Assembly: GCA_905234865.1 (NCBI GenBank)
Contig: CAJOJE010000010.1
Span: 1-64,000 of the forward strand
DNA length: 64,000 nucleotides
Direction: 5' to 3'
DNA from: Candidatus Gastranaerophilales bacterium
GTDB lineage: Bacteria > Cyanobacteriota > Vampirovibrionia > Gastranaerophilales > Gastranaerophilaceae
The translations under genes and the position numbers were made by a program. The notes under the pieces are model-generated. The model saw nothing but the letters and a program-made list of their open reading frames with translations. It made no database searches and was not told where the DNA came from. This document shows, one piece after another, positions 1-64,000 of the stretch (the stretch's first letter is position 1; the number at the start of each line of letters is the position of its first letter).

Positions 1-232
1 GGCCCATTTTTCCGTTTAACATCATCATCTCTGCTGCTCTGTTGAATTTAACTTTTGCAACTTTAACCTGATGTTCTCTTGCTTTTGTTTGAATTAAAGT
101 AGATAGCGCAGGTATCATAATTGCAGCCACTACCCCTATTACAACAAGCGCAATCAATGTTTCCGCAAGCGTAAAACCTTTCTTTTCAATGCTTTTGGGA
201 CAAAGAAAAGAAAATACGTTTTTCTTTTTCAT
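1..232 (-). CDS. Prepilin-like protein (type IV pilin/pseudopilin family), cut by the window edge
   Basis: The frame opens at an ATG at 232 and runs off the left edge, giving 77 visible residues. A short basic leader ends in the prepilin peptidase motif KGFTLAE, followed by a hydrophobic helix (TLIALVVIGVVAAIMIPAL). This is the class III signal of type IV pilins and type II secretion pseudopilins: cleavage after Gly, methylation of Phe, and assembly through the helix. Only the N-terminus is visible, so a major pilin, minor pilin or pseudopilin cannot be told apart. Confidence 0.88.
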   Translation of the reverse strand, partial: MKKKNVFSFLCPKSIEKKGFTLAETLIALVVIGVVAAIMIPALSTLIQTKAREHQVKVAKVKFNRAAEMMMLNGKMG

Positions 233-316
233 ACTAACCACCTTTTTTAAAATCGGACCAACAAATTAATTATACACTTTTTTAAAGCGGCATTCAACCG
301 TAAAACCATAAATTTC

Positions 317-343
317 AAAAAAAAGACGCACATATTGTGCGTC
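317..343 (-). terminator. Rho-independent terminator (minus strand)
   Basis: An 8-bp perfect stem (GACGCACA / TGTGCGTC, 325-343) with a 3-base loop is followed on the minus strand by eight T. It lies just after the stop of the 48-residue gene at 368-514 and would end that transcript before the prepilin gene. Confidence 0.8.
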
Positions 344-367
344 CCAAAAAGTTTTGATTCTCCTTAT

Positions 368-514
368 TTAAGCGTTAAATGCTGAAACAACCGGAGTATT
401 TGTATTACTCGACGTTTGGATTTTATTAATATATATAAACGTCCAAGAAAACATTACGATTGTCATCAGTAAAAGGCTCGAAAGAAGAATGTTTACTACT
501 TTAATTTCACTCAT
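368..514 (-). CDS. Small single-pass membrane protein, 48 aa, unknown
   Basis: The 48-codon frame starts with ATG at 514 and has GAGGT placed a few bases upstream. The protein is a short polar start (MSEIKVVN), one hydrophobic helix (ILLSSLLLMTIVMFSWTFIYI, about residues 9-29) and a Ser/Thr/Asn-rich tail ending in FNA. It lies downstream of the 108-residue gene on the same strand and is followed by a clear terminator, so the two probably share a transcript. No family is recognised. It is called from its ribosome binding site, membrane helix and position. Confidence 0.55.
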   Translation of the reverse strand: MSEIKVVNILLSSLLLMTIVMFSWTFIYINKIQTSSNTNTPVVSAFNA

Positions 515-580
515 TTTCTACCTCGTTCGTATAGGTTTTGCCCCATAACTCTTTTTTTTGCTCCATTATAACGGCATAAT

Positions 581-907
581 TTATGCCACAAGACTTAGTC
601 CACCCTGTTTTTGCTGCTGTTCAAGCCAATCTAATTGACCGCTTGCCAAAGCACCGCTTGTTTCATCAAAATTGAAAAGTCCGTTTTTGTTTTCAGCTAA
701 TGCACCGCCTGTTTCATCAGCTCCTTTTACACCGTCAAGACCTGCTTTTGATGCAACATTGTCGGGTTTAAAAATGTTATCCTCGAGATTAAAATTTTGC
801 TCACCGAGTTTCTTTTCCTTTAGCTCTTCATCTCGGTTTGAAGCTTTGGATACTCCACTTAGTGAATGGAAAGAATTACCGCTTATAGCGCCAACTGAAT
901 CTACCAT
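581..907 (-). CDS. Hypothetical protein, 108 aa
   Basis: No family is recognised. The product is hydrophilic, has no signal peptide or membrane segment, and carries an imperfect internal duplication (DETGGALA near residue 64 and DETSGALA near residue 81). The end is glutamine-rich (LEQQQKQGG). The ATG at 907 has GGAG a few bases upstream. A plus-strand frame overlaps most of the gene but has no comparable start signal. The low complexity and lack of hydrophobic core suggest a flexible protein; function unknown. Confidence 0.55.
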   Translation of the reverse strand: MVDSVGAISGNSFHSLSGVSKASNRDEELKEKKLGEQNFNLEDNIFKPDNVASKAGLDGVKGADETGGALAENKNGLFNFDETSGALASGQLDWLEQQQKQGGLSLVA

Positions 908-1022
908 ATCTTGCTCCTTATCAGAAAATTAATTAACATCTCGTGTTCTTACATGTATATAAAAACGATATGCTTTACCTGATTTCAGCATGTACTTTTT
1001 TTGTTACAATTCTATACAAACC

Positions 1023-1060
1023 AAAAAATGCCTGTTTTACGGGCATTTGAGGCATTTTTT
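1023..1060 (-). terminator. Terminator after lepB
   Basis: A 10-bp perfect inverted repeat (AAAAAATGCC / GGCATTTTTT) flanks an 18-base spacer. A shorter alternative pairing (AAATGCC with GGCATTT) gives a tighter loop. On the minus strand the stem runs into six T. It lies 39 bases past the lepB stop and probably ends the long envelope-gene transcript. Confidence 0.7.
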
Positions 1061-1098
1061 AAATGTTATGTTTTATCTGTTGTTAACAAAAAAATAAA

Positions 1099-1737
1099 TT
1101 ATTTATAAGGGATAATGCCTATTCTTAAAATCGGCCAAAACTTGAAAACGGCACGCCCTATAACGTTTTCCTCTGGCAAAAACCCCCAAAAGCGACTGTC
1201 TTGGCTGTTACCTCTGTTATCACCCATCATAAAATAATGTTTATCGGGCACCACAAGGGATGTGCAATACATGTCTTTTTCGCATTTTACCCAATCGGTT
1301 TCATCTAAAATATAGGGTTCAATTTCTTTTACACCGTTTATATAGACGTAGTAATTTTTACCTTCTTTTTTTATATCAATTCTATCTCCGGGCATTCCTA
1401 TAATTCTTTTAATATATGCGATATCCTTGCACAAAATACCCGTCAATCTTGAAAAAACAGAGATAACGTCGTTCTTTAAGACTATTTGCGGAGGATAAAA
1501 AACGATAACATCACCTCTTTGCAATTTACGAAAAGGCTTTGTTACTTTTTCAACCACAACTCTGTCATTTTCAACAAGTGTAGGATACATCGAAGAAGAC
1601 GGGATATATCTTAATTCACCGATAAAAAACCTTATTAAAGTTACCGCAACAAGAACAAATACAATTGTTTCGACGGTTTCCCTCCAAAAGGATTTTTCGT
1701 TTTTATTTTCTTCTTTTTTGAAATTACTTTCGCTCAT
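1099..1737 (-). CDS. lepB: Signal peptidase I
   Basis: This membrane-bound serine protease removes signal peptides from exported proteins. The 212 residues include one N-terminal membrane helix (about 24-40), the catalytic serine in PSSSMYPTL (Ser49), the general-base lysine in YIKRIIGMPGD (Lys110), and the conserved box MGDNRGNSQDSR (171-182). The length is usual for a one-helix signal peptidase. It is the last gene of the minus-strand run, one base after the polyprenyl synthase stop. It would process the exported proteins encoded nearby. Confidence 0.96.
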   Translation of the reverse strand: MSESNFKKEENKNEKSFWRETVETIVFVLVAVTLIRFFIGELRYIPSSSMYPTLVENDRVVVEKVTKPFRKLQRGDVIVFYPPQIVLKNDVISVFSRLTGILCKDIAYIKRIIGMPGDRIDIKKEGKNYYVYINGVKEIEPYILDETDWVKCEKDMYCTSLVVPDKHYFMMGDNRGNSQDSRFWGFLPEENVIGRAVFKFWPILRIGIIPYK

Positions 1738-1738
1738 T

Positions 1739-2578
1739 TTACTTCACCCTAAGACATTTTGTTAATTCTTTCAAATCCTTTGAATTAGAATAATCGGATA
1801 TAATTTGTTCCGTTTTTAATACCAAATCGTTTAAAAAACTCCTACCGTTATCAATTATACCATAAGAGTTTAAAATAACAGGCAGTGTATAAATTCCTTC
1901 TTTTTCATCTGAAGAAATTTTATTTACGTCTTCGTTTAAATAGTTTGAAATATCATCTTTTAATTGAAAACAAAGCGAAAAATTTTCCGCAAATTCGTAT
2001 ATTTTAAAATCAATTTTTTTGTTTGAAATTTCCTCCAAACACTCTATTGAAGCAATAAAAAGGGTTGAGGTTTTTTCTTTTAAAGTTTGAATATAAAATT
2101 CTAAAGACGGTTTTTTAAATCTCATATCAAGTGACATTAATTCGCTTTTTGTCATTTTCATGCCTGCTTGTGACAATATTTCCATACATTTATTATTTTT
2201 AAATTTTGAAACAAATTCCATAGCCAAAGTTAAAACATAATCGCCTGCAAGAACAGCGGTTTTATTTCCGTATTTAAGATGAATACAAGGTTTACTCCGC
2301 CTTATTTGCCCGTTATCCAAAATATCGTCATGAATTAAACTTGCACTGTGTAAAAGTTCAATAGCGCATGCCATATTAAAAACATCATCGGTTAATTTTA
2401 TTTTTAATAAATCGCAAATATAAAATATAAATAAAGGGCGGAGTTTTTTTGAATTAGAAATCAAAAAATCCGATAGAAATTCTTTTAACTCAACCAATTC
2501 CAAAGACAAGGAATTTAAAATCAAATTATTAACTCGGTTTAACTCCTCGTTTTTTTTATTTTTTAACGCCGCATACAT
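1739..2578 (-). CDS. Polyprenyl diphosphate synthase (trans-isoprenyl synthase family)
   Basis: The family condenses isopentenyl diphosphate onto allylic diphosphates to make quinone side chains or related lipids. The first aspartate-rich motif is intact (HDDILD, residues 83-88), followed by RR as expected. The second motif reads FQLKDDISN (204-212), with Asn where the third Asp of DDxxD usually sits. At 279 residues it is shorter than typical 320-residue long-chain synthases. It lies between the M29 aminopeptidase and lepB with almost no spacing. Chain length and product cannot be read from the sequence, and an inactive partner subunit of a two-part enzyme is possible. Confidence 0.85.
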   Translation of the reverse strand: MYAALKNKKNEELNRVNNLILNSLSLELVELKEFLSDFLISNSKKLRPLFIFYICDLLKIKLTDDVFNMACAIELLHSASLIHDDILDNGQIRRSKPCIHLKYGNKTAVLAGDYVLTLAMEFVSKFKNNKCMEILSQAGMKMTKSELMSLDMRFKKPSLEFYIQTLKEKTSTLFIASIECLEEISNKKIDFKIYEFAENFSLCFQLKDDISNYLNEDVNKISSDEKEGIYTLPVILNSYGIIDNGRSFLNDLVLKTEQIISDYSNSKDLKELTKCLRVK

Positions 2579-3682
2579 TTATATGGTAAACAGCCCGTCT
2601 TTATAAATTAATTTATCGTCCGCATATATTAAAGAGTTATTTTTCATATTTTTAATAATGTCCCAATGCAGCCCCGACACGTTTTTTCCGCCTGTTTCGG
2701 GGTAACTTGCACCAAGCGCCATATGAATTGAACCGCCTATTTTTTCATCAAAAAGAATATTGCCCGTTACATTTTTAACTCTTTCGTTCGTTCCGATTGC
2801 AATTTCTCCGACAAACCGTGACCCTTCATCCATATTCAACATGGATAAAAGAAAATCTTCGCCCGTATCGGCTTTAGCTTCAACAACTTTTCCGTTTTCT
2901 AATTTCAAAGAAATGTTCGTTGCCATATTTCCTCTGTATATTGCAGGAAAATCAAAGAATATTTCACCGTTTGCGGAATTTTCAACAGGGGATGTAAAAA
3001 TTTCGCCGTCGGGAAAATTGTTTTTACCGTCACATGAAATCCATTTTCTATTTTCAACGGAAAATTCAATGTCGGTTTTTTCGCCTTTTATGCGGATTTT
3101 TTTGGTGCCGTCTAAAATAGAAACCGTTCTTTTTTGTTCTTTGCCTATTTCAACCCATTTTTCTTTAGGATTTTCCAAATCAAGATAACATGATTGGATT
3201 AAAAATTCGGTATAATCATCCAAGCTCATTTTTGCTTCCTGCGCAAGAGCATGGGTCGGAAAATCGGCAATTACCCAGTCTAATTCACCTTCACTTGCTC
3301 TTTTTAGCATGGTTTGGGATAATATTCTTGTGGCTTTAGAACGCTTTGCCATTTTATTTGAATCAACGTTTGCCATTGATTTTACGTTCAAGGGAGAGCC
3401 GATTGAGATAAGTTTATTAACTTTTTCGTATTCAAGCTTTGACATCTCATCGACGAAATCAAGCTGTTCATCGTTAGAATATTTTATAAATAATTCGTTT
3501 AACGAAGGCATGCCTATTCTTACAAGAGGATGAGCACCGTTTTCCAATACAAGTTTATAAATTTCTTTCACCAAAGGTTCAGCCAAATGAGATTCCGCTT
3601 TAATGGAAACCAAATCGCCTTTTTTTACTCCCGTTGAATAATTAACGAGAATATCGGCATATTTTTGATATAAACTTTTCAT
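2579..3682 (-). CDS. M29-family metallo-aminopeptidase (AmpS/PepS type)
   Basis: The 367 residues match the usual length of this cobalt/zinc-dependent aminopeptidase family. The N-terminal domain has the typical start (YADILVNYSTGVKKGDLVSI). The C-terminal half carries the metal-binding elements GEIFTSPVE, the following EGSRFVGEIA, IHMALG and the final HWD. It acts in the cytoplasm on short peptides. It sits between lpxA and the polyprenyl synthase with 0-10 base gaps, so it is probably co-transcribed with them, although its work is not obviously linked to lipid A. Confidence 0.92.
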   Translation of the reverse strand: MKSLYQKYADILVNYSTGVKKGDLVSIKAESHLAEPLVKEIYKLVLENGAHPLVRIGMPSLNELFIKYSNDEQLDFVDEMSKLEYEKVNKLISIGSPLNVKSMANVDSNKMAKRSKATRILSQTMLKRASEGELDWVIADFPTHALAQEAKMSLDDYTEFLIQSCYLDLENPKEKWVEIGKEQKRTVSILDGTKKIRIKGEKTDIEFSVENRKWISCDGKNNFPDGEIFTSPVENSANGEIFFDFPAIYRGNMATNISLKLENGKVVEAKADTGEDFLLSMLNMDEGSRFVGEIAIGTNERVKNVTGNILFDEKIGGSIHMALGASYPETGGKNVSGLHWDIIKNMKNNSLIYADDKLIYKDGLFTI

Positions 3683-3692
3683 TTATTATTCC

Positions 3693-4499
3693 TTATTCTT
3701 CAATATTGTCAGAGTGGATAAATTGTTTACTCGATTTAATGCAAACTCCTCTTTTTGAAGTTTTGATAAATTCAATCATTTTATCAACATATTCATTATT
3801 GATTTCTTTTTTAATAAGGTCAATTGCTTGAGTTGTATTGTATTCGGAGCTTTTTAAAATTCTTATCGCCTTATGAATGGCATCAATTGAAGCTTTGTCA
3901 ACTCCTTTTCTTCTTAAACCGATTGAATTAGGGCCTACAACGGTTGCAGGTATTCCTTCCGATTTTGCATAAGGCAAAACATCGAGCCTTGTGGCCGAAG
4001 CGCCCGATACAATCGCCATAGCTCCTATTCTTACGTTTTGATGATAAACGCTCATTCCGCCAAGCCATGCGCCAAAACCCACATGAGTATGTCCGCCGAT
4101 TGTTGCGGCATTTGCCATTATAACATTATCTTCCAAAACGCAATTATGAGCCACATGCGCATAAGCCATAATCATGCAATTATCGCCAACGGTAGTATAT
4201 GTGCCTTCGCCTGAAGCTCTGTTTATCGTTGCAAATTCTCTTATCCAACAATTCTTCCCGATTTTAACACCCGTTTTTTCGCCCTTATAGCCTAAATCCT
4301 GCGGTTCCCCGCCAATTGATGCAAAAGGAGAAATTCTTGTGTTCTCGCCGATTGTTGCGAATTCAATCGAAGCATTTGCGCCGATTTTAACTCCCTTTTC
4401 AATTACAACGTCTTTTCCTATTACAACGTTATGTCCTATTTCAACATCTTCTGCTATTTTTGCGGTTTCGTCAATTATTGCCGTTTTTGAAATTGCCAT
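3693..4499 (-). CDS. lpxA: UDP-N-acetylglucosamine acyltransferase
   Basis: This is the first enzyme of lipid A synthesis: it moves a hydroxyacyl chain from ACP to the 3-OH of UDP-GlcNAc. The protein (268 aa) is a left-handed beta-helix of hexapeptide repeats (for example IGHNVVIGKDVVIEKGVKIG). The catalytic histidine lies in AYAHVAHNC (His118), and the GGH and HQNVRIG segments are conserved. It comes last in the lpxD-lpxC-fabZ-lpxA order, 12 bases after fabZ. The last 13 or so residues (after SKRGVCI) are polar and may be a variable tail. Confidence 0.96.
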   Translation of the reverse strand: MAISKTAIIDETAKIAEDVEIGHNVVIGKDVVIEKGVKIGANASIEFATIGENTRISPFASIGGEPQDLGYKGEKTGVKIGKNCWIREFATINRASGEGTYTTVGDNCMIMAYAHVAHNCVLEDNVIMANAATIGGHTHVGFGAWLGGMSVYHQNVRIGAMAIVSGASATRLDVLPYAKSEGIPATVVGPNSIGLRRKGVDKASIDAIHKAIRILKSSEYNTTQAIDLIKKEINNEYVDKMIEFIKTSKRGVCIKSSKQFIHSDNIEE

Positions 4500-4511
4500 T
4501 TATTTTTCTTT

Positions 4512-4961
4512 CTATTTCAGTGCTATCGTAATTTCCGCTTCAACACAAAGTTTACCGTCAACAAAACCTTTTGCGGAACATTTTGCGATGGGACCTTTAA
4601 TTTTTGTCATATAAACTTCCATATCAAATCTGTCGCCCGGGCGCACGATGTTTTTAAATCGCACGTTATCAACCCCTGCAAATAAAGCAAGCCTTCCTTT
4701 GTATTTTTCTAAAGTTAAAAGTATGGGTGCAGCCGTTTGAGCAAGAGCTTCAATTTGTAAAACACCCGGCATTATGGGATTATTCGGGAAGTGACCGTTA
4801 AAAAACATCTCGTTTGCGGTTAAATTTTTATACCCTTTTGAATATTCGTTCGGCACACATTCCGTTATTCTATCCACAAGCAAAAACGGATATCTGTGCG
4901 GTATTAAGTTCATAATTTCAATTATATCAAGTGAAATTGGTTTTGTTGCAACTTCGCTCAT
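4512..4961 (-). CDS. fabZ: 3-hydroxyacyl-ACP dehydratase FabZ
   Basis: FabZ dehydrates 3-hydroxyacyl-ACP in fatty acid elongation and competes with LpxA and LpxD for the same hydroxyacyl substrates, which explains its place between lpxC and lpxA. The 149 residues show the hot-dog fold signature HRYPFLLVDRI (22-32) and the catalytic pair: His57 in FFNGHFPNNPIMPGV and Glu71 in LQIEALAQ. Its ATG at 4961 directly follows the lpxC stop. Length and motifs are normal. Confidence 0.96.
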   Translation of the reverse strand: MSEVATKPISLDIIEIMNLIPHRYPFLLVDRITECVPNEYSKGYKNLTANEMFFNGHFPNNPIMPGVLQIEALAQTAAPILLTLEKYKGRLALFAGVDNVRFKNIVRPGDRFDMEVYMTKIKGPIAKCSAKGFVDGKLCVEAEITIALK

Positions 4962-5786
4962 TTATTTCTCCTTATCTTTCAAATTTTTTAAAAGCATTTT
5001 TGCGCACTCGATATGATACCCATGCCCTGCTTCTTTTACAATAACATTCATATTAAGTTTAAAGGGATTATACCCCGTCAAATAAAGGTCACCCATAATA
5101 TCAAGTATTTTATGTTTACAAGGTTCAAATTCTGAGCGGAGCTCTGTCGTATAAGTTCCGTCATCTTTCAAGCCTACCGTATTTTCAATTGTTACGCCCA
5201 AAGAATATCCCATTTTTTGGAAAGTTTCCAAATCTTTAAGATATCCGAACGTTCTTGCTTCAATTATCTCATCAATATTATTTTCATAATTTACCCACCT
5301 GTTTTTCAAATCAGGATGATTAAAATTAACCGCATAGGTTATTTTTGTTTTATCGGAAGGTAGAAGAACAACGGAGGATTTTCCTTTTTCAAAATAAACG
5401 GGAGCTTTTAAAGGCTCAATGTCGATGCTTTCGCCTGTATAGCCGATTTTATCAAATTCTTCAATCCATTTTTTTGAACTTCCGTCAAATATGGGTGTTT
5501 CAAAACCACCCTCAACAAAAATATCAAGAGCGTCGATTTCTTTTATTGCAAGAGCTGCCATAAAATGTTCGATAAGTGCAATTTTGTTCTTTGCGCCGCT
5601 TTGAACATCGGCAAGAACCACGCAATGTTCGGTTGAAACAACGTTATTTACGTTTGCTTCAATTATTGAATTATTGATATGAAATCGTATGCCCTTTTCA
5701 TTTGAAGGGTGCATGTCAAATACGGTGTTTTGATTGGTCATAAGACCGTTACCGCTTAATTTTAAGTTAGATTTTAGCGTCTTCAT
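4962..5786 (-). CDS. lpxC: UDP-3-O-acyl-N-acetylglucosamine deacetylase
   Basis: LpxC is the zinc-dependent, committed step of lipid A synthesis. Zinc ligands are visible as His74 (IEHFMAAL) and His225/Asp229 ([11 protein letters not shown]). The catalytic histidine is His255 in KEAGHGYH, three residues further from His225 than in the E. coli enzyme. At 274 residues it is slightly shorter than the ~300-residue norm. The start lies inside the end of lpxD (20-base overlap), suggesting translational coupling. Confidence 0.95.
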
Positions 5787-6876
5787 TTAAAAATTTCTCA
5801 TAATCTTCTAATAAGTGCTGATATTTTTTATATTTTTGAACCATTACCTCAGCTTCCGCAAGGTATTTCATTCTTCTTATAAAATCTTTTCTCGGAACTG
5901 CAGGAGCGCCCATAATAACACTCTTTGCAGGATATGATTTTGTAACGCCCGCTTGCGCCAATACAATCGAGTCGTCGCCGATATCCGTATGGTCTTTTAA
6001 ACCTGCCTGACCTGCAATTACGACTCTGTCACCTATTTTGCAGCTTCCCGCAATACCTACTTGAGAAACTATCATACAAGCGCTTCCCACTCTGCAATTG
6101 TGCCCAATCATAACCAAATTATCAATTTTTGTTTGAGCTCCGATTGTTGTATTTTCAATTGTGCCTCTGTCTATTGTAGAATTAGCGCCGATTTCAACAT
6201 CGTCTTCAATTACGACTGAGCCGATTGAGGGAATTTTATAAACTTTTTGGTTTGTTTTTCCGCCTTTAACTTCGCCCTCTTTTCTTGCCGTTTCTATATT
6301 GTCGGGAGTTTCCGTTACAAAACTGAAGCCGTCCGCACCGATTGACACCCCATGGTGCAATATGCAGCGATTTTTGATAACTATAAAATCACCTACGTTT
6401 ACTCCGGGGTGAAAAAGACAATCGGAGCCGATTTTTGCAAATTTACCTATATATACGTTTGCAAGTAATTTTGTATTATCGCCGATTTCAGCCCCTCTTG
6501 ATATTACAACGTTAGGACCGATTGATACATTTTTACCCAACTTTGCTTCGGGATGAACAACGGCTGTGGGATGAATTCCGACGGTTGAATCGGGAGCTTC
6601 GTAGAAAACATTTAATAAAGTCATCATTGCAAGACGAGGTCTTTCAACTTCGATTGTGGAGATATTCGGAACATTGACCCCCAAAGGAACAAGAGCACAT
6701 TTTGCTTTGGTATTCATAAGTTCTTCTATTTCTTTTTCCCCTAAAGCCAATGCCAATGTATTTTCATCCGCAAGGTGAGGAGGTAAGACCTTATCAATTA
6801 AAGAATCGTCTACTTTGGTTAAAATTCCTTTTACAAGTCCTGCCAAATCCTCTTGTTTAAATGTTTTATTGCTCAT
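5767..6876 (-). CDS. lpxD: UDP-3-O-(hydroxyacyl)glucosamine N-acyltransferase
   Basis: LpxD adds the second hydroxyacyl chain, to the 2-amino group, in lipid A synthesis. The 369 residues have the uridine-binding N-terminal domain, a hexapeptide left-handed helix from about residue 100, the catalytic histidine in MIGHNC (His259), and a C-terminal helical extension. Residues 184-218 ([20 protein letters not shown] and on) form the loop seen in larger LpxD proteins. SD GGGAG lies a few bases before ATG 6876. It starts the lipid A block and overlaps lpxC. Confidence 0.96.
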
Positions 6877-6933
6877 ATTTCTCCCTTTAATCTAAAAAAT
6901 TATTCACATATTCCGACAACTATTGTATTACAT

Positions 6934-7395
6934 TTATTTTATTTTGTCGATTATTTTTGTTGTCGACTTACCTTGAACAAGTTCAATAAATTCAACCCTG
7001 CCGCCGTATTGTTCGACCGTTTTTGCTTCAGGCAGAGTTTCCGGTGTATAATCCGCCCCTTTTGTATAAATATCGGGTTTGATTTCTTTAAGCAGGTTTA
7101 TGGGGGTATCTTCTTCAAAAATTACGACATAATCTACCGCTTTCAGTCCCAATAACACTTCCGCTCTGTCCAATTCGGAATTTATCGGGCGGCTGTCGCC
7201 TTTAAGCCTTTTTACGGATAAATCGGAATTCAGCCCCACAATCAAAGTGCCGAATTTTTTACTTGCGTTTAAATATCTCACATGCCCTACATGCAAAATA
7301 TCAAAACAACCGTTTGTAAAAACAATTTTTTTGTCTTGTTTTTTTAATTGCTCAACAAGGTTTTTTACGTTTTCTCTTGTAATAAAATTATCCAA
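6934..7395 (-). CDS. rfaE2: D-glycero-beta-D-manno-heptose 1-phosphate adenylyltransferase (stand-alone HldE C-domain)
   Basis: The enzyme makes ADP-heptose for the LPS inner core. The 153 residues form a cytidylyltransferase-like Rossmann domain with FTNGCFDILHVGHVRYL (HxGH at 35-38), GLNSD, and the family ending GKSTTKII. The kinase domain found fused to it in E. coli HldE is absent, so the kinase must be a separate gene. The start is TTG (7395), chosen because GGGAG sits 6-8 bases upstream and no ATG is available. It lies between the lpx genes and the PrsA-like lipoprotein. Confidence 0.92.
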   Translation of the reverse strand: MDNFITRENVKNLVEQLKKQDKKIVFTNGCFDILHVGHVRYLNASKKFGTLIVGLNSDLSVKRLKGDSRPINSELDRAEVLLGLKAVDYVVIFEEDTPINLLKEIKPDIYTKGADYTPETLPEAKTVEQYGGRVEFIELVQGKSTTKIIDKIK

Positions 7396-7410
7396 ATTCT
7401 TCTCCCGTTA

Positions 7411-7439
7411 ATTAAAGCCGCCTTTAAGACGGCTTTAAT
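7411..7439 (-). terminator. Hairpin between prsA-like gene and rfaE2
   Basis: A 10-bp perfect stem (ATTAAAGCCG / CGGCTTTAAT) with a 9-base loop fills the gap between the two minus-strand genes. The minus strand lacks a run of T after it, so it may act as a partial terminator or a processing or stability element rather than a full stop. Confidence 0.55.
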
Positions 7440-7450
7440 TTTAATTATCG

Positions 7451-8635
7451 TTATTTTGTTTTCTCTTGTGTATCGGAAGTTTGTTCGGTCGGTTTATCCT
7501 GTTTTTCATCTTGTTTTTTTGCTCTTTCTTCCGCCATTTTCTTTTGTTGTAATTCCGATTTCGCTTTAATTTCCGTTTGGATTTTATTCAAGTCGTAATC
7601 GGCATTAATATATTCGATTTTTGCGCTTGCTCTTAAACCGTCAAGAAGATTTTTAACGGCGTCCACTTTCTTTTGCTGTTCAAGATATGCCCTAATTTCA
7701 TCTTTTACGTTTTCAAAAGGTTGAATACCTGCTTTTGCTTTATCCGTTACAAGAATTATATGGTAGCCGTAATCGGTTGTTACAACGTCCGATACAACAT
7801 TAGGTTTAAGCGAAAAAGCCGCTTTTGAAAATTCGGGAACCATTGCTTCTTTCGGGAAAAAGCCTAAATCACCGCCGTTTGCGGCAGTTGCTTTATCATC
7901 GGAGTATTGTTTTGCAAGAGAAGCAAACTCTTTCGGGTTTTTAGCGGCTTTTACTCTTACTTCTTTAGCTAATTTTAATTTTTCGCTCAATGCTTCTTCC
8001 GTTTTCTTGTTTATGGCATCCGAAGTTAATTCGCCTTTAGTATCTGAGCTTATAATGTCTTGTTTTACCTGAGCGGGATTAACCTGAATTAAAATATGAG
8101 AAGCCCTTACTCTTTCAGGGTAATTGAATTGAGCTTTATTTTCATTGTAAAATTCTTTTACGTCTTTATCGGTGATATCAACTTTTGCAATAGCATCAAC
8201 CAATTTTTCCATTTTTAATTCATTGGTAATATCTTCAATAAATTTATTTTCGTCGACTTGATTGTTTGTGAGTATTTGTTTTAAGTTTTCTTCACCGCCC
8301 GCTTTTTCTGCGATTTCGGCTCTTTTTGCTTTAACTTCTTCATCACTTACGGCAATATTGCGTTTTGCGACTTCTTGCCCCAAAAGGGTTTTGACAATAA
8401 GTTCGTTTACAATTCTGTCCTTTAACATTAAAGGCATGGGGCTGTCATTATCTTTCATTGCATTTTCAAAGAGTTTATATTGAGGGTTATTTGTTTCAAC
8501 CTTATATGCTTCTTCGTATTGAGCTTTTGTGATTGATTCGCCGTTTACTTTAATAATTGCGGAATTATTCATTGAACATCCGGTTAAACCGAACATCGCA
8601 AGAGTTGCCGCAAGCATAATTTTTGTTATTTTCAT
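7451..8635 (-). CDS. PrsA/SurA-like peptidyl-prolyl isomerase lipoprotein
   Basis: The 394-residue protein has a lipoprotein signal (MKITKIMLAATLAMFGLTGC, lipobox LTGC, lipid on Cys20), a SurA-N-like helical chaperone part with KDRIVNELIVKTLLGQEVAK, and one parvulin domain (RASHILIQVNP, then GGDLGFF, MVPEFSKAAFSL and DYGYHIILV). The tail is highly charged (KKMAEERAKKQDEK). It probably helps exported or outer-membrane proteins fold, as the giant autotransporter here would need. SD AAAGGGGAG precedes ATG 8635. The lipid anchor is PrsA-like, while the single parvulin domain does not separate PrsA from SurA. Confidence 0.9.
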   Translation of the reverse strand: MKITKIMLAATLAMFGLTGCSMNNSAIIKVNGESITKAQYEEAYKVETNNPQYKLFENAMKDNDSPMPLMLKDRIVNELIVKTLLGQEVAKRNIAVSDEEVKAKRAEIAEKAGGEENLKQILTNNQVDENKFIEDITNELKMEKLVDAIAKVDITDKDVKEFYNENKAQFNYPERVRASHILIQVNPAQVKQDIISSDTKGELTSDAINKKTEEALSEKLKLAKEVRVKAAKNPKEFASLAKQYSDDKATAANGGDLGFFPKEAMVPEFSKAAFSLKPNVVSDVVTTDYGYHIILVTDKAKAGIQPFENVKDEIRAYLEQQKKVDAVKNLLDGLRASAKIEYINADYDLNKIQTEIKAKSELQQKKMAEERAKKQDEKQDKPTEQTSDTQEKTK

Positions 8636-8656
8636 AGGTGTTCTCCCCTTTATTTT

Positions 8657-11600
8657 CTATTTTCCTTTAAATTCTAATACTATCTTAGATATATGATAAA
8701 ACAAATCCGCCAATATGTTAAATATTTCATTAAAATTAAGATAAGCATTTTTCATTAAAAGTATCCCTTTCAGCCTATTGTCGGGTTTTTGCGGAGTTGT
8801 TCTCGTAAAATATTTTGTAATATTTGACGGCGCTTTGAGTCTTATCAAGTTCCACTCTTGATGAGAAAAAGGAGTATAAATTCTTATATTGTCTGACGTT
8901 TCTTGAATTTGGGTTATATGAACCGAAGTTGCAAGAAGTCTTAAACGAATAAGTTTAAATAAATTTTCAACAGGCTCGGGTAATTTAGAAAATCTGTCTT
9001 TAAAAGTAGCTATCGCATTTTCAAGTTCATCAAGAGTTTTAATTTCCGCCAGTTTTTTATATTCAATCATTTTCTGTTCATAAGTACCAACCCAATCATC
9101 GGGTATGTATGCGTTTGTTTTAATATCAACAAGGCATGGTTCAAACTTTTCTTTTTTGTCTTTATCGGGCAATTTCTCCTCTTTTATTTCTTGTATGGAT
9201 TCTTCCAATAATGCGCAATATGTGTCAAAACCGACATTTACCATATGCCCATGCTGCTTTGCGCCCAAAATATTGCCCACACCCCTTATTTCAATATCCC
9301 TCATTGCGATTTGATACCCCGAACCCAATGAAGTAAAGTCTTTTATGGCTTTCAATCGTTTAATTGCTTCTTCGTTTAGCTGTTTTGTTTGCTTATAAAA
9401 ACAATAGCAATATGCTTGTCTGTCAGAGCGCCCGACACGCCCTCTCAATTGGTATAATTGCGCAAGCCCGAAACAATCCGCATTATCCACAATTATCGTA
9501 TTTGCGTTTGGAATATCAAGCCCCGATTCAACAATTGTCGTGCAAACCAAAATATCATATTCTTTATTTAAAAAATCGAACATGATTTTTTCTAAATCTC
9601 TCTCCGCCATTTTCCCATGAGCAATTGCAATTCTTGCATTCGGAGCAATATCTTGAACATAAGAAGCTGTTTTTGAAATATCTTCCACTCGATTGTGTAT
9701 AAAATAAATTTGTCCGTCACGCTGCAATTCGTGGTTAATTGCGTTTTTTAAGCGTACTTCGCTAAATTCGCCCACATAAGTCTTAATCGGGAGCCTGTTT
9801 TTTGGAGGAGTATTAATCAATGACAAATCTTTAAGCCCGGACAACGCCATATTTAAGGTTCTTGGAATCGGTGTTGCGGATAAAGATAAAATATCAATAT
9901 TTTCTCTGAATTTTTTCAATTTTTCTTTATGATTAACTCCGAATTTGTGTTCTTCATCTATCACAAGAAGTCCTAAATTTTTATATTCAATATCGGAAAA
10001 AACTCCATGGGTGCCTATTACTACATCCACCGTACCGTTTTGTAAATTCTTGATTATTTCTTTTCTTTCCTTTAAAGTTTTAAACCTTGAAATTAATTGA
10101 ACATTAACGGAAAACGGTTTAAACCTCTCTGATATCGTTTGATAATGTTGAAGCGCAAGAATTGTCGTAGGCGCAACCATTGCCGCTTGATATCCGCTCA
10201 TAACCGCCTTAAAAACGGCCCTTAGGGCAACTTCCGTTTTGCCGAAGCCGACATCTGCGCAAATCAGCCTGTCCATAGGTTTTTTATTTTCCATATCGGC
10301 TTTTGTATCGTTTATGGCAGCCATTTGGTCTTTTGTTTCGACAAATTCAAACCCCTCCTCCATTTCATACTGCCATGCGGTATCAACATCAAATGCAATT
10401 CCTTCGGACATTTTTCTTTTTGCATAAAGTCTTAAAAGATCATAAGCTATTTCTTTTACTTCTTTTTTTGCTTTTGATTTAATGTTTTCCCATGCCGCAC
10501 CGCCCATTTTGGAGAGTTTTGGAATTTGCCCCGTTCCTCTGTATCTTTTAAGAAGATTAATTTGTTCTGCGGGCATAAAAAGTTTATCTTTTCCTTGAAA
10601 TTCGATTTCAAGATAATCTTTCCCCGTACCGTCAAAATCTCTTTTTGTGAGCCCTTTAAAAATTCCTATCCCATGGATATAATGAACGACATATTCCATG
10701 GGTTTTATATCGTTTATTGTTTCGATATAATCTTGCGATTCTTTATTATAAAGGTATTTTCTTGTCGTAACGTCTTTTGAATGTTTGTTAAAAAGCTCTT
10801 TATCCGTCAAAAAGACATGCTTTTCACCGTTTAGGGAGAATTCTCCGCCGATAGAAGATATTGAGGGAATGATTTTTGCTTTTTCGTCAAAAATCTCAAA
10901 TTCTTTTAAAATTTCCCGTACTCTGTTCGGGTAAGCACTTGAAATATAAATATTTACACCCTCTTTGAGTTTCTTTTTGATAAAAACCGCAATTTCATAC
11001 CCGTTTGAAGAAAAAGAAGGAGGCATTGAAGAATTAAAATCCAAAACTCTATCCGAAAAAGTTTCACTGTCCTCAAAAAAATCATCCTCTATAAAATCGT
11101 CAAACCCGATTTTTTTAAACTTTTTAACTTCTTTTTTAAATTCTTCGCAAGTAAGATGATTTTTTTCGATAAGAGGAAGAATTAAAATGTTTTCGAGGTT
11201 ATTTTTGTATTCGAGATTATATTCTTCATCCAGAATTTTCACTTTAGAATTAATAAGCGCAGATTCATCAAAAATTAAAATATAATCTTTAAAATAAGAA
11301 AAAACGGACGTTAAATTTTTATTTAAGTACGGCAAAAAATATTCTACCCCCTCAAAATATCCCGTATTCTCCATTTTTTCGGTTATTTCATCAAATAAAA
11401 TCTTAAAGGCATCGTCGGATAAAAATTCTTTTGCCGCTTTTTGCATTTCTTTTTCGGGAGTTTCACATCCTTGAATAAATTTATAAAGAGGCGGAATTTC
11501 CGTTTTTTCGGCTTTTTTAAAGCTCTTTTGAGTATTGGGGTTAAAATATCGCATATCCTCAATCGTATCGCCGAAAAATTCGACTCTTAGAGGAAAATCA

Positions 11601-12127
11601 TCAAGGGTAAAAATATCGAGAATATCGCCCCTGTAAGAAAATTCACCGATATCAACCGCCATTGAAGTTCTTTTATATCCTAAATTTACGAGATCTTTAA
11701 TTAAAATATCAAAGTCGTATTCTTTATTTTTTTCTAAAACAATCGTATTTTGTTTATAAAATTTTTCATCGGGAAACTTTTCAAGCGCCGCTTTTATCGG
11801 CATAATTACAAAATCATTTTTATTTTTCAAAAGATTTAACTGTTCTTTAAAAATATAATTGTTTTTATCAACAAGAGAATACGGACTTATTTCCTGATAG
11901 GGAAAAATTTCCGCTTCTTTTTCAAAAAGCGATTTATAGTCTTTTTGAAATTTAAGAGCGGTCTGTTCATCACTTGTAATTAATAAAATTTTTTGCTTTG
12001 AACTTATGATATAATCCGCCAAAATTAGTTTCAAAGGCGAACATAAACCCGACATGCAAAAAACACCCTTGAAATCCGATTTCAAAAAGCGCATTAATTC
12101 GGGAATTTTTATATCCAAAAAACTCAT
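8657..12127 (-). CDS. mfd: Transcription-repair coupling factor Mfd
   Basis: Mfd removes RNA polymerase stalled at DNA damage and recruits UvrA. The 1,156 residues match the family length. Visible parts, in order, are the UvrB-like N-terminal modules (EIFPYQEISPYS), the RNA polymerase interaction domain (KPMEYVVHYIHGIGIFKG), RecG-like helicase motifs including Walker A GFGKTE, the DEEH box (VIDEEHKFGV), SATPIPRTL and QLRGRVGRS, and a C-terminal TRCF domain. The ATG lies three bases after the ROK kinase stop with no separate ribosome binding site, suggesting coupled translation. Confidence 0.98.
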   Translation of the reverse strand: MSFLDIKIPELMRFLKSDFKGVFCMSGLCSPLKLILADYIISSKQKILLITSDEQTALKFQKDYKSLFEKEAEIFPYQEISPYSLVDKNNYIFKEQLNLLKNKNDFVIMPIKAALEKFPDEKFYKQNTIVLEKNKEYDFDILIKDLVNLGYKRTSMAVDIGEFSYRGDILDIFTLDDFPLRVEFFGDTIEDMRYFNPNTQKSFKKAEKTEIPPLYKFIQGCETPEKEMQKAAKEFLSDDAFKILFDEITEKMENTGYFEGVEYFLPYLNKNLTSVFSYFKDYILIFDESALINSKVKILDEEYNLEYKNNLENILILPLIEKNHLTCEEFKKEVKKFKKIGFDDFIEDDFFEDSETFSDRVLDFNSSMPPSFSSNGYEIAVFIKKKLKEGVNIYISSAYPNRVREILKEFEIFDEKAKIIPSISSIGGEFSLNGEKHVFLTDKELFNKHSKDVTTRKYLYNKESQDYIETINDIKPMEYVVHYIHGIGIFKGLTKRDFDGTGKDYLEIEFQGKDKLFMPAEQINLLKRYRGTGQIPKLSKMGGAAWENIKSKAKKEVKEIAYDLLRLYAKRKMSEGIAFDVDTAWQYEMEEGFEFVETKDQMAAINDTKADMENKKPMDRLICADVGFGKTEVALRAVFKAVMSGYQAAMVAPTTILALQHYQTISERFKPFSVNVQLISRFKTLKERKEIIKNLQNGTVDVVIGTHGVFSDIEYKNLGLLVIDEEHKFGVNHKEKLKKFRENIDILSLSATPIPRTLNMALSGLKDLSLINTPPKNRLPIKTYVGEFSEVRLKNAINHELQRDGQIYFIHNRVEDISKTASYVQDIAPNARIAIAHGKMAERDLEKIMFDFLNKEYDILVCTTIVESGLDIPNANTIIVDNADCFGLAQLYQLRGRVGRSDRQAYCYCFYKQTKQLNEEAIKRLKAIKDFTSLGSGYQIAMRDIEIRGVGNILGAKQHGHMVNVGFDTYCALLEESIQEIKEEKLPDKDKKEKFEPCLVDIKTNAYIPDDWVGTYEQKMIEYKKLAEIKTLDELENAIATFKDRFSKLPEPVENLFKLIRLRLLATSVHITQIQETSDNIRIYTPFSHQEWNLIRLKAPSNITKYFTRTTPQKPDNRLKGILLMKNAYLNFNEIFNILADLFYHISKIVLEFKGK

Positions 12128-12130
12128 TTT

Positions 12131-13081
12131 TTAATTTAAACACAAACAAGAAGCGCCGACAATGCCCGAATAATCACCCAAAAGTGCTTTTTTAAATTCC
12201 GTTGTTTTGCTCGGTATGGGAAGCGCTTTCATTTTTGCTTTTTTAATCGTGTTTAAATAAAATTCGTCAACCGATTGTATAAGTCCGCCGCCCAATATTA
12301 TAAGTTTCGGATTATAAAAATTCATAACGCTTGCAATTCCGCCCGAAAGGTATTCAACGGCTTCCGCCACATATTGCACAACAACTTCGTCATTTGCGCT
12401 CAGGGCTTGTTTTATATGTTTTGAACTTATGGAATTATGTTTGACTAAATCGGTTATAATTGATGTTCTTCCTTTTTTTACGGCTCCTAAAATTCTTGAT
12501 TCTATTGCACTTCTTGAAGCATAGGCTTCAAGACACCCGTTTGCACCGCACAAACAAGCTCTGCCGTTTAAATCTACAATTATATGCCCTATTTCGCCTG
12601 CCGTTCCGGAAGCGCCCAAATGGATTTTTCCGTTTTTGATAATAGAAGAACCTATTCCCGTTCCCACAAAAATACAAACAATATCATCATAAGAAATTCC
12701 CGCACCGAATTTCAATTCGCCTAAAGCCGCAACTTCGACATCATTGCCGACAAAAACGGGCAGTTTGAATTCATTTTCAATCGGAGTTTTAAAATCCAAA
12801 TTTTTACACTCAAGATTAACTCCGTTTAATAAAATTCCGTTTTTTCTCTCAATTTGCCCCGCAAGGCCAAGCCCAATCGAGAGAATTTCTTCTTTCGGAA
12901 TTTTTGTTTCAAGAAAAAGTTCTTTTAAAGTTTTTAGGGTAATATTTAAAATATCTTCGTTCCCACGATATTTTTTGGTTTTATTTTTAACAACATCAAC
13001 AACTTCGCCCGTTTCGACATTTACGATTGCCGCTAATATTTTTGTGCCGCCTAAATCCACTCCTATTGAATATTTTTTCAT
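12131..13081 (-). CDS. ROK-family sugar kinase (glucokinase-like)
   Basis: ROK proteins without a DNA-binding domain phosphorylate glucose or related sugars. The 316 residues start with the phosphate loop DLGGTK (9-14), carry the catalytic aspartate in FVGNDVEVAALGE (Asp114) and the zinc motif GEIGH...CLCGANGC (His166, Cys176, Cys178, Cys183). No helix-turn-helix precedes the kinase, so a repressor role is unlikely. Start and plsC stop overlap as TAATG. The substrate cannot be told; glucokinase is the most common activity. Confidence 0.92.
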   Translation of the reverse strand: MKKYSIGVDLGGTKILAAIVNVETGEVVDVVKNKTKKYRGNEDILNITLKTLKELFLETKIPKEEILSIGLGLAGQIERKNGILLNGVNLECKNLDFKTPIENEFKLPVFVGNDVEVAALGELKFGAGISYDDIVCIFVGTGIGSSIIKNGKIHLGASGTAGEIGHIIVDLNGRACLCGANGCLEAYASRSAIESRILGAVKKGRTSIITDLVKHNSISSKHIKQALSANDEVVVQYVAEAVEYLSGGIASVMNFYNPKLIILGGGLIQSVDEFYLNTIKKAKMKALPIPSKTTEFKKALLGDYSGIVGASCLCLN

Positions 13082-13902
13082 TATTGTTCTTCTTTTATTC
13101 CGATACTCTTTAATTTTTGCTCAATTGCACGCCACCAGTGAAGTTTTTGTTTGTATACATATTCATATCCTTCAAAAATATCACATCTTATATTTTCATC
13201 ATGCTTATCTAAAAATTTTTCAAAATCTTCCTGCAATTCTTTCGTAAAAGCGTGTCTTTCTTTATGAAAATCAACAATTACAGCAGGTTTGCCTATTTCG
13301 GATATTATCTCGGGTCTGTCTTGTCTTAAAAACATAAAACTGTTTGCAACGGGCAAAAGATTAATTCCGCCGTATTGTTTGACCGCTTTATCAACTATAA
13401 AAGCTAATCCCGATTGAAAGATTTCGGGTCTGTGCTGGGGAGGACGAATTATGCCTTGAGGAAATATAAAAAATATTGTATTAGGGTCATCCAACATGGT
13501 AACTGCGTAATTTAAGGCTTTTATCGCAGATTGCGGAGATTTTTTATTAATCGGGAAACAGCCGATATATTGAAACAGCGGAAATCTGTTCATTTCTTCG
13601 ATTACAAACCTGAACCTTTTATTTTTCATAACAAAATGAACGAGGTAATACCCGAATATGCCGTCCCACCAATTGGAATGGTTTGCATACATAATCGTTG
13701 CGTATCTTTTATCGATTAAATCTAAATTTTCTTTTCCTTTGACCATAACCGAAGTAAAGCGGTTTTTCAACATCATCGGAAAGACAATATTTGCTACCGC
13801 ATGCCAAAAGGGAACATTTTTTGCAAGTCTGAATTTTTCTTCCCTGTTTCTCTGTTTTGTAGGCGGAGTATCAGGGTATAAATGAATCAAACGATTTGTC
13901 AT
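13081..13902 (-). CDS. Phospholipid/glycerol acyltransferase (PlsC family)
   Basis: Family members acylate lysophosphatidate or related lipids at the inner membrane. The 273 residues contain the catalytic NHxxxxD box (NHSNWWD, 74-80) and the substrate motif FPQG (147-150). The box variant and an aromatic-rich C-terminus differ from housekeeping PlsC, so another lipid acceptor is possible. The gene has a near-consensus promoter whose -10 ends six bases before ATG 13902 and no Shine-Dalgarno sequence, so the mRNA is probably leaderless. It heads the ROK-mfd operon. Confidence 0.88.
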   Translation of the reverse strand: MTNRLIHLYPDTPPTKQRNREEKFRLAKNVPFWHAVANIVFPMMLKNRFTSVMVKGKENLDLIDKRYATIMYANHSNWWDGIFGYYLVHFVMKNKRFRFVIEEMNRFPLFQYIGCFPINKKSPQSAIKALNYAVTMLDDPNTIFFIFPQGIIRPPQHRPEIFQSGLAFIVDKAVKQYGGINLLPVANSFMFLRQDRPEIISEIGKPAVIVDFHKERHAFTKELQEDFEKFLDKHDENIRCDIFEGYEYVYKQKLHWWRAIEQKLKSIGIKEEQ

Positions 13903-13908
13903 AGTCTA

Positions 13909-13937
13909 ATTTTATTTTTTATTTCATAATATGTCAA
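13909..13937 (-). promoter_or_regulatory. Sigma-70-type promoter of plsC-ROK-mfd, leaderless geometry
   Basis: On the minus strand TTGACA (13937-13932), a 17-base spacer and TAAAAT (13914-13909) are followed by six bases and the ATG at 13902. Transcription starting 7 bases after the -10 would begin at the start codon itself. Confidence 0.8.
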
Positions 13938-13972
13938 TATTTGTTTATATCTTAAAATCGGGAGATTTTTTG

Positions 13973-15274
<1,302 letters not shown>

Positions 15275-15282
15275 CGAATTTT

Positions 15283-15312
15283 AACCCCCTCTCAAAAGTT
15301 TAAGAGGGGGTT
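15283..15312 (+). terminator. Terminator of ahcY
   Basis: A 10-bp stem (AACCCCCTCT / AGAGGGGGTT) with a 10-base loop is followed by TTT on the plus strand, eight bases after the ahcY stop. Confidence 0.85.
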
Positions 15313-15367
15313 TTAAATACTCTTCGTGTTGGATTTTAACAAATATAGTTAAATATTCCGTTTCTTT

Positions 15368-15376
15368 TGATACAAT
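15368..15376 (+). promoter_or_regulatory. Extended -10 promoter of the SLOG-TIR operon, leaderless geometry
   Basis: TGaTACAAT lies seven bases before the ATG at 15384 and no Shine-Dalgarno sequence is present. The predicted transcription start falls at or one base before the start codon. No convincing -35 is seen, as is common with extended -10 promoters. Confidence 0.65.
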
Positions 15377-15383
15377 AGTTACA

Positions 15384-17066
15384 ATGGATAAGTATTTTGA
15401 AAAAATACCGATAGTAATTGGAACAACGGGTCATATTGACATTGACGAACCTGAATTTATGAGAGAAAAAGTCGAATTTTTCTTTTATGAGCTTAAAAAA
15501 CAATTAAAAAATACACCCGTCATTCTTATTTCTTCTATGGCGGACGGTGCCGATACAATATTTGTCGAAGCAGGTTTTAAAGTTTATAATAACAACATAA
15601 AATTAATTGCGCCCTTACCTTTTTCAAAAGAAAAACTCGAAAAAACTTTAAGCAATAAAGAAAAATTTTTATATTATTGCAACAGAGCAAAAATAATTGA
15701 TATTTCAAAAGAAATTAAAGATGAAAACGCCCCTGCGGAAGAACATTATGCGCTTGCAAGCGAATATATAATAAAAAATTCAAATCTCCTCTTTGCCCTC
15801 TATGACGGCAAAGAAGCAAAAGATGAAAATAATATGCCCAAAAAAGGCGGAACGTATGATACGGTATTAAAATGCTTAAATCAAAATTATGTCGAACTTA
15901 TAAATTCAAACATTAAATACCCGAAAAGTATACCTGTTATACAACTTGTTTCCAAAAGAAAAAAATTCACGGACAAAAATAAAGACTTTGGAAATTTTAT
16001 TTGTCATTTTCCAAACGGCACAAAGGAAAAATATGAAAACGATTTTTTAAAATTACTTGATAAAAACGGTTTTTCATACGGAAAAACACTTAAAAACATA
16101 GAAAAATTCAATATTTTAATTGAAAAATATAAAAATAACCCTAAAACGGAAATTTCAAAAAATTATCTTCTTAATGAAAAAACCCGTTACTCTTTAAATA
16201 ATTCAATTAACAATTTGATTAATATTTATGCAATTTGCGATTTTGTTGCGCTAAAAAAACAAAAATCATATGAAATAAAGCTGTTCAGTCTTTTTTCAAT
16301 GATTTGCATAACCGTTTTATACAGTAATTTTATCGGAAATTTTAATGTATTTTTTAGTATTTTTGCAATCATAATGCTTCTTTTTTGGAAAAGTATAAGT
16401 GGCGAAAAAGAACATCTTGATTTAAGATTTATTGCAGAAACATTAAGAGTATTGGTTTTTTGGAAAATAAGCGGAATAAAAGAAAAAATTTCCAAATATA
16501 TTCTATCAAACGAAGATGGCGACATAATCTGGATTAAAGCAAGTTTTTCAAATTATGAATTAAATGAATTATTTAGTAAAGAAGAAAATATAAAACCCGA
16601 TTTTAAATTAGTCCACGATGAATGGCTTGAAAATCAAGCGGAATATTACAAAAAAACATCGAAAAAATGCGAAATAAACGATAAAAAACTTGATACTATA
16701 AAATACGGTATTTTATCGGTTTTTCTTGTCTTGCATTTTATTTTCGGAATAAGTCTTATTTTAAAAACCGATATTTCTTTTTTAACATATTCAATCAGGG
16801 AATCACTTTGTAAAATATTTTTATGCCTCGGTCTTTTTACGTTCCCCTCCGCAACATACGTTCAAAGCCAAAAGGCTTGGCTTGAACATCAAGAATTATA
16901 CTCAAAAACAGGAAAACTTTTTGAACTTGTTAAAAGACAATTTTCAAAAACTCAAAATACGACAATGAAAGAAAAGTTGATTTTGGATATCTCAAAATTT
17001 GCTCTGTCCGAAGAAGAAAGCTGGTTTCTTTTGCATAGAAGAAGAAAAGCAGAACCCGCAATGTAG
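15384..17066 (+). CDS. SLOG-domain protein with SLATT-like membrane part
   Basis: Residues 8-165 show the SLOG Rossmann-like pattern of nucleotide or nucleotide-derivative binding proteins: GTTGHIDI (13-20), ISSMADGADTIFVEAGF (49-65), LIAPLPFS (74-81), LLFALYDG (135-142) and KKGGTYDTV (153-161). Two hydrophobic hairpins follow (about 299-337 and 440-492). Between them lies RFIAETLRVLVFWKISGI (348-365). The end, FALSEEESWFLLHRRR (539-554), resembles the closing helix of SLATT proteins. The family is linked to sensing a nucleotide signal and acting on the membrane. It is first in an operon with the TIR gene 12 bases on. SLOG plus TIR suggests Thoeris-like signalling; ligand and outcome are inferred. 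Confidence 0.78.
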   Translation: MDKYFEKIPIVIGTTGHIDIDEPEFMREKVEFFFYELKKQLKNTPVILISSMADGADTIFVEAGFKVYNNNIKLIAPLPFSKEKLEKTLSNKEKFLYYCNRAKIIDISKEIKDENAPAEEHYALASEYIIKNSNLLFALYDGKEAKDENNMPKKGGTYDTVLKCLNQNYVELINSNIKYPKSIPVIQLVSKRKKFTDKNKDFGNFICHFPNGTKEKYENDFLKLLDKNGFSYGKTLKNIEKFNILIEKYKNNPKTEISKNYLLNEKTRYSLNNSINNLINIYAICDFVALKKQKSYEIKLFSLFSMICITVLYSNFIGNFNVFFSIFAIIMLLFWKSISGEKEHLDLRFIAETLRVLVFWKISGIKEKISKYILSNEDGDIIWIKASFSNYELNELFSKEENIKPDFKLVHDEWLENQAEYYKKTSKKCEINDKKLDTIKYGILSVFLVLHFIFGISLILKTDISFLTYSIRESLCKIFLCLGLFTFPSATYVQSQKAWLEHQELYSKTGKLFELVKRQFSKTQNTTMKEKLILDISKFALSEEESWFLLHRRRKAEPAM

Positions 17067-17078
17067 AAAGGCGATTAC

Positions 17079-19145
17079 ATGAAAGAATACAAATATTATG
17101 CTTTTATCAGTTACGCAAGAAAAGATGGAACCAAATACGCAAAATACATTCAAAAGGAACTGGAACATTACAGATACCCTATGGCAGGCATTGAAGAATC
17201 CAAAAAACCTAACGATAAACTTTTTTTGAGAAAAGTATTTTTGGATTTAAACGAATTAGAAAATTCGGAAAAGACTTTTCATGAAGATTTACTTAAAAAA
17301 ATTGAAAATTCCAAATATCTTATTGTTTTATGTACGGAAGAATCGGCAAAATCAAAATGGGTAGACAGTGAAATAAAGCATTTTTTAAAAACTCATTTTA
17401 ATGATAAGAATTTGATTATTCCGGTTTTATGTAACGGAAAAATTCCGAAAAATTTGCCCGAAACATTAAAAGAAAACATCTTTACGGAAAGAAATCTTCC
17501 GTCATTTGTTGAATTTGAGGGAGATGAAAAAAACGAAGCACAAGAAAGGGGATTATCTCAAATTATAGCCTACATGTTGGGACTTCAAAGAGATAAAGTT
17601 TTTAACCGTTTTCAAACGGAGAAAAGAGCGGCTCAAAAAAGAATTATCAATTTGTGTTTAATTATTTTAATTATGTTTGGCATATTAACAAGCTGGGCAT
17701 TATATGAAAGAAAGCTGGCTTATACTAACGAGCAAAAAGCAATAATGCATAAAAACGAAGCCGTAAGCAATGAAATACTTGCAAAAAAGAATGAAATACT
17801 TGCAAAAGAAAACGAAAAAATCGCAAAAGAAAACGAAAAAATCGCAAAAGAAAACGAAAAAATCGCAAAAGAAAACGAATTAAAAGCCGTTCAAAAACAG
17901 GAAGAACAAGAATATATTCTTGATTTTTATACGCTTCTTTTTACGGGAGAATTTGAAAGCAGCGGAAACATAAGCGTTAGAGATTTTATTAAATCTCACA
18001 TTTATGATAGCGAAATGCTCAATTATGAACCAAAAATAAATGCGAGATTAAAAATTGAAATGATGAAAATTTTATCCGCCCTGAGGCTTGAAGAAGAAAA
18101 TAAAATTTTGCAAAAAGAAACCGTTGAAATTATTAAAAAACTTCCCGAAAGCGAAAAAAGATATCTTCTTGCTGATTATTATTACACTTTAGGATTAGGG
18201 GAATATATGACAAGCAAAAATTTGGATAAGGCATTAAATTACATAGAAAAATCAATCAATTTAGGATTTGACACCGATAGAAAATTGTACGATGCCTACA
18301 ATATACAATCAGAAATTTATATAAAATTAAAAAAATACAACGAAGCCGAAAATACAATCAAAAAGGCATATAATTTATCCGACAAAATAAAAATACTGCA
18401 AGCCGATAACGATAGGCACATTATTTTTAACAAACAACTGAGAGATATAGCATATCTTAAAGATGAAATCAAAAAAAGTATTCTGTACAATAATGAAAAT
18501 ATACGCATATTGACAAGCGAATTGGAAAAAAACAAAGATATCAACGATATTAACATTGTATTAATGAAACAGTTTTTATCGGAAGCGTACGAATTTAATG
18601 CAAAAAATTATTTCTATTTAAAAGAATACGAAAATAGCCTGAAATCGGCAAAATCGGCGCTTCAATACGAACAAGATCAAGTTCAAACCTCATATATGTA
18701 TTTTTATATTTTTAGCTCCGAACTAAAAATAAACCCCGCAAAATTCAGCAAACATAAAGAAAACTATGACAATCTGAATAAAAATACGGATGAAATGTTT
18801 CAAAATATAATTAACAGCAAAAAAGATGCGGATTTTAAAATGTTAGATTTTGTAGAATTAGATGAGCTTCAAAATTTAATGATTGATTTTCTTGAAGATA
18901 ACCAAATGAAAGAAAACAGCCTGAAAAATATAAAGGCCATACGGGACGACATCTTATTATTATTGGCAAAAAATGAACAAGACGAAGAAAATAACATTGA
19001 AAAGTATATAATTACCTTTACAAACGAAATAAATAAATATACGGAAATATTATCAACGAAAAGCACCATACCCGACACCAATAAATATTTCCTGATTTTA
19101 ACGGCAAAAAAAATAAACGAATACCTGAAAAACATTTTATATTGA
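17079..19145 (+). CDS. Membrane-anchored TIR-domain protein with coiled coil and TPR-like repeats
   Basis: The 688-residue protein starts with a TIR domain (about 4-145): YYAFISYARKDG, KVFLDLNEL, KYLIVLCTEESAKSKWVDSE. The W94-x3-E98 arrangement matches the catalytic glutamate of NAD-cleaving TIR proteins. A membrane helix (about 190-208), a heptad coiled coil (about 212-275, EKIAKEN repeated) and a helical region with TPR-like pairs (for example LADYYYTLGLGEYM and ALNYIEKSINLGF) follow. The TIR part precedes the helix. Its RBS AAAGGCG lies in the 12-base gap after the SLOG gene, so both share a transcript. A toxin, a signal maker or both are possible. Confidence 0.85.
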   Translation: MKEYKYYAFISYARKDGTKYAKYIQKELEHYRYPMAGIEESKKPNDKLFLRKVFLDLNELENSEKTFHEDLLKKIENSKYLIVLCTEESAKSKWVDSEIKHFLKTHFNDKNLIIPVLCNGKIPKNLPETLKENIFTERNLPSFVEFEGDEKNEAQERGLSQIIAYMLGLQRDKVFNRFQTEKRAAQKRIINLCLIILIMFGILTSWALYERKLAYTNEQKAIMHKNEAVSNEILAKKNEILAKENEKIAKENEKIAKENEKIAKENELKAVQKQEEQEYILDFYTLLFTGEFESSGNISVRDFIKSHIYDSEMLNYEPKINARLKIEMMKILSALRLEEENKILQKETVEIIKKLPESEKRYLLADYYYTLGLGEYMTSKNLDKALNYIEKSINLGFDTDRKLYDAYNIQSEIYIKLKKYNEAENTIKKAYNLSDKIKILQADNDRHIIFNKQLRDIAYLKDEIKKSILYNNENIRILTSELEKNKDINDINIVLMKQFLSEAYEFNAKNYFYLKEYENSLKSAKSALQYEQDQVQTSYMYFYIFSSELKINPAKFSKHKENYDNLNKNTDEMFQNIINSKKDADFKMLDFVELDELQNLMIDFLEDNQMKENSLKNIKAIRDDILLLLAKNEQDEENNIEKYIITFTNEINKYTEILSTKSTIPDTNKYFLILTAKKINEYLKNILY
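17802..17864 (+). repeat. 21-bp tandem repeat, three perfect copies
   Basis: The 21-base unit starting GCAAAAGAAAACG and ending AAATC occurs three times without a mismatch, with a divergent fourth copy to 17885. Each unit encodes one heptad (AKENEKI register) of the coiled coil that joins the membrane helix to the C-terminal part of the TIR protein. Copy-number change keeps the reading frame. Confidence 0.92.
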
Positions 19146-19196
19146 CGGCAATTTTAAATAATGTTCGTATTTTATATAAACAGGAAGCAGAACTTT

Positions 19197-19937
19197 ATGG
19201 ACATTAGTAAAAATAACGCAAAAGGAAGTGCTGAAATTTTAGGCGGCGGATATATTGCCTATCAGGGAATTAATCATGGGCTCCCGAGAGCATTGGGCAT
19301 TCGCATTGAATACCATACGACAACAAAAGACAATGCCCGAAAAATAAAGGAATCGGGCGGATATCTTGACCCAAAGTTTGGAGGCGGCGAAACAGGCTGG
19401 TCAAAAAGAGTAAATTCCCGACATTTTCTTGATAATTCAAAAGATTATGTCCATATAACGGGAACAAACAAAAATTCAAAAATTCCAAAAAAAGTGCCAA
19501 AGCAATTATCGGGATTATACAGAACCGTATCAAGGCAAATAAATTGCGCCTTGTATAAAACCGTAGGGAATACGGAGGTAGAAGAATTTAAAAGCTGCAA
19601 AGAATTTAACCCGAAATATGTTTTAATGCTTTTAAAGGGAAATTTGACGCCCTTTAACAATACGGAACGTTTATGTGTCGGAGGAATCGACTCTTATTTT
19701 GATGATAATTTTATACCCGATACGGATAGTTGCGCAGCACTAAAAACCAAACAAAAAGTTAAAGTAAGTACATCAAGACCGGGTGCTATGATAGACGGCT
19801 TAAAAAAATTCGGACTTAAAGGCATGAAAGAAAATAAAGCAAGAGTAGCATTGGGCGGAGCTTTATGCGGAGGCGGAATATATCTCGGTAAAAAATTAAT
19901 TGACAAAGGAAGATTAAATATTAAAGAAAATCAATAA
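19197..19937 (+). CDS. Unknown protein linked to the SLOG-TIR pair, possible ADP-ribosyltransferase-like fold
   Basis: The start is placed at ATG 19197 because AGGAAG lies nine bases upstream; an in-frame ATG at 19161 has no such site. The 246 residues contain RIEYHTTTKDNARKIKESG, then a Gly/Arg region and DYVHITGTN. An H-x-T followed by a helix and 'xxSGG' recalls ADP-ribosyltransferase-fold proteins, but no catalytic glutamate motif can be assigned. A Gly/Ala-rich hydrophobic stretch near the end (VALGGALCGGGIYLGKKLI) may enter a membrane. It follows the TIR gene by 51 bases on the same strand and may be its third component or an unrelated neighbour. Confidence 0.6.
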   Translation: MDISKNNAKGSAEILGGGYIAYQGINHGLPRALGIRIEYHTTTKDNARKIKESGGYLDPKFGGGETGWSKRVNSRHFLDNSKDYVHITGTNKNSKIPKKVPKQLSGLYRTVSRQINCALYKTVGNTEVEEFKSCKEFNPKYVLMLLKGNLTPFNNTERLCVGGIDSYFDDNFIPDTDSCAALKTKQKVKVSTSRPGAMIDGLKKFGLKGMKENKARVALGGALCGGGIYLGKKLIDKGRLNIKENQ

Positions 19938-19994
19938 TGATTTTATAAACCGTTCAATTGTTACGATAAAAAAGTCAAAACTACTGCCTTAACT

Positions 19995-20033
19995 TATTTT
20001 AAGTTTCTCGAATGTCGACAAACTTAAAATAAT
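19995..20033 (+). terminator. Terminator of the accessory operon
   Basis: A 13-bp perfect stem (TTATTTTAAGTTT / AAACTTAAAATAA) with a 13-base loop is followed by TTTTAT, about 60 bases after the third gene's stop. Confidence 0.7.
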
Positions 20034-20062
20034 TTTATAAAACATGTATGAAAGCTAAAAAA

Positions 20063-20088
20063 TTAAAGCCTGCAAATGCAGGCTTTAA
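20063..20088 (-). terminator. Terminator of the giant autotransporter
   Basis: A 12-bp perfect palindrome (TTAAAGCCTGCA / TGCAGGCTTTAA) with a 2-base spacer lies five bases after the stop at 20094. The minus strand continues into a T-rich run. Confidence 0.8.
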
Positions 20089-20093
20089 GAATG

Positions 20094-23000
20094 TTATTTA
20101 ATGTATTCGTTATAATTCGGGTCAAACTCATTCATTGCGATTTTTAGAGTTCTCGGAGCTAAATTCGATTGTCTGTCCCTCATAATGCTGTTGCCCTTAG
20201 CACCAATCATGAAGCTCAAACCGCCCTGAACACCGATACCGTTTCTACCTCCGTTTGTAGCGTACGTTTGTAAGTAGCCGGTGAAGTTATCACTTCCGAC
20301 TTTTCTTATACCCACACCGTATTTAACAAACGGTTTAACCGAAATCGAAGGTAAGGAAACATCGTTTGCCTTGAATTTTGAATCGTCTAAGATATTCCAA
20401 ACCATCGCAACATCCGCATAAGGTTGGAAGCCGTTTTCAAAGTTACCGATGAATTTGACTCCCGGTTGAATTTGAATAGCATGTAAAGGCTCTGCATCAA
20501 TTTTTACGCCTGCGGCATTTTTGTAATCAAACGTATTTACGAATGAATAAGACATCAAATAATTAGGTTGAACAACAAACTTGCCGTCTGCAAGTTCAAT
20601 GTTGTAACCTGTTTTTGAAGCAACACCGGTCATTAACATACCGAAATCTTCATGTCCGTACATCGTGTTTGCTCTTACACCGTTTGCACCGACGTTTGCG
20701 GTTAAGCCCGTATAGAAGTTGTCTTTATAAGCCATTCCGACAACGCCTGCCGTTCCGCCGTTTTGATACATCGAAACACCGTCATAATTTTGATGCGAAC
20801 CGTTATATCCGCCGTATACACCCCATGCTGCGTCCCATCCGCCGCCAAGTTCGTGTATGGAGGATTCGCCGCCAAAGAATGTGCCGTAAGCCATATTTTC
20901 AACTTTCGGGCCGTCATCCATTTTGATTTTTTCGTAATTTGTGTACGGTCTTGCCCAAACGTTTCCTCTGTCATCTCTATCAAGAGCACCTTCGTATAAT
21001 TCTTTATCCTCAGAAGAATCATAGCTCTTGTAATTACGTCCCGTTATTGATGAAGAAACATTTTGATACGGGTCATATCCGCTACCCGATTGAGCATAAA
21101 TTGCTCTTGATTTTTCCATTTGCTGAATATGGTTTTGTGCTTTCAAAGACAAGCGTTGCGATTTTGTCATGAGCATATATCTGTCCATATTGCGGAACGC
21201 TTCATCGTAAGAATTCAATTGAGTCAAATAACCGCCTGCCTGAGCCGCAACGGAAGCTGCGTAAATCGAGGGGTTATATCCCGAATAATCTTCCCCTGAA
21301 CGACCAAAGGTGAAATCACCGTCATTTGAATCATAATTTACGTCATATTTATATATCGGAGATAATGCGGTTAAGCCTTGAGGACCGGTATATTCAACAT
21401 TATTTTTCAAATTGTCGTCCGCAAAGTGGATTTTTGTTACTTTAGAAGTTGCATCCGATATTAAATTTAACCCTGCAACATTTAATGTTCCTGCCGTTAC
21501 GGTTGAAGTTCCGTCCGTACCGTCATCGTTTGCAACAACAAATCTGTCCATTGTTCTGTTTGCAAGATCAACATCACCGTAATAATTTGACGTTGCGTTT
21601 AATTGTAAATCAGCAACTCTGAATGTCGTTACAACTCCGTTTGCCGTACTTACATCACCACCGTTGAAGTTAATGGAGTTCATTGTTGCTCTTGTTGTAT
21701 TTACATCAGGGTTATACAACGTGGAATCGGTCATAAATCCTAACGCACCGCCGTTATTTACGTTGTATTTAACCGAAGTATCCTGAGTATCCGCAGTTCT
21801 AATCAACGTTGCATTAACATTTTGAGTTAAATTTGTCGAATTTGCACTTGCTAAAGTTACGCCGCTTGAGTAAGTAACAGCGTTATTTACATTGTCCGAC
21901 GCAACATCATTTGCAATTGTTACCGTATTGTCGCCCGCATCAATTTCAACTTCCGCATAATTATCACCGTCTGCATTCAACCGGATTGAATTTTCGGAAT
22001 TTGTCGAAAGCAATTGAAGGCTTCTGTTTGTTGTTTTCAAAACTGCTCTTGAGCCGCCGTTTACGGTTAGTGCCGTTCCCTCAACTTCAATATCGGCGTC
22101 TTCGATTGTTAAAGAAGCGTTTCCGTTTAAGGCATTTCCGACAACAACGCCTCTTTGGTTAATTGTATTTCCGTTACCTTGAACGGTTAATATACCCTCA
22201 AGAGTATTTCCTGCTGCGGTTTCGTCGCCTGTCATAGCGTAAATGGACGTATCGCCTGCGTCGGTTTCGTCAACTGCCTTTGCAAGAGAAATTCTCTTAC
22301 TTGTGAGCCACCCTTCATCTACTCCCGCATTTGTTCTTACTTCGTATTGAACGTAGTTATTGGTGTTATCCGTAACGTTTGTAAGATGAGCAGTGCTTGA
22401 AACGTTTTGAACGACTTTATCGCTTATCGTATCGGTAAATTTATATTCTAAAGTATTATCGCCTGCCGCAACAATAGCTGCATTTGTCATATCGATATCG
22501 GTAATTTTGAACATACCGTCAATATTTGCACTGTTTGATTGAACCTGATCAAGCCAGTCCATTTTAATATTAACGTTTGAACCCGTACTTACGATTGCAT
22601 TATTAAAGTCGTATTCCGTAAGCGCATTTGTCCCGTCTTGGAGGTTAAGTGTCGAACCTGCACCCAGAACAAAACCGTTTGCCGTACCGAATGTATCGCC
22701 CGTACCGCTTATAAACTTCATTTCGGTAGCGTCGGCTAAACGTACGGTTCCCGTTGTTGCATGAACGGCTGAGTTGGTTGTATCGGCATTAATATTAATA
22801 TCGCCCGTACCTGAAATCGAAGAAACAATTGTTCCGCCCGATAAATTCAAAATGCCTTCATTATCGACATTAGCACCGAGCAAACTGTTTGCGCTCGCAT
22901 TTAAAGTACCCGATGTAACGGAAACATTTTGTTGAACAAGAGCGTTTTCATCAATTGTTGAAATTCCCGTAGTTGCTACGGTTCCGGCACCGGTAACGTT

Positions 23001-26000
23001 TGAGAATAAGGTTGCGTTTCTAAGTTCTAAACCGCCTGTTGAGTTATTAACAACCCCGCTGTTTGCCGTTATTGAATCCGTTACCGCTAATTTTGCATTG
23101 TTTGCGATATTAACGTTATTTTGAGTAATCGAATTAACGGTTGTAGTACCCGTATTTAGGTTTGTTGTACCGATTGGAGTTCCTTCATCCGTTACGATTA
23201 AAATGGTATTTGTATCGTCTAAATTCAAAACTCCCGTATTGTGAATATCAACCGTATTGTTTGTAATGCTTGAATTTGAAACATTTACCGTACCTGCGTT
23301 TTTAATTGCAACATCGGATACGTTAGTGAAACTTCCGATTGAATCAACATTCAATGTTTGACCTTGAGCAACGGTTATACCGGTATGAGAATTACCGTCA
23401 ATATTGTTTCCGTTGCCGAAAATCGTAAATTCACGATTATCATGAGCTAAAGCGCCGAAGTTTTCATTTGCGGTATAATTACTTGCCAATGAATACGATG
23501 TAGGTGTTATATCTCCTACTCTGTCCTGAATAGCATCAATCAAATCACCGTCGTAAGTTTGAGTTCTTGTTGCAACCAAATGCCCGTTATCGCCGTCAGG
23601 CGTAAAGACATATAAATATCCTGCAGTTGCGGAAGATATTTGATTTGTAATAACGTTTATATCATTTCTTGCATTACCCGTTAAATAATCGGTTTCCGTT
23701 CCGTTTGCAAAATGAATATTATCTCTTGTAATATTGATTGCGGTTAAAGTAATCGTTCCTGCACCCGAATTTACGGTTAATTTATCCATTGAATTATTAA
23801 GGGCATCGTAATCAACGTATAATTTAAGATTATTATCACCCGTTAATTCTCCGATTGTAAGAGTATCGCCTGCGTTATTATTTCTAAGATCAAGCGATGT
23901 ATCTCCCGATACGTTTAATACATCAAGGTTTGTCGTTGCGGCTTTTGAACCCAGTTTAAGAGTACCGTCACCCGATAATTTTGTTGTACCCGTTATTGCA
24001 ATAGAATCATTAATCGTTATATTTTTATCGGATTGAATATTCAAGTTTATTCCGTTATTTGAATAAATGCCCGTGCCTGCACCGGTTGATGTTCCCGTTG
24101 AATTGTTATTTTCAAAAAGAATATCGCCGCCTGTTGCATTTAACGTTAAAGTTCCGCCGTTATTATAAATTGCGGCACCTTCGTTTGATTTGTTTCCGCT
24201 AAACGTTAAAATATTATCGGAATCGTTATTTGTAATCGTTATTGCAATATTGTTTCCGTAAACCGCACCGCCGTTATCGGCCGCTTCATTACCCGTAAAT
24301 GAAGTGTTTGTGATATTTAAGGAATTGAGCGTATCGCTTGTTGCATAAAGCGCACCACCTTGAGCCGTTCCGTTTTCGGCAGTTGCTTTATTATTAACAA
24401 ATGATGAATTTTGTACATTTACGGTGTCATCGTTTGCAATTTGTAAGTATACCGCACCACCTTGAGCGTTTCCTTGAGAGGATGAAGCATAGTTATTATT
24501 GAAAACCGCTTCTATTGTTTCAACTTTTCCGCTTGAATAAACGGCGCCGCCTTTTGCGCTGCCTTTCGAAACATTCGGATTACCGTTTGTTTGAGCATGG
24601 TTATTTTGGAAAGTTCCGTTAATCGAAGATATTGTACCGATATTTAAAACGGCACCGCCAAAAGTATCTTCCGTACCTTGTGCATAGTTATTCGTAAACG
24701 TTGCATTTATATTTTCGATTGTAGAACCCGCATTATTATTTGCAACGGCACCGCCACCCGCATAACCGTTTACGGTACTTACGTAATTATTGTTGAATGT
24801 GCCTGTTATATCGGGGATGTTTGAGCCGATATTTAGAATTGAACCGCCAAAAGTATCACCTTCGCCAGTTGTGATGGAATTATGAGAAGAGCTTCCCGAA
24901 GCGCCGATAATTTCTGCATTTACTTCACCTGAATTTACAAGTCTGCCGCCTTGCATATTAATTGTTTTTTGGTCTATTGAAGTTAATATTGTCGTTGTAC
25001 CGCTTTGAATATTTGTAGTACCTTTTGCTTCGGTATCATCTTTAATTGTATCGAAGGAGTTTGTACCATTTAAAATCAAAGTACCCGTATTATAAATATC
25101 CGTTGTATTTCCCGTAAACGTAGAATTATTAATACCTAACGTTCCTGCGTTATTTACTGCAACATCGGATACGTTAGCGAAACTTCCGATTGAATCAATA
25201 TTCAATGTTTGACCTTGAGCAACGGTTATACCGGTATGAGAATTACCGTCAATATTGTTTCCGTTGCCAAAAATCGTAAACTCACGATTATCATTTGCTA
25301 ATGCGCCAAAATCTTCATCAGCAACGAAGTTACCCGTCAAAGAGTACGAAGAAAGCGTAATTGCGCCCCTGTCTTGAATAGCATCAATCAGAGTATCATC
25401 ACTTTGTGTTCTTGTTGCGGATAAATGACCGTTATCACCGCTTGGCGTAAAAGTATAAAGATAGCCCGTATCGGTTCCCGATGTTATCGGACTTGTTATA
25501 ACATCAATATTATTTCTGGCTGCACCCGTTAAATAATCGGTCTCCGTTCCGTCAACAAACGCCGTATTGTCTTTTGTAATATTGATTGCAGTTAATGTTA
25601 TTTTTCCTGAGCCCGAATTTACGGTTAAGCTATCCATTGAATTATTAAGAGCATCGTAATCAACATAAAGTTCAAGTTCGCTATCACCCGATAATGTGTT
25701 AATTGTCATAACATCGCCCGCATTATCGTTTCTAAGGTCTAAGGATGAATTTCCCTGAATTGAAAATTCATTATACGTTTCATCGAAAGCATTACCGCTT
25801 AATTTTAAGGTACCGCCGTATATTTGAGTTACACCGTCTGCGGTTACTTTTCCCGATATATCAACCGTACCTTTTTCGCCGTTTCTGTTAATTGAAATTG
25901 CATTTGCAGGATTTGAAACATTGATATCGTCCATTACCGTTAGAGTATGATTTTCGCTTGCGTTAAGTTCAAGGTTGCTGCCCGTTAAATACAAGCCATA

Positions 26001-29000
26001 TCCTGAACCTGACGATGTGCCCGTTGAATTGTTATTTTGAAGAAGAATATCTCCGCCTGTCGCATTAAATACAACATCTCCGTCTTTAGCATAAATTGCG
26101 CCGCCTGTTGCCGCACTGTTTCCCGTAAGCGAAATATCTTTTGTATTTGCGGTTATCGTAATTTTTGAATTATCGGCATATATTGCACCGCCCATGGATT
26201 GTCCGGTTGTTGAGGTTGCATAGTTATTGGTAAAACTTGAATCAACAAAATTCAAGTCCGTATTAACGGCATAAACCGCACCGCCTAAAGCATAGCCCGA
26301 ATTTGATACGGCATTATTGTATCCGAAATCTCCGGCATTTGAAACATCGGCATCAGTTCCGATAAAATACAAAGCACCGCCTAAAGCGTCCCCTGTATTT
26401 GCCATAGCATAGTTATTTTCAAATGAGGCGTTAAGGTTTGATATTGAAGTATCAACCATGGAAGCGATAGCACCACCCATTGCATTTGCACCTGCTTCGG
26501 AAGTTGCGTTGTTATCTCTGAAATACCCTTCTATACCGTCAATTTCACCGTCATTATATATAGCGCCGCCTAAAGCGGAATCGTCATCGGCTTTTGCGGA
26601 GTTATTTAAGAATGTGCCATTTATAGAAGCAATATGGCTTTGATTATCTATTGCGCCGCCTGCCGCTATGGTTTTTGCTTCTACGCTGTTTTGAGTAAAA
26701 TCACCGCTGATATTTGTTATTCCTGTCGTCATATCGGCGCTGTATGATGATATAGCGCCGCCTAAAGCAAAGTCGGTTGTTGAAATTGCGGAGTTTCTGT
26801 CAAAATTAGCATTTACCGCATTAATATTTCCCGTATTATAAATGGCGCCGCCTTTTGCGTCATATCCTTCGGCTTGAACCGTATTTTTGCTGAAATCGCC
26901 TGATATAAGGGTTAATTCGCCCTCATTATAAACGGAAGCACCAAGAGCAGTGTTTGTAGTCGTATTTATTGCATTTGAATAATATTCAGACCCCTTAACA
27001 TCGGCGTTGATTGAACCTTCATTGTATAATCTGCCGCCATGGAGAGCAATTTCTTTTTGGTCGGCTGAAGTTTTAATTGTTGTTGTGCCGCTTTTTATGG
27101 TTACATCACCGTTTGTCGTACCTTCATTTGAAATTTTTACAACGGAGTTATCGCCTTCAAAAGTCAAAGTACCGATATTGTAAATATCTGCCGTTGCATT
27201 ATTTGTAAATGACGAATCAATTACTTTTAAAGTACCTGCGTTATTAACCGCATAATCGGACGTATTTGAAAATTCATTAACGTTATCAATCGTGAGGGTT
27301 TGTCCTTCAAGAACATTTATACCGGAATTTCCGGCACCGTATACATTGTTTCCGTTGCCGTAAATCGTAAAGTCACGACCAACTCCGCCCAGAGTTCCAA
27401 AACCCCTGTTTGCGGTAAAGTTATCACTCATTGAATAAGCATTAAGAGTTAAATTGTTATCTTGAATTGCGGTAATTAAATCTCCGTCATACAAAACTCT
27501 TACGACAGACAATAAGCCGTTTGTCGAAGAATCGGGAGTAAAAGTATAAATGTACCCTGACGATGTTACGCTTGACGTAACAGGATAGTTTGTCACAATT
27601 ATCGAATTCCTTGCAGCACCCGTTAAATATTCGGTTTCGCTGCCGTCAACAAAAGCGTCGTTATCATTTAAAATATTAACCGCAGAAAGTGTGATTGTTC
27701 CTGAGCCCGAATCAACGGTGAGTTTATCCATAACGTTTGTCGTTGCATCATAATCTACATAGAGTTTTGCATCGCTCAAACCGGATAAAGTATCAATCTT
27801 AAGGTTGTCGCCTGCATTATTATTTCTAAGGTCAAGCGCCATATTGCCCGTTAAATCTAATTCTTGCAGGTTAGCCGAAGCCGCTTTTGAACCTAATTTA
27901 AGTGTACCGTCGCCTGTTATTGCGGTTGTACCCAAAATATCAATGTCGTCATTAATAGTAATGGTATTAGGTTTTGTAATATTCATATTTATTCCGTTAT
28001 TTGAATAAATGCCCGTGCCTGCACCGGTTGATGTTCCCGTTGAATTGTTATTTTCAAAAAGAATATCCGCACCCGTTGCGTTTAAAGTTACGGTTCCGTT
28101 TTGGTTGAAAATTGCGGCGCCGTTATCTGCAATGTTACCTCTAAAGATTACATCGCCTTCACTTGCGGTAATTACGATATTTGAATCTTCACCTTCTCCG
28201 TATATTGCACCGCCTAAGCCGTATCCTGTTCCCGTTGAAGTTGCGGAGTTATTTATAAATTTAGAATTATTTATTTCAACGTTAGCATAATCAGCCCTTA
28301 TTGCGCCGCCTGCAGCAACTCCCGAGCCTGAAACCGCTCTGTTATTTGTAAAATCACCCGAAAGGTTTGTAACGTTACCGTATGTGTATAAAGCACCGCC
28401 GTTAGCTTCTATTCCGCCCGTTGCGGTATTGTTGTCAAAGTCTGCTCTTAAATTAGATAATGTTCCCGCATTATATATTGCAGCACCATAAGCGGAATTT
28501 TCATTGGATGTTACGGTATTATTCGAGAAAGAACCTTTAATTCTCTCTGTGTTTGAAATTTCACCTATATTATATACGGCAGCCCCTATTGCAAGAGAAT
28601 CAAAAACGCTTAATTCCGAATTTTGGGCATTCAAATTATTCACCGTCATAACGGAATCATGGTCATTTACTAATCTGCCGCCTCGAATATTAACGGTATC
28701 TTGATTTAATGATGTATGTATTTGGGTTGAACCGCTATAAATATTGGTAATACCGGTATTTGGAGTATTATCGGTAATTGTATTAATTTCGTTATTACCG
28801 TTCAAATTCAAGACATAAATATTATGAATATCTCTTGTGTTGTTTGTAAATATTACATCGGAGACATTTAATATACCCTCATTTATAACGGCAGAACCGA
28901 TAATTCCAGAGAACGTACCGACATCGTCAATTCCGAGCGTTTGACCGTAAGAAACCGTTATACCGTTATAAGAATTACCGTCAATATTGTTTCCGTTGCC

Positions 29001-32000
29001 AAAGATTGTAAATCTTCTGTTATTTACGGCTAAAGTGCCTAAATCTTCGGTTAAAACGTAATTATCAGACATTGAATAAGAATCAATTACGACACTTCCT
29101 ATTCTGTTTTGAATAGCATCAATTAAACTGCCCGTATAGCCTTCACTTCTTATAACACCCAAATGACCGTTATCACCGCTTGGCGTAAAAGTATAAAGAT
29201 AGCCCTTATCGGTTAATGATGTTATTGAATTTGTTATAACATTAACGTTATTTCTGGCTGCACCCGTTAAGTAATCGGTTTCCGTTCCGTCAACAAACGC
29301 CGTATTGTCTTTTGTAATATTAATCCCGTTTAACGTTACCGTTCCTGCGCCCGAATTTACGGTTAAACTGTCCATTTTATTATCAATAGCGTCATAATCA
29401 ACATAAAGTTTAAGTTCGCTATCGCCCGATAATGTGTTAATTGTCATAACATCGCCCGCATTATCGTTTCTAAGGTCTAAGGATGAATCTCCCTGAATTG
29501 AAAATTTATTATACGTTTCATCAAAAGCGCTGCCGCTTAATTTTAAGGTACCGCCGTAGATTTGAGTTGCACCGCTTGCAGATACCTTACCCGATAAATC
29601 AACCGTACCTTTTTCATTGTTTTTATTAATTAAAATGTTATTTGCCGCAGTTGCAACATTAATATCATCTTTTATCGTAACGGTTCTGTTTTGATTTGCG
29701 TCAAGTTCAAGATTACCGCCTGTCAGGTATATGCCGTACCCCGTTCCTCCTGCGGTTCCCGTTGAATTATTATTTTGAAGAAGGATATCATTGCCTGTTG
29801 CGTTTAAAACTACATTCGTTTTTGAACCGAATATGGCACCACCTAATGCAGATGAGTTATTTTGAACGGTTACTTTTTTATTTTCCGCCTTAATCGTAAC
29901 GGTTGTATTATCATCTTTTATATTATACGAAGCAATCGCACCGCCTTGAGCTGCTGCGGAGTTATTTGTCAACGTCGTATCATTTAATGTTAAATTTGAA
30001 TTTGATAAGAATACGGCACCGCCTATGGCATTAGAATTTGTCGATTCTGCGGTATTGTATTCAAAAGAGGAATTTGCAAGCGTTACATTATTATCTGCGG
30101 CAAAAAGAGCGCCGCCCATTGCATTGCCGTCGGTCGATTGAACGCTGTTAGCGTTAAATGTTGAATTGTTAAATAGGGCATCAGCACTGACAGGAGCGCC
30201 TGTTGATGTACCTATATATACGGCACCGCCTTGTGATTGCCCGGTTGCAATTGCGTGGTTACCCTTAAAATCGGCACTGATATTATCAATCGCACCTTGA
30301 GCAAATATCGCACCGCCCGCCGCAAAAGTATCGGCGTTAGCGTGGTTAGACGTAAAATCACCCGTTATATTTTGAATTGTACCCGTTGAAAAAATTGCAC
30401 CGCCATAAGCGTTATTATCGGTGCTCGTAGTGTTTTCACCAACCGCATGGTTACCGTTAAAGTTTGCTTCAATATCTCCTAAACTGCCTGTTGAATAAAT
30501 TGCGCCGCCTGCTGCCGTACCTTCCGATTTAGCATAGTTTTCAACAAAATCACCGTTGATATTTTCAATCGAGCTTGTTGAATAAATTGCACCACCATAG
30601 GCATTGCTGACAGCGTCCCCATAGTTGGCGATAAAATCACCCTCAAGACTATTAATCGTACCAAGAGCATAAATTGCACCGCCATAAGCTCCTGCGTCTG
30701 AAGATGTAACATTATTTTGTATAAAATCACCCGTTATACTTTCAATTGACGCAGATCTAGTTGTATATATCGCACCGCCCATACTGTTGCCCGGGGCATT
30801 AATATAGTTATTTATGTAATCACCCGTTATATTTGCAATCGGCGTATTGGTATACATACCGCCGCCCATGCCGCCGTTAGCGTCTGAAGAAGTTGCAATA
30901 ATACGGTTTGCAATAAAATCGGCTGAAACATAATCGAGGCTCTCTCCTCTTGCAAATAAACCGCCGCCCCCGCCGCTACCTGCAGCAATCTCATTAGCGA
31001 CAAATTTACCCTCAACGCCATCTACCTTAGCATTCATACCAAAATGCACCGCACCGCCTTGCGCATTGGTAACACCCACAGGAGTGTGGATGTAGTTACC
31101 GACAAAATTTCCCCTAACGGTTCCTAAAGTAACTTTACTGTCTTTATCGTTATAATATTGAATAGCGCCGCCGTATGCTCCGACTTCCGAGCTGTCAACT
31201 CCTTCACCGGGGGCAATTGTAACACCGTTTCTTATAAAGTTTCCTTCAATTAAATCAATTGATACGTTTGCCGAGTCTTCATCACAGTAGGAAATGGCGC
31301 CACCGTAAGCATTGTTCACGTATTTGCCTGATTCAAGAGGTTCTGTCCAGAAAACCTGATTTTCTACAAAATCGGACACAATAGTTTTATGAGTATTGCT
31401 TACATCACCGCTAATATATATTGCACCGCCTTCATGCGCAGAAACTCCGTTAGTAAAGGTATATCCGTTTGCACCTTCCGTAAATTCGGCGCTATCCGTT
31501 ATTCTTGTTGAAGTTTCCGTATACCCCGCAGGAGTTGCATAAGTATAGTTAAATGTTTTTACTTCACCATTGGGTAAATTTACGTTAAAATCTCTTGTTC
31601 CCGCACCGTTTTCGATTGTTAAGCCGTCATTTAAGTTGTTGTATAAAGAATTTGGTTCAAGGTTAATTTTTTTATAAGCAAGATTTGTGCCGTCCGAAAC
31701 GGTAAAATTATATTCATCCGCAGTTCCTTCAATAATTGAAGAAGCGCTTGATTGAAGTTTTGAAACATCATAAGAATAATAATAGGTGTTACCGCCCGAT
31801 TCTAAAGTAAATACGGGGTTTACGGGAGTATCCTGTTCATAAAGAGCTTGTGCGCCCGTTTTTGTTAATTTGGAAAGAACGTCTTTTGTTTCATCGGAAG
31901 GCGTAAAATAATAAGTTGTCCCGTTAATTAAAACGGAATGGGTATTTGTACCTTTTGTAGCATAAAGAGCAATTGAAGAATGCTCACCGTTTAAATATGC

Positions 32001-32132
32001 CGAAGTTTGAGTTTTAACTTTATCTAAAGTATTAAACTCTAAATCATCTGCTATTGCGGCATTTGTCGTAACTCCGATACTTAAAGCAATGGTTGCGGCA
32101 AGTAAAAATACTCCGTTATTATTCTTTTTCAT
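20094..32132 (-). CDS. Giant autotransporter adhesin with Pmp-like repeats, 4,012 aa
   Basis: The start is set at ATG 32132, where AAGGATAGG precedes it and a Sec signal begins (KKNNNGVFLLAATIALSIGV, cut near TTNAA). An upstream in-frame start would add 22 residues before the signal. The passenger is a predicted right-handed beta-helix with dozens of GGAI(Y/F) and FxxN motifs, as in chlamydial Pmp proteins. Four long repeats carry LYVDYDA, TEYLTGAARN-type and FTIFGNGNNIDG motifs. The last ~300 residues are an autotransporter beta-barrel (VWARPYTNYEKI onward). About 30 residues follow the last strand (LSFMIGAKG), ending NYNEYIK, so the usual terminal aromatic is missing. It probably acts as a surface adhesin. 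Confidence 0.93.
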   Translation of the reverse strand: MKKNNNGVFLLAATIALSIGVTTNAAIADDLEFNTLDKVKTQTSAYLNGEHSSIALYATKGTNTHSVLINGTTYYFTPSDETKDVLSKLTKTGAQALYEQDTPVNPVFTLESGGNTYYYSYDVSKLQSSASSIIEGTADEYNFTVSDGTNLAYKKINLEPNSLYNNLNDGLTIENGAGTRDFNVNLPNGEVKTFNYTYATPAGYTETSTRITDSAEFTEGANGYTFTNGVSAHEGGAIYISGDVSNTHKTIVSDFVENQVFWTEPLESGKYVNNAYGGAISYCDEDSANVSIDLIEGNFIRNGVTIAPGEGVDSSEVGAYGGAIQYYNDKDSKVTLGTVRGNFVGNYIHTPVGVTNAQGGAVHFGMNAKVDGVEGKFVANEIAAGSGGGGGLFARGESLDYVSADFIANRIIATSSDANGGMGGGMYTNTPIANITGDYINNYINAPGNSMGGAIYTTRSASIESITGDFIQNNVTSSDAGAYGGAIYALGTINSLEGDFIANYGDAVSNAYGGAIYSTSSIENINGDFVENYAKSEGTAAGGAIYSTGSLGDIEANFNGNHAVGENTTSTDNNAYGGAIFSTGTIQNITGDFTSNHANADTFAAGGAIFAQGAIDNISADFKGNHAIATGQSQGGAVYIGTSTGAPVSADALFNNSTFNANSVQSTDGNAMGGALFAADNNVTLANSSFEYNTAESTNSNAIGGAVFLSNSNLTLNDTTLTNNSAAAQGGAIASYNIKDDNTTVTIKAENKKVTVQNNSSALGGAIFGSKTNVVLNATGNDILLQNNNSTGTAGGTGYGIYLTGGNLELDANQNRTVTIKDDINVATAANNILINKNNEKGTVDLSGKVSASGATQIYGGTLKLSGSAFDETYNKFSIQGDSSLDLRNDNAGDVMTINTLSGDSELKLYVDYDAIDNKMDSLTVNSGAGTVTLNGINITKDNTAFVDGTETDYLTGAARNNVNVITNSITSLTDKGYLYTFTPSGDNGHLGVIRSEGYTGSLIDAIQNRIGSVVIDSYSMSDNYVLTEDLGTLAVNNRRFTIFGNGNNIDGNSYNGITVSYGQTLGIDDVGTFSGIIGSAVINEGILNVSDVIFTNNTRDIHNIYVLNLNGNNEINTITDNTPNTGITNIYSGSTQIHTSLNQDTVNIRGGRLVNDHDSVMTVNNLNAQNSELSVFDSLAIGAAVYNIGEISNTERIKGSFSNNTVTSNENSAYGAAIYNAGTLSNLRADFDNNTATGGIEANGGALYTYGNVTNLSGDFTNNRAVSGSGVAAGGAIRADYANVEINNSKFINNSATSTGTGYGLGGAIYGEGEDSNIVITASEGDVIFRGNIADNGAAIFNQNGTVTLNATGADILFENNNSTGTSTGAGTGIYSNNGINMNITKPNTITINDDIDILGTTAITGDGTLKLGSKAASANLQELDLTGNMALDLRNNNAGDNLKIDTLSGLSDAKLYVDYDATTNVMDKLTVDSGSGTITLSAVNILNDNDAFVDGSETEYLTGAARNSIIVTNYPVTSSVTSSGYIYTFTPDSSTNGLLSVVRVLYDGDLITAIQDNNLTLNAYSMSDNFTANRGFGTLGGVGRDFTIYGNGNNVYGAGNSGINVLEGQTLTIDNVNEFSNTSDYAVNNAGTLKVIDSSFTNNATADIYNIGTLTFEGDNSVVKISNEGTTNGDVTIKSGTTTIKTSADQKEIALHGGRLYNEGSINADVKGSEYYSNAINTTTNTALGASVYNEGELTLISGDFSKNTVQAEGYDAKGGAIYNTGNINAVNANFDRNSAISTTDFALGGAISSYSADMTTGITNISGDFTQNSVEAKTIAAGGAIDNQSHIASINGTFLNNSAKADDDSALGGAIYNDGEIDGIEGYFRDNNATSEAGANAMGGAIASMVDTSISNLNASFENNYAMANTGDALGGALYFIGTDADVSNAGDFGYNNAVSNSGYALGGAVYAVNTDLNFVDSSFTNNYATSTTGQSMGGAIYADNSKITITANTKDISLTGNSAATGGAIYAKDGDVVFNATGGDILLQNNNSTGTSSGSGYGLYLTGSNLELNASENHTLTVMDDINVSNPANAISINRNGEKGTVDISGKVTADGVTQIYGGTLKLSGNAFDETYNEFSIQGNSSLDLRNDNAGDVMTINTLSGDSELELYVDYDALNNSMDSLTVNSGSGKITLTAINITKDNTAFVDGTETDYLTGAARNNIDVITSPITSGTDTGYLYTFTPSGDNGHLSATRTQSDDTLIDAIQDRGAITLSSYSLTGNFVADEDFGALANDNREFTIFGNGNNIDGNSHTGITVAQGQTLNIDSIGSFANVSDVAVNNAGTLGINNSTFTGNTTDIYNTGTLILNGTNSFDTIKDDTEAKGTTNIQSGTTTILTSIDQKTINMQGGRLVNSGEVNAEIIGASGSSSHNSITTGEGDTFGGSILNIGSNIPDITGTFNNNYVSTVNGYAGGGAVANNNAGSTIENINATFTNNYAQGTEDTFGGAVLNIGTISSINGTFQNNHAQTNGNPNVSKGSAKGGAVYSSGKVETIEAVFNNNYASSSQGNAQGGAVYLQIANDDTVNVQNSSFVNNKATAENGTAQGGALYATSDTLNSLNITNTSFTGNEAADNGGAVYGNNIAITITNNDSDNILTFSGNKSNEGAAIYNNGGTLTLNATGGDILFENNNSTGTSTGAGTGIYSNNGINLNIQSDKNITINDSIAITGTTKLSGDGTLKLGSKAATTNLDVLNVSGDTSLDLRNNNAGDTLTIGELTGDNNLKLYVDYDALNNSMDKLTVNSGAGTITLTAINITRDNIHFANGTETDYLTGNARNDINVITNQISSATAGYLYVFTPDGDNGHLVATRTQTYDGDLIDAIQDRVGDITPTSYSLASNYTANENFGALAHDNREFTIFGNGNNIDGNSHTGITVAQGQTLNVDSIGSFTNVSDVAIKNAGTVNVSNSSITNNTVDIHNTGVLNLDDTNTILIVTDEGTPIGTTNLNTGTTTVNSITQNNVNIANNAKLAVTDSITANSGVVNNSTGGLELRNATLFSNVTGAGTVATTGISTIDENALVQQNVSVTSGTLNASANSLLGANVDNEGILNLSGGTIVSSISGTGDININADTTNSAVHATTGTVRLADATEMKFISGTGDTFGTANGFVLGAGSTLNLQDGTNALTEYDFNNAIVSTGSNVNIKMDWLDQVQSNSANIDGMFKITDIDMTNAAIVAAGDNTLEYKFTDTISDKVVQNVSSTAHLTNVTDNTNNYVQYEVRTNAGVDEGWLTSKRISLAKAVDETDAGDTSIYAMTGDETAAGNTLEGILTVQGNGNTINQRGVVVGNALNGNASLTIEDADIEVEGTALTVNGGSRAVLKTTNRSLQLLSTNSENSIRLNADGDNYAEVEIDAGDNTVTIANDVASDNVNNAVTYSSGVTLASANSTNLTQNVNATLIRTADTQDTSVKYNVNNGGALGFMTDSTLYNPDVNTTRATMNSINFNGGDVSTANGVVTTFRVADLQLNATSNYYGDVDLANRTMDRFVVANDDGTDGTSTVTAGTLNVAGLNLISDATSKVTKIHFADDNLKNNVEYTGPQGLTALSPIYKYDVNYDSNDGDFTFGRSGEDYSGYNPSIYAASVAAQAGGYLTQLNSYDEAFRNMDRYMLMTKSQRLSLKAQNHIQQMEKSRAIYAQSGSGYDPYQNVSSSITGRNYKSYDSSEDKELYEGALDRDDRGNVWARPYTNYEKIKMDDGPKVENMAYGTFFGGESSIHELGGGWDAAWGVYGGYNGSHQNYDGVSMYQNGGTAGVVGMAYKDNFYTGLTANVGANGVRANTMYGHEDFGMLMTGVASKTGYNIELADGKFVVQPNYLMSYSFVNTFDYKNAAGVKIDAEPLHAIQIQPGVKFIGNFENGFQPYADVAMVWNILDDSKFKANDVSLPSISVKPFVKYGVGIRKVGSDNFTGYLQTYATNGGRNGIGVQGGLSFMIGAKGNSIMRDRQSNLAPRTLKIAMNEFDPNYNEYIK
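23090..24120 (-). repeat. Autotransporter macro-repeat, copy 4 (C-terminal-most)
   Basis: This copy contains the ordered block NNNSTGT, DLRNNNAGD, LYVDYDALNN, TETDYLTGNARN, FTIFGNGNNIDG and GQTLNVDSIGSF. Its 23340-23420 stretch is nearly identical in DNA to copy 3 near 25190-25275. Boundaries are approximate. Confidence 0.75.
24935..26048 (-). repeat. Autotransporter macro-repeat, copy 3
   Basis: The same block order as copy 4: NNNSTGT, DLRNDNAGD, LYVDYDALNN, TETDYLTGAARN, FTIFGNGNNIDG, GQTLNIDSIGSF, ending GGRLVNSGEV. Long stretches match copy 4 at the DNA level. Boundaries are approximate. Confidence 0.75.
27010..28063 (-). repeat. Autotransporter macro-repeat, copy 2
   Basis: The same block with more divergence: NNNSTGT, DLRNNNAGDN, LYVDYDATTN, TEYLTGAARN, FTIYGNGNNVYG, ending GGRLYNEGSI. 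Boundaries are approximate. Confidence 0.7.
28655..29790 (-). repeat. Autotransporter macro-repeat, copy 1 (N-terminal-most)
   Basis: The same block: NNNSTGT, DLRNDNAGD, LYVDYDAIDN, TETDYLTGAARN, FTIFGNGNNIDG, ending GGRLVNDHDSV. Part of its DNA is close to copy 3 (around 29430-29560 against 25700-25830). Boundaries are approximate. Confidence 0.7.
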
Positions 32133-32212
32133 TTTGGACCTATCCTTATTTTTTTTCAGACAACTTTGGTTATGGCTTAATAAGTGTATAAAATACATAA
32201 CAACAATTTTAA

Positions 32213-32221
32213 ATTATATCA
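32213..32221 (-). promoter_or_regulatory. Extended -10 promoter of the autotransporter
   Basis: On the minus strand TGaTATAAT is a perfect extended -10. It predicts a leader of about 74 bases before ATG 32132. A -35 match is weak. Confidence 0.6.
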
Positions 32222-32358
32222 TATTTAACAAACAAGATAAATCCCCCATTTTAAAAAAAGCAAACGTTTAGAAAACTTTTTTCAAATATAGCGTGGGAAA
32301 AGCGGATATATTAATATTTTTTTATAATAAAATTACTCCAAATAAATGATTTTTAAAT

Positions 32359-33405
32359 TCATTCATTTGAAAATTTTTCGTTACATTCTTCATATAATCT
32401 TTTGGAATAACGGCTCATATCTTTTGAAATTAAAATTTCATCGCACTTACCTTGTTGTTGAAGTTTTCTCACAGATTGCAAGGCAAAATCCATAACCCCG
32501 TCATCTGCACAATAATCAAAAAAGTCCCTTATGACAAAATATTTTTTATTATTTTCTTCCTTTTCTTTTAAGACAACGACTAAATTTGCCTTGCAGGTTT
32601 TTGAAGTTTTATTTGTTGCAAGAACAAAATATTCTTTCTCGTTCGGCGATTGGATAAATGTTGTATCGTAAGTATTTCCGTCAATATTTTTTTCGTCAAT
32701 CGTTTCAAAAATTCTTTCTTTATAAAGTTTTTCACCCCGCATAAACGCTTTTGAAGCGCCGGGCGTTAATTCCATATAGGCGGAATTATAAGGCGGAAAT
32801 ACCATTTTATCGAAGGGAATATTATTTGATATTGAATATTGTATTGAGGCGTTTTGCGCCTGATATAAAATATTATCGTTTTTTGGGGCGGGAATTACAA
32901 AATTATTTTTATAATAAAAGGCAACAGGAGAAGGGGTATGCGAAGCATGAAGCGAAATTGCGCCGTCGTATCCTCTTTTTTGGCTTTCCGTTACGGCACG
33001 TTTCAAAAGCTCGACTCCCGCACCTTTATGGCTTCTGTGTTCGTTTTCTTCCGTATAAAGTTGAACAAGCTCTAATTTATCTTTTTTTCGATTATCTTGT
33101 ACGATTGCATATCCTAAATATTTTCCGTCAACATTCATTGTAAATTTTGTTTCCCTGCCCTCTAAAAAGGGGTTATCGGATTTTGTTTCGACGATTTGTG
33201 CTTCTATTTCGTTTCCTTTTAAATCTTTTATCTTAGTTTTATAAATTTCATTTTTAGAACACTCAAAAGTATCGTTTTCTAAATGTTTATGCCCTCTGAA
33301 CGTTAACGGCAAAGACGCAAAGGAAGATATTTTTTGAATTTTATTTGTATTTGAAAAAGAATCGGTATTTAAAAAATTCGGGGAAAAATTGAAGTTACAA
33401 GACAA
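32359..33405 (-). CDS. GNAT-family N-acetyltransferase, 348 aa
   Basis: The middle of the protein shows a GNAT fold: ELVQLYTEENEHRSHKGAG (acetyl-CoA loop HRSHKGAG), LLKRAVTESQKRGYDGAISL and PVAFYYKNNF. The first ~35 residues are Ser/Asn-rich with LTFRGHKH. The last ~150 residues are an extra domain of unknown role. The start is TTG at 33405 behind GGCAGGT; no ATG is nearby. The substrate is unknown. It is a single gene divergent from the secreted protein at 33577. Confidence 0.75.
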   Translation of the reverse strand: MSCNFNFSPNFLNTDSFSNTNKIQKISSFASLPLTFRGHKHLENDTFECSKNEIYKTKIKDLKGNEIEAQIVETKSDNPFLEGRETKFTMNVDGKYLGYAIVQDNRKKDKLELVQLYTEENEHRSHKGAGVELLKRAVTESQKRGYDGAISLHASHTPSPVAFYYKNNFVIPAPKNDNILYQAQNASIQYSISNNIPFDKMVFPPYNSAYMELTPGASKAFMRGEKLYKERIFETIDEKNIDGNTYDTTFIQSPNEKEYFVLATNKTSKTCKANLVVVLKEKEENNKKYFVIRDFFDYCADDGVMDFALQSVRKLQQQGKCDEILISKDMSRYSKRLYEECNEKFSNE

Positions 33406-33576
33406 AATATACCTGCCTTTTTAGATTTTATACAAATTAATAAAGCAAAACGGAAAAATAAAATGATTGTTATTTAAGAATTGTAAATTTTATTTTTATT
33501 TTACAAATATCTAAACCGATTTTTAAATGATAGAATTATAAAATAAAGATATTTTAAGATAAGGATGTTTATTTTT

Positions 33577-34662
33577 ATGAAAAAGAATTTTATGCTGTCT
33601 GCCGTTTTTATAACAATTTTAGGATTAGCACCGCTTACATACGCCGAAAATTCAGTATCGGGCAATAATGCGGAAAACGTTCAAGCAACAGCCGTAAAAA
33701 GCACGACAATAAAAAATTCGCTTTTTTCAATAACGCTGCCTGAAAATATAAAAGATTCATACATAAAAAGCACATCGAAAGATAGTATTATGATATACCA
33801 TAAAGACTCTAAACAAACGGGTTTTGGCGGATTTGCCTTTGGTATAAAAGCATATAAAAACCCGAATGATTATGCACAAGAAACAGGAACGACAAAAATC
33901 GGCGAATTGACCGATAAAAAAAGAATGATATATGACGTTGTTTTGTTGCGCCCGACCGATGTTCAATATGACAGCGAAAACGATATGCCGAAATCTTATG
34001 AGGTTCTTTACAACTTGGCAGATAACATAAAAATTTCAGGGAATAGCGGTTCCGTTTATTATAAAAATAAAGGCACAAAAGGAAAAGATTTGTATAAAGA
34101 TGTTATAAAAAAACATATAACATCAATCAGGGAAAAATGGGATTCAAAAAAATTGACTTCCGAAAATATGAGTAATATGTACAATGTTACGGCCCAAATA
34201 GGGAAGGATGTTTTAAATAAAATCGGATACGCATATTACGATATTAATAATGACGGCATAGAAGAACTTTTAATCGGAGAAATTTCAACAGGCGAAAACA
34301 AAGGTATAATTTACGATATTTACACAATGGTTGACAGAAAGCCGAATCATGTCGTAAGCGGAAATTATAAAAACAGATATTTTGTATGCAATGATTATTT
34401 TGTATGTGATGAATTTGCGGAAGATGATGAAGAGTACGGAACAATAGTATACTTTTTAACGGAAAACACAACAAACCTTTTAAGACAATTAGAATACAGA
34501 TATGATGAAAAAAGAGATAAGGAAAAGCCTTGGTTTGTTTCGTACGGAATTGACAAAGGGGTTTTTGAATACGTTTCAAAAGAAGTATTTTATGAAAAGA
34601 GAAATTCGCTCAGCAAGTATAAAAAGTTTGATTTTATACCACTGAGCGAATTTGAACAATAA
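33577..34662 (+). CDS. Secreted protein with an EF-hand-like calcium loop, unknown function
   Basis: The start at 33577 is preferred because AAGGA lies about ten bases upstream; the ATG at 33565 directly abuts that site. The 361 residues begin with a Sec signal (KKNFMLSAVFITILGLAPLT, cut near YAE). The N-terminal half has no recognised domain. The C-terminal half has YYDINNDGIEELLIG, an EF-hand/dockerin-type loop (DxNxDGxxE), then repeats of FVCND/FVCDE. It probably acts in the periplasm or outside. No operon partner is seen. Confidence 0.7.
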   Translation: MKKNFMLSAVFITILGLAPLTYAENSVSGNNAENVQATAVKSTTIKNSLFSITLPENIKDSYIKSTSKDSIMIYHKDSKQTGFGGFAFGIKAYKNPNDYAQETGTTKIGELTDKKRMIYDVVLLRPTDVQYDSENDMPKSYEVLYNLADNIKISGNSGSVYYKNKGTKGKDLYKDVIKKHITSIREKWDSKKLTSENMSNMYNVTAQIGKDVLNKIGYAYYDINNDGIEELLIGEISTGENKGIIYDIYTMVDRKPNHVVSGNYKNRYFVCNDYFVCDEFAEDDEEYGTIVYFLTENTTNLLRQLEYRYDEKRDKEKPWFVSYGIDKGVFEYVSKEVFYEKRNSLSKYKKFDFIPLSEFEQ

Positions 34663-34940
34663 ATTCATTTGTCTTGATAATTAAAAATATATTTAAGAAC
34701 TGCGGTTTTTTCCGTTTTATTGGTATACACTTTTTTATCAAGATTTATTTATATTTTCCCTTAAAACCTTTTGCATAAGGGGTTTTACCGCCTAAAATTT
34801 CCGCCTCTTGGAATTTCTTAACAGCTCACTTTACTTGGACTTCGTTTCAGAATTTCTCTTTCAAGAGAAATTCTTCCACTCCGCCGTTTGTTCGCATTAC
34901 GGAACTCGGTGACTTTGCACCTCGTCCGTCAGAAATTCCG
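34663..34940. other. Intergenic region between convergent genes, with a strong palindrome
   Basis: No gene is seen here. An AT-rich part near 34680-34760 contains a CTTGATAA/TTATCAAG pair 55 bases apart. Near 34766-34790 AAAACC and GGTTTT flank a weak stem. An 11-bp arm palindrome, GAATTTCTCTT-TC-AAGAGAAATTC, lies at 34850-34873. The part from 34780 to 34935 is more GC-rich than its surroundings and shares short motifs with 40560-40740. Transcripts of both flanking genes could end here, but no textbook terminator is present. Confidence 0.5.
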
Positions 34941-36897
<1,957 letters not shown>

Positions 36898-36991
36898 AAT
36901 TTCCTCCTTTTTCTACTCAATAAAATAATCTTATAATCAAAATTCGTTTTTCTTTAGATTATTAACAAAAAATTAATAATTTCAAATTTTA

Positions 36992-37000
36992 TGCTACAAT
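36992..37000 (+). promoter_or_regulatory. Extended -10 promoter of ispD, leaderless geometry
   Basis: TGcTACAAT ends exactly six bases before ATG 37007. There is no Shine-Dalgarno sequence, so transcription would start at the start codon. Confidence 0.7.
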
Positions 37001-37006
37001 TTGAAA

Positions 37007-37675
37007 ATGAATTATGCAATTATTTTAGCTTCGGGGTCAGGTTCCAGAATAAATAAAGATAAGCCCAAACAATTTTTTGAAATAAACGGAAAAACCGTTC
37101 TTGAATATACAATATGTGCTTTTGAAAAAAACGAAATGACCGACAGAATAATTCTCGTGGTTCATGAAAGTTATATTGAATTTTGTTCAAATTTTAAATT
37201 TAAAAAATTATATAAAATAACAAAAGGAGGACTAACAAGGCAAGAAAGCTCATTTGCGGGAGTTGACCTTATTGTTGAAGATAATGCGAAAGTTTTAATC
37301 CATGACGGCGCAAGACCTTTTGTGAAAAACGAAATAATAAATAATTGTTATAAAGCACTTGATAATTTTGAAGCGGTAAATACGGGAATTGAAACATCGG
37401 ATACAATTATGGAAGTTAAAAATAATATCATTTCCGATATTCCAAAAAGAGAAACTCTCCTTCGTGCGCAAACTCCGCAAGGTTTTAAAAGCGGTTTAAT
37501 TAAAACCGCTCATAAACTTGCAAAAGAACAAAATATTAAAGTGACGGACGATGCAGGACTTGTTGTTTCTTTAAATTTAGCTCCGGTTTACGTTGTTTTG
37601 GGGGATATTGAAAATATTAAAATTACATACCCCGACGATTTAAAAAAAGCAATTGAAAAGTTAAGACAAAATTAA
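37007..37675 (+). CDS. ispD: 2-C-methyl-D-erythritol 4-phosphate cytidylyltransferase
   Basis: IspD makes CDP-methylerythritol in the non-mevalonate isoprenoid pathway, feeding enzymes such as the polyprenyl synthase in this window. The 222 residues show ILASGSGSRINKDKPKQF (CTP site), IHDGARPFV, TDDAGLVV and GDIENIKITYPDDL. The ATG at 37007 is preferred over an in-frame TTG at 37001 because of the promoter spacing. A ribitol-phosphate cytidylyltransferase is the main alternative. Confidence 0.92.
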   Translation: MNYAIILASGSGSRINKDKPKQFFEINGKTVLEYTICAFEKNEMTDRIILVVHESYIEFCSNFKFKKLYKITKGGLTRQESSFAGVDLIVEDNAKVLIHDGARPFVKNEIINNCYKALDNFEAVNTGIETSDTIMEVKNNIISDIPKRETLLRAQTPQGFKSGLIKTAHKLAKEQNIKVTDDAGLVVSLNLAPVYVVLGDIENIKITYPDDLKKAIEKLRQN

Positions 37676-37676
37676 T

Positions 37677-38414
37677 TTATAAATCGTCAATATCTTCAAA
37701 CCCGGGAGAGCGAGAAGGTAAATTTTGATATCCCGCATTTGTCATAACGGATTTTCTTATGTATTTATCCGAATAATTGCCTTTTAAAAAGAGCTTTTTA
37801 ATGGTATTTTCCCTATCAACGAGAGTATGAACGTTTTCTTCGAGTTTCGGGTTTTTTTCCGTAAAATTCGTCCAGACCGCAGCTTCTAAAGTCCAGCAAT
37901 AAGTTTCTTCGTTTATTGAATTAAATTCATCCTGATGAAGCGCTTCATGGCTTAAAAGAGCCGCAAGAGCTTCAGGAGGGGCATTTGTATGTTTTTTATT
38001 TACAAAAATATAAAGCTGATTTTTTCTTTTCCACCCTAAAGCGTCAAAATCCGCATAAGCGGGGTTCAATTCCGATAAGTCACGAAACTCGATTTTGACG
38101 GGTTTTAAAGTAAGGTTTTCTCCCAAAATCGCTTTCCTTGAAAAATCGCTCAAACCGCCCTTCATGCATTCAAGCGCCCTTACAAGGTTAGGTTCTTTTG
38201 TCACTTTTTTATATGTTTTATATGTATCATCGCTTAAATAATAATTTTCTTCAAAACTTTCTTTTGAAGGATATTTTTCGGTTAAAACGTTTTCTTTCGG
38301 TTCTTTAACGTCAAAAGAGGGTCTTTCTTTTTGAAAATCTTCTTCAACCGAATATGCGGGCAAAACAAGGATGACTCCGAGTATGCCCGTTAAAATTGCT
38401 TTATTTATTTTCAA
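37677..38414 (-). CDS. Exported putative zinc metallopeptidase (HExxH)
   Basis: The 245 residues begin with a Sec signal (KINKAILTGILGVILVLPAY, cut near YSV). The segment ALLSHEALHQDEFNSINEE holds an HExxH zinc motif (156-160) and downstream glutamates (163, 169, 170) that could supply the third ligand. No named family is recognised. The start is TTG at 38414 with AAAGGA about nine bases upstream. The gene converges on ispD with a one-base gap. Substrate unknown; the envelope is its likely site. Confidence 0.7.
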   Translation of the reverse strand: MKINKAILTGILGVILVLPAYSVEEDFQKERPSFDVKEPKENVLTEKYPSKESFEENYYLSDDTYKTYKKVTKEPNLVRALECMKGGLSDFSRKAILGENLTLKPVKIEFRDLSELNPAYADFDALGWKRKNQLYIFVNKKHTNAPPEALAALLSHEALHQDEFNSINEETYCWTLEAAVWTNFTEKNPKLEENVHTLVDRENTIKKLFLKGNYSDKYIRKSVMTNAGYQNLPSRSPGFEDIDDL

Positions 38415-38478
38415 AACACGTTTTCCTTTTATTCTTTATTCCAATAAAAAGTATCGCACGTTTTATTTTTTCGTCAAA

Positions 38479-39312
38479 TTACGACATTAATTGAATTGCG
38501 TTTTGCAACAGCTCTTTATAACTTGAGATAATATTTTTTGCCAAATCCATTTGAAGCTTTGCTTCTTGATAATAGGTGATATTTGCCTTAAAATCTACGT
38601 TTGAAAGCTCGATAAGTCCGCTTCTTACTTCGCCTCTGCCTATAACGGGGCGCCCTGAGGCTTCCGTTTCAACAAACATGCCGTCTTTGTATTGAAAAAG
38701 TTCTCTCGGGTTATGGAAATTCATAATCGCAAGTTTGTATAAAGGAGTAGATTCTTTACCGTCATTTGCTTTTCCGTATAAAATCCCGTCACCCTTAAAT
38801 TCAAACTCGTCATATTTTCCTAAATATTTACCGTTATCAGGATCAATCCAAAGTTTAATTTCCGTTGTCGGGATATTTATTGAACCGCCCTCGGATAAAA
38901 TTTTATTATATTCTTCGCTGTTAATTTTTTTAGAGCCCGACATTATTTCGCCCTTTTCGTTCATAATGTATCCTTGAACGGTAGAGCCGTCAGCTGCTTT
39001 ATAAACACCCGAATCATCAAACTTAAATTCTCCTAATCTTGTATAAGCAATTCTGCCTTCTTCGTTTCTTACAACGAAAAATCCGCTTCCCTCAAGATAA
39101 ACATTTTCGTTCGAAGTCCCCGGTATTGCCTTTCCTTGGTCAGGATTTTTCAAAAAAGCTTCGCAAGAAACGCTGTCAAGAAACGTTTTAAAGTTTACTT
39201 TATTTTCACGATACCCCGGCGTATAAATGTTTGCAAGGTTTTCCGTTGTTGCATTAAGCCAACTCAAACTTGCTTTTTGAGTATTCATAGCGTTAACGTA
39301 AGCATCATTCAT
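38479..39312 (-). CDS. Flagellar hook/basal-body rod protein (FlgF/FlgG/FlgE family)
   Basis: The start is set at ATG 39312, where AAGGAGG precedes it; the frame extends further upstream without a site. The 277 residues show the N-terminal rod helix (AYVNAMNTQKASLSWLNATT, then ENLANIYTPGYRENKVNF), the central EGSGFFVVRNEEGRIAYTRLGEFKFD and the C-terminal helix GLIELSNVDFKANITYYQ. This is the FlgE/F/G pattern; the length is closest to FlgF/FlgG. It overlaps the FliK-like gene by eight bases in a three-gene flagellar operon. Confidence 0.88.
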   Translation of the reverse strand: MNDAYVNAMNTQKASLSWLNATTENLANIYTPGYRENKVNFKTFLDSVSCEAFLKNPDQGKAIPGTSNENVYLEGSGFFVVRNEEGRIAYTRLGEFKFDDSGVYKAADGSTVQGYIMNEKGEIMSGSKKINSEEYNKILSEGGSINIPTTEIKLWIDPDNGKYLGKYDEFEFKGDGILYGKANDGKESTPLYKLAIMNFHNPRELFQYKDGMFVETEASGRPVIGRGEVRSGLIELSNVDFKANITYYQEAKLQMDLAKNIISSYKELLQNAIQLMS

Positions 39313-39943
39313 TTTTGCCTCCTTGCTTTCCTTTTTGCTGCCCGTCACGTCCTTTGTAAGGCTTATAATTTATATTTGAATAAGCTATATTTTGTTCCGT
39401 AAAACGAGCTTTAAGATAGTCTATATTGTTTTTTAAATAATTTTCAACTTCGTGATTATTGGGAATAAAAGAAGCGTCCAGTTTTCCGTCCTTTGCAACC
39501 CTTAAAATAACCGTCACTTCATTATCAAAATCAAGACGAAGCGCTTTATTGTTTTCTGCAGATTTTAATAAAACATCCCCCAAAGTTTTTGAAACTTCCA
39601 TTGTTTTATAATTGTTCGCATCGATTAAACATCCGTCATTATTAATTTTTACGTTTATTGCTTCCCCTTGCGTTGATACGTTTAAATAAAACATGGCATC
39701 ATTATTTTCAACTTCTTTTGTGTTGATTGAAAGTTTTTCCTGATTTTCTTCAAAAGAACCGTTATCAAACATAATCGGGGAATTGAGGCTTGCAATCTCA
39801 GATAAATCAACATTTAACATCATTTTTTCAAATTCATCCTTAAAAGGTAAAACGTCCTTATTGAAGAAATAATTTTCTCCGAGATAAGGGGTTTTTTGCA
39901 AATTTTGCAAAGATACATTTCCTTTTAAGTTGTTTTCAGCCAT
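39305..39943 (-). CDS. FliK-like flagellar hook-length control protein (tentative)
   Basis: The 212 residues have a variable N-terminal part and a C-terminal part (LRLDFDNEVTVILRVAKDGK and SFIPNNHEVENYLKNNID) that fits the FliK C-domain, where a strand pair is followed by an 'xxLxxxLxxLxxxL' helix. The end is Gly/Lys/Gln-rich (GRDGQQKGKQGGKNE). The position between a FliJ-like gene and a rod/hook gene supports the call. It is much shorter than typical FliK, so hook length setting may be reduced or the protein may be a fragment of a split gene. Confidence 0.5.
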   Translation of the reverse strand: MAENNLKGNVSLQNLQKTPYLGENYFFNKDVLPFKDEFEKMMLNVDLSEIASLNSPIMFDNGSFEENQEKLSINTKEVENNDAMFYLNVSTQGEAINVKINNDGCLIDANNYKTMEVSKTLGDVLLKSAENNKALRLDFDNEVTVILRVAKDGKLDASFIPNNHEVENYLKNNIDYLKARFTEQNIAYSNINYKPYKGRDGQQKGKQGGKNE

Positions 39944-40400
39944 TATTTTCCTTTTCTTCCGCTTCTTTTGTTTCTCTTTGGCGCATGAAGTGTTTTTGGG
40001 AACCTACTTCATTCATATTTTTTAATTCAAGCATTTTTTCTTCATAGAGATATTCTTCTTTTTTATGTTCTTTATGTTTTTCTAAAACGTTTACTTTTTG
40101 TTCCTTTTCAATCAGAATTTGTTTTTCCAGTTCAAGTTTTTTAAGCGCTTCTTGCTTTTCAACTTCAAGCTGTTCGCCTGTTTCATAAAGATGTTTTAAG
40201 AATTTATCAAACCCGTCGTACATTCTGGGGTCTGACTTTCTCATATTATTTCTTGTATCAATAATGCTTTGATTGTTTTGAGCTATCTTCATTTCAACCG
40301 CTATAACGGCATTTTGAGCTTCTCTTACGACTTTTAGCTGGTCTTCTTTTTCTCTTATTCTGATTTCTAAGAATTTTTGAAGTCTGTATCTAAAAGGCAT
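39936..40400 (-). CDS. FliJ-like flagellar export chaperone
   Basis: The 154 residues are almost entirely coiled coil and begin with FRYRLQKFLEIRIREKEDQL, the FliJ N-terminal pattern (F-x-RLQ-x-L-E-x-R). FliJ binds the FliH-FliI export ATPase and escorts substrates. It overlaps the FliK-like gene by eight bases and is first in the operon. FliI and FliH are not in the window. Coiled-coil proteins are easily over-called, but the start motif and neighbours agree. Confidence 0.7.
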   Translation of the reverse strand: MPFRYRLQKFLEIRIREKEDQLKVVREAQNAVIAVEMKIAQNNQSIIDTRNNMRKSDPRMYDGFDKFLKHLYETGEQLEVEKQEALKKLELEKQILIEKEQKVNVLEKHKEHKKEEYLYEEKMLELKNMNEVGSQKHFMRQRETKEAEEKENNG

Positions 40401-40846
40401 AAAATAATTCCGATAGTTATATTTATTATTTTACGGCACCTGCCCTTTGATTGTTTAATAAAAATTTAAAAAAAGTCAAAAAATCATACATTAAAATGAG
40501 ATTTTGCATATTTTTCATCTGCCCTCCCCTTTTTTAGGGTTTTGAGGCAGATAAGACATTCCGTTTCACAAAATCAGAAATTTTGTTTCACTTCATTTGC
40601 TCCTCACCTTGGCACATTTCACTCCTTTTAGCCGCTCAATACTACGCCCCCTTTTGCCGAAAATTCAATTTCGTACAAAATGAGTCCTCTTGGAGGAGAA
40701 ATTCCTGAAAGCTTAACTTTTGCACTTCGCTTATTTAAAAATCAATAAAATTTTTCGCCCGTATCAAGGCTTCATAAGCTTAACGGGTGCAGTACGCCAA
40801 AATTGTAGAATAATTGCATTTTCCCCTCCTTTGTACCAGATTTTTC
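40401..40846. other. Intergenic region, 446 bases, with hairpins but no supported gene
   Basis: The part next to the FliJ-like gene is AT-rich and holds TTGACT on the minus strand, a possible weak -35 for the flagellar operon. CTGCC/GGCAG with internal CCC/GGG forms a stem at 40519-40550. ACAAAAT-CAGAA-ATTTTGT (40568-40586) is a hairpin flanked by two GTTTCAC copies. TCCTC/GAGGA makes a short stem near 40684. CCCGT and ACGGG flank 40759-40786. The 40540-40800 part has a more even base composition than its flanks, yet stops break all frames. It may be a decayed gene or a dispersed intergenic element. Confidence 0.5.
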
Positions 40847-41284
40847 ATGATGAAAATATTTGAATTAATTAAAAGTTTTAAATTTCTTGATATTAGAAAA
40901 TATATCAGTATAAATTTATTTTCAGTCGCATTTTATTCCTTTATTGTTTTGATTTATATTTATGCATCGAGCGATTACCCGCCTCCTGTGGAAGTTTCAA
41001 CTTGGGGAGAACCGTATTTTGAATATTCACCCGAGGAAGACAAGATAAATACTAAAATATCAATTTGCGTCGCCACTATGCTACTTTCAACGGTTGCATT
41101 TTTCTATGAATTTTTATCAAGGATTGTGATTGAGTTCATAGTTAAAAAATTTTTTCCTAAATATAAAAATTGGCAATTATTTACGTTTGAAATCCCGAAA
41201 TTTATTACTTTATTTTATTCAATCACTTTATATATCAGTTTTATTACCCTTATTGTATTGTTTATTTCCGCACTTTGCTTCTAA
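40847..41284 (+). CDS. Membrane protein, three predicted helices, unknown
   Basis: The 145 residues from ATG 40847 have hydrophobic segments at about 22-41 (ISINLFSVAFYSFIVLIYIY), 75-92 (ICVATMLLSTVAFFYEF) and 118-143. A Pro-rich loop (DYPPPVEVSTWGEPYFEYSP) lies between the first two. A TTG 33 bases upstream is possible, but neither start has a Shine-Dalgarno site, which lowers confidence. It lies just outside the phage cluster, on the opposite strand and converging with the amidase. No family is recognised. Confidence 0.5.
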   Translation: MMKIFELIKSFKFLDIRKYISINLFSVAFYSFIVLIYIYASSDYPPPVEVSTWGEPYFEYSPEEDKINTKISICVATMLLSTVAFFYEFLSRIVIEFIVKKFFPKYKNWQLFTFEIPKFITLFYSITLYISFITLIVLFISALCF

Positions 41285-41319
41285 ACAGAATCAAAATATG
41301 ACAAAGAAAAATAATAACT

Positions 41320-41811
41320 TCATTTTATTCTCTCCCTATACCAAATAACTTTCCCTCTTATATAATCCCCTATTTGATAGCTTTTAAGTTCGGGTTTATA
41401 GGGGATAAAATTAATGTCGATTTTGCCTTTGCTTGATGTGTTCGGGTTATCAAGCCCGAATTCATAGTGTGTAAAGACGGTATTTTTATTTATTTGAATA
41501 TTATATTTTTTGCACAATTCGGCAACAAGTTTAAACATAGCTTCCATTTGAACTTGTGTTATGGGGCAATCGCCTAAGTCCCACTGCCCCTTAAAATTTC
41601 TCATTCCGCATACTGCAACACCTATGCTTCCCGTATTCCCGCCTCCCGTATGAGCTGCATAACATCCGTCATAACAATTCAGGTTATCTTCGGGTTTATA
41701 TTTTCCTTCTTTTACTTTGCCGTTTTTATCGATTACAAAATGATAATGTTCAAAATCATCATTGTTTGGGAAATAATTTCCCGCCGTCCAATGGATTATA
41801 ATTCGTTTCAT
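41320..41811 (-). CDS. N-acetylmuramoyl-L-alanine amidase (Amidase_2/PGRP fold), phage lysis enzyme
   Basis: The start is set at ATG 41811 with AAGGAGG upstream. The frame continues further but would run through the structured element at 41819-41870. The 163 residues show the zinc histidines in IIIHWTAG (His7) and TVFTHYEFG (His115), and AAHTGGGNTGSIGVAVCGM. It would cut peptidoglycan stems to release particles. It is the last gene of the particle operon, after the XhlA-like gene, as in PBSX where lysis genes end the cluster. No cell-wall binding domain is seen. Confidence 0.9.
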   Translation of the reverse strand: MKRIIIHWTAGNYFPNNDDFEHYHFVIDKNGKVKEGKYKPEDNLNCYDGCYAAHTGGGNTGSIGVAVCGMRNFKGQWDLGDCPITQVQMEAMFKLVAELCKKYNIQINKNTVFTHYEFGLDNPNTSSKGKIDINFIPYKPELKSYQIGDYIRGKVIWYRERIK

Positions 41812-41818
41812 ATTCCTC

Positions 41819-41870
41819 CTTGTGCCGCAGAAAGGAAAACGTTGAGTTTTTCTTTCGAGGTACACTATAA
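41819..41870 (-). promoter_or_regulatory. 52-base structured element, copy A, before the amidase
   Basis: Read on the minus strand, the element starts TTATAGTGTACCTCG and ends CTGCGGCACAAG, identical to copy B at 42532. The ends can pair (TGTACC with GGCACA, one A-C mismatch). The 25-base middle forms AAAG-x-AAAA/TTTT-x-CTTT around a 7-base loop. The element runs directly into the amidase SD, and the TAG stop of the XhlA-like gene lies inside it. A translation control element is likely; a DNA recombination footprint is the alternative. Confidence 0.6.
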
Positions 41871-42134
41871 GTCCTCTTTTCTTCTTGCCTTTAAAATTTC
41901 TTTTATCTCGCCAAACCCTTTTGTCATTTCATCTTTTACGTTTTCAAACTCTTTTAAAACGTGCGTTTGAAATTCTTTATACGCATTTAATTCGACAAAA
42001 CTTTGTTTCATATCGTTTAAGATTTCCCTATGCTTTTTTTCAAGTTCTTCGGGTTTAACAAAGATTTTGTTTTGCCAAATAAAAGCAAGAATAATTATAA
42101 TTATCGGTGCAAATTCAATTATTTTTTCGTCCAT
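41865..42134 (-). CDS. XhlA/holin-like protein: membrane helix plus coiled coil
   Basis: The 89 residues have one hydrophobic N-terminal helix (EFAPIIIIILAFIWQ) and a charged coiled coil to the end. This is the size and neighbourhood of phage lysis accessory proteins such as BhlA or, with inverted order, XhlA. AGGGC precedes the ATG. It lies between a 28-residue membrane peptide and the amidase. It could help the amidase cross the membrane, or be a structural tail component; no catalytic motif is expected. Confidence 0.6.
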   Translation of the reverse strand: MDEKIIEFAPIIIIILAFIWQNKIFVKPEELEKKHREILNDMKQSFVELNAYKEFQTHVLKEFENVKDEMTKGFGEIKEILKARRKEDL

Positions 42135-42175
42135 ATTTAAGCCCTTTTTTGTGTCATTGCGTAAAAACTTCTCTT

Positions 42176-42262
42176 TTAATCTTCTTCATTTTCAGCAACC
42201 CAAAGAGCAAGAAGAAATATGATAAAAGGTGTTAGCAAACTAACTATACAAAGTGTGTTCAT
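42176..42262 (-). CDS. 28-residue membrane peptide in the lysis module
   Basis: The frame MNTLCIVSLLTPFIIFLLAL continues to a short acidic tail, WVAENEED. It is one membrane helix with an acidic end. The ATG at 42262 has CGGAG a few bases upstream. It sits between an attenuator-like hairpin and the XhlA-like gene. The size, charge pattern and place suggest a small holin-like or lysis-control peptide, but no family is recognised. Confidence 0.5.
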   Translation of the reverse strand: MNTLCIVSLLTPFIIFLLALWVAENEED

Positions 42263-42286
42263 TTTAATTCTCCGTTTTAAAAAAAA

Positions 42287-42351
42287 GGGGTCAAAATGCA
42301 AGTTACAACGTCATTTATTAAAAAAGATATTTGACCCCGTATATAGGTCAA
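42287..42351 (-). promoter_or_regulatory. Attenuator-like alternative hairpins before the lysis peptides
   Basis: Minus-strand order is TTGACC (42351-42346), GGGGTCAAA (42338-42330) and TTTGACCCC (42295-42287), then eight T. The first and second can pair over 6 bp. The second and third pair over 9 bp and form a terminator with a 34-base loop. The segment begins 17 bases after the stop of the 48-residue gene. Readthrough would switch on the 28-residue peptide, XhlA-like gene and amidase. Confidence 0.55.
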
Positions 42352-42367
42352 TGGAATGTATGAAAAG

Positions 42368-42514
42368 TTATTTTGCTACAATCCCCACGATATCCTTAAT
42401 ATCTCTTACGAGTTCTTTAAGGTCGTCAAGGATTTCTTTTAATTTCCCCATTGTTTCGGGGGTTTTGATTAATTCTTTTACGATTGCCAAAATTTCTACT
42501 ACATTAATTGCCAT
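42368..42514 (-). CDS. Small helical protein, 48 aa, in the tail-lysis interval
   Basis: The frame starts MAINVVEILAIVKELIKTP and continues with heptad-like leucines (MGKLKEILDDLKELVRDIKD) to the end IVGIVAK. It reads as an amphipathic helix pair. AAGGAGGA lies seven bases before ATG 42514. It follows structured element B and is followed by the attenuator. The function is unknown; small amphipathic proteins at this place in phage clusters include lysis and tail-tip accessory factors. Confidence 0.6.
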   Translation of the reverse strand: MAINVVEILAIVKELIKTPETMGKLKEILDDLKELVRDIKDIVGIVAK

Positions 42515-42531
42515 AATTTAATCCTCCTTTT

Positions 42532-42583
42532 CTTGTGCCGCAGCTTGGCAAATGATGAATTTGACAAGCGAGGTACACTATAA
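42532..42583 (-). promoter_or_regulatory. 52-base structured element, copy B
   Basis: The ends are identical to copy A (TTATAGTGTACCTCG and CTGCGGCACAAG on the minus strand) and the length is equal. The middle differs in sequence but keeps the stem: CTTG-x-CAAAT/ATTTG-x-CAAG around a 5-base loop. It begins two bases after the stop of the DUF4376-like gene and runs into the SD of the 48-residue gene. Confidence 0.6.
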
Positions 42584-42585
42584 AT

Positions 42586-43137
42586 TTATACGTATTCGTA
42601 ATCTATAACTATTCTTTCAACTTCTTCAATCGTGTTTGCGCTTTCGATTTCTTCTTTAATTTGGGCGTTTTTTGTCCAAACGAAAGAATGAAGCCTTGTA
42701 ATTAATGCGCCTATGTTCAATAAATCTTCTTTTGTGCATTCAAGCGCAATATTATCCATACCGTACCATTCAATAACATCTTCATCCCCTAAAGTCGTAA
42801 TAATGGCAAGTAGATTTACCTTTTGGTCGGTATCGGAATCAAACAAAATATTTTTATAACTCACTCCTTGAATTAAGGCAAAATCTCTTTCTTTGTCATT
42901 TTCTTTTATTTTTTCTTCCTTTGCCTTATTTAATTCAATAATGGGATAATCGGGATTTAAAACGGGATACGGAATAACTTCCCCCTCGATTTCCTTTTCG
43001 CCCATTATTTCGTTATTTTCTAAAGCGAATAAAAATAATTCGGTATCGACGATTTGTAAATTCTTATTGTGGTTGTAAAGTACAATAAAATTATTTTTTT
43101 CTTCTTCCGTTATCGGTTTTTTAAGTTCATATACCAT
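42586..43137 (-). CDS. Phage fibre-associated protein, DUF4376-like
   Basis: The 183 residues have a C-terminal part with DEDVIEWYGMDNIALECTKED followed by LLNIGALITRL. This is the pattern of the DUF4376 family found next to phage tail fibres. The N-terminal half is charged with a helix around KAKEEKIKENDKERDFALIQ. SD GGAGG precedes ATG 43137. It lies directly downstream of the fibre gene and may assist fibre assembly or attach to it. Confidence 0.6.
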   Translation of the reverse strand: MVYELKKPITEEEKNNFIVLYNHNKNLQIVDTELFLFALENNEIMGEKEIEGEVIPYPVLNPDYPIIELNKAKEEKIKENDKERDFALIQGVSYKNILFDSDTDQKVNLLAIITTLGDEDVIEWYGMDNIALECTKEDLLNIGALITRLHSFVWTKNAQIKEEIESANTIEEVERIVIDYEYV

Positions 43138-43155
43138 GGTTTACTTCCTCCTTTC

Positions 43156-45141
43156 TTAATTGACATAACCCTGTGCAATCCAATCCGTACCCGTTTGTAC
43201 GCTATTTTCGTGCATTTTAAAAGTAACGCTTGCGGCTGCTTTTGTGTTATAGCCGTTATCAAATATTGAAAAGATACCGTTTCCGACGTTATGATCTATT
43301 GCCCAATGCGGCGCACGATTAAACCCGTAACTTGTATCTTTAAATTCTTTTAAAAACGTTACGGTATAAGCCGTAACGGAGTTTGCCGTTGTCGCCAGAT
43401 ATCCCCATTGAATGCAATAATCGTTAGAATAGAGGATGTAGCCTGAGTTTCCGTTTTTATACGTTTCAACTATATGAACGGTTGAGTTATCGAGTTTTGA
43501 ATTAATTTTTGTTTCAAGTTTTACCTTATTCCCCTCAATCATTCCGTAAATTTCACCCATAGGAAGCGTAAAGTTTTGGTTTTCTTCGTCAAGAGTGTAA
43601 TACGGGGCGCAGCCGTATTGAGTGTACATATCGGATATTCTGTTTCGATAAATCGAATCTACGATTTTACTTCCGGTTTTACTTTCCGTATAAGGAATTT
43701 TAAAACAGGGTCGATAAATAAGGGCGCCGTTAACGTAAATTTTAAAAATATTTAAGTCCATAGAGCCTAAAAGCGGTTGATTACCGAGTATGTTATTACC
43801 TATTTTAAAATACGTTAAATTTGAATATATCGTGCGTTGGGCGGTTGCTTCCCGTTGAAATTCGCCGCCGTTTACCGATAAATAACTTGTTATGGATGTG
43901 CCGTCATATTTAATGTGTACCATATAACCGTCGGCGGTATTTAAAGTTGTTGTTCCTATAACATCCCCCTCCCAAAGGACACCGTCTGCGGAAGAATTAA
44001 AGCACAATTTGTTTAATCCCGAAACAAAAACAACAAGCCCGAAATGTTGTCCATAAGAAGAACCGACGGCAATATTAAAGAGGGTTTGTATGGTGCCGAG
44101 GGTGTTTAATTTGAAAGATATGTAAATATCAAAAGGCTTGGATACATCGTTTACGGGAATCGTTAAATAATTATTCTCGCTAAATCCGCTTGCAATACCG
44201 TCATCCGTAATAACGGGGCTTCCCGTAACCGTATAATCACCCTCTTTTATTACGTCTAAACCTGTTTTATTGCCCGAAAAAACAATTTTACCGTCAGTTT
44301 TTAACATTATTTGTTTAAGGTTAATTGAACCTAAAAACGACTCGTTTAATTGGGCAGTGACAGTACTGTTTCCGAAATTTATATTTGTCGTAACAAGTAG
44401 TTTATTCGCAAGACTTGCACTTGAAAGAAGCGTCCAAGTATTGCCGTTATCGGCTGATATTTTAAAAGATTGAGTTGTTCCGTTATCTTCCAGTTTCAAA
44501 ATATATGAAGTATTTTCGGAAAGATTGTAGGTGAATGAGAAAGTTAATACGGATACACCGTTTGTATCAGCCCAAGCTCCCGCTAATTTACCGTTTCTGA
44601 TTGTTATTGTCTGTGAAACGCATTGCATTATGCGTTGAGCTGTTGTAATATCCGAAGAAGTTTTAAAGAATATTTGAATTTCACAGGTTGAAACGTAAGG
44701 AATTGAATTGTTAATACTTAAATAATTATTCTTGCTAAATCCGCTTACAATCCCGTCATCCGTAATAACGGGACTTCCGACAACGGTAAACTTTGAAAGG
44801 TCAAAAGTGGAATAACGGTAGTTTTTAATGTCGTCGTATATCGTTTGATTATCAAACACAAAACCCGTCTCAAGAGCTTTTGAGTTGTTTAAGATGTCAT
44901 ATTGCATCCCTTGCATATTTTCTAAAATTTCAATTCTTGTTTCATGGTCATCAATATTCAAAGAATTATTATAAATACCGTTTTCTATATGGTTCATATT
45001 CTCTGCATTAACCGGTGTTCCGAGTTCTGTTACATACCCGAAAGCATCGTATATTCGATATGAACCGTCCTCGTTTTGAGAAAAGTCATAAGTTCTTTCC
45101 CTTTCTACGCTTTGGTCTTTCCAATCCGTTTTTTCGTACAT
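43156..45141 (-). CDS. Tail fibre with two LamG-like lectin domains
   Basis: The 661-residue protein starts with a baseplate-proximal section containing YVTELGTPVNAENMNHIENG, common at the start of contractile-phage fibres. Two similar beta-sandwich segments follow, each beginning VxGSPVITDDGIxSGFSxNN. They resemble concanavalin/LamG domains that bind sugars. The C-terminus (about 560-661, FLKEFKDTSYGFNRAPHWAI) looks like a fibre-tip domain. The two units are also similar at the DNA level (44165-44230 and 44717-44785), so the duplication looks recent. It would set the target cell of the particle. Confidence 0.82.
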   Translation of the reverse strand: MYEKTDWKDQSVERERTYDFSQNEDGSYRIYDAFGYVTELGTPVNAENMNHIENGIYNNSLNIDDHETRIEILENMQGMQYDILNNSKALETGFVFDNQTIYDDIKNYRYSTFDLSKFTVVGSPVITDDGIVSGFSKNNYLSINNSIPYVSTCEIQIFFKTSSDITTAQRIMQCVSQTITIRNGKLAGAWADTNGVSVLTFSFTYNLSENTSYILKLEDNGTTQSFKISADNGNTWTLLSSASLANKLLVTTNINFGNSTVTAQLNESFLGSINLKQIMLKTDGKIVFSGNKTGLDVIKEGDYTVTGSPVITDDGIASGFSENNYLTIPVNDVSKPFDIYISFKLNTLGTIQTLFNIAVGSSYGQHFGLVVFVSGLNKLCFNSSADGVLWEGDVIGTTTLNTADGYMVHIKYDGTSITSYLSVNGGEFQREATAQRTIYSNLTYFKIGNNILGNQPLLGSMDLNIFKIYVNGALIYRPCFKIPYTESKTGSKIVDSIYRNRISDMYTQYGCAPYYTLDEENQNFTLPMGEIYGMIEGNKVKLETKINSKLDNSTVHIVETYKNGNSGYILYSNDYCIQWGYLATTANSVTAYTVTFLKEFKDTSYGFNRAPHWAIDHNVGNGIFSIFDNGYNTKAAASVTFKMHENSVQTGTDWIAQGYVN

Positions 45142-45149
45142 TTTTCCTC

Positions 45150-45641
45150 CTATATTATTTTTTCGCTACATCTGAACGTGCCGCACCTTTTTTCGTAAGA
45201 AACAAGCGTAATATTAAAAACAAGGTTAGCAGGCCTTGCATAAAATAAAGCTCTGTATAATTTATCCTCGTAATATTCATCCGTCAGCATTACCGTAAAT
45301 TTATATCTTTCCGCCATATTTGAAATATAGAATTGGGAATTATCGATATTTCTTTTAATAAATCGAACAAGTTCATATCTGTTGAGCTTTCTTTTGCTCA
45401 TCATTTTGTTTAAAACCTGTTTTTTTCGTTCATCCAAAGATAAATTAGCATTGTATTTTATTGAATAATCCGCCTCAAACCTTTTTATGCCTATTTCGCT
45501 GCAAGTAGTGACGCAGCATTCTAAAATTATGTCCGACAGTTTTTTTCTCATTTTATCTATTTCGGGTTCAATCGCTTCAAGAATTTCTTCCGTATACTTC
45601 TCTTGAGCAATAAAACTCGGTAAATTTTCTTTAAGTCCCAT
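45150..45641 (-). CDS. Baseplate protein, XkdU/YmfQ-like (DUF2313)
   Basis: The 163 residues begin MGLKENLPSFIAQEKYTEEI and contain the YSIKYNANLSLDERKKQVL segment typical of Mu gp48/XkdU-type proteins that link the baseplate J protein to the fibre. It lies between the J-like gene (11-base gap) and the fibre gene, as in PBSX. Confidence 0.78.
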   Translation of the reverse strand: MGLKENLPSFIAQEKYTEEILEAIEPEIDKMRKKLSDIILECCVTTCSEIGIKRFEADYSIKYNANLSLDERKKQVLNKMMSKRKLNRYELVRFIKRNIDNSQFYISNMAERYKFTVMLTDEYYEDKLYRALFYARPANLVFNITLVSYEKRCGTFRCSEKII

Positions 45642-45652
45642 AAATCCTCCTT

Positions 45653-46702
45653 TTAAACAAGTGCAATATCGCCTGCGACGGGAATTTGATATTCATTAAC
45701 CAAAACTCCCGAAGTTGAATTATTCAATAAATAATCCGATACATCCAAAACTCCGCCGATTTCAAAAATTAAATTTGAAATATAAAGATAAGAAACAATA
45801 TCGCTTGACAGATTATCAAAGTATTCTTCCATTTTAGAGCGCAAAGAACTCTTTACATATTCGATATTTACACTCTCATCAAGAACAACTGAAGCACTCA
45901 CGTTAATTTCTAAATATTGAAGCGGATATACTTCAACTTTGGCATTTATAATCTGCTCTTTTTCTATTGTTTCTCTTACCTGCTCAATAAGTTCGCTTGA
46001 AACAGGTGCATTTTGAAGTGCGGATATATAAACCCCGACTTTTCCCGCACCGGTTGTAAAAGCATCTTTCACAACGACGTTTTTAACTCCCGATACGGAT
46101 TTTGCCCACATAATATAATCTTTAACGTTTGAATTACAGGCATCATCTTTTAAATACTCAAGTATTCGTTCTCTATAATCTTCGACATTTTCTTCTTCAA
46201 ACCCGTCGTATGCAAAATCGGGATTTGTAATTTGCGCATTCAAAAATCCCGTATAAGATGTGTAAAATTCGTTCAGGCTGTTTGCTTCAATATTTCCGAT
46301 TGTCCCTTTTTCAAGACATATCATTTTTATTGTTGCTTCACCGTTTTCATCGGTTATTGAAGTTTCAAAATTTCTAAAAACTATATTATTTTCGGTTTTT
46401 GCCTTTAATTCGGTTGTGATTATCGTATTAGGCAAAGCCCCCGTTATTTTTGCATAAACAATTGCGCAAGTTGCATTTTTTCTATACACTCCGACTTCTT
46501 CGCCTCTTATTTTTAAATGTTCTTCATCCGCAGTTTTTACAAAAGCATTATCAAGAACAGGCTCAATTAAAGTATCAATTATATTTGCTATTTCATAACT
46601 TACGGAGCCTATAATATCTTGAGATGTTCCTCCCTCAATTTGGGTGGGGGAAGTTGTAAGTCTTGAATTGATACTTGTTTGAATATCTTCTTTTGTGGTC
46701 AT
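45653..46702 (-). CDS. Baseplate wedge protein J (XkdT-like)
   Basis: The 349 residues fit gpJ/XkdT: N-terminal TSPTQIEGGTSQDIIGSVSY, LKIRGEEVGVYRKNATCAIV, KAKTENNIVFRNFET, then EENVEDYRERILEYLKDDAC and VKNVVVKDAFTTGAGKVGVY. These proteins form the wedges that trigger sheath contraction. It lies downstream of the gp25-like gene with a 12-base gap. Length and order match the PBSX family. Confidence 0.92.
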   Translation of the reverse strand: MTTKEDIQTSINSRLTTSPTQIEGGTSQDIIGSVSYEIANIIDTLIEPVLDNAFVKTADEEHLKIRGEEVGVYRKNATCAIVYAKITGALPNTIITTELKAKTENNIVFRNFETSITDENGEATIKMICLEKGTIGNIEANSLNEFYTSYTGFLNAQITNPDFAYDGFEEENVEDYRERILEYLKDDACNSNVKDYIMWAKSVSGVKNVVVKDAFTTGAGKVGVYISALQNAPVSSELIEQVRETIEKEQIINAKVEVYPLQYLEINVSASVVLDESVNIEYVKSSLRSKMEEYFDNLSSDIVSYLYISNLIFEIGGVLDVSDYLLNNSTSGVLVNEYQIPVAGDIALV

Positions 46703-46714
46703 TTTTTCTCCTTA

Positions 46715-47152
46715 TTAATTTTTATAAGTAACGGAATGTTCAAAATCGCCGTAAACGGTAGAAACATTGAATGTTGCGTTCACAAGAGAACCCTTTTTAT
46801 CAAAAGTAAAATCATTAACGCCTTTTATGTAGGGGTTTGACAAAAGGGCTTCTTCTATATACCTTTTCAACTCTGATTTTAGGAGTGAATTTTTTAAACT
46901 CCTTCCGAATAATTTTGTTATTTCGTTTCCATAATCGTTAGAATAAGCCCTGTGCCTGTATCGTGCGGTTTCTACGTTTAAAACTTTTAAAATCCATATT
47001 TTTATTGCATCGTTTTTTGAAACAGTATAGAAATCGCCGTTTTTTACAAGCAATTCCATAGTTTCCAAATTTCTTGCAAGCTCATATATAACGGGTAATT
47101 CCGTTTGTTTTTCGGTATTTTCCGCAGCAGGCGGTATAAAATTAAAACTCAA
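46715..47152 (-). CDS. Baseplate protein, XkdS/gp25-like (DUF2634)
   Basis: The 145 residues contain AIKIWILKVLNVETARYRHR and SYDYGNEI-type spacing (AYSNDYGNEITKLFG), then KRYIEEALLSNPYIKGVNDF. This matches the DUF2634 family (gp25-like lysozyme-fold baseplate initiator of the sheath). It is followed by the J-like gene. A short N-terminal Glu/Lys part is variable. Confidence 0.85.
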   Translation of the reverse strand: MSFNFIPPAAENTEKQTELPVIYELARNLETMELLVKNGDFYTVSKNDAIKIWILKVLNVETARYRHRAYSNDYGNEITKLFGRSLKNSLLKSELKRYIEEALLSNPYIKGVNDFTFDKKGSLVNATFNVSTVYGDFEHSVTYKN

Positions 47153-47167
47153 AGTTTTTTCCTTTCG

Positions 47168-47596
47168 TTAATTGCAAACCGTAACTTTTTGTATAATAAG
47201 ATATTGGTTTGCCCCAAGTTCAAATACGGCAACGCTGTCGCCCTCATTCAAGTTATAAATTGATTGCCAATTTTTAAAAAATAAATAAAACTCTTTTAAA
47301 AAATCAGGGAAACTTCCTTCAATTAACGCTGAAAATTCGGGCGATTTGTACGCCGTTGAATAAATAAAATTTTGTATTGCGGAAATTGTTTCAACGTTTT
47401 GAGAAATCAAAGGAGATATAATCAAAGGATGAACATAAATTGTGTCATGATATGAAGCTCCGATTTCAATGTTGTCATAAGTAAGTATCAAAGGAGAAAC
47501 CGATTTTACCGTACAAATTTTAATACCTTTTGTTTTTTTACCGTTATTAAAATCATCCAGAACATCCAATATTTTATTTGCAAAATTACAGGACAT
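47168..47596 (-). CDS. Baseplate protein, XkdR-like (DUF2577)
   Basis: The 142 residues show KICTVKSVSPLILTYDNIEI near the start and GDSVAVFELGANQYLIIQKV at the end, the DUF2577 pattern of an OB-fold-like tail protein. The middle (about 75-115) is helical and larger than in PBSX. It overlaps the hub gene by 11 bases. It may act as or near the puncturing tip; no separate spike gene is seen. Confidence 0.75.
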   Translation of the reverse strand: MSCNFANKILDVLDDFNNGKKTKGIKICTVKSVSPLILTYDNIEIGASYHDTIYVHPLIISPLISQNVETISAIQNFIYSTAYKSPEFSALIEGSFPDFLKEFYLFFKNWQSIYNLNEGDSVAVFELGANQYLIIQKVTVCN

Positions 47597-48356
47597 ATTC
47601 CCCCCTTTCTTTTAATGTTAAAGTTACAAGATGAGTGTCGCTAAAAATATGACAATCGTCCTCTACAACAAATTCGCCGCTTATTTTTTTATCAAAATCA
47701 ACAAGTTTAATAACATCTCCCGCCACAATATAAGAATTAACATCCCTTATTGTTATTTTGGAAAAACCTCCTTTAACGTCGGCTTTAAACATACTTGAAA
47801 CAACATTTTTTCTGCAGTCGAGCTCAAAAGAAGATTTTGAAACAAGCGGAAATAAAACTTTTAAATTTGAATATCCGTCCGTATAAAGTTTAAAATCATC
47901 CTTGTAAAGCGCATAAAGCGCACTTGTTATAACATCAAACGCAGTAAGATTTCCGAAACTTACGATATTAATGCTTTGTTTTATTTTGTTTAAATCAACA
48001 CCCAAGTTAAAATTAAACCCTCCTAAAACTTTTGAAATTATTTCAAATAAACTGCCTTGATACCTTCCTTTTACATAAGTTTTTAAAAGAAGGGAAACAT
48101 AATCCTGTGCTTGAATTTTAATAATGTTTTGTTCTTCAATGTAAACAATTTCAATAACTTCGCCTTTAAAAACATTCATATTGTTATCGGATATTAACAC
48201 GTTTGAACCTATTTTTACTCTGTATTCGGGAATATCCGACAAAGGAGAATAAACAAATTCAAATTTTGCAATTCTTGAAGCGGAACTCAAACTGCCTTGT
48301 ATTGAAACTCCTTTTAATATTGTTTTTATTTCCGTATCATTAATGAAAATTTTCAA
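47586..48356 (-). CDS. Baseplate hub protein, XkdQ/gpD-like
   Basis: The 256 residues begin KIFINDTEIKTILKGVSIQG, continue with RIAKFEFVYSPL and NNMNVFKGEVIEIVY and IIKIQAQDYVSLLLKTYV, then FEIISKVLGGFNF. This is the fold of late-control gpD/XkdQ hub proteins at the tip of contractile tails. It overlaps the LysM gene by four bases (ATGA). It is somewhat shorter than PBSX XkdQ (about 325). Confidence 0.85.
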   Translation of the reverse strand: MKIFINDTEIKTILKGVSIQGSLSSASRIAKFEFVYSPLSDIPEYRVKIGSNVLISDNNMNVFKGEVIEIVYIEEQNIIKIQAQDYVSLLLKTYVKGRYQGSLFEIISKVLGGFNFNLGVDLNKIKQSINIVSFGNLTAFDVITSALYALYKDDFKLYTDGYSNLKVLFPLVSKSSFELDCRKNVVSSMFKADVKGGFSKITIRDVNSYIVAGDVIKLVDFDKKISGEFVVEDDCHIFSDTHLVTLTLKERGEYVL

Positions 48357-49018
48357 TTTATCGCTCCTTGAACAGAAAGTTTTACTCCGGGCATTTGTTT
48401 ATTAACGTTTGCTATATTGTTGTTTGAAGCAAGAGTTTTAAAATTCAGGGAATACTTATTTGCAAGCGAATAAACGGTATCCCCCGCTTTCATAAGTAAA
48501 ATTTTCGGTGTATATAAACCGTTTGCTCTTTTGTATAATCCAAAAGCACCCTGCGATTTACCGACAGGATTTCTATATTCCATAACTTCAAGAACATAGG
48601 GTTTAGAAGATGTACTTTCTCTTATGGTTTCAACAAATGAAACGACAAAACATTCCATGTTAATTTCTTCGTCAATAACAAGTCTTATTTTGATTTGTTC
48701 GAAAGCCCATTTTTTTAAAATTTCAACGGCCTTTTTTGAAGAATAGTTATATTGGACAAAATTCCCGTTACCGTTCCTATCGTACATAAGATTGGAATTT
48801 GTACTGAAAACACTGTCATCTTCAGGCAAAAAATGTGCAAGTTTTATCCTGAGAGGTTCTCTTTCTCCCGTAATATTAATATTTCCAAAGCCCAAAACAT
48901 TGTAAGTTTGGTAAAGTTTTTCATATTTAATATCAATACTGACGGGATTAATTGGAAGTATAATTTGTTCGCCCGAAACGGGTGAATAAAGCATAATGTT
49001 TAATCTTTTTGAAGGCAT
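48353..49018 (-). CDS. LysM-domain tail protein (XkdP-like)
   Basis: The 221 residues have an N-terminal tail-initiator part (LYSPVSGEQIILPINPVSID) with PLRIKLAHFLPED, and a C-terminal LysM domain (LMKAGDTVYSLANKYSLNFK, then LASNNNIAN) that binds peptidoglycan or tube proteins. XkdP normally lies directly after the tape measure gene. Here it directly follows the tube gene, with a hairpin in between and no tape measure. Confidence 0.88.
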   Translation of the reverse strand: MPSKRLNIMLYSPVSGEQIILPINPVSIDIKYEKLYQTYNVLGFGNINITGEREPLRIKLAHFLPEDDSVFSTNSNLMYDRNGNGNFVQYNYSSKKAVEILKKWAFEQIKIRLVIDEEINMECFVVSFVETIRESTSSKPYVLEVMEYRNPVGKSQGAFGLYKRANGLYTPKILLMKAGDTVYSLANKYSLNFKTLASNNNIANVNKQMPGVKLSVQGAIN

Positions 49019-49035
49019 TTTTTATTCCTTTTAAA

Positions 49036-49062
49036 TTCAAGGGAAGAATTTCTTCCCTTGAA
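49036..49062 (-). terminator. Strong hairpin between tube and LysM genes
   Basis: A 12-bp perfect stem (TTCAAGGGAAGA / TCTTCCCTTGAA) with a 3-base loop starts three bases after the tube stop. The minus strand after it is only moderately T-rich (AATTTAAAAGG), so it may attenuate transcription or protect the upstream mRNA, keeping baseplate output below capsid, sheath and tube output. Confidence 0.7.
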
Positions 49063-49065
49063 AAA

Positions 49066-49488
49066 TTACTCACCGATTGAATCAACAACAATAACATCGG
49101 ATGCTCTATACTGAAAAGTTTTATTTATAAGAGCACCTTTTTTCCAATTTGCAACTGGAAAACTGTCAAACGTAACTCCCGTTATTGTGTATCCTTCTTC
49201 TTTTCCGTTTGCCGCAGGGTCAGACAAATTGCACTCTATCGTAAAGCGCATATTGTTATTTTTTAAATACTTTGCACATAAATTTGAAGAAATAGAATTA
49301 ACCGCCTCAAAAGACAATTCGCCCGAATATGTTATGGAAACCGCTTGTCTGTCTACCGTAAAACCAACTATAACATCCTCGTAAGACGGGGTTACCGTTA
49401 AGGAAATATTTTTCAGTATTCCTATTTCTTCCCCCTCAAGCCAAACTCTGCCGTAGGTTCCCCTTAAAGCACTTTCTACCGTTGCCAT
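49066..49488 (-). CDS. Tail tube protein (XkdM-like, DUF2001)
   Basis: The 140 residues show LRGTYGRVWLEGEEIGILKN, ITYSGELSFEAVNSISS and TITGVTFDSFPVANWKKGAL, the pattern of the XkdM tube family. The protein would stack as hexamers inside the sheath. Start and sheath stop overlap as TAATG. Length is normal. Confidence 0.9.
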   Translation of the reverse strand: MATVESALRGTYGRVWLEGEEIGILKNISLTVTPSYEDVIVGFTVDRQAVSITYSGELSFEAVNSISSNLCAKYLKNNNMRFTIECNLSDPAANGKEEGYTITGVTFDSFPVANWKKGALINKTFQYRASDVIVVDSIGE

Positions 49489-50570
49489 TATTCACCCTCG
49501 CTTTCTAACGCTTGAAAAAGATAAAATCCTAAATCCAAATCCTCCATACAGTCAACGGGAGAACAAACTCCGTCCAAAAGAACAAGAGAGCCCGTATTAT
49601 ATCTTAGGATATCTTCTTTTGACATATCATCGGTACTTATACCTTTTGCTTCAATATAATTTTTTGTTTTTTCGTAACTTATATAAACTTCATTGTCGTT
49701 TTCTTCTTCCAAAAGTCCGTCTGAAGCAAGATTTTTTAAATATGTATTGACTGCCCCTATAAAGCGTTTTTTGTTTGCATAGTTATTTACATATTTTCCG
49801 ACGTAACTTTTTCTGAAAGTCGATATAATGTCGGATGCTATCATATCCATAATGTTAATTATTCTGATTTTTTGAAACGCTTCCGTTACACCGTCCGTTA
49901 ATGTCACCAGAGAATTGACCGCACGTCCCAATTTATAACTTCCGTCCTGATAAATTATCGTCAAACCGCCGTTCGCAACAACATCATCGGGATTTGGATT
50001 TAAAGTTAAGTCGACAATTTCATCAAGCTCATAATAAGTAAGCGATCTGTTTTGGGATAACCCTGCCAAAGCTCCCGCTATTCTTGCGGTATATTGCCCT
50101 GCGGTAAGAGTTTTTGTTTCATTGTCAACAGAAATTTGGACAGGGTTTGATATAAAATTAATTAAAAATTCGTTGTCTATATTTTGAGCGTTGGCAAAAA
50201 TTCCTATCGAATAATTGTTATTTTCTCTTTGAAGTTTCAAATAATTTTTTAATCCCGTCATATCTTCATCTTGTGCTTCAGGGTAACAAAGAAGGTAGTT
50301 GTCGTATTTATTCAATTTTTGTTCTAAATTAACAAGGGTGTCTTTTTTTAATACGGTTACTTTTTTCGGACATCCCAAAAAACATAACTGAACTAAAAGA
50401 TAATCGTCATTATTGAAATCGGTTTTATCAACTTTTGATAAAGATGTGTATGTAACTTGGTCAACGTCCGAATTTAAAATCAAAATAACATGACCTCTCA
50501 TTTGCCTTTTTATGGCAATTGCAGCCAATTCTTTAAACGTGACCGTAAAAGTCGGTTGTTGGTTAGGCAT
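49488..50570 (-). CDS. Tail sheath protein (XkdK-like)
   Basis: The 360 residues contain TYTSLSKVDKTDFNNDDYLL, VKYPEAQDED-type middle (LLCYPEAQDEDMTGLKNYL), AGQYTARIAGALAGLSQNRS, then YELDEIVDL and a C-terminal NYANKKRFIGAVNTYLKNLA. This matches contractile sheath proteins of the PBSX type. At 360 residues it is about 100 shorter than XkdK, mainly at the N-terminus and inserted domain. It overlaps the upstream gene by eight bases. Confidence 0.92.
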   Translation of the reverse strand: MPNQQPTFTVTFKELAAIAIKRQMRGHVILILNSDVDQVTYTSLSKVDKTDFNNDDYLLVQLCFLGCPKKVTVLKKDTLVNLEQKLNKYDNYLLCYPEAQDEDMTGLKNYLKLQRENNNYSIGIFANAQNIDNEFLINFISNPVQISVDNETKTLTAGQYTARIAGALAGLSQNRSLTYYELDEIVDLTLNPNPDDVVANGGLTIIYQDGSYKLGRAVNSLVTLTDGVTEAFQKIRIINIMDMIASDIISTFRKSYVGKYVNNYANKKRFIGAVNTYLKNLASDGLLEEENDNEVYISYEKTKNYIEAKGISTDDMSKEDILRYNTGSLVLLDGVCSPVDCMEDLDLGFYLFQALESEGE

Positions 50571-50997
50571 TTTTATTCTCCTTTAAAGTAATATCCAATA
50601 TTTGCATATTTTCTCCCGCATCTTCTTCATAGATGTAAAAACTAAGTTTGAACGTCATAAGAAGTTTGTCGTCTTTAATTGAAAAACGGGGAGTATCAAC
50701 GGTAATTTTCTTTCCCTCTATTTCAATAACCGGCAAGAGGGCGCTTTTCAAAAAATCAACCGAGTCAAGCAATTCAGTCGTTTTATTTGAAGGTGATTTC
50801 ATATAAACCAATTCAAAATTAAAATCGCACAGTTGCTTCATTTGAGAAAGATTAGGTTCAATCGTAAAATCTTTAATCGTTAAAATTGCATAGGGAAAGC
50901 CCGTATGTTTGATTTCTTCAAAATGAAAAATTATATTGTTGTCTTTATTGTATAAAGCATTTCTTATGGAGTTTTTTATTGTTTCCGTTATTGTCAT
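50563..50997 (-). CDS. Tail completion/terminator-like protein
   Basis: The start is taken at ATG 50997, two bases after the stop of the previous gene; the longer frame from 51030 would overlap it. The 144 residues begin MTITETIKNSIRNALYNKDN and contain FPYAILTIKDFTIEPNLSQM. The small alpha/beta pattern and position directly upstream of the sheath fit phage tail terminator or neck proteins (XkdJ position). The identity rests mainly on position. Confidence 0.6.
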   Translation of the reverse strand: MTITETIKNSIRNALYNKDNNIIFHFEEIKHTGFPYAILTIKDFTIEPNLSQMKQLCDFNFELVYMKSPSNKTTELLDSVDFLKSALLPVIEIEGKKITVDTPRFSIKDDKLLMTFKLSFYIYEEDAGENMQILDITLKENKNA

Positions 50998-50999
50998 AT

Positions 51000-51335
51000 T
51001 CAACTTTCTAAGATTTTCTTTTGAGTACATTTAATTTGAATTGTTAAATTGTATTTTTTGATTTCTCCCGCCCTCAACTTATAATTTTCGCCTCTTTGCG
51101 TTTGAACATACAAAGTATCGTTTTCTTTGATTTGAATATTTTGGTCATAATCAAGAAAAAGCGTGTAATTTGAAATAATATAGGGCGTTTTGTCGAGATA
51201 TACGACGTTTTCCAACCCTGACGACAAGTGACAGGGAATATTTTGGGCAACAATAATCGGTTCAAGATAATGAACTTCACCCGATACGCATTGATACGTT
51301 TCCCTTGTTGCCGTCAATTTATCCTTCCTCATCAT
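51000..51335 (-). CDS. Head-tail connector/closure-like protein
   Basis: The 111 residues are mostly beta-strand (YECVSGEV-like YQCVSGEVHYLEP, VVYLDKTPYIISNYTLFLDY, LYVQTQRGENYKLRAGEIKK) with a Cys-containing end. This fits head-closure proteins placed between the gp6-like connector and tail terminator (XkdH/YqbH position). GAGGAAT lies upstream; the frame overlaps the previous gene by 17 bases. No specific motif, so the call depends on gene order. Confidence 0.55.
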   Translation of the reverse strand: MMRKDKLTATRETYQCVSGEVHYLEPIIVAQNIPCHLSSGLENVVYLDKTPYIISNYTLFLDYDQNIQIKENDTLYVQTQRGENYKLRAGEIKKYNLTIQIKCTQKKILES

Positions 51336-51639
51336 GTTTTATTCCTCTTACGACTTTGAATGCTTCCAATCTGCCAAAGTAGGGCGATACGGTAGAAAAA
51401 CTTATCGACATATCGCCCTCCGATAAGGATTGAACATTATCGAGTTTAGTATCATTTGAAAGACAATCGGCAATTACCGTTGATACGGACGGTAGAATAA
51501 TTTCATCCAATTCGTCACGATTTAGGTAATTTAAAATTTCGCTTAATTTTGCTTCGATTTTTAATCGCAAAATCAAAGTATTTTCTAAGCCGGTTAAATT
51601 TATTATGTTTTCAACAAGTTTATCTTTTAACATGTTCAA
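51319..51639 (-). CDS. Head-tail connector, gp6-like (DUF3199-type)
   Basis: The 106 residues are helical (VENIINLTGLENTLILRLKI, IEAKLSEILNYLNRDELDEI) and end with SEGDMSISFSTVSPYFGRLE. Helical connectors with this 'SxGDxSxSF' end lie directly after the capsid gene in many tailed phages. It follows the capsid by 30 bases. The product would join a portal ring, yet no portal gene is present here. Confidence 0.68.
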   Translation of the reverse strand: MNMLKDKLVENIINLTGLENTLILRLKIEAKLSEILNYLNRDELDEIILPSVSTVIADCLSNDTKLDNVQSLSEGDMSISFSTVSPYFGRLEAFKVVRGIKHDEEG

Positions 51640-51669
51640 AGCCCTTCTTTCTTTGGTAAATATTAATTA

Positions 51670-52497
51670 TTAGCTGCCTGCTTGCGTTTTATGAACGTAG
51701 ATTGCACCTTTTTTGGAATTCAAAACAAACGCATCATGGATTATTCTTCCTTCTATAAGAGAGCCTGAAATGCCCGGGGGATTTTCGTGGACTTTGTATT
51801 CGCTCAATTTAACGGGAGCAACAAGAGCGCTTGTATGAGTTACGACAAAATTCACATAATCGGTAAAATAACTTGAAGGAACAACAACAACGGGAGTTCC
51901 GTCGATTTTTCCCACTTGACCGTTTATTACGATTTCTTGACCCAAATCGGAATTTTTAATAAAAGTATCATCGAGCTTCAAAAACTTATAGTATGAAGGG
52001 GTAACAAGAGCAACTCTACCTGTTAGAGGCACTTTTTCATCGGATATTGTTTCCATTGCCTCTAAAAATTGTTCATAGGCATTTGTTTTTGTGGTTGAAG
52101 AAACTTGGGTAGTTTTTGCACCTTGAACGAGTTTTGAAATTCTGTACATATCTACCGCAGGAATAACAACCTCGTCAAGTTCCCTTCTTAGCGCAGCGCC
52201 CGAAGGTTTTGAACCCGCTTGAGATATTTCATACATTTTATCAATCGTAAAAGTAAAACTTTTATCTTGAGTTAAGGTCATGGTTTGAACCGTATCAGAC
52301 AATTCATCCGGGGTTCCGTATCTTTGAGTTCCCGTTTTTGTATAATCCGTCAGTTGAGATGTAGTGATTGAATAAACTTTAACGGTGTCAACCCCGTCCC
52401 AATCAAAGTCATTGTTAATAATCGAATCCGTCAAAGAACCGATTTTAAATCTTTCATCAACTTTTGATGAATACTTTAGTGCTAAATTTTGAGTCAT
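51670..52497 (-). CDS. Major capsid protein (HK97-fold family)
   Basis: The 275 residues show the N-arm (LALKYSSKVDERFKIGSLTD), the axial part (RKTGTQRYG-type YTKTGTQRYGTPDELSDTVQ), LTQDKSFTFTIDKMYEISQA, REDEVVIPAVD-like RRELDEVVIPAVDMYRI, VALVTPSYYKFLKLDDTF and GKIDGTPVVVVPSSYF. This is the P22/N4-type subgroup of HK97-fold capsids. The scaffold gene lies directly upstream. Its presence argues against a headless tailocin. Confidence 0.88.
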   Translation of the reverse strand: MTQNLALKYSSKVDERFKIGSLTDSIINNDFDWDGVDTVKVYSITTSQLTDYTKTGTQRYGTPDELSDTVQTMTLTQDKSFTFTIDKMYEISQAGSKPSGAALRRELDEVVIPAVDMYRISKLVQGAKTTQVSSTTKTNAYEQFLEAMETISDEKVPLTGRVALVTPSYYKFLKLDDTFIKNSDLGQEIVINGQVGKIDGTPVVVVPSSYFTDYVNFVVTHTSALVAPVKLSEYKVHENPPGISGSLIEGRIIHDAFVLNSKKGAIYVHKTQAGS

Positions 52498-52517
52498 TTT
52501 TTATCCTTTCGTTTTTA

Positions 52518-53003
52518 CTACAATGTGTTCGTATCAAACCCTTCAATAAAAGGGTCATATTCTTCTTTGCCGTTTGAAACTTCCACGACGGGAGTGTTCA
52601 TGTAATTTTGCAAAAATTCTTGTTTTTGAATTTGTAAAAAGTTTTTTAAAGTTTCTATGTTCATTTTTGTCTTTGACATATCTTTAAATTCGTAAACCAA
52701 ATCCAAAACAACGGGGCTTATTCCCGCTTCATCCAAAAGAACGATTGTTTCTTCTTTTTCTTTTGCCATTTGGCACTCATCCTCTTTTTCCCGATATTTT
52801 TTCTTGATTTCTTCAAGTTCTGCTCTTGCAAGTTCAAGCTCACTCATGCCTGTCTTTTTAATTTGTTCCTCGGCTTCTTTTTTAATTTGTTCCTCTTTTA
52901 ATTCAAATTCCGCTCGAAGCTCGGCTTTTAATTTTTCCATTTCGGATTCGGAATAAGTTTTCTTTTCTTCTTCCTGAAGAACGGGTTTTTCTGCTTCTTC
53001 CAT
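52518..53003 (-). CDS. Capsid scaffold protein (GP20-like)
   Basis: The 161 residues are dominated by a charged coiled coil (SEMEKLKAELRAEFELKEEQ and onward) and a conserved C-terminal end (LLDEAGISPVVLDLVY, then KTKMNIETLKNFLQ). This matches scaffolding proteins that guide capsid assembly and are encoded just before the capsid gene. No protease domain is seen. Confidence 0.82.
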   Translation of the reverse strand: MEEAEKPVLQEEEKKTYSESEMEKLKAELRAEFELKEEQIKKEAEEQIKKTGMSELELARAELEEIKKKYREKEDECQMAKEKEETIVLLDEAGISPVVLDLVYEFKDMSKTKMNIETLKNFLQIQKQEFLQNYMNTPVVEVSNGKEEYDPFIEGFDTNTL

Positions 53004-53018
53004 TTAACTGTCCTTTCT

Positions 53019-53240
53019 TTATCCCTTTTGATAGGGTTTCTTTTGCTCCACATTTTTATTATAGTTATTGTTAAATCCGGCATTTTTTAGGGTAGTGAAA
53101 TACTTGCTACTGTTGGTTTTTAGAGAATTTAACTGAGAAATTATTATTTCGTTTTTTGTGGTATGGGATTTTTTTGAAAGATTTTCAAGCCAAAGATAGT
53201 CAAAAACAGGGATAGACACCGTAAAATTTACATATTCCAT
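53019..53240 (-). CDS. Small ribbon-helix-helix-like protein, first gene of the particle operon
   Basis: The 73 residues begin MEYVNFTVSIPVFDYLWLEN, a beta-strand followed by LSKKSHTTKNEIIISQLNSL, which fits a ribbon-helix-helix DNA-binding unit. The rest is Asn/Lys-rich. AGAGGAAAAGG precedes ATG 53240. Its place between operator-like repeats and the scaffold gene suggests an operon regulator, though an antitoxin-like or packaging role is also possible. Confidence 0.55.
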   Translation of the reverse strand: MEYVNFTVSIPVFDYLWLENLSKKSHTTKNEIIISQLNSLKTNSSKYFTTLKNAGFNNNYNKNVEQKKPYQKG

Positions 53241-53280
53241 TTCCTTTTCCTCTAATAAATTAAATTAGTTTTCGTCTATA

Positions 53281-53344
53281 TTAACCGACAATTATCCAAT
53301 CGAATATTAACCACATGTGGAATTAATAATAGACTTTCGGTTAA
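53281..53344. promoter_or_regulatory. Operator-like inverted repeats before the particle operon
   Basis: TTAACCGA (53281-53288) and TCGGTTAA (53337-53344) are perfect 8-bp inverted copies. A perfect 10-bp palindrome CCACATGTGG (53311-53320) lies near their centre. The first copy adjoins the weak -10 (TATAGA) of the minus-strand operon, so a bound repressor could block it. Confidence 0.45.
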
Positions 53345-53402
53345 AACTCTTTTTTTAAAAGAAAACTGAAAAAGCGAATATTTAACATTTTTTAATAAAT
53401 AT

Positions 53403-53431
53403 TTGCAAAATATTAAAAAAAGGAGTATATT
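53403..53431 (+). promoter_or_regulatory. Sigma-70-type promoter of the small RNA
   Basis: TTGCAA (53403-53408), a 17-base spacer and TATATT (53426-53431) face plus, away from the particle operon. No open frame follows. Confidence 0.6.
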
Positions 53432-53437
53432 ATTATT

Positions 53438-53489
53438 GTTGTTAATGCTTCGGATAGTATGCGAATGGGTAGAAATACCCTTTTTTTTT
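53438..53489 (+). ncRNA. Candidate small RNA, about 52 bases
   Basis: It starts about 7 bases after the TATATT element and ends at a terminator: GGGTA-GAAA-TACCC (53467-53480) followed by nine T. A weak TTCG/CGAA stem precedes it. No coding frame is present and the next gene on the plus strand is more than 2 kb away. It lies between the particle operon and the membrane gene, so an antisense or phage-control role is possible. Confidence 0.5.
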
Positions 53490-53518
53490 CCAAAAAATCC
53501 TAAACCTGTTTAATATAA

Positions 53519-53538
53519 ATTTTGTTGCGGAACAAAAT
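53519..53538 (-). terminator. Terminator of the membrane gene at 53589
   Basis: ATTTTGTT / AACAAAAT is an 8-bp stem with a GCGG loop; on the minus strand it continues into TTATATT. A second stem (about 53539-53570) lies closer to the gene's stop. Confidence 0.5.
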
Positions 53539-53588
53539 CCCTTCTCCTGCGCAATTAACGGGAAAAGGGCGAAAACTTATGAATATTA

Positions 53589-54053
53589 TTAAAACAAAAC
53601 AGCGTTCTTATAATTCAGCGCACTGACAACGGAGGCTGAGAATATAATCAAGAATACAAAGAACAAAAGCCCCGCAAAACCTTTCTGTACATCAGGAAAC
53701 GTCATATTTTTTGCTTTATTCAATTTTCTCGTTTCCTCAAATTCCTTATGAAAAGGTTGCTCGGGTAATTTTGTTTCAAGATATTCAAGGATTTTAGCAT
53801 ATTTAATTTTAATCATAACTTGATAAGAATCAATATTTAACCACCATAAAATAGAAACCGCAATTCCAAATGCCGCTGTCACAATCATGGGCACAATTGC
53901 CGGTGAAAGAGCGTAAAACACATAGCAAGCAGTTAGGAGCGTAAAAGCAAACACGAAATAAAATCTGTTTGTTTGAAAATGCCTGTCTATAAAGCGCTCC
54001 TTAGCCTCGTTAAACACTCTGTATTGCTCAACTATTAATGATGTATCATCCAT
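53589..54053 (-). CDS. Small membrane protein, RipA/SLATT-like (tentative)
   Basis: The 154 residues have hydrophobic segments at about 31-49, 53-72 and 126-146, with a cytoplasmic-type linker (NIDSYQVMIKIKYAKILEYL) and short charged ends. The 'SYxxxxxxKYxxxLExLExxLP' pattern is close to RipA-family octameric membrane proteins and similar SLATT-type proteins. GGAG lies before ATG 54053 and a TATACT box upstream. It sits between the particle operon and rpiB, without an obvious partner. Confidence 0.55.
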   Translation of the reverse strand: MDDTSLIVEQYRVFNEAKERFIDRHFQTNRFYFVFAFTLLTACYVFYALSPAIVPMIVTAAFGIAVSILWWLNIDSYQVMIKIKYAKILEYLETKLPEQPFHKEFEETRKLNKAKNMTFPDVQKGFAGLLFFVFLIIFSASVVSALNYKNAVLF

Positions 54054-54131
54054 TTTTATTCTCCGAATTTACATTTAAAGTATAGGTAAATTACTAAAAT
54101 TTATCAAGTTTTTAACAAACTGCTTTGTTAA

Positions 54132-54566
54132 TTACTCAATCATATCAACTCTTCTTTTGTGTCTGCCGCCTTCAAAACCTGTTTTAAGCCACATATCGAC
54201 AATATCGAGTGCCAAATGCGCACCTACGACTCTTTCGCCAAGACACAAAATATTTGCGTTGTTGTGTGCTCTTGAAACCCTTGCCGAGTATGTATTTTCC
54301 AAAGCAACGGCTCTTATTCCTCTTACCTTATTTGCAGCAAGGCACATTCCAAGCCCCGTTCCGCAAACCAAAATTCCTTTATCGCATTTGCCTTGTGCTA
54401 CTTCGTTTGCAACAGCTTTTGCCACAATCGGGTAATCACACGCTTCTTTTGTATGTATACCAAAATCAACATATTCAATTCCATGAGCTTTCAGATATTC
54501 TTTAATCGTTTCTTTAAGGTTAAAACCGCCATGGTCGGAACCGATTGCAATTTTTTGTTTTTCCAT
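54132..54566 (-). CDS. rpiB: Ribose-5-phosphate isomerase B
   Basis: RpiB interconverts ribose 5-phosphate and ribulose 5-phosphate. The 144 residues show IAIGSDHGGFNLKETIKEYL, CDYPIVAKAVANEVAQ, GILVCGTGLGMCLAANKV and ALENTYSARVSRAHNNANIL, with the catalytic CGTG cysteine. The ATG at 54566 is chosen because RpiB begins close to IAIGSDHGG; an ATG five codons earlier is possible. A promoter (TTGCAA, 17 bases, TAAGAT) lies upstream. It is a housekeeping gene between the two phage parts. Confidence 0.93.
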   Translation of the reverse strand: MEKQKIAIGSDHGGFNLKETIKEYLKAHGIEYVDFGIHTKEACDYPIVAKAVANEVAQGKCDKGILVCGTGLGMCLAANKVRGIRAVALENTYSARVSRAHNNANILCLGERVVGAHLALDIVDMWLKTGFEGGRHKRRVDMIE

Positions 54567-54679
54567 AATCTCATCTCTCATCTTCTGTAATCAACTTTTC
54601 TATCTTATCGCATATTGCATTTGTTTGCAATGCAGAAAAAATTATATATGCTTGTATATTCCGTAACATTTCTTAACAA

Positions 54680-54713
54680 AAACATCCCCAAAGCTTGTCT
54701 TTGAGGATGTTTT
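54680..54713 (-). terminator. Terminator of fba
   Basis: AAACATCC and GGATGTTT pair, with inner AAAG/CTTT closing a 5-base loop; the minus strand has one T-G wobble and then a T run. Confidence 0.8.
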
Positions 54714-54728
54714 AATATTTATTTACAA

Positions 54729-55685
54729 TTAATCTTTAGCATGACCTGCGGTACCCAAAACATCAACCATTTTGTGTTTAACCATTTCTTTAACGGCTGT
54801 TCTTCCGGGTCCCATGTATTCTCTGGGGTCGAATTTTTCGGGATGTTCGATGAAGAATTCTCTTATCGTAGAAGTCATAGCTAATCTTAAATCTGTATCG
54901 ATGTTGATTTTTGCAACACCATGTTTTGAAGCATAGTTAAGCATTTCTTCGGGAACGCCTTGAGCATCGGGGAGATTTCCGCCGAATTTGTTACATTTTT
55001 CAACAAATTCTTTGGGAACGGATGACGAACCGTGTAAAACAATCGGGTAATCGCCAAATCCTGCTTCTTTAAGAGCATCTTTAATTTCTTTTAATCTTTC
55101 AAAATCTAATATTGCTTCGCCTTTGAATTTGTAAGCGCCATGAGATGTTCCGATTGCAATTGCAAGAGAATCACATCCTGTTTGTTTAACAAATTCAACA
55201 GCTTCTTTAACGTTAGTATATTTAGCATCTTTGGCATCAACATTAACATCATCTTCAACACCTGCTAATTTGCCGAGTTCTGCTTCGACTGATACGCCTC
55301 TTTCATGAGCATATTCAACAACTTGTTTTGTTACTCTTACGTTTTCTTCAAAGGGGAATCTGCTTCCGTCAATCATAACCGAAGAAAAACCGCCGTCGAT
55401 ACATGCTTTACAAATTTCAAAATCAGCACCATGGTCTAAGTGAAGTGCGATAGGTATCGTTGTTGTTTCAAGAGCTGCTTCAACCAATTTGATTAAATAA
55501 GTTTGGTTAGCGTATTTTCTTGCACCTGCCGATACTTGAAGAATGATAGGTGATTGAGTTTCTTCGGCAGCTTCCGCAATACCTTGCAAAATTTCCATGT
55601 TGTTTACGTTGTAAGCACCGATAGCATATCCACCGGCCAATGCTTTTTTGAACATTTCATTTGTTCCGACTAATTTTCTTGACAT
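54729..55685 (-). CDS. fba: Class II fructose-bisphosphate aldolase
   Basis: This zinc-dependent aldolase serves glycolysis and gluconeogenesis. The 318 residues show GAYNVNNMEILQGI, ALHLDHGADFEICKACIDGG (zinc site and catalytic Asp), SVMIDGSRFPFEEN, GVSVEAELGKLAG, AIAIGTSHGAYKF, IVLHGSSSVP and VAKINIDTDLR. The start is ATG 55685 with GGAG eight bases upstream; an in-frame TTG further up is less likely. It lies next to rpiB, inside the interval that splits the phage genes. Confidence 0.97.
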   Translation of the reverse strand: MSRKLVGTNEMFKKALAGGYAIGAYNVNNMEILQGIAEAAEETQSPIILQVSAGARKYANQTYLIKLVEAALETTTIPIALHLDHGADFEICKACIDGGFSSVMIDGSRFPFEENVRVTKQVVEYAHERGVSVEAELGKLAGVEDDVNVDAKDAKYTNVKEAVEFVKQTGCDSLAIAIGTSHGAYKFKGEAILDFERLKEIKDALKEAGFGDYPIVLHGSSSVPKEFVEKCNKFGGNLPDAQGVPEEMLNYASKHGVAKINIDTDLRLAMTSTIREFFIEHPEKFDPREYMGPGRTAVKEMVKHKMVDVLGTAGHAKD

Positions 55686-55854
55686 AATAAGCTCCAATTC
55701 TATTCAAATAATGTCATAATCAAGTAAAATATATAAAAAACAAGAGCCAAAATCAATAGTTAGGCTTAATTTTAATCCAAATTGAGGGGTTTTGTTCCCC
55801 ATTGTAAATTTTTGTAAATTTATATCTAATAGTTATATCTTATAGAAATAAATA

Positions 55855-55863
55855 TGGTATCCT
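55855..55863 (+). promoter_or_regulatory. Extended -10-like element before the terminase module (weak)
   Basis: TGgTATCCT ends six bases before ATG 55870, the same spacing as other leaderless genes here. The hexamer is a poor match, so this is a weaker example. Confidence 0.4.
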
Positions 55864-55869
55864 GAAAGT

Positions 55870-56226
55870 ATGAAGCAAGTTAAGAAAAAAAATCGCTCTC
55901 ACCGTCATATTCCAAAATTTAAAAAGTATTACCGTTACAATATGCAGGATGAGAACGGAGTCAAATACATATCATTGCTTCAGCTTACATACTCTAAAAT
56001 TGCGGATGAAGTTTTTAAGACAAAAAGAAAGATAACGGGAGATTGGATAATAGAAATGAACGGAATTACATTATATCTTGACCCCCTTTGGGGCGCACAA
56101 GCGGAAATTACGGGCACATCAAACTTATCAATTTTAAAAAGATTAAGACTGCATATAATGTTTTTAAATTTGATAAAAAGCGGAAAAAGCATTGTAGGAG
56201 CACTTGAAGCATGCCTTTTGATTTAA
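55870..56226 (+). CDS. Unknown small protein in the terminase module
   Basis: The 118 residues start with a very basic segment (KQVKKKNRSHRHIPKFKKYY) and continue with a mixed region (VFKTKRKITGDWIIEMNGIT) and an amphipathic C-terminal helix (NLSILKRLRLHIMFLNLIKS). It lacks a recognisable domain; the basic start fits nucleic acid binding. It overlaps the next gene by 16 bases. It may be a small terminase subunit or an accessory DNA-binding protein, based on position only. Confidence 0.6.
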   Translation: MKQVKKKNRSHRHIPKFKKYYRYNMQDENGVKYISLLQLTYSKIADEVFKTKRKITGDWIIEMNGITLYLDPLWGAQAEITGTSNLSILKRLRLHIMFLNLIKSGKSIVGALEACLLI

Positions 56227-56435
56227 GCGAAACAATACAAAAATTAAACGAGCTTGAAAAATTGGCTATGAGCCCGAACGAAAAAGGGGACATAAACCTT
56301 GCACTTGCGGTTAAAATTGAAGAATTAAAAGCAAAATTCGCACAAATGAAATTTGAAAACGAGGATGAAAAAAAGTATGTCCTGAATATTTACGTTAAAA
56401 ATCAACGACAAAAAAAACTAATCGACGAAATTTAA
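56211..56435 (+). CDS. Small coiled-coil protein before the terminase, possible small subunit
   Basis: The 74 residues are mostly helical and charged (LSETIQKLNELEKLAMSPNE, LAVKIEELKAKFAQMKFENE). The ATG at 56211 lies inside the end of the previous gene. It precedes the terminase large subunit by 11 bases, which is the usual place of the small terminase subunit, but no helix-turn-helix can be seen. Confidence 0.55.
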   Translation: MPFDLSETIQKLNELEKLAMSPNEKGDINLALAVKIEELKAKFAQMKFENEDEKKYVLNIYVKNQRQKKLIDEI

Positions 56436-56446
56436 TCCGCCTCTTT

Positions 56447-57613
56447 ATGGCATATTTAAAATTATCAAACGTGTTTGAAAAAATCGCACATTCGTACAAA
56501 AAATACCGCTACATTATTAATCAAGGCGGAACATCGAGCACAAAAACTTTCTCGACGCTTCAATTTCTTGTTATTTTAGCGCTTAAATATGATTTTGAAA
56601 TTGATATCGTAGGATTAACTCAAGGACATTTAAAATCAGGAGTTTTGCTCGATATGCCAAAAGTTATGTCCCAATTCGGGCTTAATTTTTATACCATGTA
56701 CTCAAAAACAAATAAAAATTTAGAATTTCATAAAAGTACGATTAATTTTATTTCCGTAGATACAATAGGAAAAGCTCATGGCGGGAGAAGGGATATTCTT
56801 TATTTGAACGAAGCAAATCACCTTAACTACAAAATAGCGGAACAATTAATCATAAGAACAAGAGAAAAAGTTTTCATAGATTTTAACCCGACGAGCCATT
56901 TTTGGGTTCATAGCGAAATTTTGAACAACGAAAAAGAAAACGCCGTATTGATTAAATCAACATACAAAGATAACCCTTTTTTGGAAAAAGAAATTATACA
57001 AGCGCTTGAATCAAGAATGAAGGATGAAAATTTTTGGAGAGTATACGGGCTTGGCGAAGTAGGACTTTTGGAAGGAAGAATTTTTACAAACGTTGAGATT
57101 AAAGATTTTGACAAAAACGCTTTCGACAAATATTATAACGGCATAGACTGGGGCTTTTCGACCGACCCTTTTGCATTTATAAGATGTGCAATCGAAAACG
57201 ACAAATTATATTTAACGGAAGAAATTTATTCGACAAATCTTTTAAATAAAGATTCAATTCCCTTGGTTAAAAAAATAATAGGCAGAGAATACGTTACTTG
57301 CGATTCATCGGAACCAAAGAGTATTTCAGAATATCTTAATTCCGGAATTTGTGCAATAGGAGCAAAAAAGGGCAAAGGAAGCATTGAAACGGGAATAAAA
57401 TTTCTTCAAAGTTTTTCAAAAATTTTTATCCACAAAAGCCTTGTAAACGCACAAAAAGAATTTTTTAATTATTGTTTTAAAAAAAATTTTGACGGAGAGA
57501 TAATCCCTGTTCCGGAAGATACAAACAATCATCTTATAGATGCTCTAAGGTATGCTCTTGAAGATTTAACGGGTAAAGATACAATTACCGTAATTAAGGG
57601 GCTTAGAATTTAA
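56447..57613 (+). CDS. Phage terminase large subunit
   Basis: This is the packaging motor that cuts and pumps DNA into a prohead. The ATPase P-loop reads GGTSSTKT (27-34) and Walker B reads LYLNEAN (118-124), the Asn-Glu form of this subfamily. The RNase-H-like nuclease has GIDWGFSTDP (Asp234), CDSSEP (Asp286) and NHLIDALRYAL (Asp365). All three acidic residues are present. The 388 residues are short but complete. It is transcribed divergently from the particle cluster, with rpiB and fba between. No portal gene follows; a terminator and HU come next. Confidence 0.92.
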   Translation: MAYLKLSNVFEKIAHSYKKYRYIINQGGTSSTKTFSTLQFLVILALKYDFEIDIVGLTQGHLKSGVLLDMPKVMSQFGLNFYTMYSKTNKNLEFHKSTINFISVDTIGKAHGGRRDILYLNEANHLNYKIAEQLIIRTREKVFIDFNPTSHFWVHSEILNNEKENAVLIKSTYKDNPFLEKEIIQALESRMKDENFWRVYGLGEVGLLEGRIFTNVEIKDFDKNAFDKYYNGIDWGFSTDPFAFIRCAIENDKLYLTEEIYSTNLLNKDSIPLVKKIIGREYVTCDSSEPKSISEYLNSGICAIGAKKGKGSIETGIKFLQSFSKIFIHKSLVNAQKEFFNYCFKKNFDGEIIPVPEDTNNHLIDALRYALEDLTGKDTITVIKGLRI

Positions 57614-57645
57614 TTCTTTATTTCTTTTCTTTTGGATATTTCTTT

Positions 57646-57669
57646 GGTCATTTTAAATTTAAAATGACC
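57646..57669 (+). terminator. Terminator of the terminase module
   Basis: A 24-base perfect palindrome (GGTCATTTTAAA / TTTAAAATGACC) followed by TTTT on the plus strand, 33 bases after the terminase stop. It can also work on the minus strand. Confidence 0.8.
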
Positions 57670-57688
57670 TTTTCTTAATAATAAAAAA

Positions 57689-57710
57689 GCCCGTCTAAAA
57701 ACAGACGGGC
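57689..57710 (-). terminator. Terminator of the HU gene
   Basis: GCCCGTCT / AGACGGGC is an 8-bp stem with a 6-base loop; the minus strand runs into six T. Confidence 0.88.
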
Positions 57711-57721
57711 AAATTTTAAAC

Positions 57722-57994
57722 TTAATTAACAAGTTCTTTGAATTTTTTACCTGCCGTAAATGCCGGAACGGTTTTAGCTTCGATTTTGATTTCTTTTCCC
57801 GTTTGAGGGTTTCTTCCCGTTCTTGCCGCACATTTTCTTGCTTCAAAAGAGCCAAAGCCTACTAAAGTAACTTTTTTGCCTTTAGCTACGGTTTTTTGGA
57901 TTGTTTCAAGCAAAGAGCCGACGACTTCTGCAGATACTTTTTGAGAAAGTTTGGATTTTTCCGCAATTTCTTTTACTAATTCTTCTTTGTTCAT
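57722..57994 (-). CDS. hup: HU-family DNA-binding protein
   Basis: This 90-residue nucleoid protein bends and wraps DNA. It shows NKEELVKEIAEKSKLSQKVS, VTLVGFGSFEARKCAARTGR and NPQTGKEIKI, then PAFTAGKKFKELVN, the full HU pattern including the RNPQTG arm tip. AAAGGTG precedes ATG 57994. It is likely the host's HU. Its place beside the terminase module may be chance. Confidence 0.96.
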   Translation of the reverse strand: MNKEELVKEIAEKSKLSQKVSAEVVGSLLETIQKTVAKGKKVTLVGFGSFEARKCAARTGRNPQTGKEIKIEAKTVPAFTAGKKFKELVN

Positions 57995-58141
57995 TTTTTC
58001 ACCTTTCTAAACAACATAACAAAATAATTATATCTTGCTTTTCAGATTTAACAAGCATTTTTAACCGTTCTTTACATTAAGACACAATATATACTTTAAT
58101 TACAAGCAATCTCGCAGGCTAATTCCGAATAAAAACGATTT

Positions 58142-59023
58142 TTACTCGACAGAATTAATTCTTGTAAATTTAATGCCCTTATAAAAATAATTCAAAATAT
58201 CGTAAGCGCTGTATCCTTTGTTTGCAAGATTATTGGCGCCATTTTGGCTCATGCCTACTCCATGCCCGTTTTTTTGTAAATTACCGTCGTATGCATTAAC
58301 CGATTGCAAATAAGGCGCATCGTTTGCCCAAACGGCGCCGGAACCCACCGTTCTTCCGCCCGAAGCGGCATGATAGTAGGCAGGAATAACTTTACCTTTA
58401 TAAGTTAAAACTATGCCTTTAGTCGCTAACACCGCTTCATTGGTTTTCTTGGTTTCTGCGCTCGCTCCGCCGTATGCCTGATCAAGAGGAGTGTCAACCA
58501 AGTCATACCCTTTTGAACCTCTTTTTTTAAGGTTTGCAATAGCATAACTTCTTGCCGCAATTGCCTGTGCTTTGAGCGCTTCTATGTTCCATACGGAAGG
58601 CATCTCGGACGGCACAACCCCTAAAACATATTTTTCAATCGGAAGCCTGTTTATAACGGTTAATTTTTTATCATAATTATATACGACAAGTTCCCCACGA
58701 TACCACCTTTTTTTAGCAGAAACAAATTCACGCTCGTCGTCGGGAGAAATTTTTATAAAACCCGTACCCAAATCGTAGAATTTATTTCCGACTTTGATTG
58801 CAATAGAATTATCATGTGCTTTTAACTGGTAAGATGTCATTTTATCCGACTTAAAAATAACTTTTGAATTATTATTCAAATCGAAAATTTTGCCTGTGCC
58901 TGATGTTGCAAAATAAGATTGCTTAACACCAAGCTCAAGCCCGACACGAATAGCGCATGCAGGACTTATCGTAAACAAGAAAAATAGAATAGTAAAAACT
59001 AAGCAGACACTATATCTTACCAT
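58142..59023 (-). CDS. SpoIID/LytB-domain protein, exported
   Basis: The family includes lytic transglycosylases that act on peptidoglycan stripped of stem peptides. The 293 residues have a Sec signal (VRYSVCLVFTILFFLFTISP, cut near ACA) and the SpoIID core: VLGVVPSEMPSVWNIEALKA, QAIAARSYAIANL, DTPLDQAYGG, YYHAASGGRT and NGHGVGMSQNGANNLA. SpoIID domains also occur in non-sporulating Gram-negative lineages. No Shine-Dalgarno site is present; TAGAAT ends nine bases before the ATG, a nearly leaderless arrangement. Confidence 0.92.
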   Translation of the reverse strand: MVRYSVCLVFTILFFLFTISPACAIRVGLELGVKQSYFATSGTGKIFDLNNNSKVIFKSDKMTSYQLKAHDNSIAIKVGNKFYDLGTGFIKISPDDEREFVSAKKRWYRGELVVYNYDKKLTVINRLPIEKYVLGVVPSEMPSVWNIEALKAQAIAARSYAIANLKKRGSKGYDLVDTPLDQAYGGASAETKKTNEAVLATKGIVLTYKGKVIPAYYHAASGGRTVGSGAVWANDAPYLQSVNAYDGNLQKNGHGVGMSQNGANNLANKGYSAYDILNYFYKGIKFTRINSVE

Positions 59024-59070
59024 AATAAGAACATTCTATCCCGAACAAAAAATTTTTCAAATTTGTAAAG

Positions 59071-59382
59071 TTATTTTTGTTCGGCCGAAGCTGCTGCTCT
59101 TGCTTCCTCTATATATTTAACTATTTCCTCGCAAATTTCCCTTTGTGTTTCATCGTCAATAATTTTTAAATATTCCATGGCAAGAAAATATTTTACATTT
59201 TGGTCTTGCCATCTTTGCCAGAAATATTCGTAATTGTTGACAACGAGAACATATCCGGAATTTCTTGATTTTTCAATAATAAAATCACAGCAATAATCCC
59301 TTAGTGAATTATCCGATTCCTCAAGATAATTTACTGCGAGTTTTACGATAGGGTTATTGTCGTACCAACGTTTATATTCCAT
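59071..59382 (-). CDS. Unknown small protein, 103 aa
   Basis: The product is acidic and helical with several aromatic residues (YEYFWQRWQDQNVKYFLAM), a Cys pair (YCCDFIIEK) and an Ala/Glu-rich end. It has no signal or membrane helix. The promoter is near consensus (TTGACA, 16 bases, TATACT) and the ATG follows six bases after the -10, with no Shine-Dalgarno site, so it is a clear leaderless candidate. No family is recognised. It lies between spoIID and the TagO/WecA gene. Confidence 0.75.
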   Translation of the reverse strand: MEYKRWYDNNPIVKLAVNYLEESDNSLRDYCCDFIIEKSRNSGYVLVVNNYEYFWQRWQDQNVKYFLAMEYLKIIDDETQREICEEIVKYIEEARAAASAEQK

Positions 59383-59388
59383 ATAATC

Positions 59389-59416
59389 AGTATATAATAC
59401 TTTTGAAAAATGTCAA
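59389..59416 (-). promoter_or_regulatory. Near-consensus promoter with leaderless geometry
   Basis: Minus strand TTGACA (59416-59411), 16 bases, TATACT (59394-59389), six bases, ATG 59382. Both hexamers are close to the sigma-70 consensus. Confidence 0.82.
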
Positions 59417-59456
59417 TTTTAAAGTTAAACTTTTTATAAAGTGTATTTTTAGGGCA

Positions 59457-59490
59457 AAATAGGCTCTATCACCGAACGAGAGCCTATTTT
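59457..59490 (-). terminator. Terminator of the rny-ymdB-PHP-TagO operon
   Basis: AAAATAGGCTCT / AGAGCCTATTTT is a 12-bp perfect stem with a 10-base loop, 27 bases after the TagO/WecA stop. Confidence 0.8.
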
Positions 59491-59516
59491 TAAACTTTAA
59501 AAAATTTTTAAAAAAT

Positions 59517-60560
59517 TTAAGTTCCTTTTTTTATTGTTTTTGAAATTGCATTCAACATAAATAAGATAAATGCGAGCGCTATTGCAAAAATATAGTATTT
59601 ATTCAAAAACCCCGTCGTAATTATTGCTAATATAGCACATACCATAGAAAGAGAAGATAACGTTAAAACCGCCAAATCCTGCGAAAAGCCATGGTGTAAA
59701 AGTTTATGATGAATGTGCTCGGAATCCGCCACAAAAGGGCTTTTTCCTTTAGAAATTCTCCTTAGGGAAGAATAAGCAACGTCAATAATCGGAACTGCAA
59801 GGATTAAAAATGGTAAATACATCATAGCGCTTCCCGTTCGCATAATTCCCGTTATGGAAAGTGTCGAGAGCATAAATCCTGCAAATAATGCGCCGGAATC
59901 TCCCATAAAAATTTTAGCGGGATTATAATTGAACGTTAAAAATGCAAGCATTGCGCCCAATAAAATAATTGCAACCAAAGCGCTAATCGGAGAAGAGGGG
60001 GTAACTACCATTGAAATAATTGCAATCGCAACGGAACTTATCGTAACAACGGAACCGGCAAGCCCGTCTATTCCGTCGATGAAGTTAATTGCATTTGAAA
60101 TTCCCACTATCCAAAGTAAACTCAAACCGTATGAAACAACGGGTCCAAGCTGAATATTATTCCCGAAGAAATTATATATTTCATCGACTCTGACCCCCAA
60201 TAATATTACAATTGAAGCTATAACTATCTGAAGAAAAAGTTTAAACTTAGCACTAAGACAGAAAATATCGTCAATCAACCCCAATAAAAACATTAAAGAG
60301 CCGCCTGTGATAATTCCCGATAACCCTTCGCCTTTCGGGTAGTAGCTTAATAATACGAGAAACAAAAAAGTAAACATGACGGCAAGCCATATTGCAATTC
60401 CGCCGAGCCTTGAGATTTTTCCTTTATGGATTTTTCTTTCGTTCGGAACATCGACAAGACCTTTTTTGTCGGAATAATATATTACGATAGGTACTATAAA
60501 AACCCCTAAAAGATATGCTGTTATTGCCCCTATAATGTGTGCCTGTGTTAATTTTATCAT
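59517..60560 (-). CDS. Undecaprenyl-phosphate sugar-1-phosphate transferase (WecA/TagO family)
   Basis: The enzyme loads a sugar phosphate onto undecaprenyl phosphate at the inner membrane, starting O-antigen, teichoic acid or other glycan synthesis. The 347 residues have about ten hydrophobic segments, DVPNERKIHKGKISRLGGIA, INFIDGIDGLAGS (catalytic Asp box), YNPAKIFMGDSGALF and SEHIHHKLLHHGFS, the HIHH box typical of WecA/TagO rather than MraY. AAGGAA precedes ATG 60560. It is last in the rny operon. Confidence 0.94.
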   Translation of the reverse strand: MIKLTQAHIIGAITAYLLGVFIVPIVIYYSDKKGLVDVPNERKIHKGKISRLGGIAIWLAVMFTFLFLVLLSYYPKGEGLSGIITGGSLMFLLGLIDDIFCLSAKFKLFLQIVIASIVILLGVRVDEIYNFFGNNIQLGPVVSYGLSLLWIVGISNAINFIDGIDGLAGSVVTISSVAIAIISMVVTPSSPISALVAIILLGAMLAFLTFNYNPAKIFMGDSGALFAGFMLSTLSITGIMRTGSAMMYLPFLILAVPIIDVAYSSLRRISKGKSPFVADSEHIHHKLLHHGFSQDLAVLTLSSLSMVCAILAIITTGFLNKYYIFAIALAFILFMLNAISKTIKKGT

Positions 60561-60574
60561 ATTTTTTCCTTATT

Positions 60575-61423
60575 TTAAGAAATTTCTATTCTCTTTTTCT
60601 CTTTTAAAAGTTCATCATAAACCCAAGCAGGTACAAAATTTTTACCCATAATAATTGTACCATGACTCATTGACGGTGCATGAAAATCCGAACCGCCCGT
60701 TATAATAAGTCCGTTTTGCTCGGCTAAAGTCGAGTAATATTCAACGACAGCAGGGGAATGTTTCCTGTGATACGCTTCAACCCCCCTAAGCCCGTAATTT
60801 ATAAGCTCTTTTATAAGGCTTTCCGCAATTTCGACATCAATAGGGTGCGCAAAAACGGGTATTCCGCCCGCTTCATAAATAACCTCGCAAGCATCATGAG
60901 GGCTTACCGTTTTTCTTTTTACATAAACGGGAGAATCATCATTAATAAATTTTGCATACGCTTCCATGACGTTAGCTACACCACCCGCATTTGTAATTGC
61001 CCTTGCAATATGAGGGCGTCCGATACTTCCTTGAGGAGCGACAAGTTTTTTTATATCCTCGAATTGTATCCTGATACCCGCTTTTTTCTGCAAAAGCGCA
61101 ACCATTTCTTTTGCCTGATGAATACGGGCGTTTTGTTGAAATTTAAGCATAGAGAGAAAATCGGTATTTTGAACATCGGGAAAATATCCTAAAATATGCA
61201 CCTCGTACCCTTTATAAATTGTGTTAATTTCAACGCCTTGAATTATTTCTATTTTTTTATCGTTATCGTCGGCATATTTTTTTGCAATCGGATAAGATAA
61301 AATGTTGTCATGGTCTGTAAGTGCAATAACGTTCAAATCACAATCAATTGCAGTATCAACAATCATTTCGGGCGAATATGCGCCGTCAGAGTATGTTGTG
61401 TGAATATGCAAATCAACTTTCAA
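60575..61423 (-). CDS. PHP-domain phosphoesterase
   Basis: The start is TTG 61423, because AGGAGG lies six bases upstream and the protein then begins with KVDLHIHTTYSDGAYSPEM, as in the family. Further motifs are VIALTDHDN, GVEINTIYKGYEVHILGYF, AHPIDVEIAES and TGGSDFHAPSM, which supply the metal ligands. Family members cleave nucleotides or phosphoesters such as 3',5'-bisphosphates. It overlaps ymdB by 11 bases. Confidence 0.88.
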   Translation of the reverse strand: MKVDLHIHTTYSDGAYSPEMIVDTAIDCDLNVIALTDHDNILSYPIAKKYADDNDKKIEIIQGVEINTIYKGYEVHILGYFPDVQNTDFLSMLKFQQNARIHQAKEMVALLQKKAGIRIQFEDIKKLVAPQGSIGRPHIARAITNAGGVANVMEAYAKFINDDSPVYVKRKTVSPHDACEVIYEAGGIPVFAHPIDVEIAESLIKELINYGLRGVEAYHRKHSPAVVEYYSTLAEQNGLIITGGSDFHAPSMSHGTIIMGKNFVPAWVYDELLKEKKRIEIS

Positions 61424-62228
61424 ACTCCCCCTCCTTACTGTCATTATATACAAAATTAATTCTTTTGATTTCAACAGGAAGATTATTTTCTTTGTTGAAA
61501 ATGATTTTTACGCCATTTACTTGTTTTGTATCGGATTGGGCAACATCAAACCTTTCGGGAATTGAGGTTATTAATCTTTTAATCGAATGCTCAAAATCCA
61601 TGCCGATAACGCTGTCGTAAGAACCCGTAAAACCGGCATCCGTTATGTATGCGCATTTATCGTCAATTATTTTTTCATCTGCCGTTTGAACGTGCGTATG
61701 AGTTCCGATTACCGCCTTAACTCCAAAGTTTGAAGCATATTTTGCAAAAGAAATTTTTTCGGCTGTGGCTTCTGCATGGTAATCAACTATTACGATTTTA
61801 TCTTCAAAATTTAGTTCGGAAGATAAATCTTCAATTGCTTGAAAAGGGCAATTAACGGGATTCATAAAAGTTTTTCCCAAAAGATTAACTACTAAAATAT
61901 TATTTTCAAATAATCGATATCCCAAACCCCTTGTGCTTTTATGGTAATTATACGGGCGAATTAAAACCGGTGAATCATCAATAAATTGATATATATCTTT
62001 TTTGTCAAAAATATGATTGCCCGATGTCATACAGTGTATTCCGTAAGACAAAAGTTCATCATGGTTTTTATTTGTTAAGCCGAACCCATGAGAAGCGTTT
62101 TCAACATTTGCAATTACAAAATCAGCCTTAAAATCTTCGTTTCCCGATGACAACACTTTTTGAAGCGCACACCTTCCGGGGCGCCCCACTATATCGCCAA
62201 AAAATAATACTGATATATTAGATGACAT
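61413..62228 (-). CDS. ymdB: YmdB-family metallophosphoesterase
   Basis: The 271 residues show SVLFFGDIVGRPGRCALQ, VIANVENASHGFGLT, MTSGNHIFDKKDIY, ADYHAEATAEK-like VDYHAEATAEKISFAKY and IGTHTHVQTADE, the metal-binding set of this family. YmdB hydrolyses cyclic nucleotides and modulates RNase Y activity in Bacillus. It lies three bases after rny, the common gene pair. Confidence 0.93.
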   Translation of the reverse strand: MSSNISVLFFGDIVGRPGRCALQKVLSSGNEDFKADFVIANVENASHGFGLTNKNHDELLSYGIHCMTSGNHIFDKKDIYQFIDDSPVLIRPYNYHKSTRGLGYRLFENNILVVNLLGKTFMNPVNCPFQAIEDLSSELNFEDKIVIVDYHAEATAEKISFAKYASNFGVKAVIGTHTHVQTADEKIIDDKCAYITDAGFTGSYDSVIGMDFEHSIKRLITSIPERFDVAQSDTKQVNGVKIIFNKENNLPVEIKRINFVYNDSKEGEFES

Positions 62229-62230
62229 TG

Positions 62231-63766
62231 TTATTTCGCTATTTCAGTTACTCTTGCTTCTCTTACAACGGTAACCCGGATTTGCCCCGGATATTCAAGT
62301 TCATCCTCTATGCGTTTAACTATGTCACGAGCCAGTTTGGCAGCAGCCGCATCATCAAACACATCGGGTTGAACCACCACCCTAACTTCTCTGCCCGCTT
62401 GTACGGCAAAAGATTGTTTAATGCCTTCGTAGCTGTTTGCAATCTCCTCAAGCTTCTTTAGACGTTTAATATAGATTTCAAGCGTATCACGTCTTGCTCC
62501 CGGGCGCCCTGCCGAAACCGAATCGGCAATCTTCACCAAAGCCGCAACGAGCGTATTCGCTTGAACGTCATCATGATGTGCTTCGATTGCATGCACGATT
62601 TCTTCTTTTTCGCCGTACTTTCTCGCAAGTTCGACACCCAATTGAATGTGCGTGCCTTCTTGTTCATGGTCTACGGCTTTACCGATATCATGCAATAATC
62701 CGGCACGTTTTGCTTCATGCACGTTTGCGCCTAATTCGGCAGCAAGCATGCCTGCAATTTGAGCAACTTCAATAGAATGTTTAAGAACATTTTGCCCGAA
62801 GCTCGTTCTATAATATAAACGTCCAAGAGTCTTTACAAGCTCTCTGTTAAGGTTCATAATTCCAAGGTCGTAAGCGGCTTTTTCGCCTTCCTGTTTCATT
62901 TTGTTTTCGATTTCTTTCAGAGATTTTTCATATACTTCTTCAATCCTTACAGGGTGAATACGACCGTCCGATATTAATTTTTCGATTGTTAATCTTGCAA
63001 CTTCACGTCTAACAGGGTCAAAAGAGGACAACACAACCGCTTCCGGAGTATCATCAATAATAAGGTCAACTCCCGTTAACGTTTCAAGAGTTCTTATATT
63101 TCTTCCTTCACGTCCTATTATTCTTCCCTTCATGTCATCGCTCGGCAAAGATACAACGGAAACCGTAGTTTCAATAACTTGTTCTATTGCGCATTTTTGC
63201 ATTACTTGAGAAAGAATTTCTTTAGACTTTTCTTCCGCATTTTCTTTTATGATAATTTCATTTTCTCTTATCATGCGAATTTGTTCTTGTTTTAATTCTT
63301 GTTTTAATTGTTCCATAAGAGAATTTCTCGCTTCTTCTCTCGACATTTGAGAAACTCTCTCAAGTTCTTGAACTTGTTTTGCGATTTGTTCGGCTAAATA
63401 GTCCTCTTTTTCGTTTAATTCATCTTCTTTTTTATTTAAACGATACTCTTTATCAACATTTTGCTGATTTTTTAATTCAACTTCATCCTCTTTTTTTGCA
63501 ATAATGTCTTCCAACCTTGAAACTTCTGTTCTTCTGTCCCTGATTTCGTCGTTGAACTTTTGCCTATCCTCATAGAGAAGTTCTTTAGCGTCTGCAATCG
63601 CTTCTTTTTTAAAAAGTTCGACTTTTTCGCTAAACTCATCTTGATTTTCTTTTATTTGTCTTTGCAAATTCTCAATTATAACTTTTTTTCTCGTATTTCC
63701 GATAATCAAAGGAATTGCCGAAAAAAGAAACGCAATTATGCAAAGATAAGGCCCAACGTATGCCAA
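62231..63766 (-). CDS. rny: Ribonuclease Y
   Basis: RNase Y is the membrane-bound endoribonuclease that starts mRNA decay. The 511 residues have an N-terminal membrane helix ([16 protein letters not shown]), a long coiled coil (about 25-190), the KH domain ([20 protein letters not shown]) and the HD domain ([17 protein letters not shown]). Only a TTG (63766) is available as a start and it lacks a Shine-Dalgarno sequence. In-frame codons upstream (reading YQNPLFLTL) would lengthen the helix but contain no ATG, GTG or TTG. First of the operon with ymdB. Confidence 0.95.
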
Positions 63767-64000
63767 TGTTAAAAAAAGCGGATTCTGATAGATTTTCCCA
63801 TACCTCGTATAAGTTTGTGTACTAAAAATCTACTAAGTATATTTTAATTTTATTTTATTTTATATAAATTTTATTATAATATATTTAGTCTTAATCAAAT
63901 AATACCATATAAATTTTATTTTGACTACAAACTAAAATAAAAGTAGTATTTTTTAATAAAAGTATACTTTTTATAATTTCAGGTATTATAATTTAGACAT
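63767..64000. other. AT-rich upstream region of rny, 234 bases
   Basis: No gene is seen. The region is strongly AT-rich with runs such as ATTTTATTTTATTTT (around 63846). TATAAT (63987-63992) is followed by six bases and AT at the last two positions of the window; the same spacing is found before leaderless start codons elsewhere in the window. Confidence 0.4.

Follow-up and report, generated by a model that had tools for sequence, protein, structure and literature searches.

Two short hairpin elements in a phage region of this DNA, copies A and B, are very probably (probability about 0.8) separate insertions of a non-autonomous palindromic mobile element of about 44 nt, which resembles REP and Rickettsia palindromic elements (RPE) and is enriched in phages. 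The window, meaning the whole 64,000-nt stretch that was analysed, carries tail, baseplate, sheath, major head, and terminase genes in this region. A DNA comparison with a phage collection gave no match to the region or to copy A. The relevant features are as follows.

41320..41811, minus strand: amidase (endolysin), downstream of copy A and outside the A-B interval; Amidase_2 PF01510 2e-16, phrog_5867 endolysin 8e-36
41819..41870, minus strand: copy A, 52 nt as first delimited, exact ends
41822..41865, minus strand: 44-nt family core of copy A, GTGTACCTCG-stem-CTGCGGCAC; covariance model R1/R2, 69 bits
41865..42134, minus strand: 89-aa ORF, which takes its TAG stop from copy A
42368..42514, minus strand: 48-aa ORF downstream of copy B; weak match to phrog_7712, function unknown
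42532..42583, minus strand: copy B, 52 nt as first delimited, exact ends
42535..42578, minus strand: 44-nt family core of copy B; R1 69.5 bits, R2 65.5 bits
42586..43137, minus strand: tail-fibre-type gene (DUF4376), which ends just upstream of copy B

Both copies have the form TTATAGTGTACCTCG-N25-CTGCGGCACAAG with exact ends. None are expected in shuffled sequence, and A and B are the sole pair with such ends in the window. The initial annotation had described them correctly as two elements of equal length at these positions, with identical 15-base and 12-base ends and differing 25-base centres (AAAGAAAAACTCAACGTTTTCCTTT and CTTGTCAAATTCATCATTTGCCAAG). Its description of the fold also holds, as each centre forms 5 bp, one mismatch at the same position (A.C or T.C), a further 4 bp, and a 5-nt loop. 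The conserved ends pair too, with an asymmetric internal loop among the pairs GTG/CAC, CC/GG, and C/G. The TTATA and AAG flanks of copy A are common to copy B and to the array on contig C19 of the same genome only.

The covariance-model search proposed at the outset turned up more copies, both in this genome and elsewhere, and these covary strongly; the outcome was not an isolated pair without conserved pairing. Model R1 was built from seven copies, and R2 is its refined version. R1 finds seven copies in the genome of the window (A and B on contig C10, three on C19, and one each on C1 and C7) and also has matches elsewhere in the host order, which by the look of the genes is probably Gastranaerophilales. 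Outside this genome, copies are present in at least eight sources, comprising metagenome-assembled genomes (MAGs) of the same family and two kinds of phage contig (L012/L013 and L209). With R2, four copies were found in G212, three in G255, two each in G281 and G507, and one each in G192, G248, and G002; G129 has two weak partial matches. Among 386 genomes drawn across the phylum, matches fall within the taxonomic family of this genome only, as do all strong genome matches. Copy number per genome is 1-7, most loci of the family are in prophages or phages, and the strong copies mostly lie within 30 bp of a gene end. Most of the 85 genome pattern matches, and the viral matches in several searches, were rejected as chance, largely in high-GC DNA.

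A reading of the two copies as hairpins that arose by chance, or as bidirectional terminators placed where genes end, is the least probable of those considered. An intergenic position and a hairpin in both strands would suit it, but shared exact ends with zero chance expectation do not, and the element has no T tract and is absent from the terminator scan. A promoter and terminator scan of the region stayed at chance level. The presence of the family in many genomes has already refuted the chance version.

The family has a clear structural signature. Its lopsided internal loop, GTACCTC/TGCGGC, is nearly invariant, as is the apical loop TCANC with few exceptions, and the stem between them is variable, N.C being its favoured mismatch. 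In 21 distinct copies, aligned by fitting to the covariance model, 95.7% of cells are paired compared to 73.7% in shuffles, and both sides have changed in 12 of the 16 pairs. The covariation score reaches 0.546, whereas shuffling, a control uncorrected for relatedness, gives 0.168 and slid partners give no more than 0.199. Nearly all shuffles also have fewer pairs and fewer pair types. Coordinated change extends to the outermost pairs (G-C to C-G and U-A to A-U). The suggestion that the structure is selected is thus supported by covariation across the family. G.T pairs and A.C pairs are about equally scarce (5 versus 9, small numbers that make for a weak test); G.T pairs are not in excess, so there is no sign of selection on the RNA of one strand alone. 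The strict conservation of the internal loop across many copies could reflect a function in phages.

Empty sites in relatives show that the elements are insertions. The C1 copy is missing from genome G005. A pair of copies in G507, between genes that read as pyrG and gatC by sequence (locus L017), is missing from the congeners compared, which mostly have 0-8 bp between the two genes. The ends of the insertions and any target duplications are not fixed exactly, because the empty sites are only 70-88% identical. At the same pyrG-gatC gap, G202 (L240, contig C13) has another hairpin insertion (GTGCCTGTGAATGTTATCATGCGGCAC...).

The sites themselves are diverse. On the phage side, copies neighbour genes for a baseplate hub, a tail sheath, a tail fibre, a RecE-like protein, and an endolysin; on viral contig L013 the neighbouring gene looks like a major capsid protein, judging by its sequence. 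The L215 copy adjoins the end of a tyrosine integrase. Neighbours of chromosomal copies include a SpoIIE-domain protein and a thioredoxin-like ferredoxin, as well as the putative pyrG and gatC of L017. A minority of copies lie in frame inside ORFs, at two kinds of site (G212; G192/G248), and a search for homologues of the 115-aa ORF with such a copy found none.

Orientation is mixed. Copies A, B, L012, L250:5225, L248/L249, and L209 are sense relative to the adjoining genes, and L106, L017, L049, L251 (three copies), and L250:8150/8206 are antisense, which amounts to about six independent sense and seven independent antisense copies. This bears on the proposal that the elements control translation of the amidase and the 48-residue protein, or more generally that a transcribed hairpin regulates downstream translation or stability, for example by pairing of ACCUC with the GGAGG ribosome site. 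We consider RNA control of this kind unlikely. Its attraction is that A, B, L012, and L209 are sense copies just upstream of a gene start, that the internal loop is strictly conserved, and that in the predicted RNA fold of copy B the conserved CCUC pairs with the ribosome binding site. In the predicted fold of copy A, however, this site is unpaired with the element. About half of the copies are antisense, and copies stand beside genes of unrelated kinds, past the end of a gene, or within an ORF. Moreover, 29 amidase homologues from related prophages, in genomes of the same taxonomic family, lack the element altogether, and G.T pairs are not commoner than A.C pairs. Rfam searches at gathering and permissive settings returned chance matches only, with none at or near the gathering score. 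The fold of copy B makes a local effect on expression possible for single copies, yet this does not explain the family. As repeat insertions, the elements are not switches that belong to the lysis genes. The statement that each element ends at a ribosome binding site applies to copy A, whose last 3 bases overlap the AAGGAGG of the amidase; copy B stops a few bases before its site.

A different proposal was that A and B are footprints of an inserted lysis cassette, that is, duplicated target sites or recombination sites that flank a mobile cassette. This is very unlikely. Three small ORFs are indeed flanked by two direct copies, and tandem arrays are known at other loci. The amidase, however, lies outside the A-B interval, which holds only ORFs of 48, 41, and 89 aa, so the two copies do not bracket a lysis cassette as had been claimed. 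Single copies also insert alone, and no integron integrase was found above the cut-off. Copies A and B differ at 12 of 44 positions. The nearest relatives of B are the chromosomal C19 copies (2 differences), and that of A is L049, the copy of another prophage in a public rumen MAG (3 differences, compared to 5 from the C1 copy). Each is closer to copies elsewhere than to the other, so A and B are not sisters and represent two separate insertions rather than one cassette event. The elements are therefore footprints of their own insertion, not of a cassette.

How such an insertion would move can be outlined on the basis of the conserved features. One strand folds into an interrupted hairpin of outer stem, lopsided internal loop, variable stem, and TCANC loop. 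The element may be mobilised in this form, as a folded single strand that a protein acting in trans would recognise via the conserved loops; such recognition would leave the stem letters free to change while pairing is kept. Copies would drop into small intergenic gaps in either orientation, where they may do little harm, and phages may carry them between hosts. The full version, in which the hairpin travels between phage and host as a folded single DNA strand and its internal and apical loops are recognised by an enzyme unrelated to RAYT or integron integrases while the stem diverges with pairing kept, is a tentative proposal that we rate as doubtful. Two familiar partners were considered and rejected. 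A RAYT/Y1 transposase is not supported, as the genome of the window has no Y1_Tnp gene and no hairpin was found near the Y1_Tnp genes of relatives. An integron attC site was dismissed as well, since the integron integrase model TIGR02249 had no match above the cut-off in 29 genomes, including that of the window.

Several other repeats were observed in this material. The three C19 copies form part of a tandem array (L006:8469-8775, G000 contig C19), in which about five elements lie in an apparent gene remnant; one unit has a second hairpin nested in its stem and one is truncated. A broader superfamily of hairpins with a TCANC loop and an N.C mismatch (L129, L130, L117, L132, L113, L125, and others) often has ACGTCGC or AACGGCGG before it and CCGGCTCACGC after it, occurs in tandem arrays, apparently repeated in genus g22, and looks like CGTC-type REPs. 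The repeat AAAAAATGCCGAAATCGGTATACGTTATAATTAAA occurs where contigs C10, C2, and C16 in the same genome end (L195 end, L196 start, L194 end) and is probably an assembly-breaking repeat; in C16 it lies upstream of an ORF that begins like the gene remnant on C19. Within the window, positions 25176-31441 contain numerous degenerate repeats (GCACCGCC-type units and copies of 300 nt and 175 nt), which probably encode one or more large repetitive proteins. The terminase gene at 56447-57613 is on the plus strand, opposite to the prophage structural genes.

Literature searches for this host group (on its prophages or palindromes) and for mobile stem-loop cassettes of phages returned nothing usable. 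Better-known systems offer comparisons. In cluster K mycobacteriophages, the start-associated sequences (SAS/ESAS) are almost all in one orientation, adjoin conserved gene families, and have arms that fail to support base pairing (PMC3203893). The present elements are similar to ESAS in being repeated inverted repeats near phage gene starts, but they occur in both orientations and at non-homologous sites, and they show strong covariation. Like MITEs they are small non-coding insertions near genes; IS terminal inverted repeats and a target duplication, which would mark a MITE, did not emerge from a comparison that covered Y1_Tnp as the parent IS and empty sites too diverged to reveal duplications. 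RPE provide a further parallel, drawn from their description, as they are palindromic, intergenic, and in frame in some ORFs, whereas the present copies lie mostly between genes and in phages.

The closest likeness is to REPs, which have alternative complementary stems, are intergenic, supply TAG stops, occur inside ORFs, and form clusters (PMC3733652). CGTC REPs have no known transposase, and what mobilises this class is not known (PMC3733652). The family shares with GTAG and CGTC REPs a short palindrome, alternative complementary stems, intergenic position, TAG stops, some copies in ORFs, and clusters. It differs in its 44-nt unit, whose lopsided internal loop is conserved, and in its TCANC loop, and in the window copies the outer stem is preceded by TTATA and followed by AAG in place of a terminal GTAG or CGTC tag; CGTC is found shortly upstream in some chromosomal copies. 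Its stems are alternative and complementary and it is mostly extragenic and multicopy (seven copies in one genome, which is low for a REP). The terminal tag is missing, so we do not file the element in those superfamilies and claim only that it works like a REP. Most descriptions of REP-like palindromes come from bacterial chromosomes (PMC3733652), and typical REPs are unlike this mostly prophage-borne family of low copy number. A family that is found mostly in prophages, has a clearly marked structure and empty sites, and keeps few copies in each genome offers a tractable case for learning what mobilises elements of this kind and whether they pass between hosts on phages.

Follow-up and report, generated by a model that had tools for sequence, protein, structure and literature searches.

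Can a contractile phage tail be built without a tape measure, and if so, what would set its length? This question is raised by a phage-like gene cluster of a Candidatus Gastranaerophilales bacterium, carried on a stretch of 64,000 nucleotides (the window; contig CAJOJE010000010.1, positions 1 to 64,000). In the tail modules of PBSX and of Clostridioides myophages (XkdK-XkdT), the genes run in the order sheath, tube, chaperone, tape measure, LysM, XkdQ, DUF2577, DUF2634, J and Gp48. The window cluster shares this tail order but lacks the chaperone and the tape measure, and its head genes differ. Whether tube and sheath can start and stop growing without a tape measure has usually been studied with broken mutants.

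A sequence-only reading of this DNA had noted that no tape measure separates the tube and LysM genes and that the gap between them folds into a hairpin. Both observations hold. The gap (49019-49065, minus strand) is exactly 47 nt long and contains no ORF, and the hairpin can be drawn either as a 12-bp stem with a 3-nt loop or with 13-nt arms. The cluster and the nearby terminase module comprise the following features, some of which are compared with Dulem virus 31, a free phage described below.

41320..41865, minus strand: PGRP/amidase endolysin (phrog_5867, E 2e-36; 60% identical to the Dulem virus 31 PGRP)
41865..42134, minus strand: small membrane protein in the holin/spanin position (weak matches alone)
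42586..43137, minus strand: tail fibre accessory protein (DUF4376)
43156..45141, minus strand: tail fibre (phrog_17334; N-terminal part resembles the Dulem virus 31 fibre)
45150..45641, minus strand: Mu Gp48-like baseplate protein (PF10076, E 1.6e-14)
45653..46702, minus strand: baseplate J (PF04865, E 7e-47)
46715..47152, minus strand: sheath initiator (DUF2634, XkdS-like; PF10934, E 1.7e-28)
47168..47596, minus strand: DUF2577 protein (XkdR-like; E 0.0022, below cut-off; 35% identical to the syntenic Dulem virus 31 protein)
47586..48356, minus strand: YqbQ/XkdQ-like baseplate hub (PF24032, E 2.4e-12)
48353..49018, minus strand: LysM tail/baseplate hub protein (XkdP-like; LysM domain, E 6.3e-6; phrog_380/5184)
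49019..49065, minus strand: 47-nt junction, the site of the relatives' chaperone and tape-measure module
49036..49062, minus strand: perfect 13-bp palindrome/hairpin, a few nt 3′ of the tube stop codon
49066..49488, minus strand: tail tube protein (DUF2001, XkdM-like; Pfam E 2.7e-17; 72-83% identical in the genus)
49488..50570, minus strand: tail sheath (PF17482, E 1.2e-11; 55% identical to the Dulem virus 31 sheath)
50563..51030, minus strand: phrog_525 protein in the tail terminator/completion position (E 5.6e-11)
51000..51335, minus strand: head-tail connector (phrog_615)
51319..51639, minus strand: head-tail connector (phrog_132)
51670..52497, minus strand: major capsid protein (phrog_422, E 6.6e-60; 62% identical to that of Dulem virus 31)
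52518..53003, minus strand: scaffold protein (phrog_172 / DUF4355)
53019..53240, minus strand: small conserved protein at the operon head (in 9/9 genus genomes)
55870..56226, plus strand: conserved gene of the terminase module (the same three-gene module occurs in relatives)
56211..56435, plus strand: small conserved protein before the terminase (70-80% identical in the genus), possibly the terminase small subunit
56447..57613, plus strand: terminase large subunit, TerL (PF04466/PF17288; 59% identical to that of Dulem virus 31)

Loss of the chaperone and tape-measure module

The window species belongs to the genus Ca. Galligastranaerophilus (Gastranaerophilales), which was sampled with nine genomes, namely the window species and eight relatives. 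The tail cluster is present as a single copy in all nine. Among the 58 genomes searched, the LysM gene was confined to these nine and missing from the other 49. All eight relatives carry a tail-assembly chaperone gene (~130 aa; phrog_4976, E 5e-9) after the tube gene, exactly at the position of the window junction. In seven of the eight, an A AAA AAG heptamer, in frame and strictly conserved, lies directly before the chaperone stop codon, and the −1 frame of the chaperone encodes a conserved extension of ~45 aa. The heptamer is followed in these seven genomes by a stem in which 85% of cells are paired (a level reached by 0 of 500 shuffles) and in which five of 14 pairs have changed on both sides (at least five in 6 of 500 shuffles); its covariation score was matched by 0 of 500 shuffles.

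The next ORF in the same seven relatives is short (197-275 aa) and ends with a conserved C-terminal motif. Its AlphaFold model is poor (pLDDT 50, mostly disordered) and was dropped as proof of identity; similarity to the tape measure of Dulem virus 31 was not detected. We therefore call this protein tape-measure-like on the basis of its position, its adjoining chaperone and its length. An in-frame slippery heptamer with a T-like extension in the −1 frame, placed before the tape measure, is the G/GT arrangement of phage lambda. In lambda, both G and GT attach to the tape measure, and the T portion brings in the tube protein (PMC5009743).

The nearest free phage found is Dulem virus 31 (PP511318.1), whose complete circular genome comes from lemur faeces. 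It shares both gene set and gene order with the window system, and its chaperone has the A AAA AAG heptamer and the extension, as in the seven congeners. Unlike the window species, it has a 482-aa tape measure between the tube and LysM genes. Its record is filed under Microviridae; the genome is actually that of a 35.8 kb tailed phage with a terminase, a portal and a contractile tail.

The eighth relative, G002, has a reduced module (G002:C2, about 99.5-100.1 kb). Its chaperone is kept, the shift site and extension are absent, and the next ORF encodes only 55 aa that align to the C-terminal motif of the tape-measure-like proteins. The window species has neither chaperone, slippery heptamer, extension nor tape-measure-like gene. 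In the window species the lambda-like frameshift extension has thus disappeared along with the ruler; G002 has lost the shift site and the extension but retains the chaperone and the 55-aa remnant. Alignment of the junction with relatives, a check proposed in the sequence-only reading, confirms that chaperone and tape measure are missing from their canonical place. The chaperone stands exactly here in 8/8 relatives; for the second gene the picture is graded, with a tape-measure-like gene in seven and a 55-aa remnant in one.

In a tree rooted on Dulem virus 31, the window species is nested inside the genus, which indicates that the absence is derived. Presence of the module at this exact position in seven congeners and one free phage likewise argues for a loss rather than an original design. 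Gene content and tree position together show that the window species has undergone a derived loss. A single clade of the window species and G002, as expected from one stepwise loss, was neither backed nor rejected (AU p 0.37). From the nearest free phage found to the window species, the ruler runs through 482 aa, 197-275 aa (seven species), 55 aa (one species) and none, and the genus thus offers a natural series in which the other tail genes are kept.

The boundaries of the loss can be placed approximately. The final ~20 nt of the junction (AATTTAAAAGGAATAAAAA) resemble the relatives' LysM leader, and the sequence after the palindrome matches the LysM leader of one relative in particular (G003). 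By this match, the loss spans from just past the tube stop codon to the LysM ribosome-binding site. The join is clean: the tube stop codon is intact, the LysM ribosome-binding site is intact and homologous to that of relatives, and there are no partial codons. The sequence-only reading had named a relative with an unbroken tape measure gene here, together with a recent deletion scar, as what would speak against it. The unbroken module does exist at this position in the seven congeners and the free phage; the junction retains zero codons of chaperone or tape measure, and a recent deletion scar was looked for there and is not visible.

The palindrome at the junction

The palindrome consists of perfect 13-nt arms with 1 nt between them. 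In the alternative fold with the 12-bp stem, the minimum free energy is −18.9 kcal/mol (z −3.8), and 0 of 200 shuffles were equally stable. Perfect arms of at least 12 nt occur four times in the whole window, compared with 0.3 expected under a Markov model; with at least five G+C per arm the model expects 0.0. The palindrome is found once in the 1.87 Mb genome and is absent from the viral contigs searched, and we discarded the idea that it belongs to a repeat family. When structural-gene gaps were compared across the nine genus genomes, equal stability was reached solely in the relatives' frameshift region. Comparison by eye revealed no similarity to the frameshift stem, and an origin as a remnant of that stem was also set aside.

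On the coding strand the palindrome is followed by TTTAAAAGG, and a U tract is absent, so the hairpin is not a standard terminator. It is also not among the sites listed by an intrinsic-terminator scan, and this role was rejected. An Rfam scan of the window returned zero families. The hairpin lies a few nt past the tube stop codon, a place expected for an element that shields the head-sheath-tube message at its 3′ end or attenuates it. Its role is probably either 3′ protection of this message or damping of read-through; either effect would leave tube and sheath in excess over the baseplate proteins. Alternatively, the hairpin may have arisen as a by-product when the module was deleted, or it may reflect a faulty assembly. 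Elsewhere in the window, another perfect 12-bp hairpin (34849-34874) occupies a G+C-richer stretch just downstream of groEL, where all Rfam families fall below threshold.

Dispersed phage genes at host loci

The element occupies three chromosomal places: the tail/head cluster, the three-gene terminase module (55870-57613) and the locus of a portal gene, which lies on a different contig. TerL is 77-82% identical in eight of the nine genus genomes; the ninth, G001, is 89% complete. The portal is conserved at 72-79% in 9/9 genomes, and it adjoins ftsY- and nusB-like genes (names from sequence reading). It is SPP1-type (PF05133, E 9.5e-85 in the window genome) and so differs from that of PBSX. The PBSX portal model (TIGR01540) has no match in the window genome and none above cut-off in the genus, and identity as a PBSX portal was rejected. 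The term PBSX-like used in the sequence-only reading therefore describes the tail module, but not the portal or the spread of head, portal and terminase genes over host loci, a spread that this reading had not picked up.

The flanks of all three loci in the window genome are host (housekeeping) genes, and integrase, replication and excision genes are absent from these structural-gene loci. Tail, capsid and portal genes occupy single-copy host loci in 9/9 genus genomes. None of the viral contigs searched encodes a close tube or capsid protein. An active prophage was rejected on these grounds, namely the lack of viral-contig relatives, the host flanks and the dispersal of the genes. Dulem virus 31, unlike the window genome, holds everything in one locus, along with a repressor, a replisome organizer and a minor capsid gene. 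Identities between the two are 59% for TerL, 54% for the portal, 62% for the capsid, 55% for the sheath, 42% for baseplate J and 60% for the PGRP. The range of 42-62% spanned by the first five of these proteins indicates that the dispersed loci derive from one Dulem-31-like phage.

Capsid, portal, terminase and tail genes of phage origin are thus all found in one genome. Judged from its genes, the cluster is best read as a domesticated phage resembling a gene transfer agent (GTA) and inherited genus-wide. RcGTA-type agents likewise have head, tail and terminase genes that are vertically inherited at host loci. They differ in their siphovirus-like tail and other phage ancestor, whereas the window system has genes for a contractile tail and no tape measure at all. 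The open-access literature searched contained no pairing of ‘gene transfer agent’ with Gastranaerophilales, and with Melainabacteria it returned open-access papers that, by their titles and abstracts, are on other subjects alone. The cluster points to a GTA-like particle in the Gastranaerophilales, which are non-photosynthetic gut relatives of cyanobacteria.

Distant capsid matches elsewhere in the family were traced to another cluster, of podovirus-like type, and were rejected as the same element. A capsid match occurs in at least 16 of 41 sampled Gastranaerophilaceae genera, a tally that includes the window's own genus, with one per genome. The podovirus-like loci that were read (L084-L097) contain an amidase, an internal virion protein (phrog_3287), a capsid, a small terminase (phrog_51), a connector (phrog_332), TerL and a holin-like protein; their gene order is common and their host flanks are partly so. 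The cluster is a candidate for a second, family-wide GTA-like system. Within 41320-42134, the window amidase is close to that of the podovirus-like cluster (E about 1e-53 to 1e-64), as is the small membrane protein (E 1e-11 to 1e-19). The relatives' amidase gave no match near their tail cluster. A gene of the Octameric membrane protein family (PF24838, E 7e-17; 53589-54053) adjoins the window cluster; it lies beside the cluster in 8/9 genus genomes and, in L096 and L097, close to the podovirus-like cluster as well.

A proposed minimal contractile tail and its alternatives

In the ancestor, the module consisted of a tape measure and a tail-assembly chaperone that was extended by −1 frameshifting in the manner of lambda G/GT. 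After domestication it shrank (482 aa in the nearest free phage found, 197-275 aa in seven species and 55 aa in one), and in the window species it was deleted from the tube stop codon to the LysM leader. If the remaining genes still build a tail, its formation could be pictured as follows. RcGTA has a tape measure of ~216 residues (113 + 83 + 20) that matches five tube discs (PMC7296036), and proteins of 197-275 aa would fit tails of RcGTA-like shortness. At 1.5 Å per residue, 55 aa could measure about two rings. A ruler reduced to a few tube rings would imply a very short tail. The baseplate hub might then nucleate tube and sheath without a ruler, and the terminator and neck might cap both, so that length would be set by baseplate nucleation and neck capping. 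Precedents point in both directions. The type VI secretion system has no tape measure and still operates its contractile tube and sheath (PMC5924787), but it is cell-anchored and has no capsid, whereas the window system has a capsid, a portal and a terminase. Tube or sheath proteins without their regulators form tubes of uncontrolled length (PMC6466441).

The state of the remaining tail genes bears directly on this picture. All 14 aligned head and tail genes are intact in the window species, and the tail genes are free of stops and frameshifts. Its terminal branches show no systematic lengthening relative to module-keeping species: the tube branch is 0.15 (0.11-0.28 in G004, G005 and G007) and the sheath branch 0.31 (0.17-0.30 in the same three). 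The YqbQ-like hub is the fastest-evolving protein in the branch comparison. In pairwise comparisons dN/dS lies at about 0.1-0.4 and dS is close to saturation; this low ratio is an average over a history that lies mostly before the loss. The lack of stops, the branch comparison and the low dN/dS favour a minimal contractile tail made without ruler or chaperone.

The sequence-only reading had offered three outcomes (tail length set differently, a tape measure elsewhere, or no full tail), and rightly so, since each keeps some probability. On balance we lean, by somewhat better than an even chance, towards a GTA-like domesticated-phage locus that has lost the module and makes a minimal contractile tail without a tape measure. 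The more specific proposal, that this GTA lineage evolved by stepwise ruler shortening a functional contractile tail of defined minimal length without ruler or chaperone, is tentative and would be on the doubtful side. Loss of function is an unlikely explanation, in which no tail is made and the locus is kept for a role of the capsid or in lysis, or is in early decay. Several tape-measure deletions in TP901-1 gave no tails (PMC5099701), and the sister species G002 already has a reduced module without a shift site. However, the window tail genes carry no stop or frameshift, their sheath and tube branches are not clearly longer than in module-keeping species, and the loss branch is long, with dS near saturation, so that an old loss should have left visible decay.

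Transfer of the tape-measure function to another place, or to an unrelated protein, seems to us quite improbable. The terminase and portal already lie at other loci, and the tape-measure-like family evolves so fast that its profile fails to recover two family members when each is left out, making it too weak against a relocated, divergent copy. The genome search that the sequence-only reading had called for found no tape measure, within this limited sensitivity. Across the window genome, PF10145 returned noise alone (E 0.06, below cut-off), the relatives' tape-measure profile nothing, and the relatives' chaperone noise alone (0.011, with stops); a second chaperone noise match lies within a histidine-kinase-like ORF (called from sequence motifs) and was rejected. 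One chaperone query finds 8/8 relatives at E ≤ 1e-32. Because this easily detected chaperone is absent genome-wide too, a tape measure that was relocated and diverged without its chaperone is unlikely, and the cluster itself has no extra inserted gene of that kind.

There is very little chance, in our judgement, that the absence is an artefact of assembly or strain, in which a 1.1 kb module present in the population was dropped from the assembly and the palindrome marks a faulty join. The window species is represented by one MAG (1.87 Mb), as is each other species, and a unique perfect palindrome at the join is unusual. Against this, the MAG consists of 22 contigs at 99.6% completeness, the join is clean in biological terms at the tube stop codon and the LysM ribosome-binding site, with no partial codons, and the same module is partially reduced in the sister species. 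Our preferred reading remains a minimal tail built without a ruler, and the window species offers a naturally occurring test of this possibility.

Two further features of the window lie apart from the phage-derived loci. A TIR-like protein (17079-19145) is encoded beside a SLOG-like membrane protein (15384-17066), and sequence reading suggests a possible defence pair. A 4034-aa autotransporter-like ORF with repeated motifs occupies 20094-32198, and after it comes a hairpin whose tail is T-rich.
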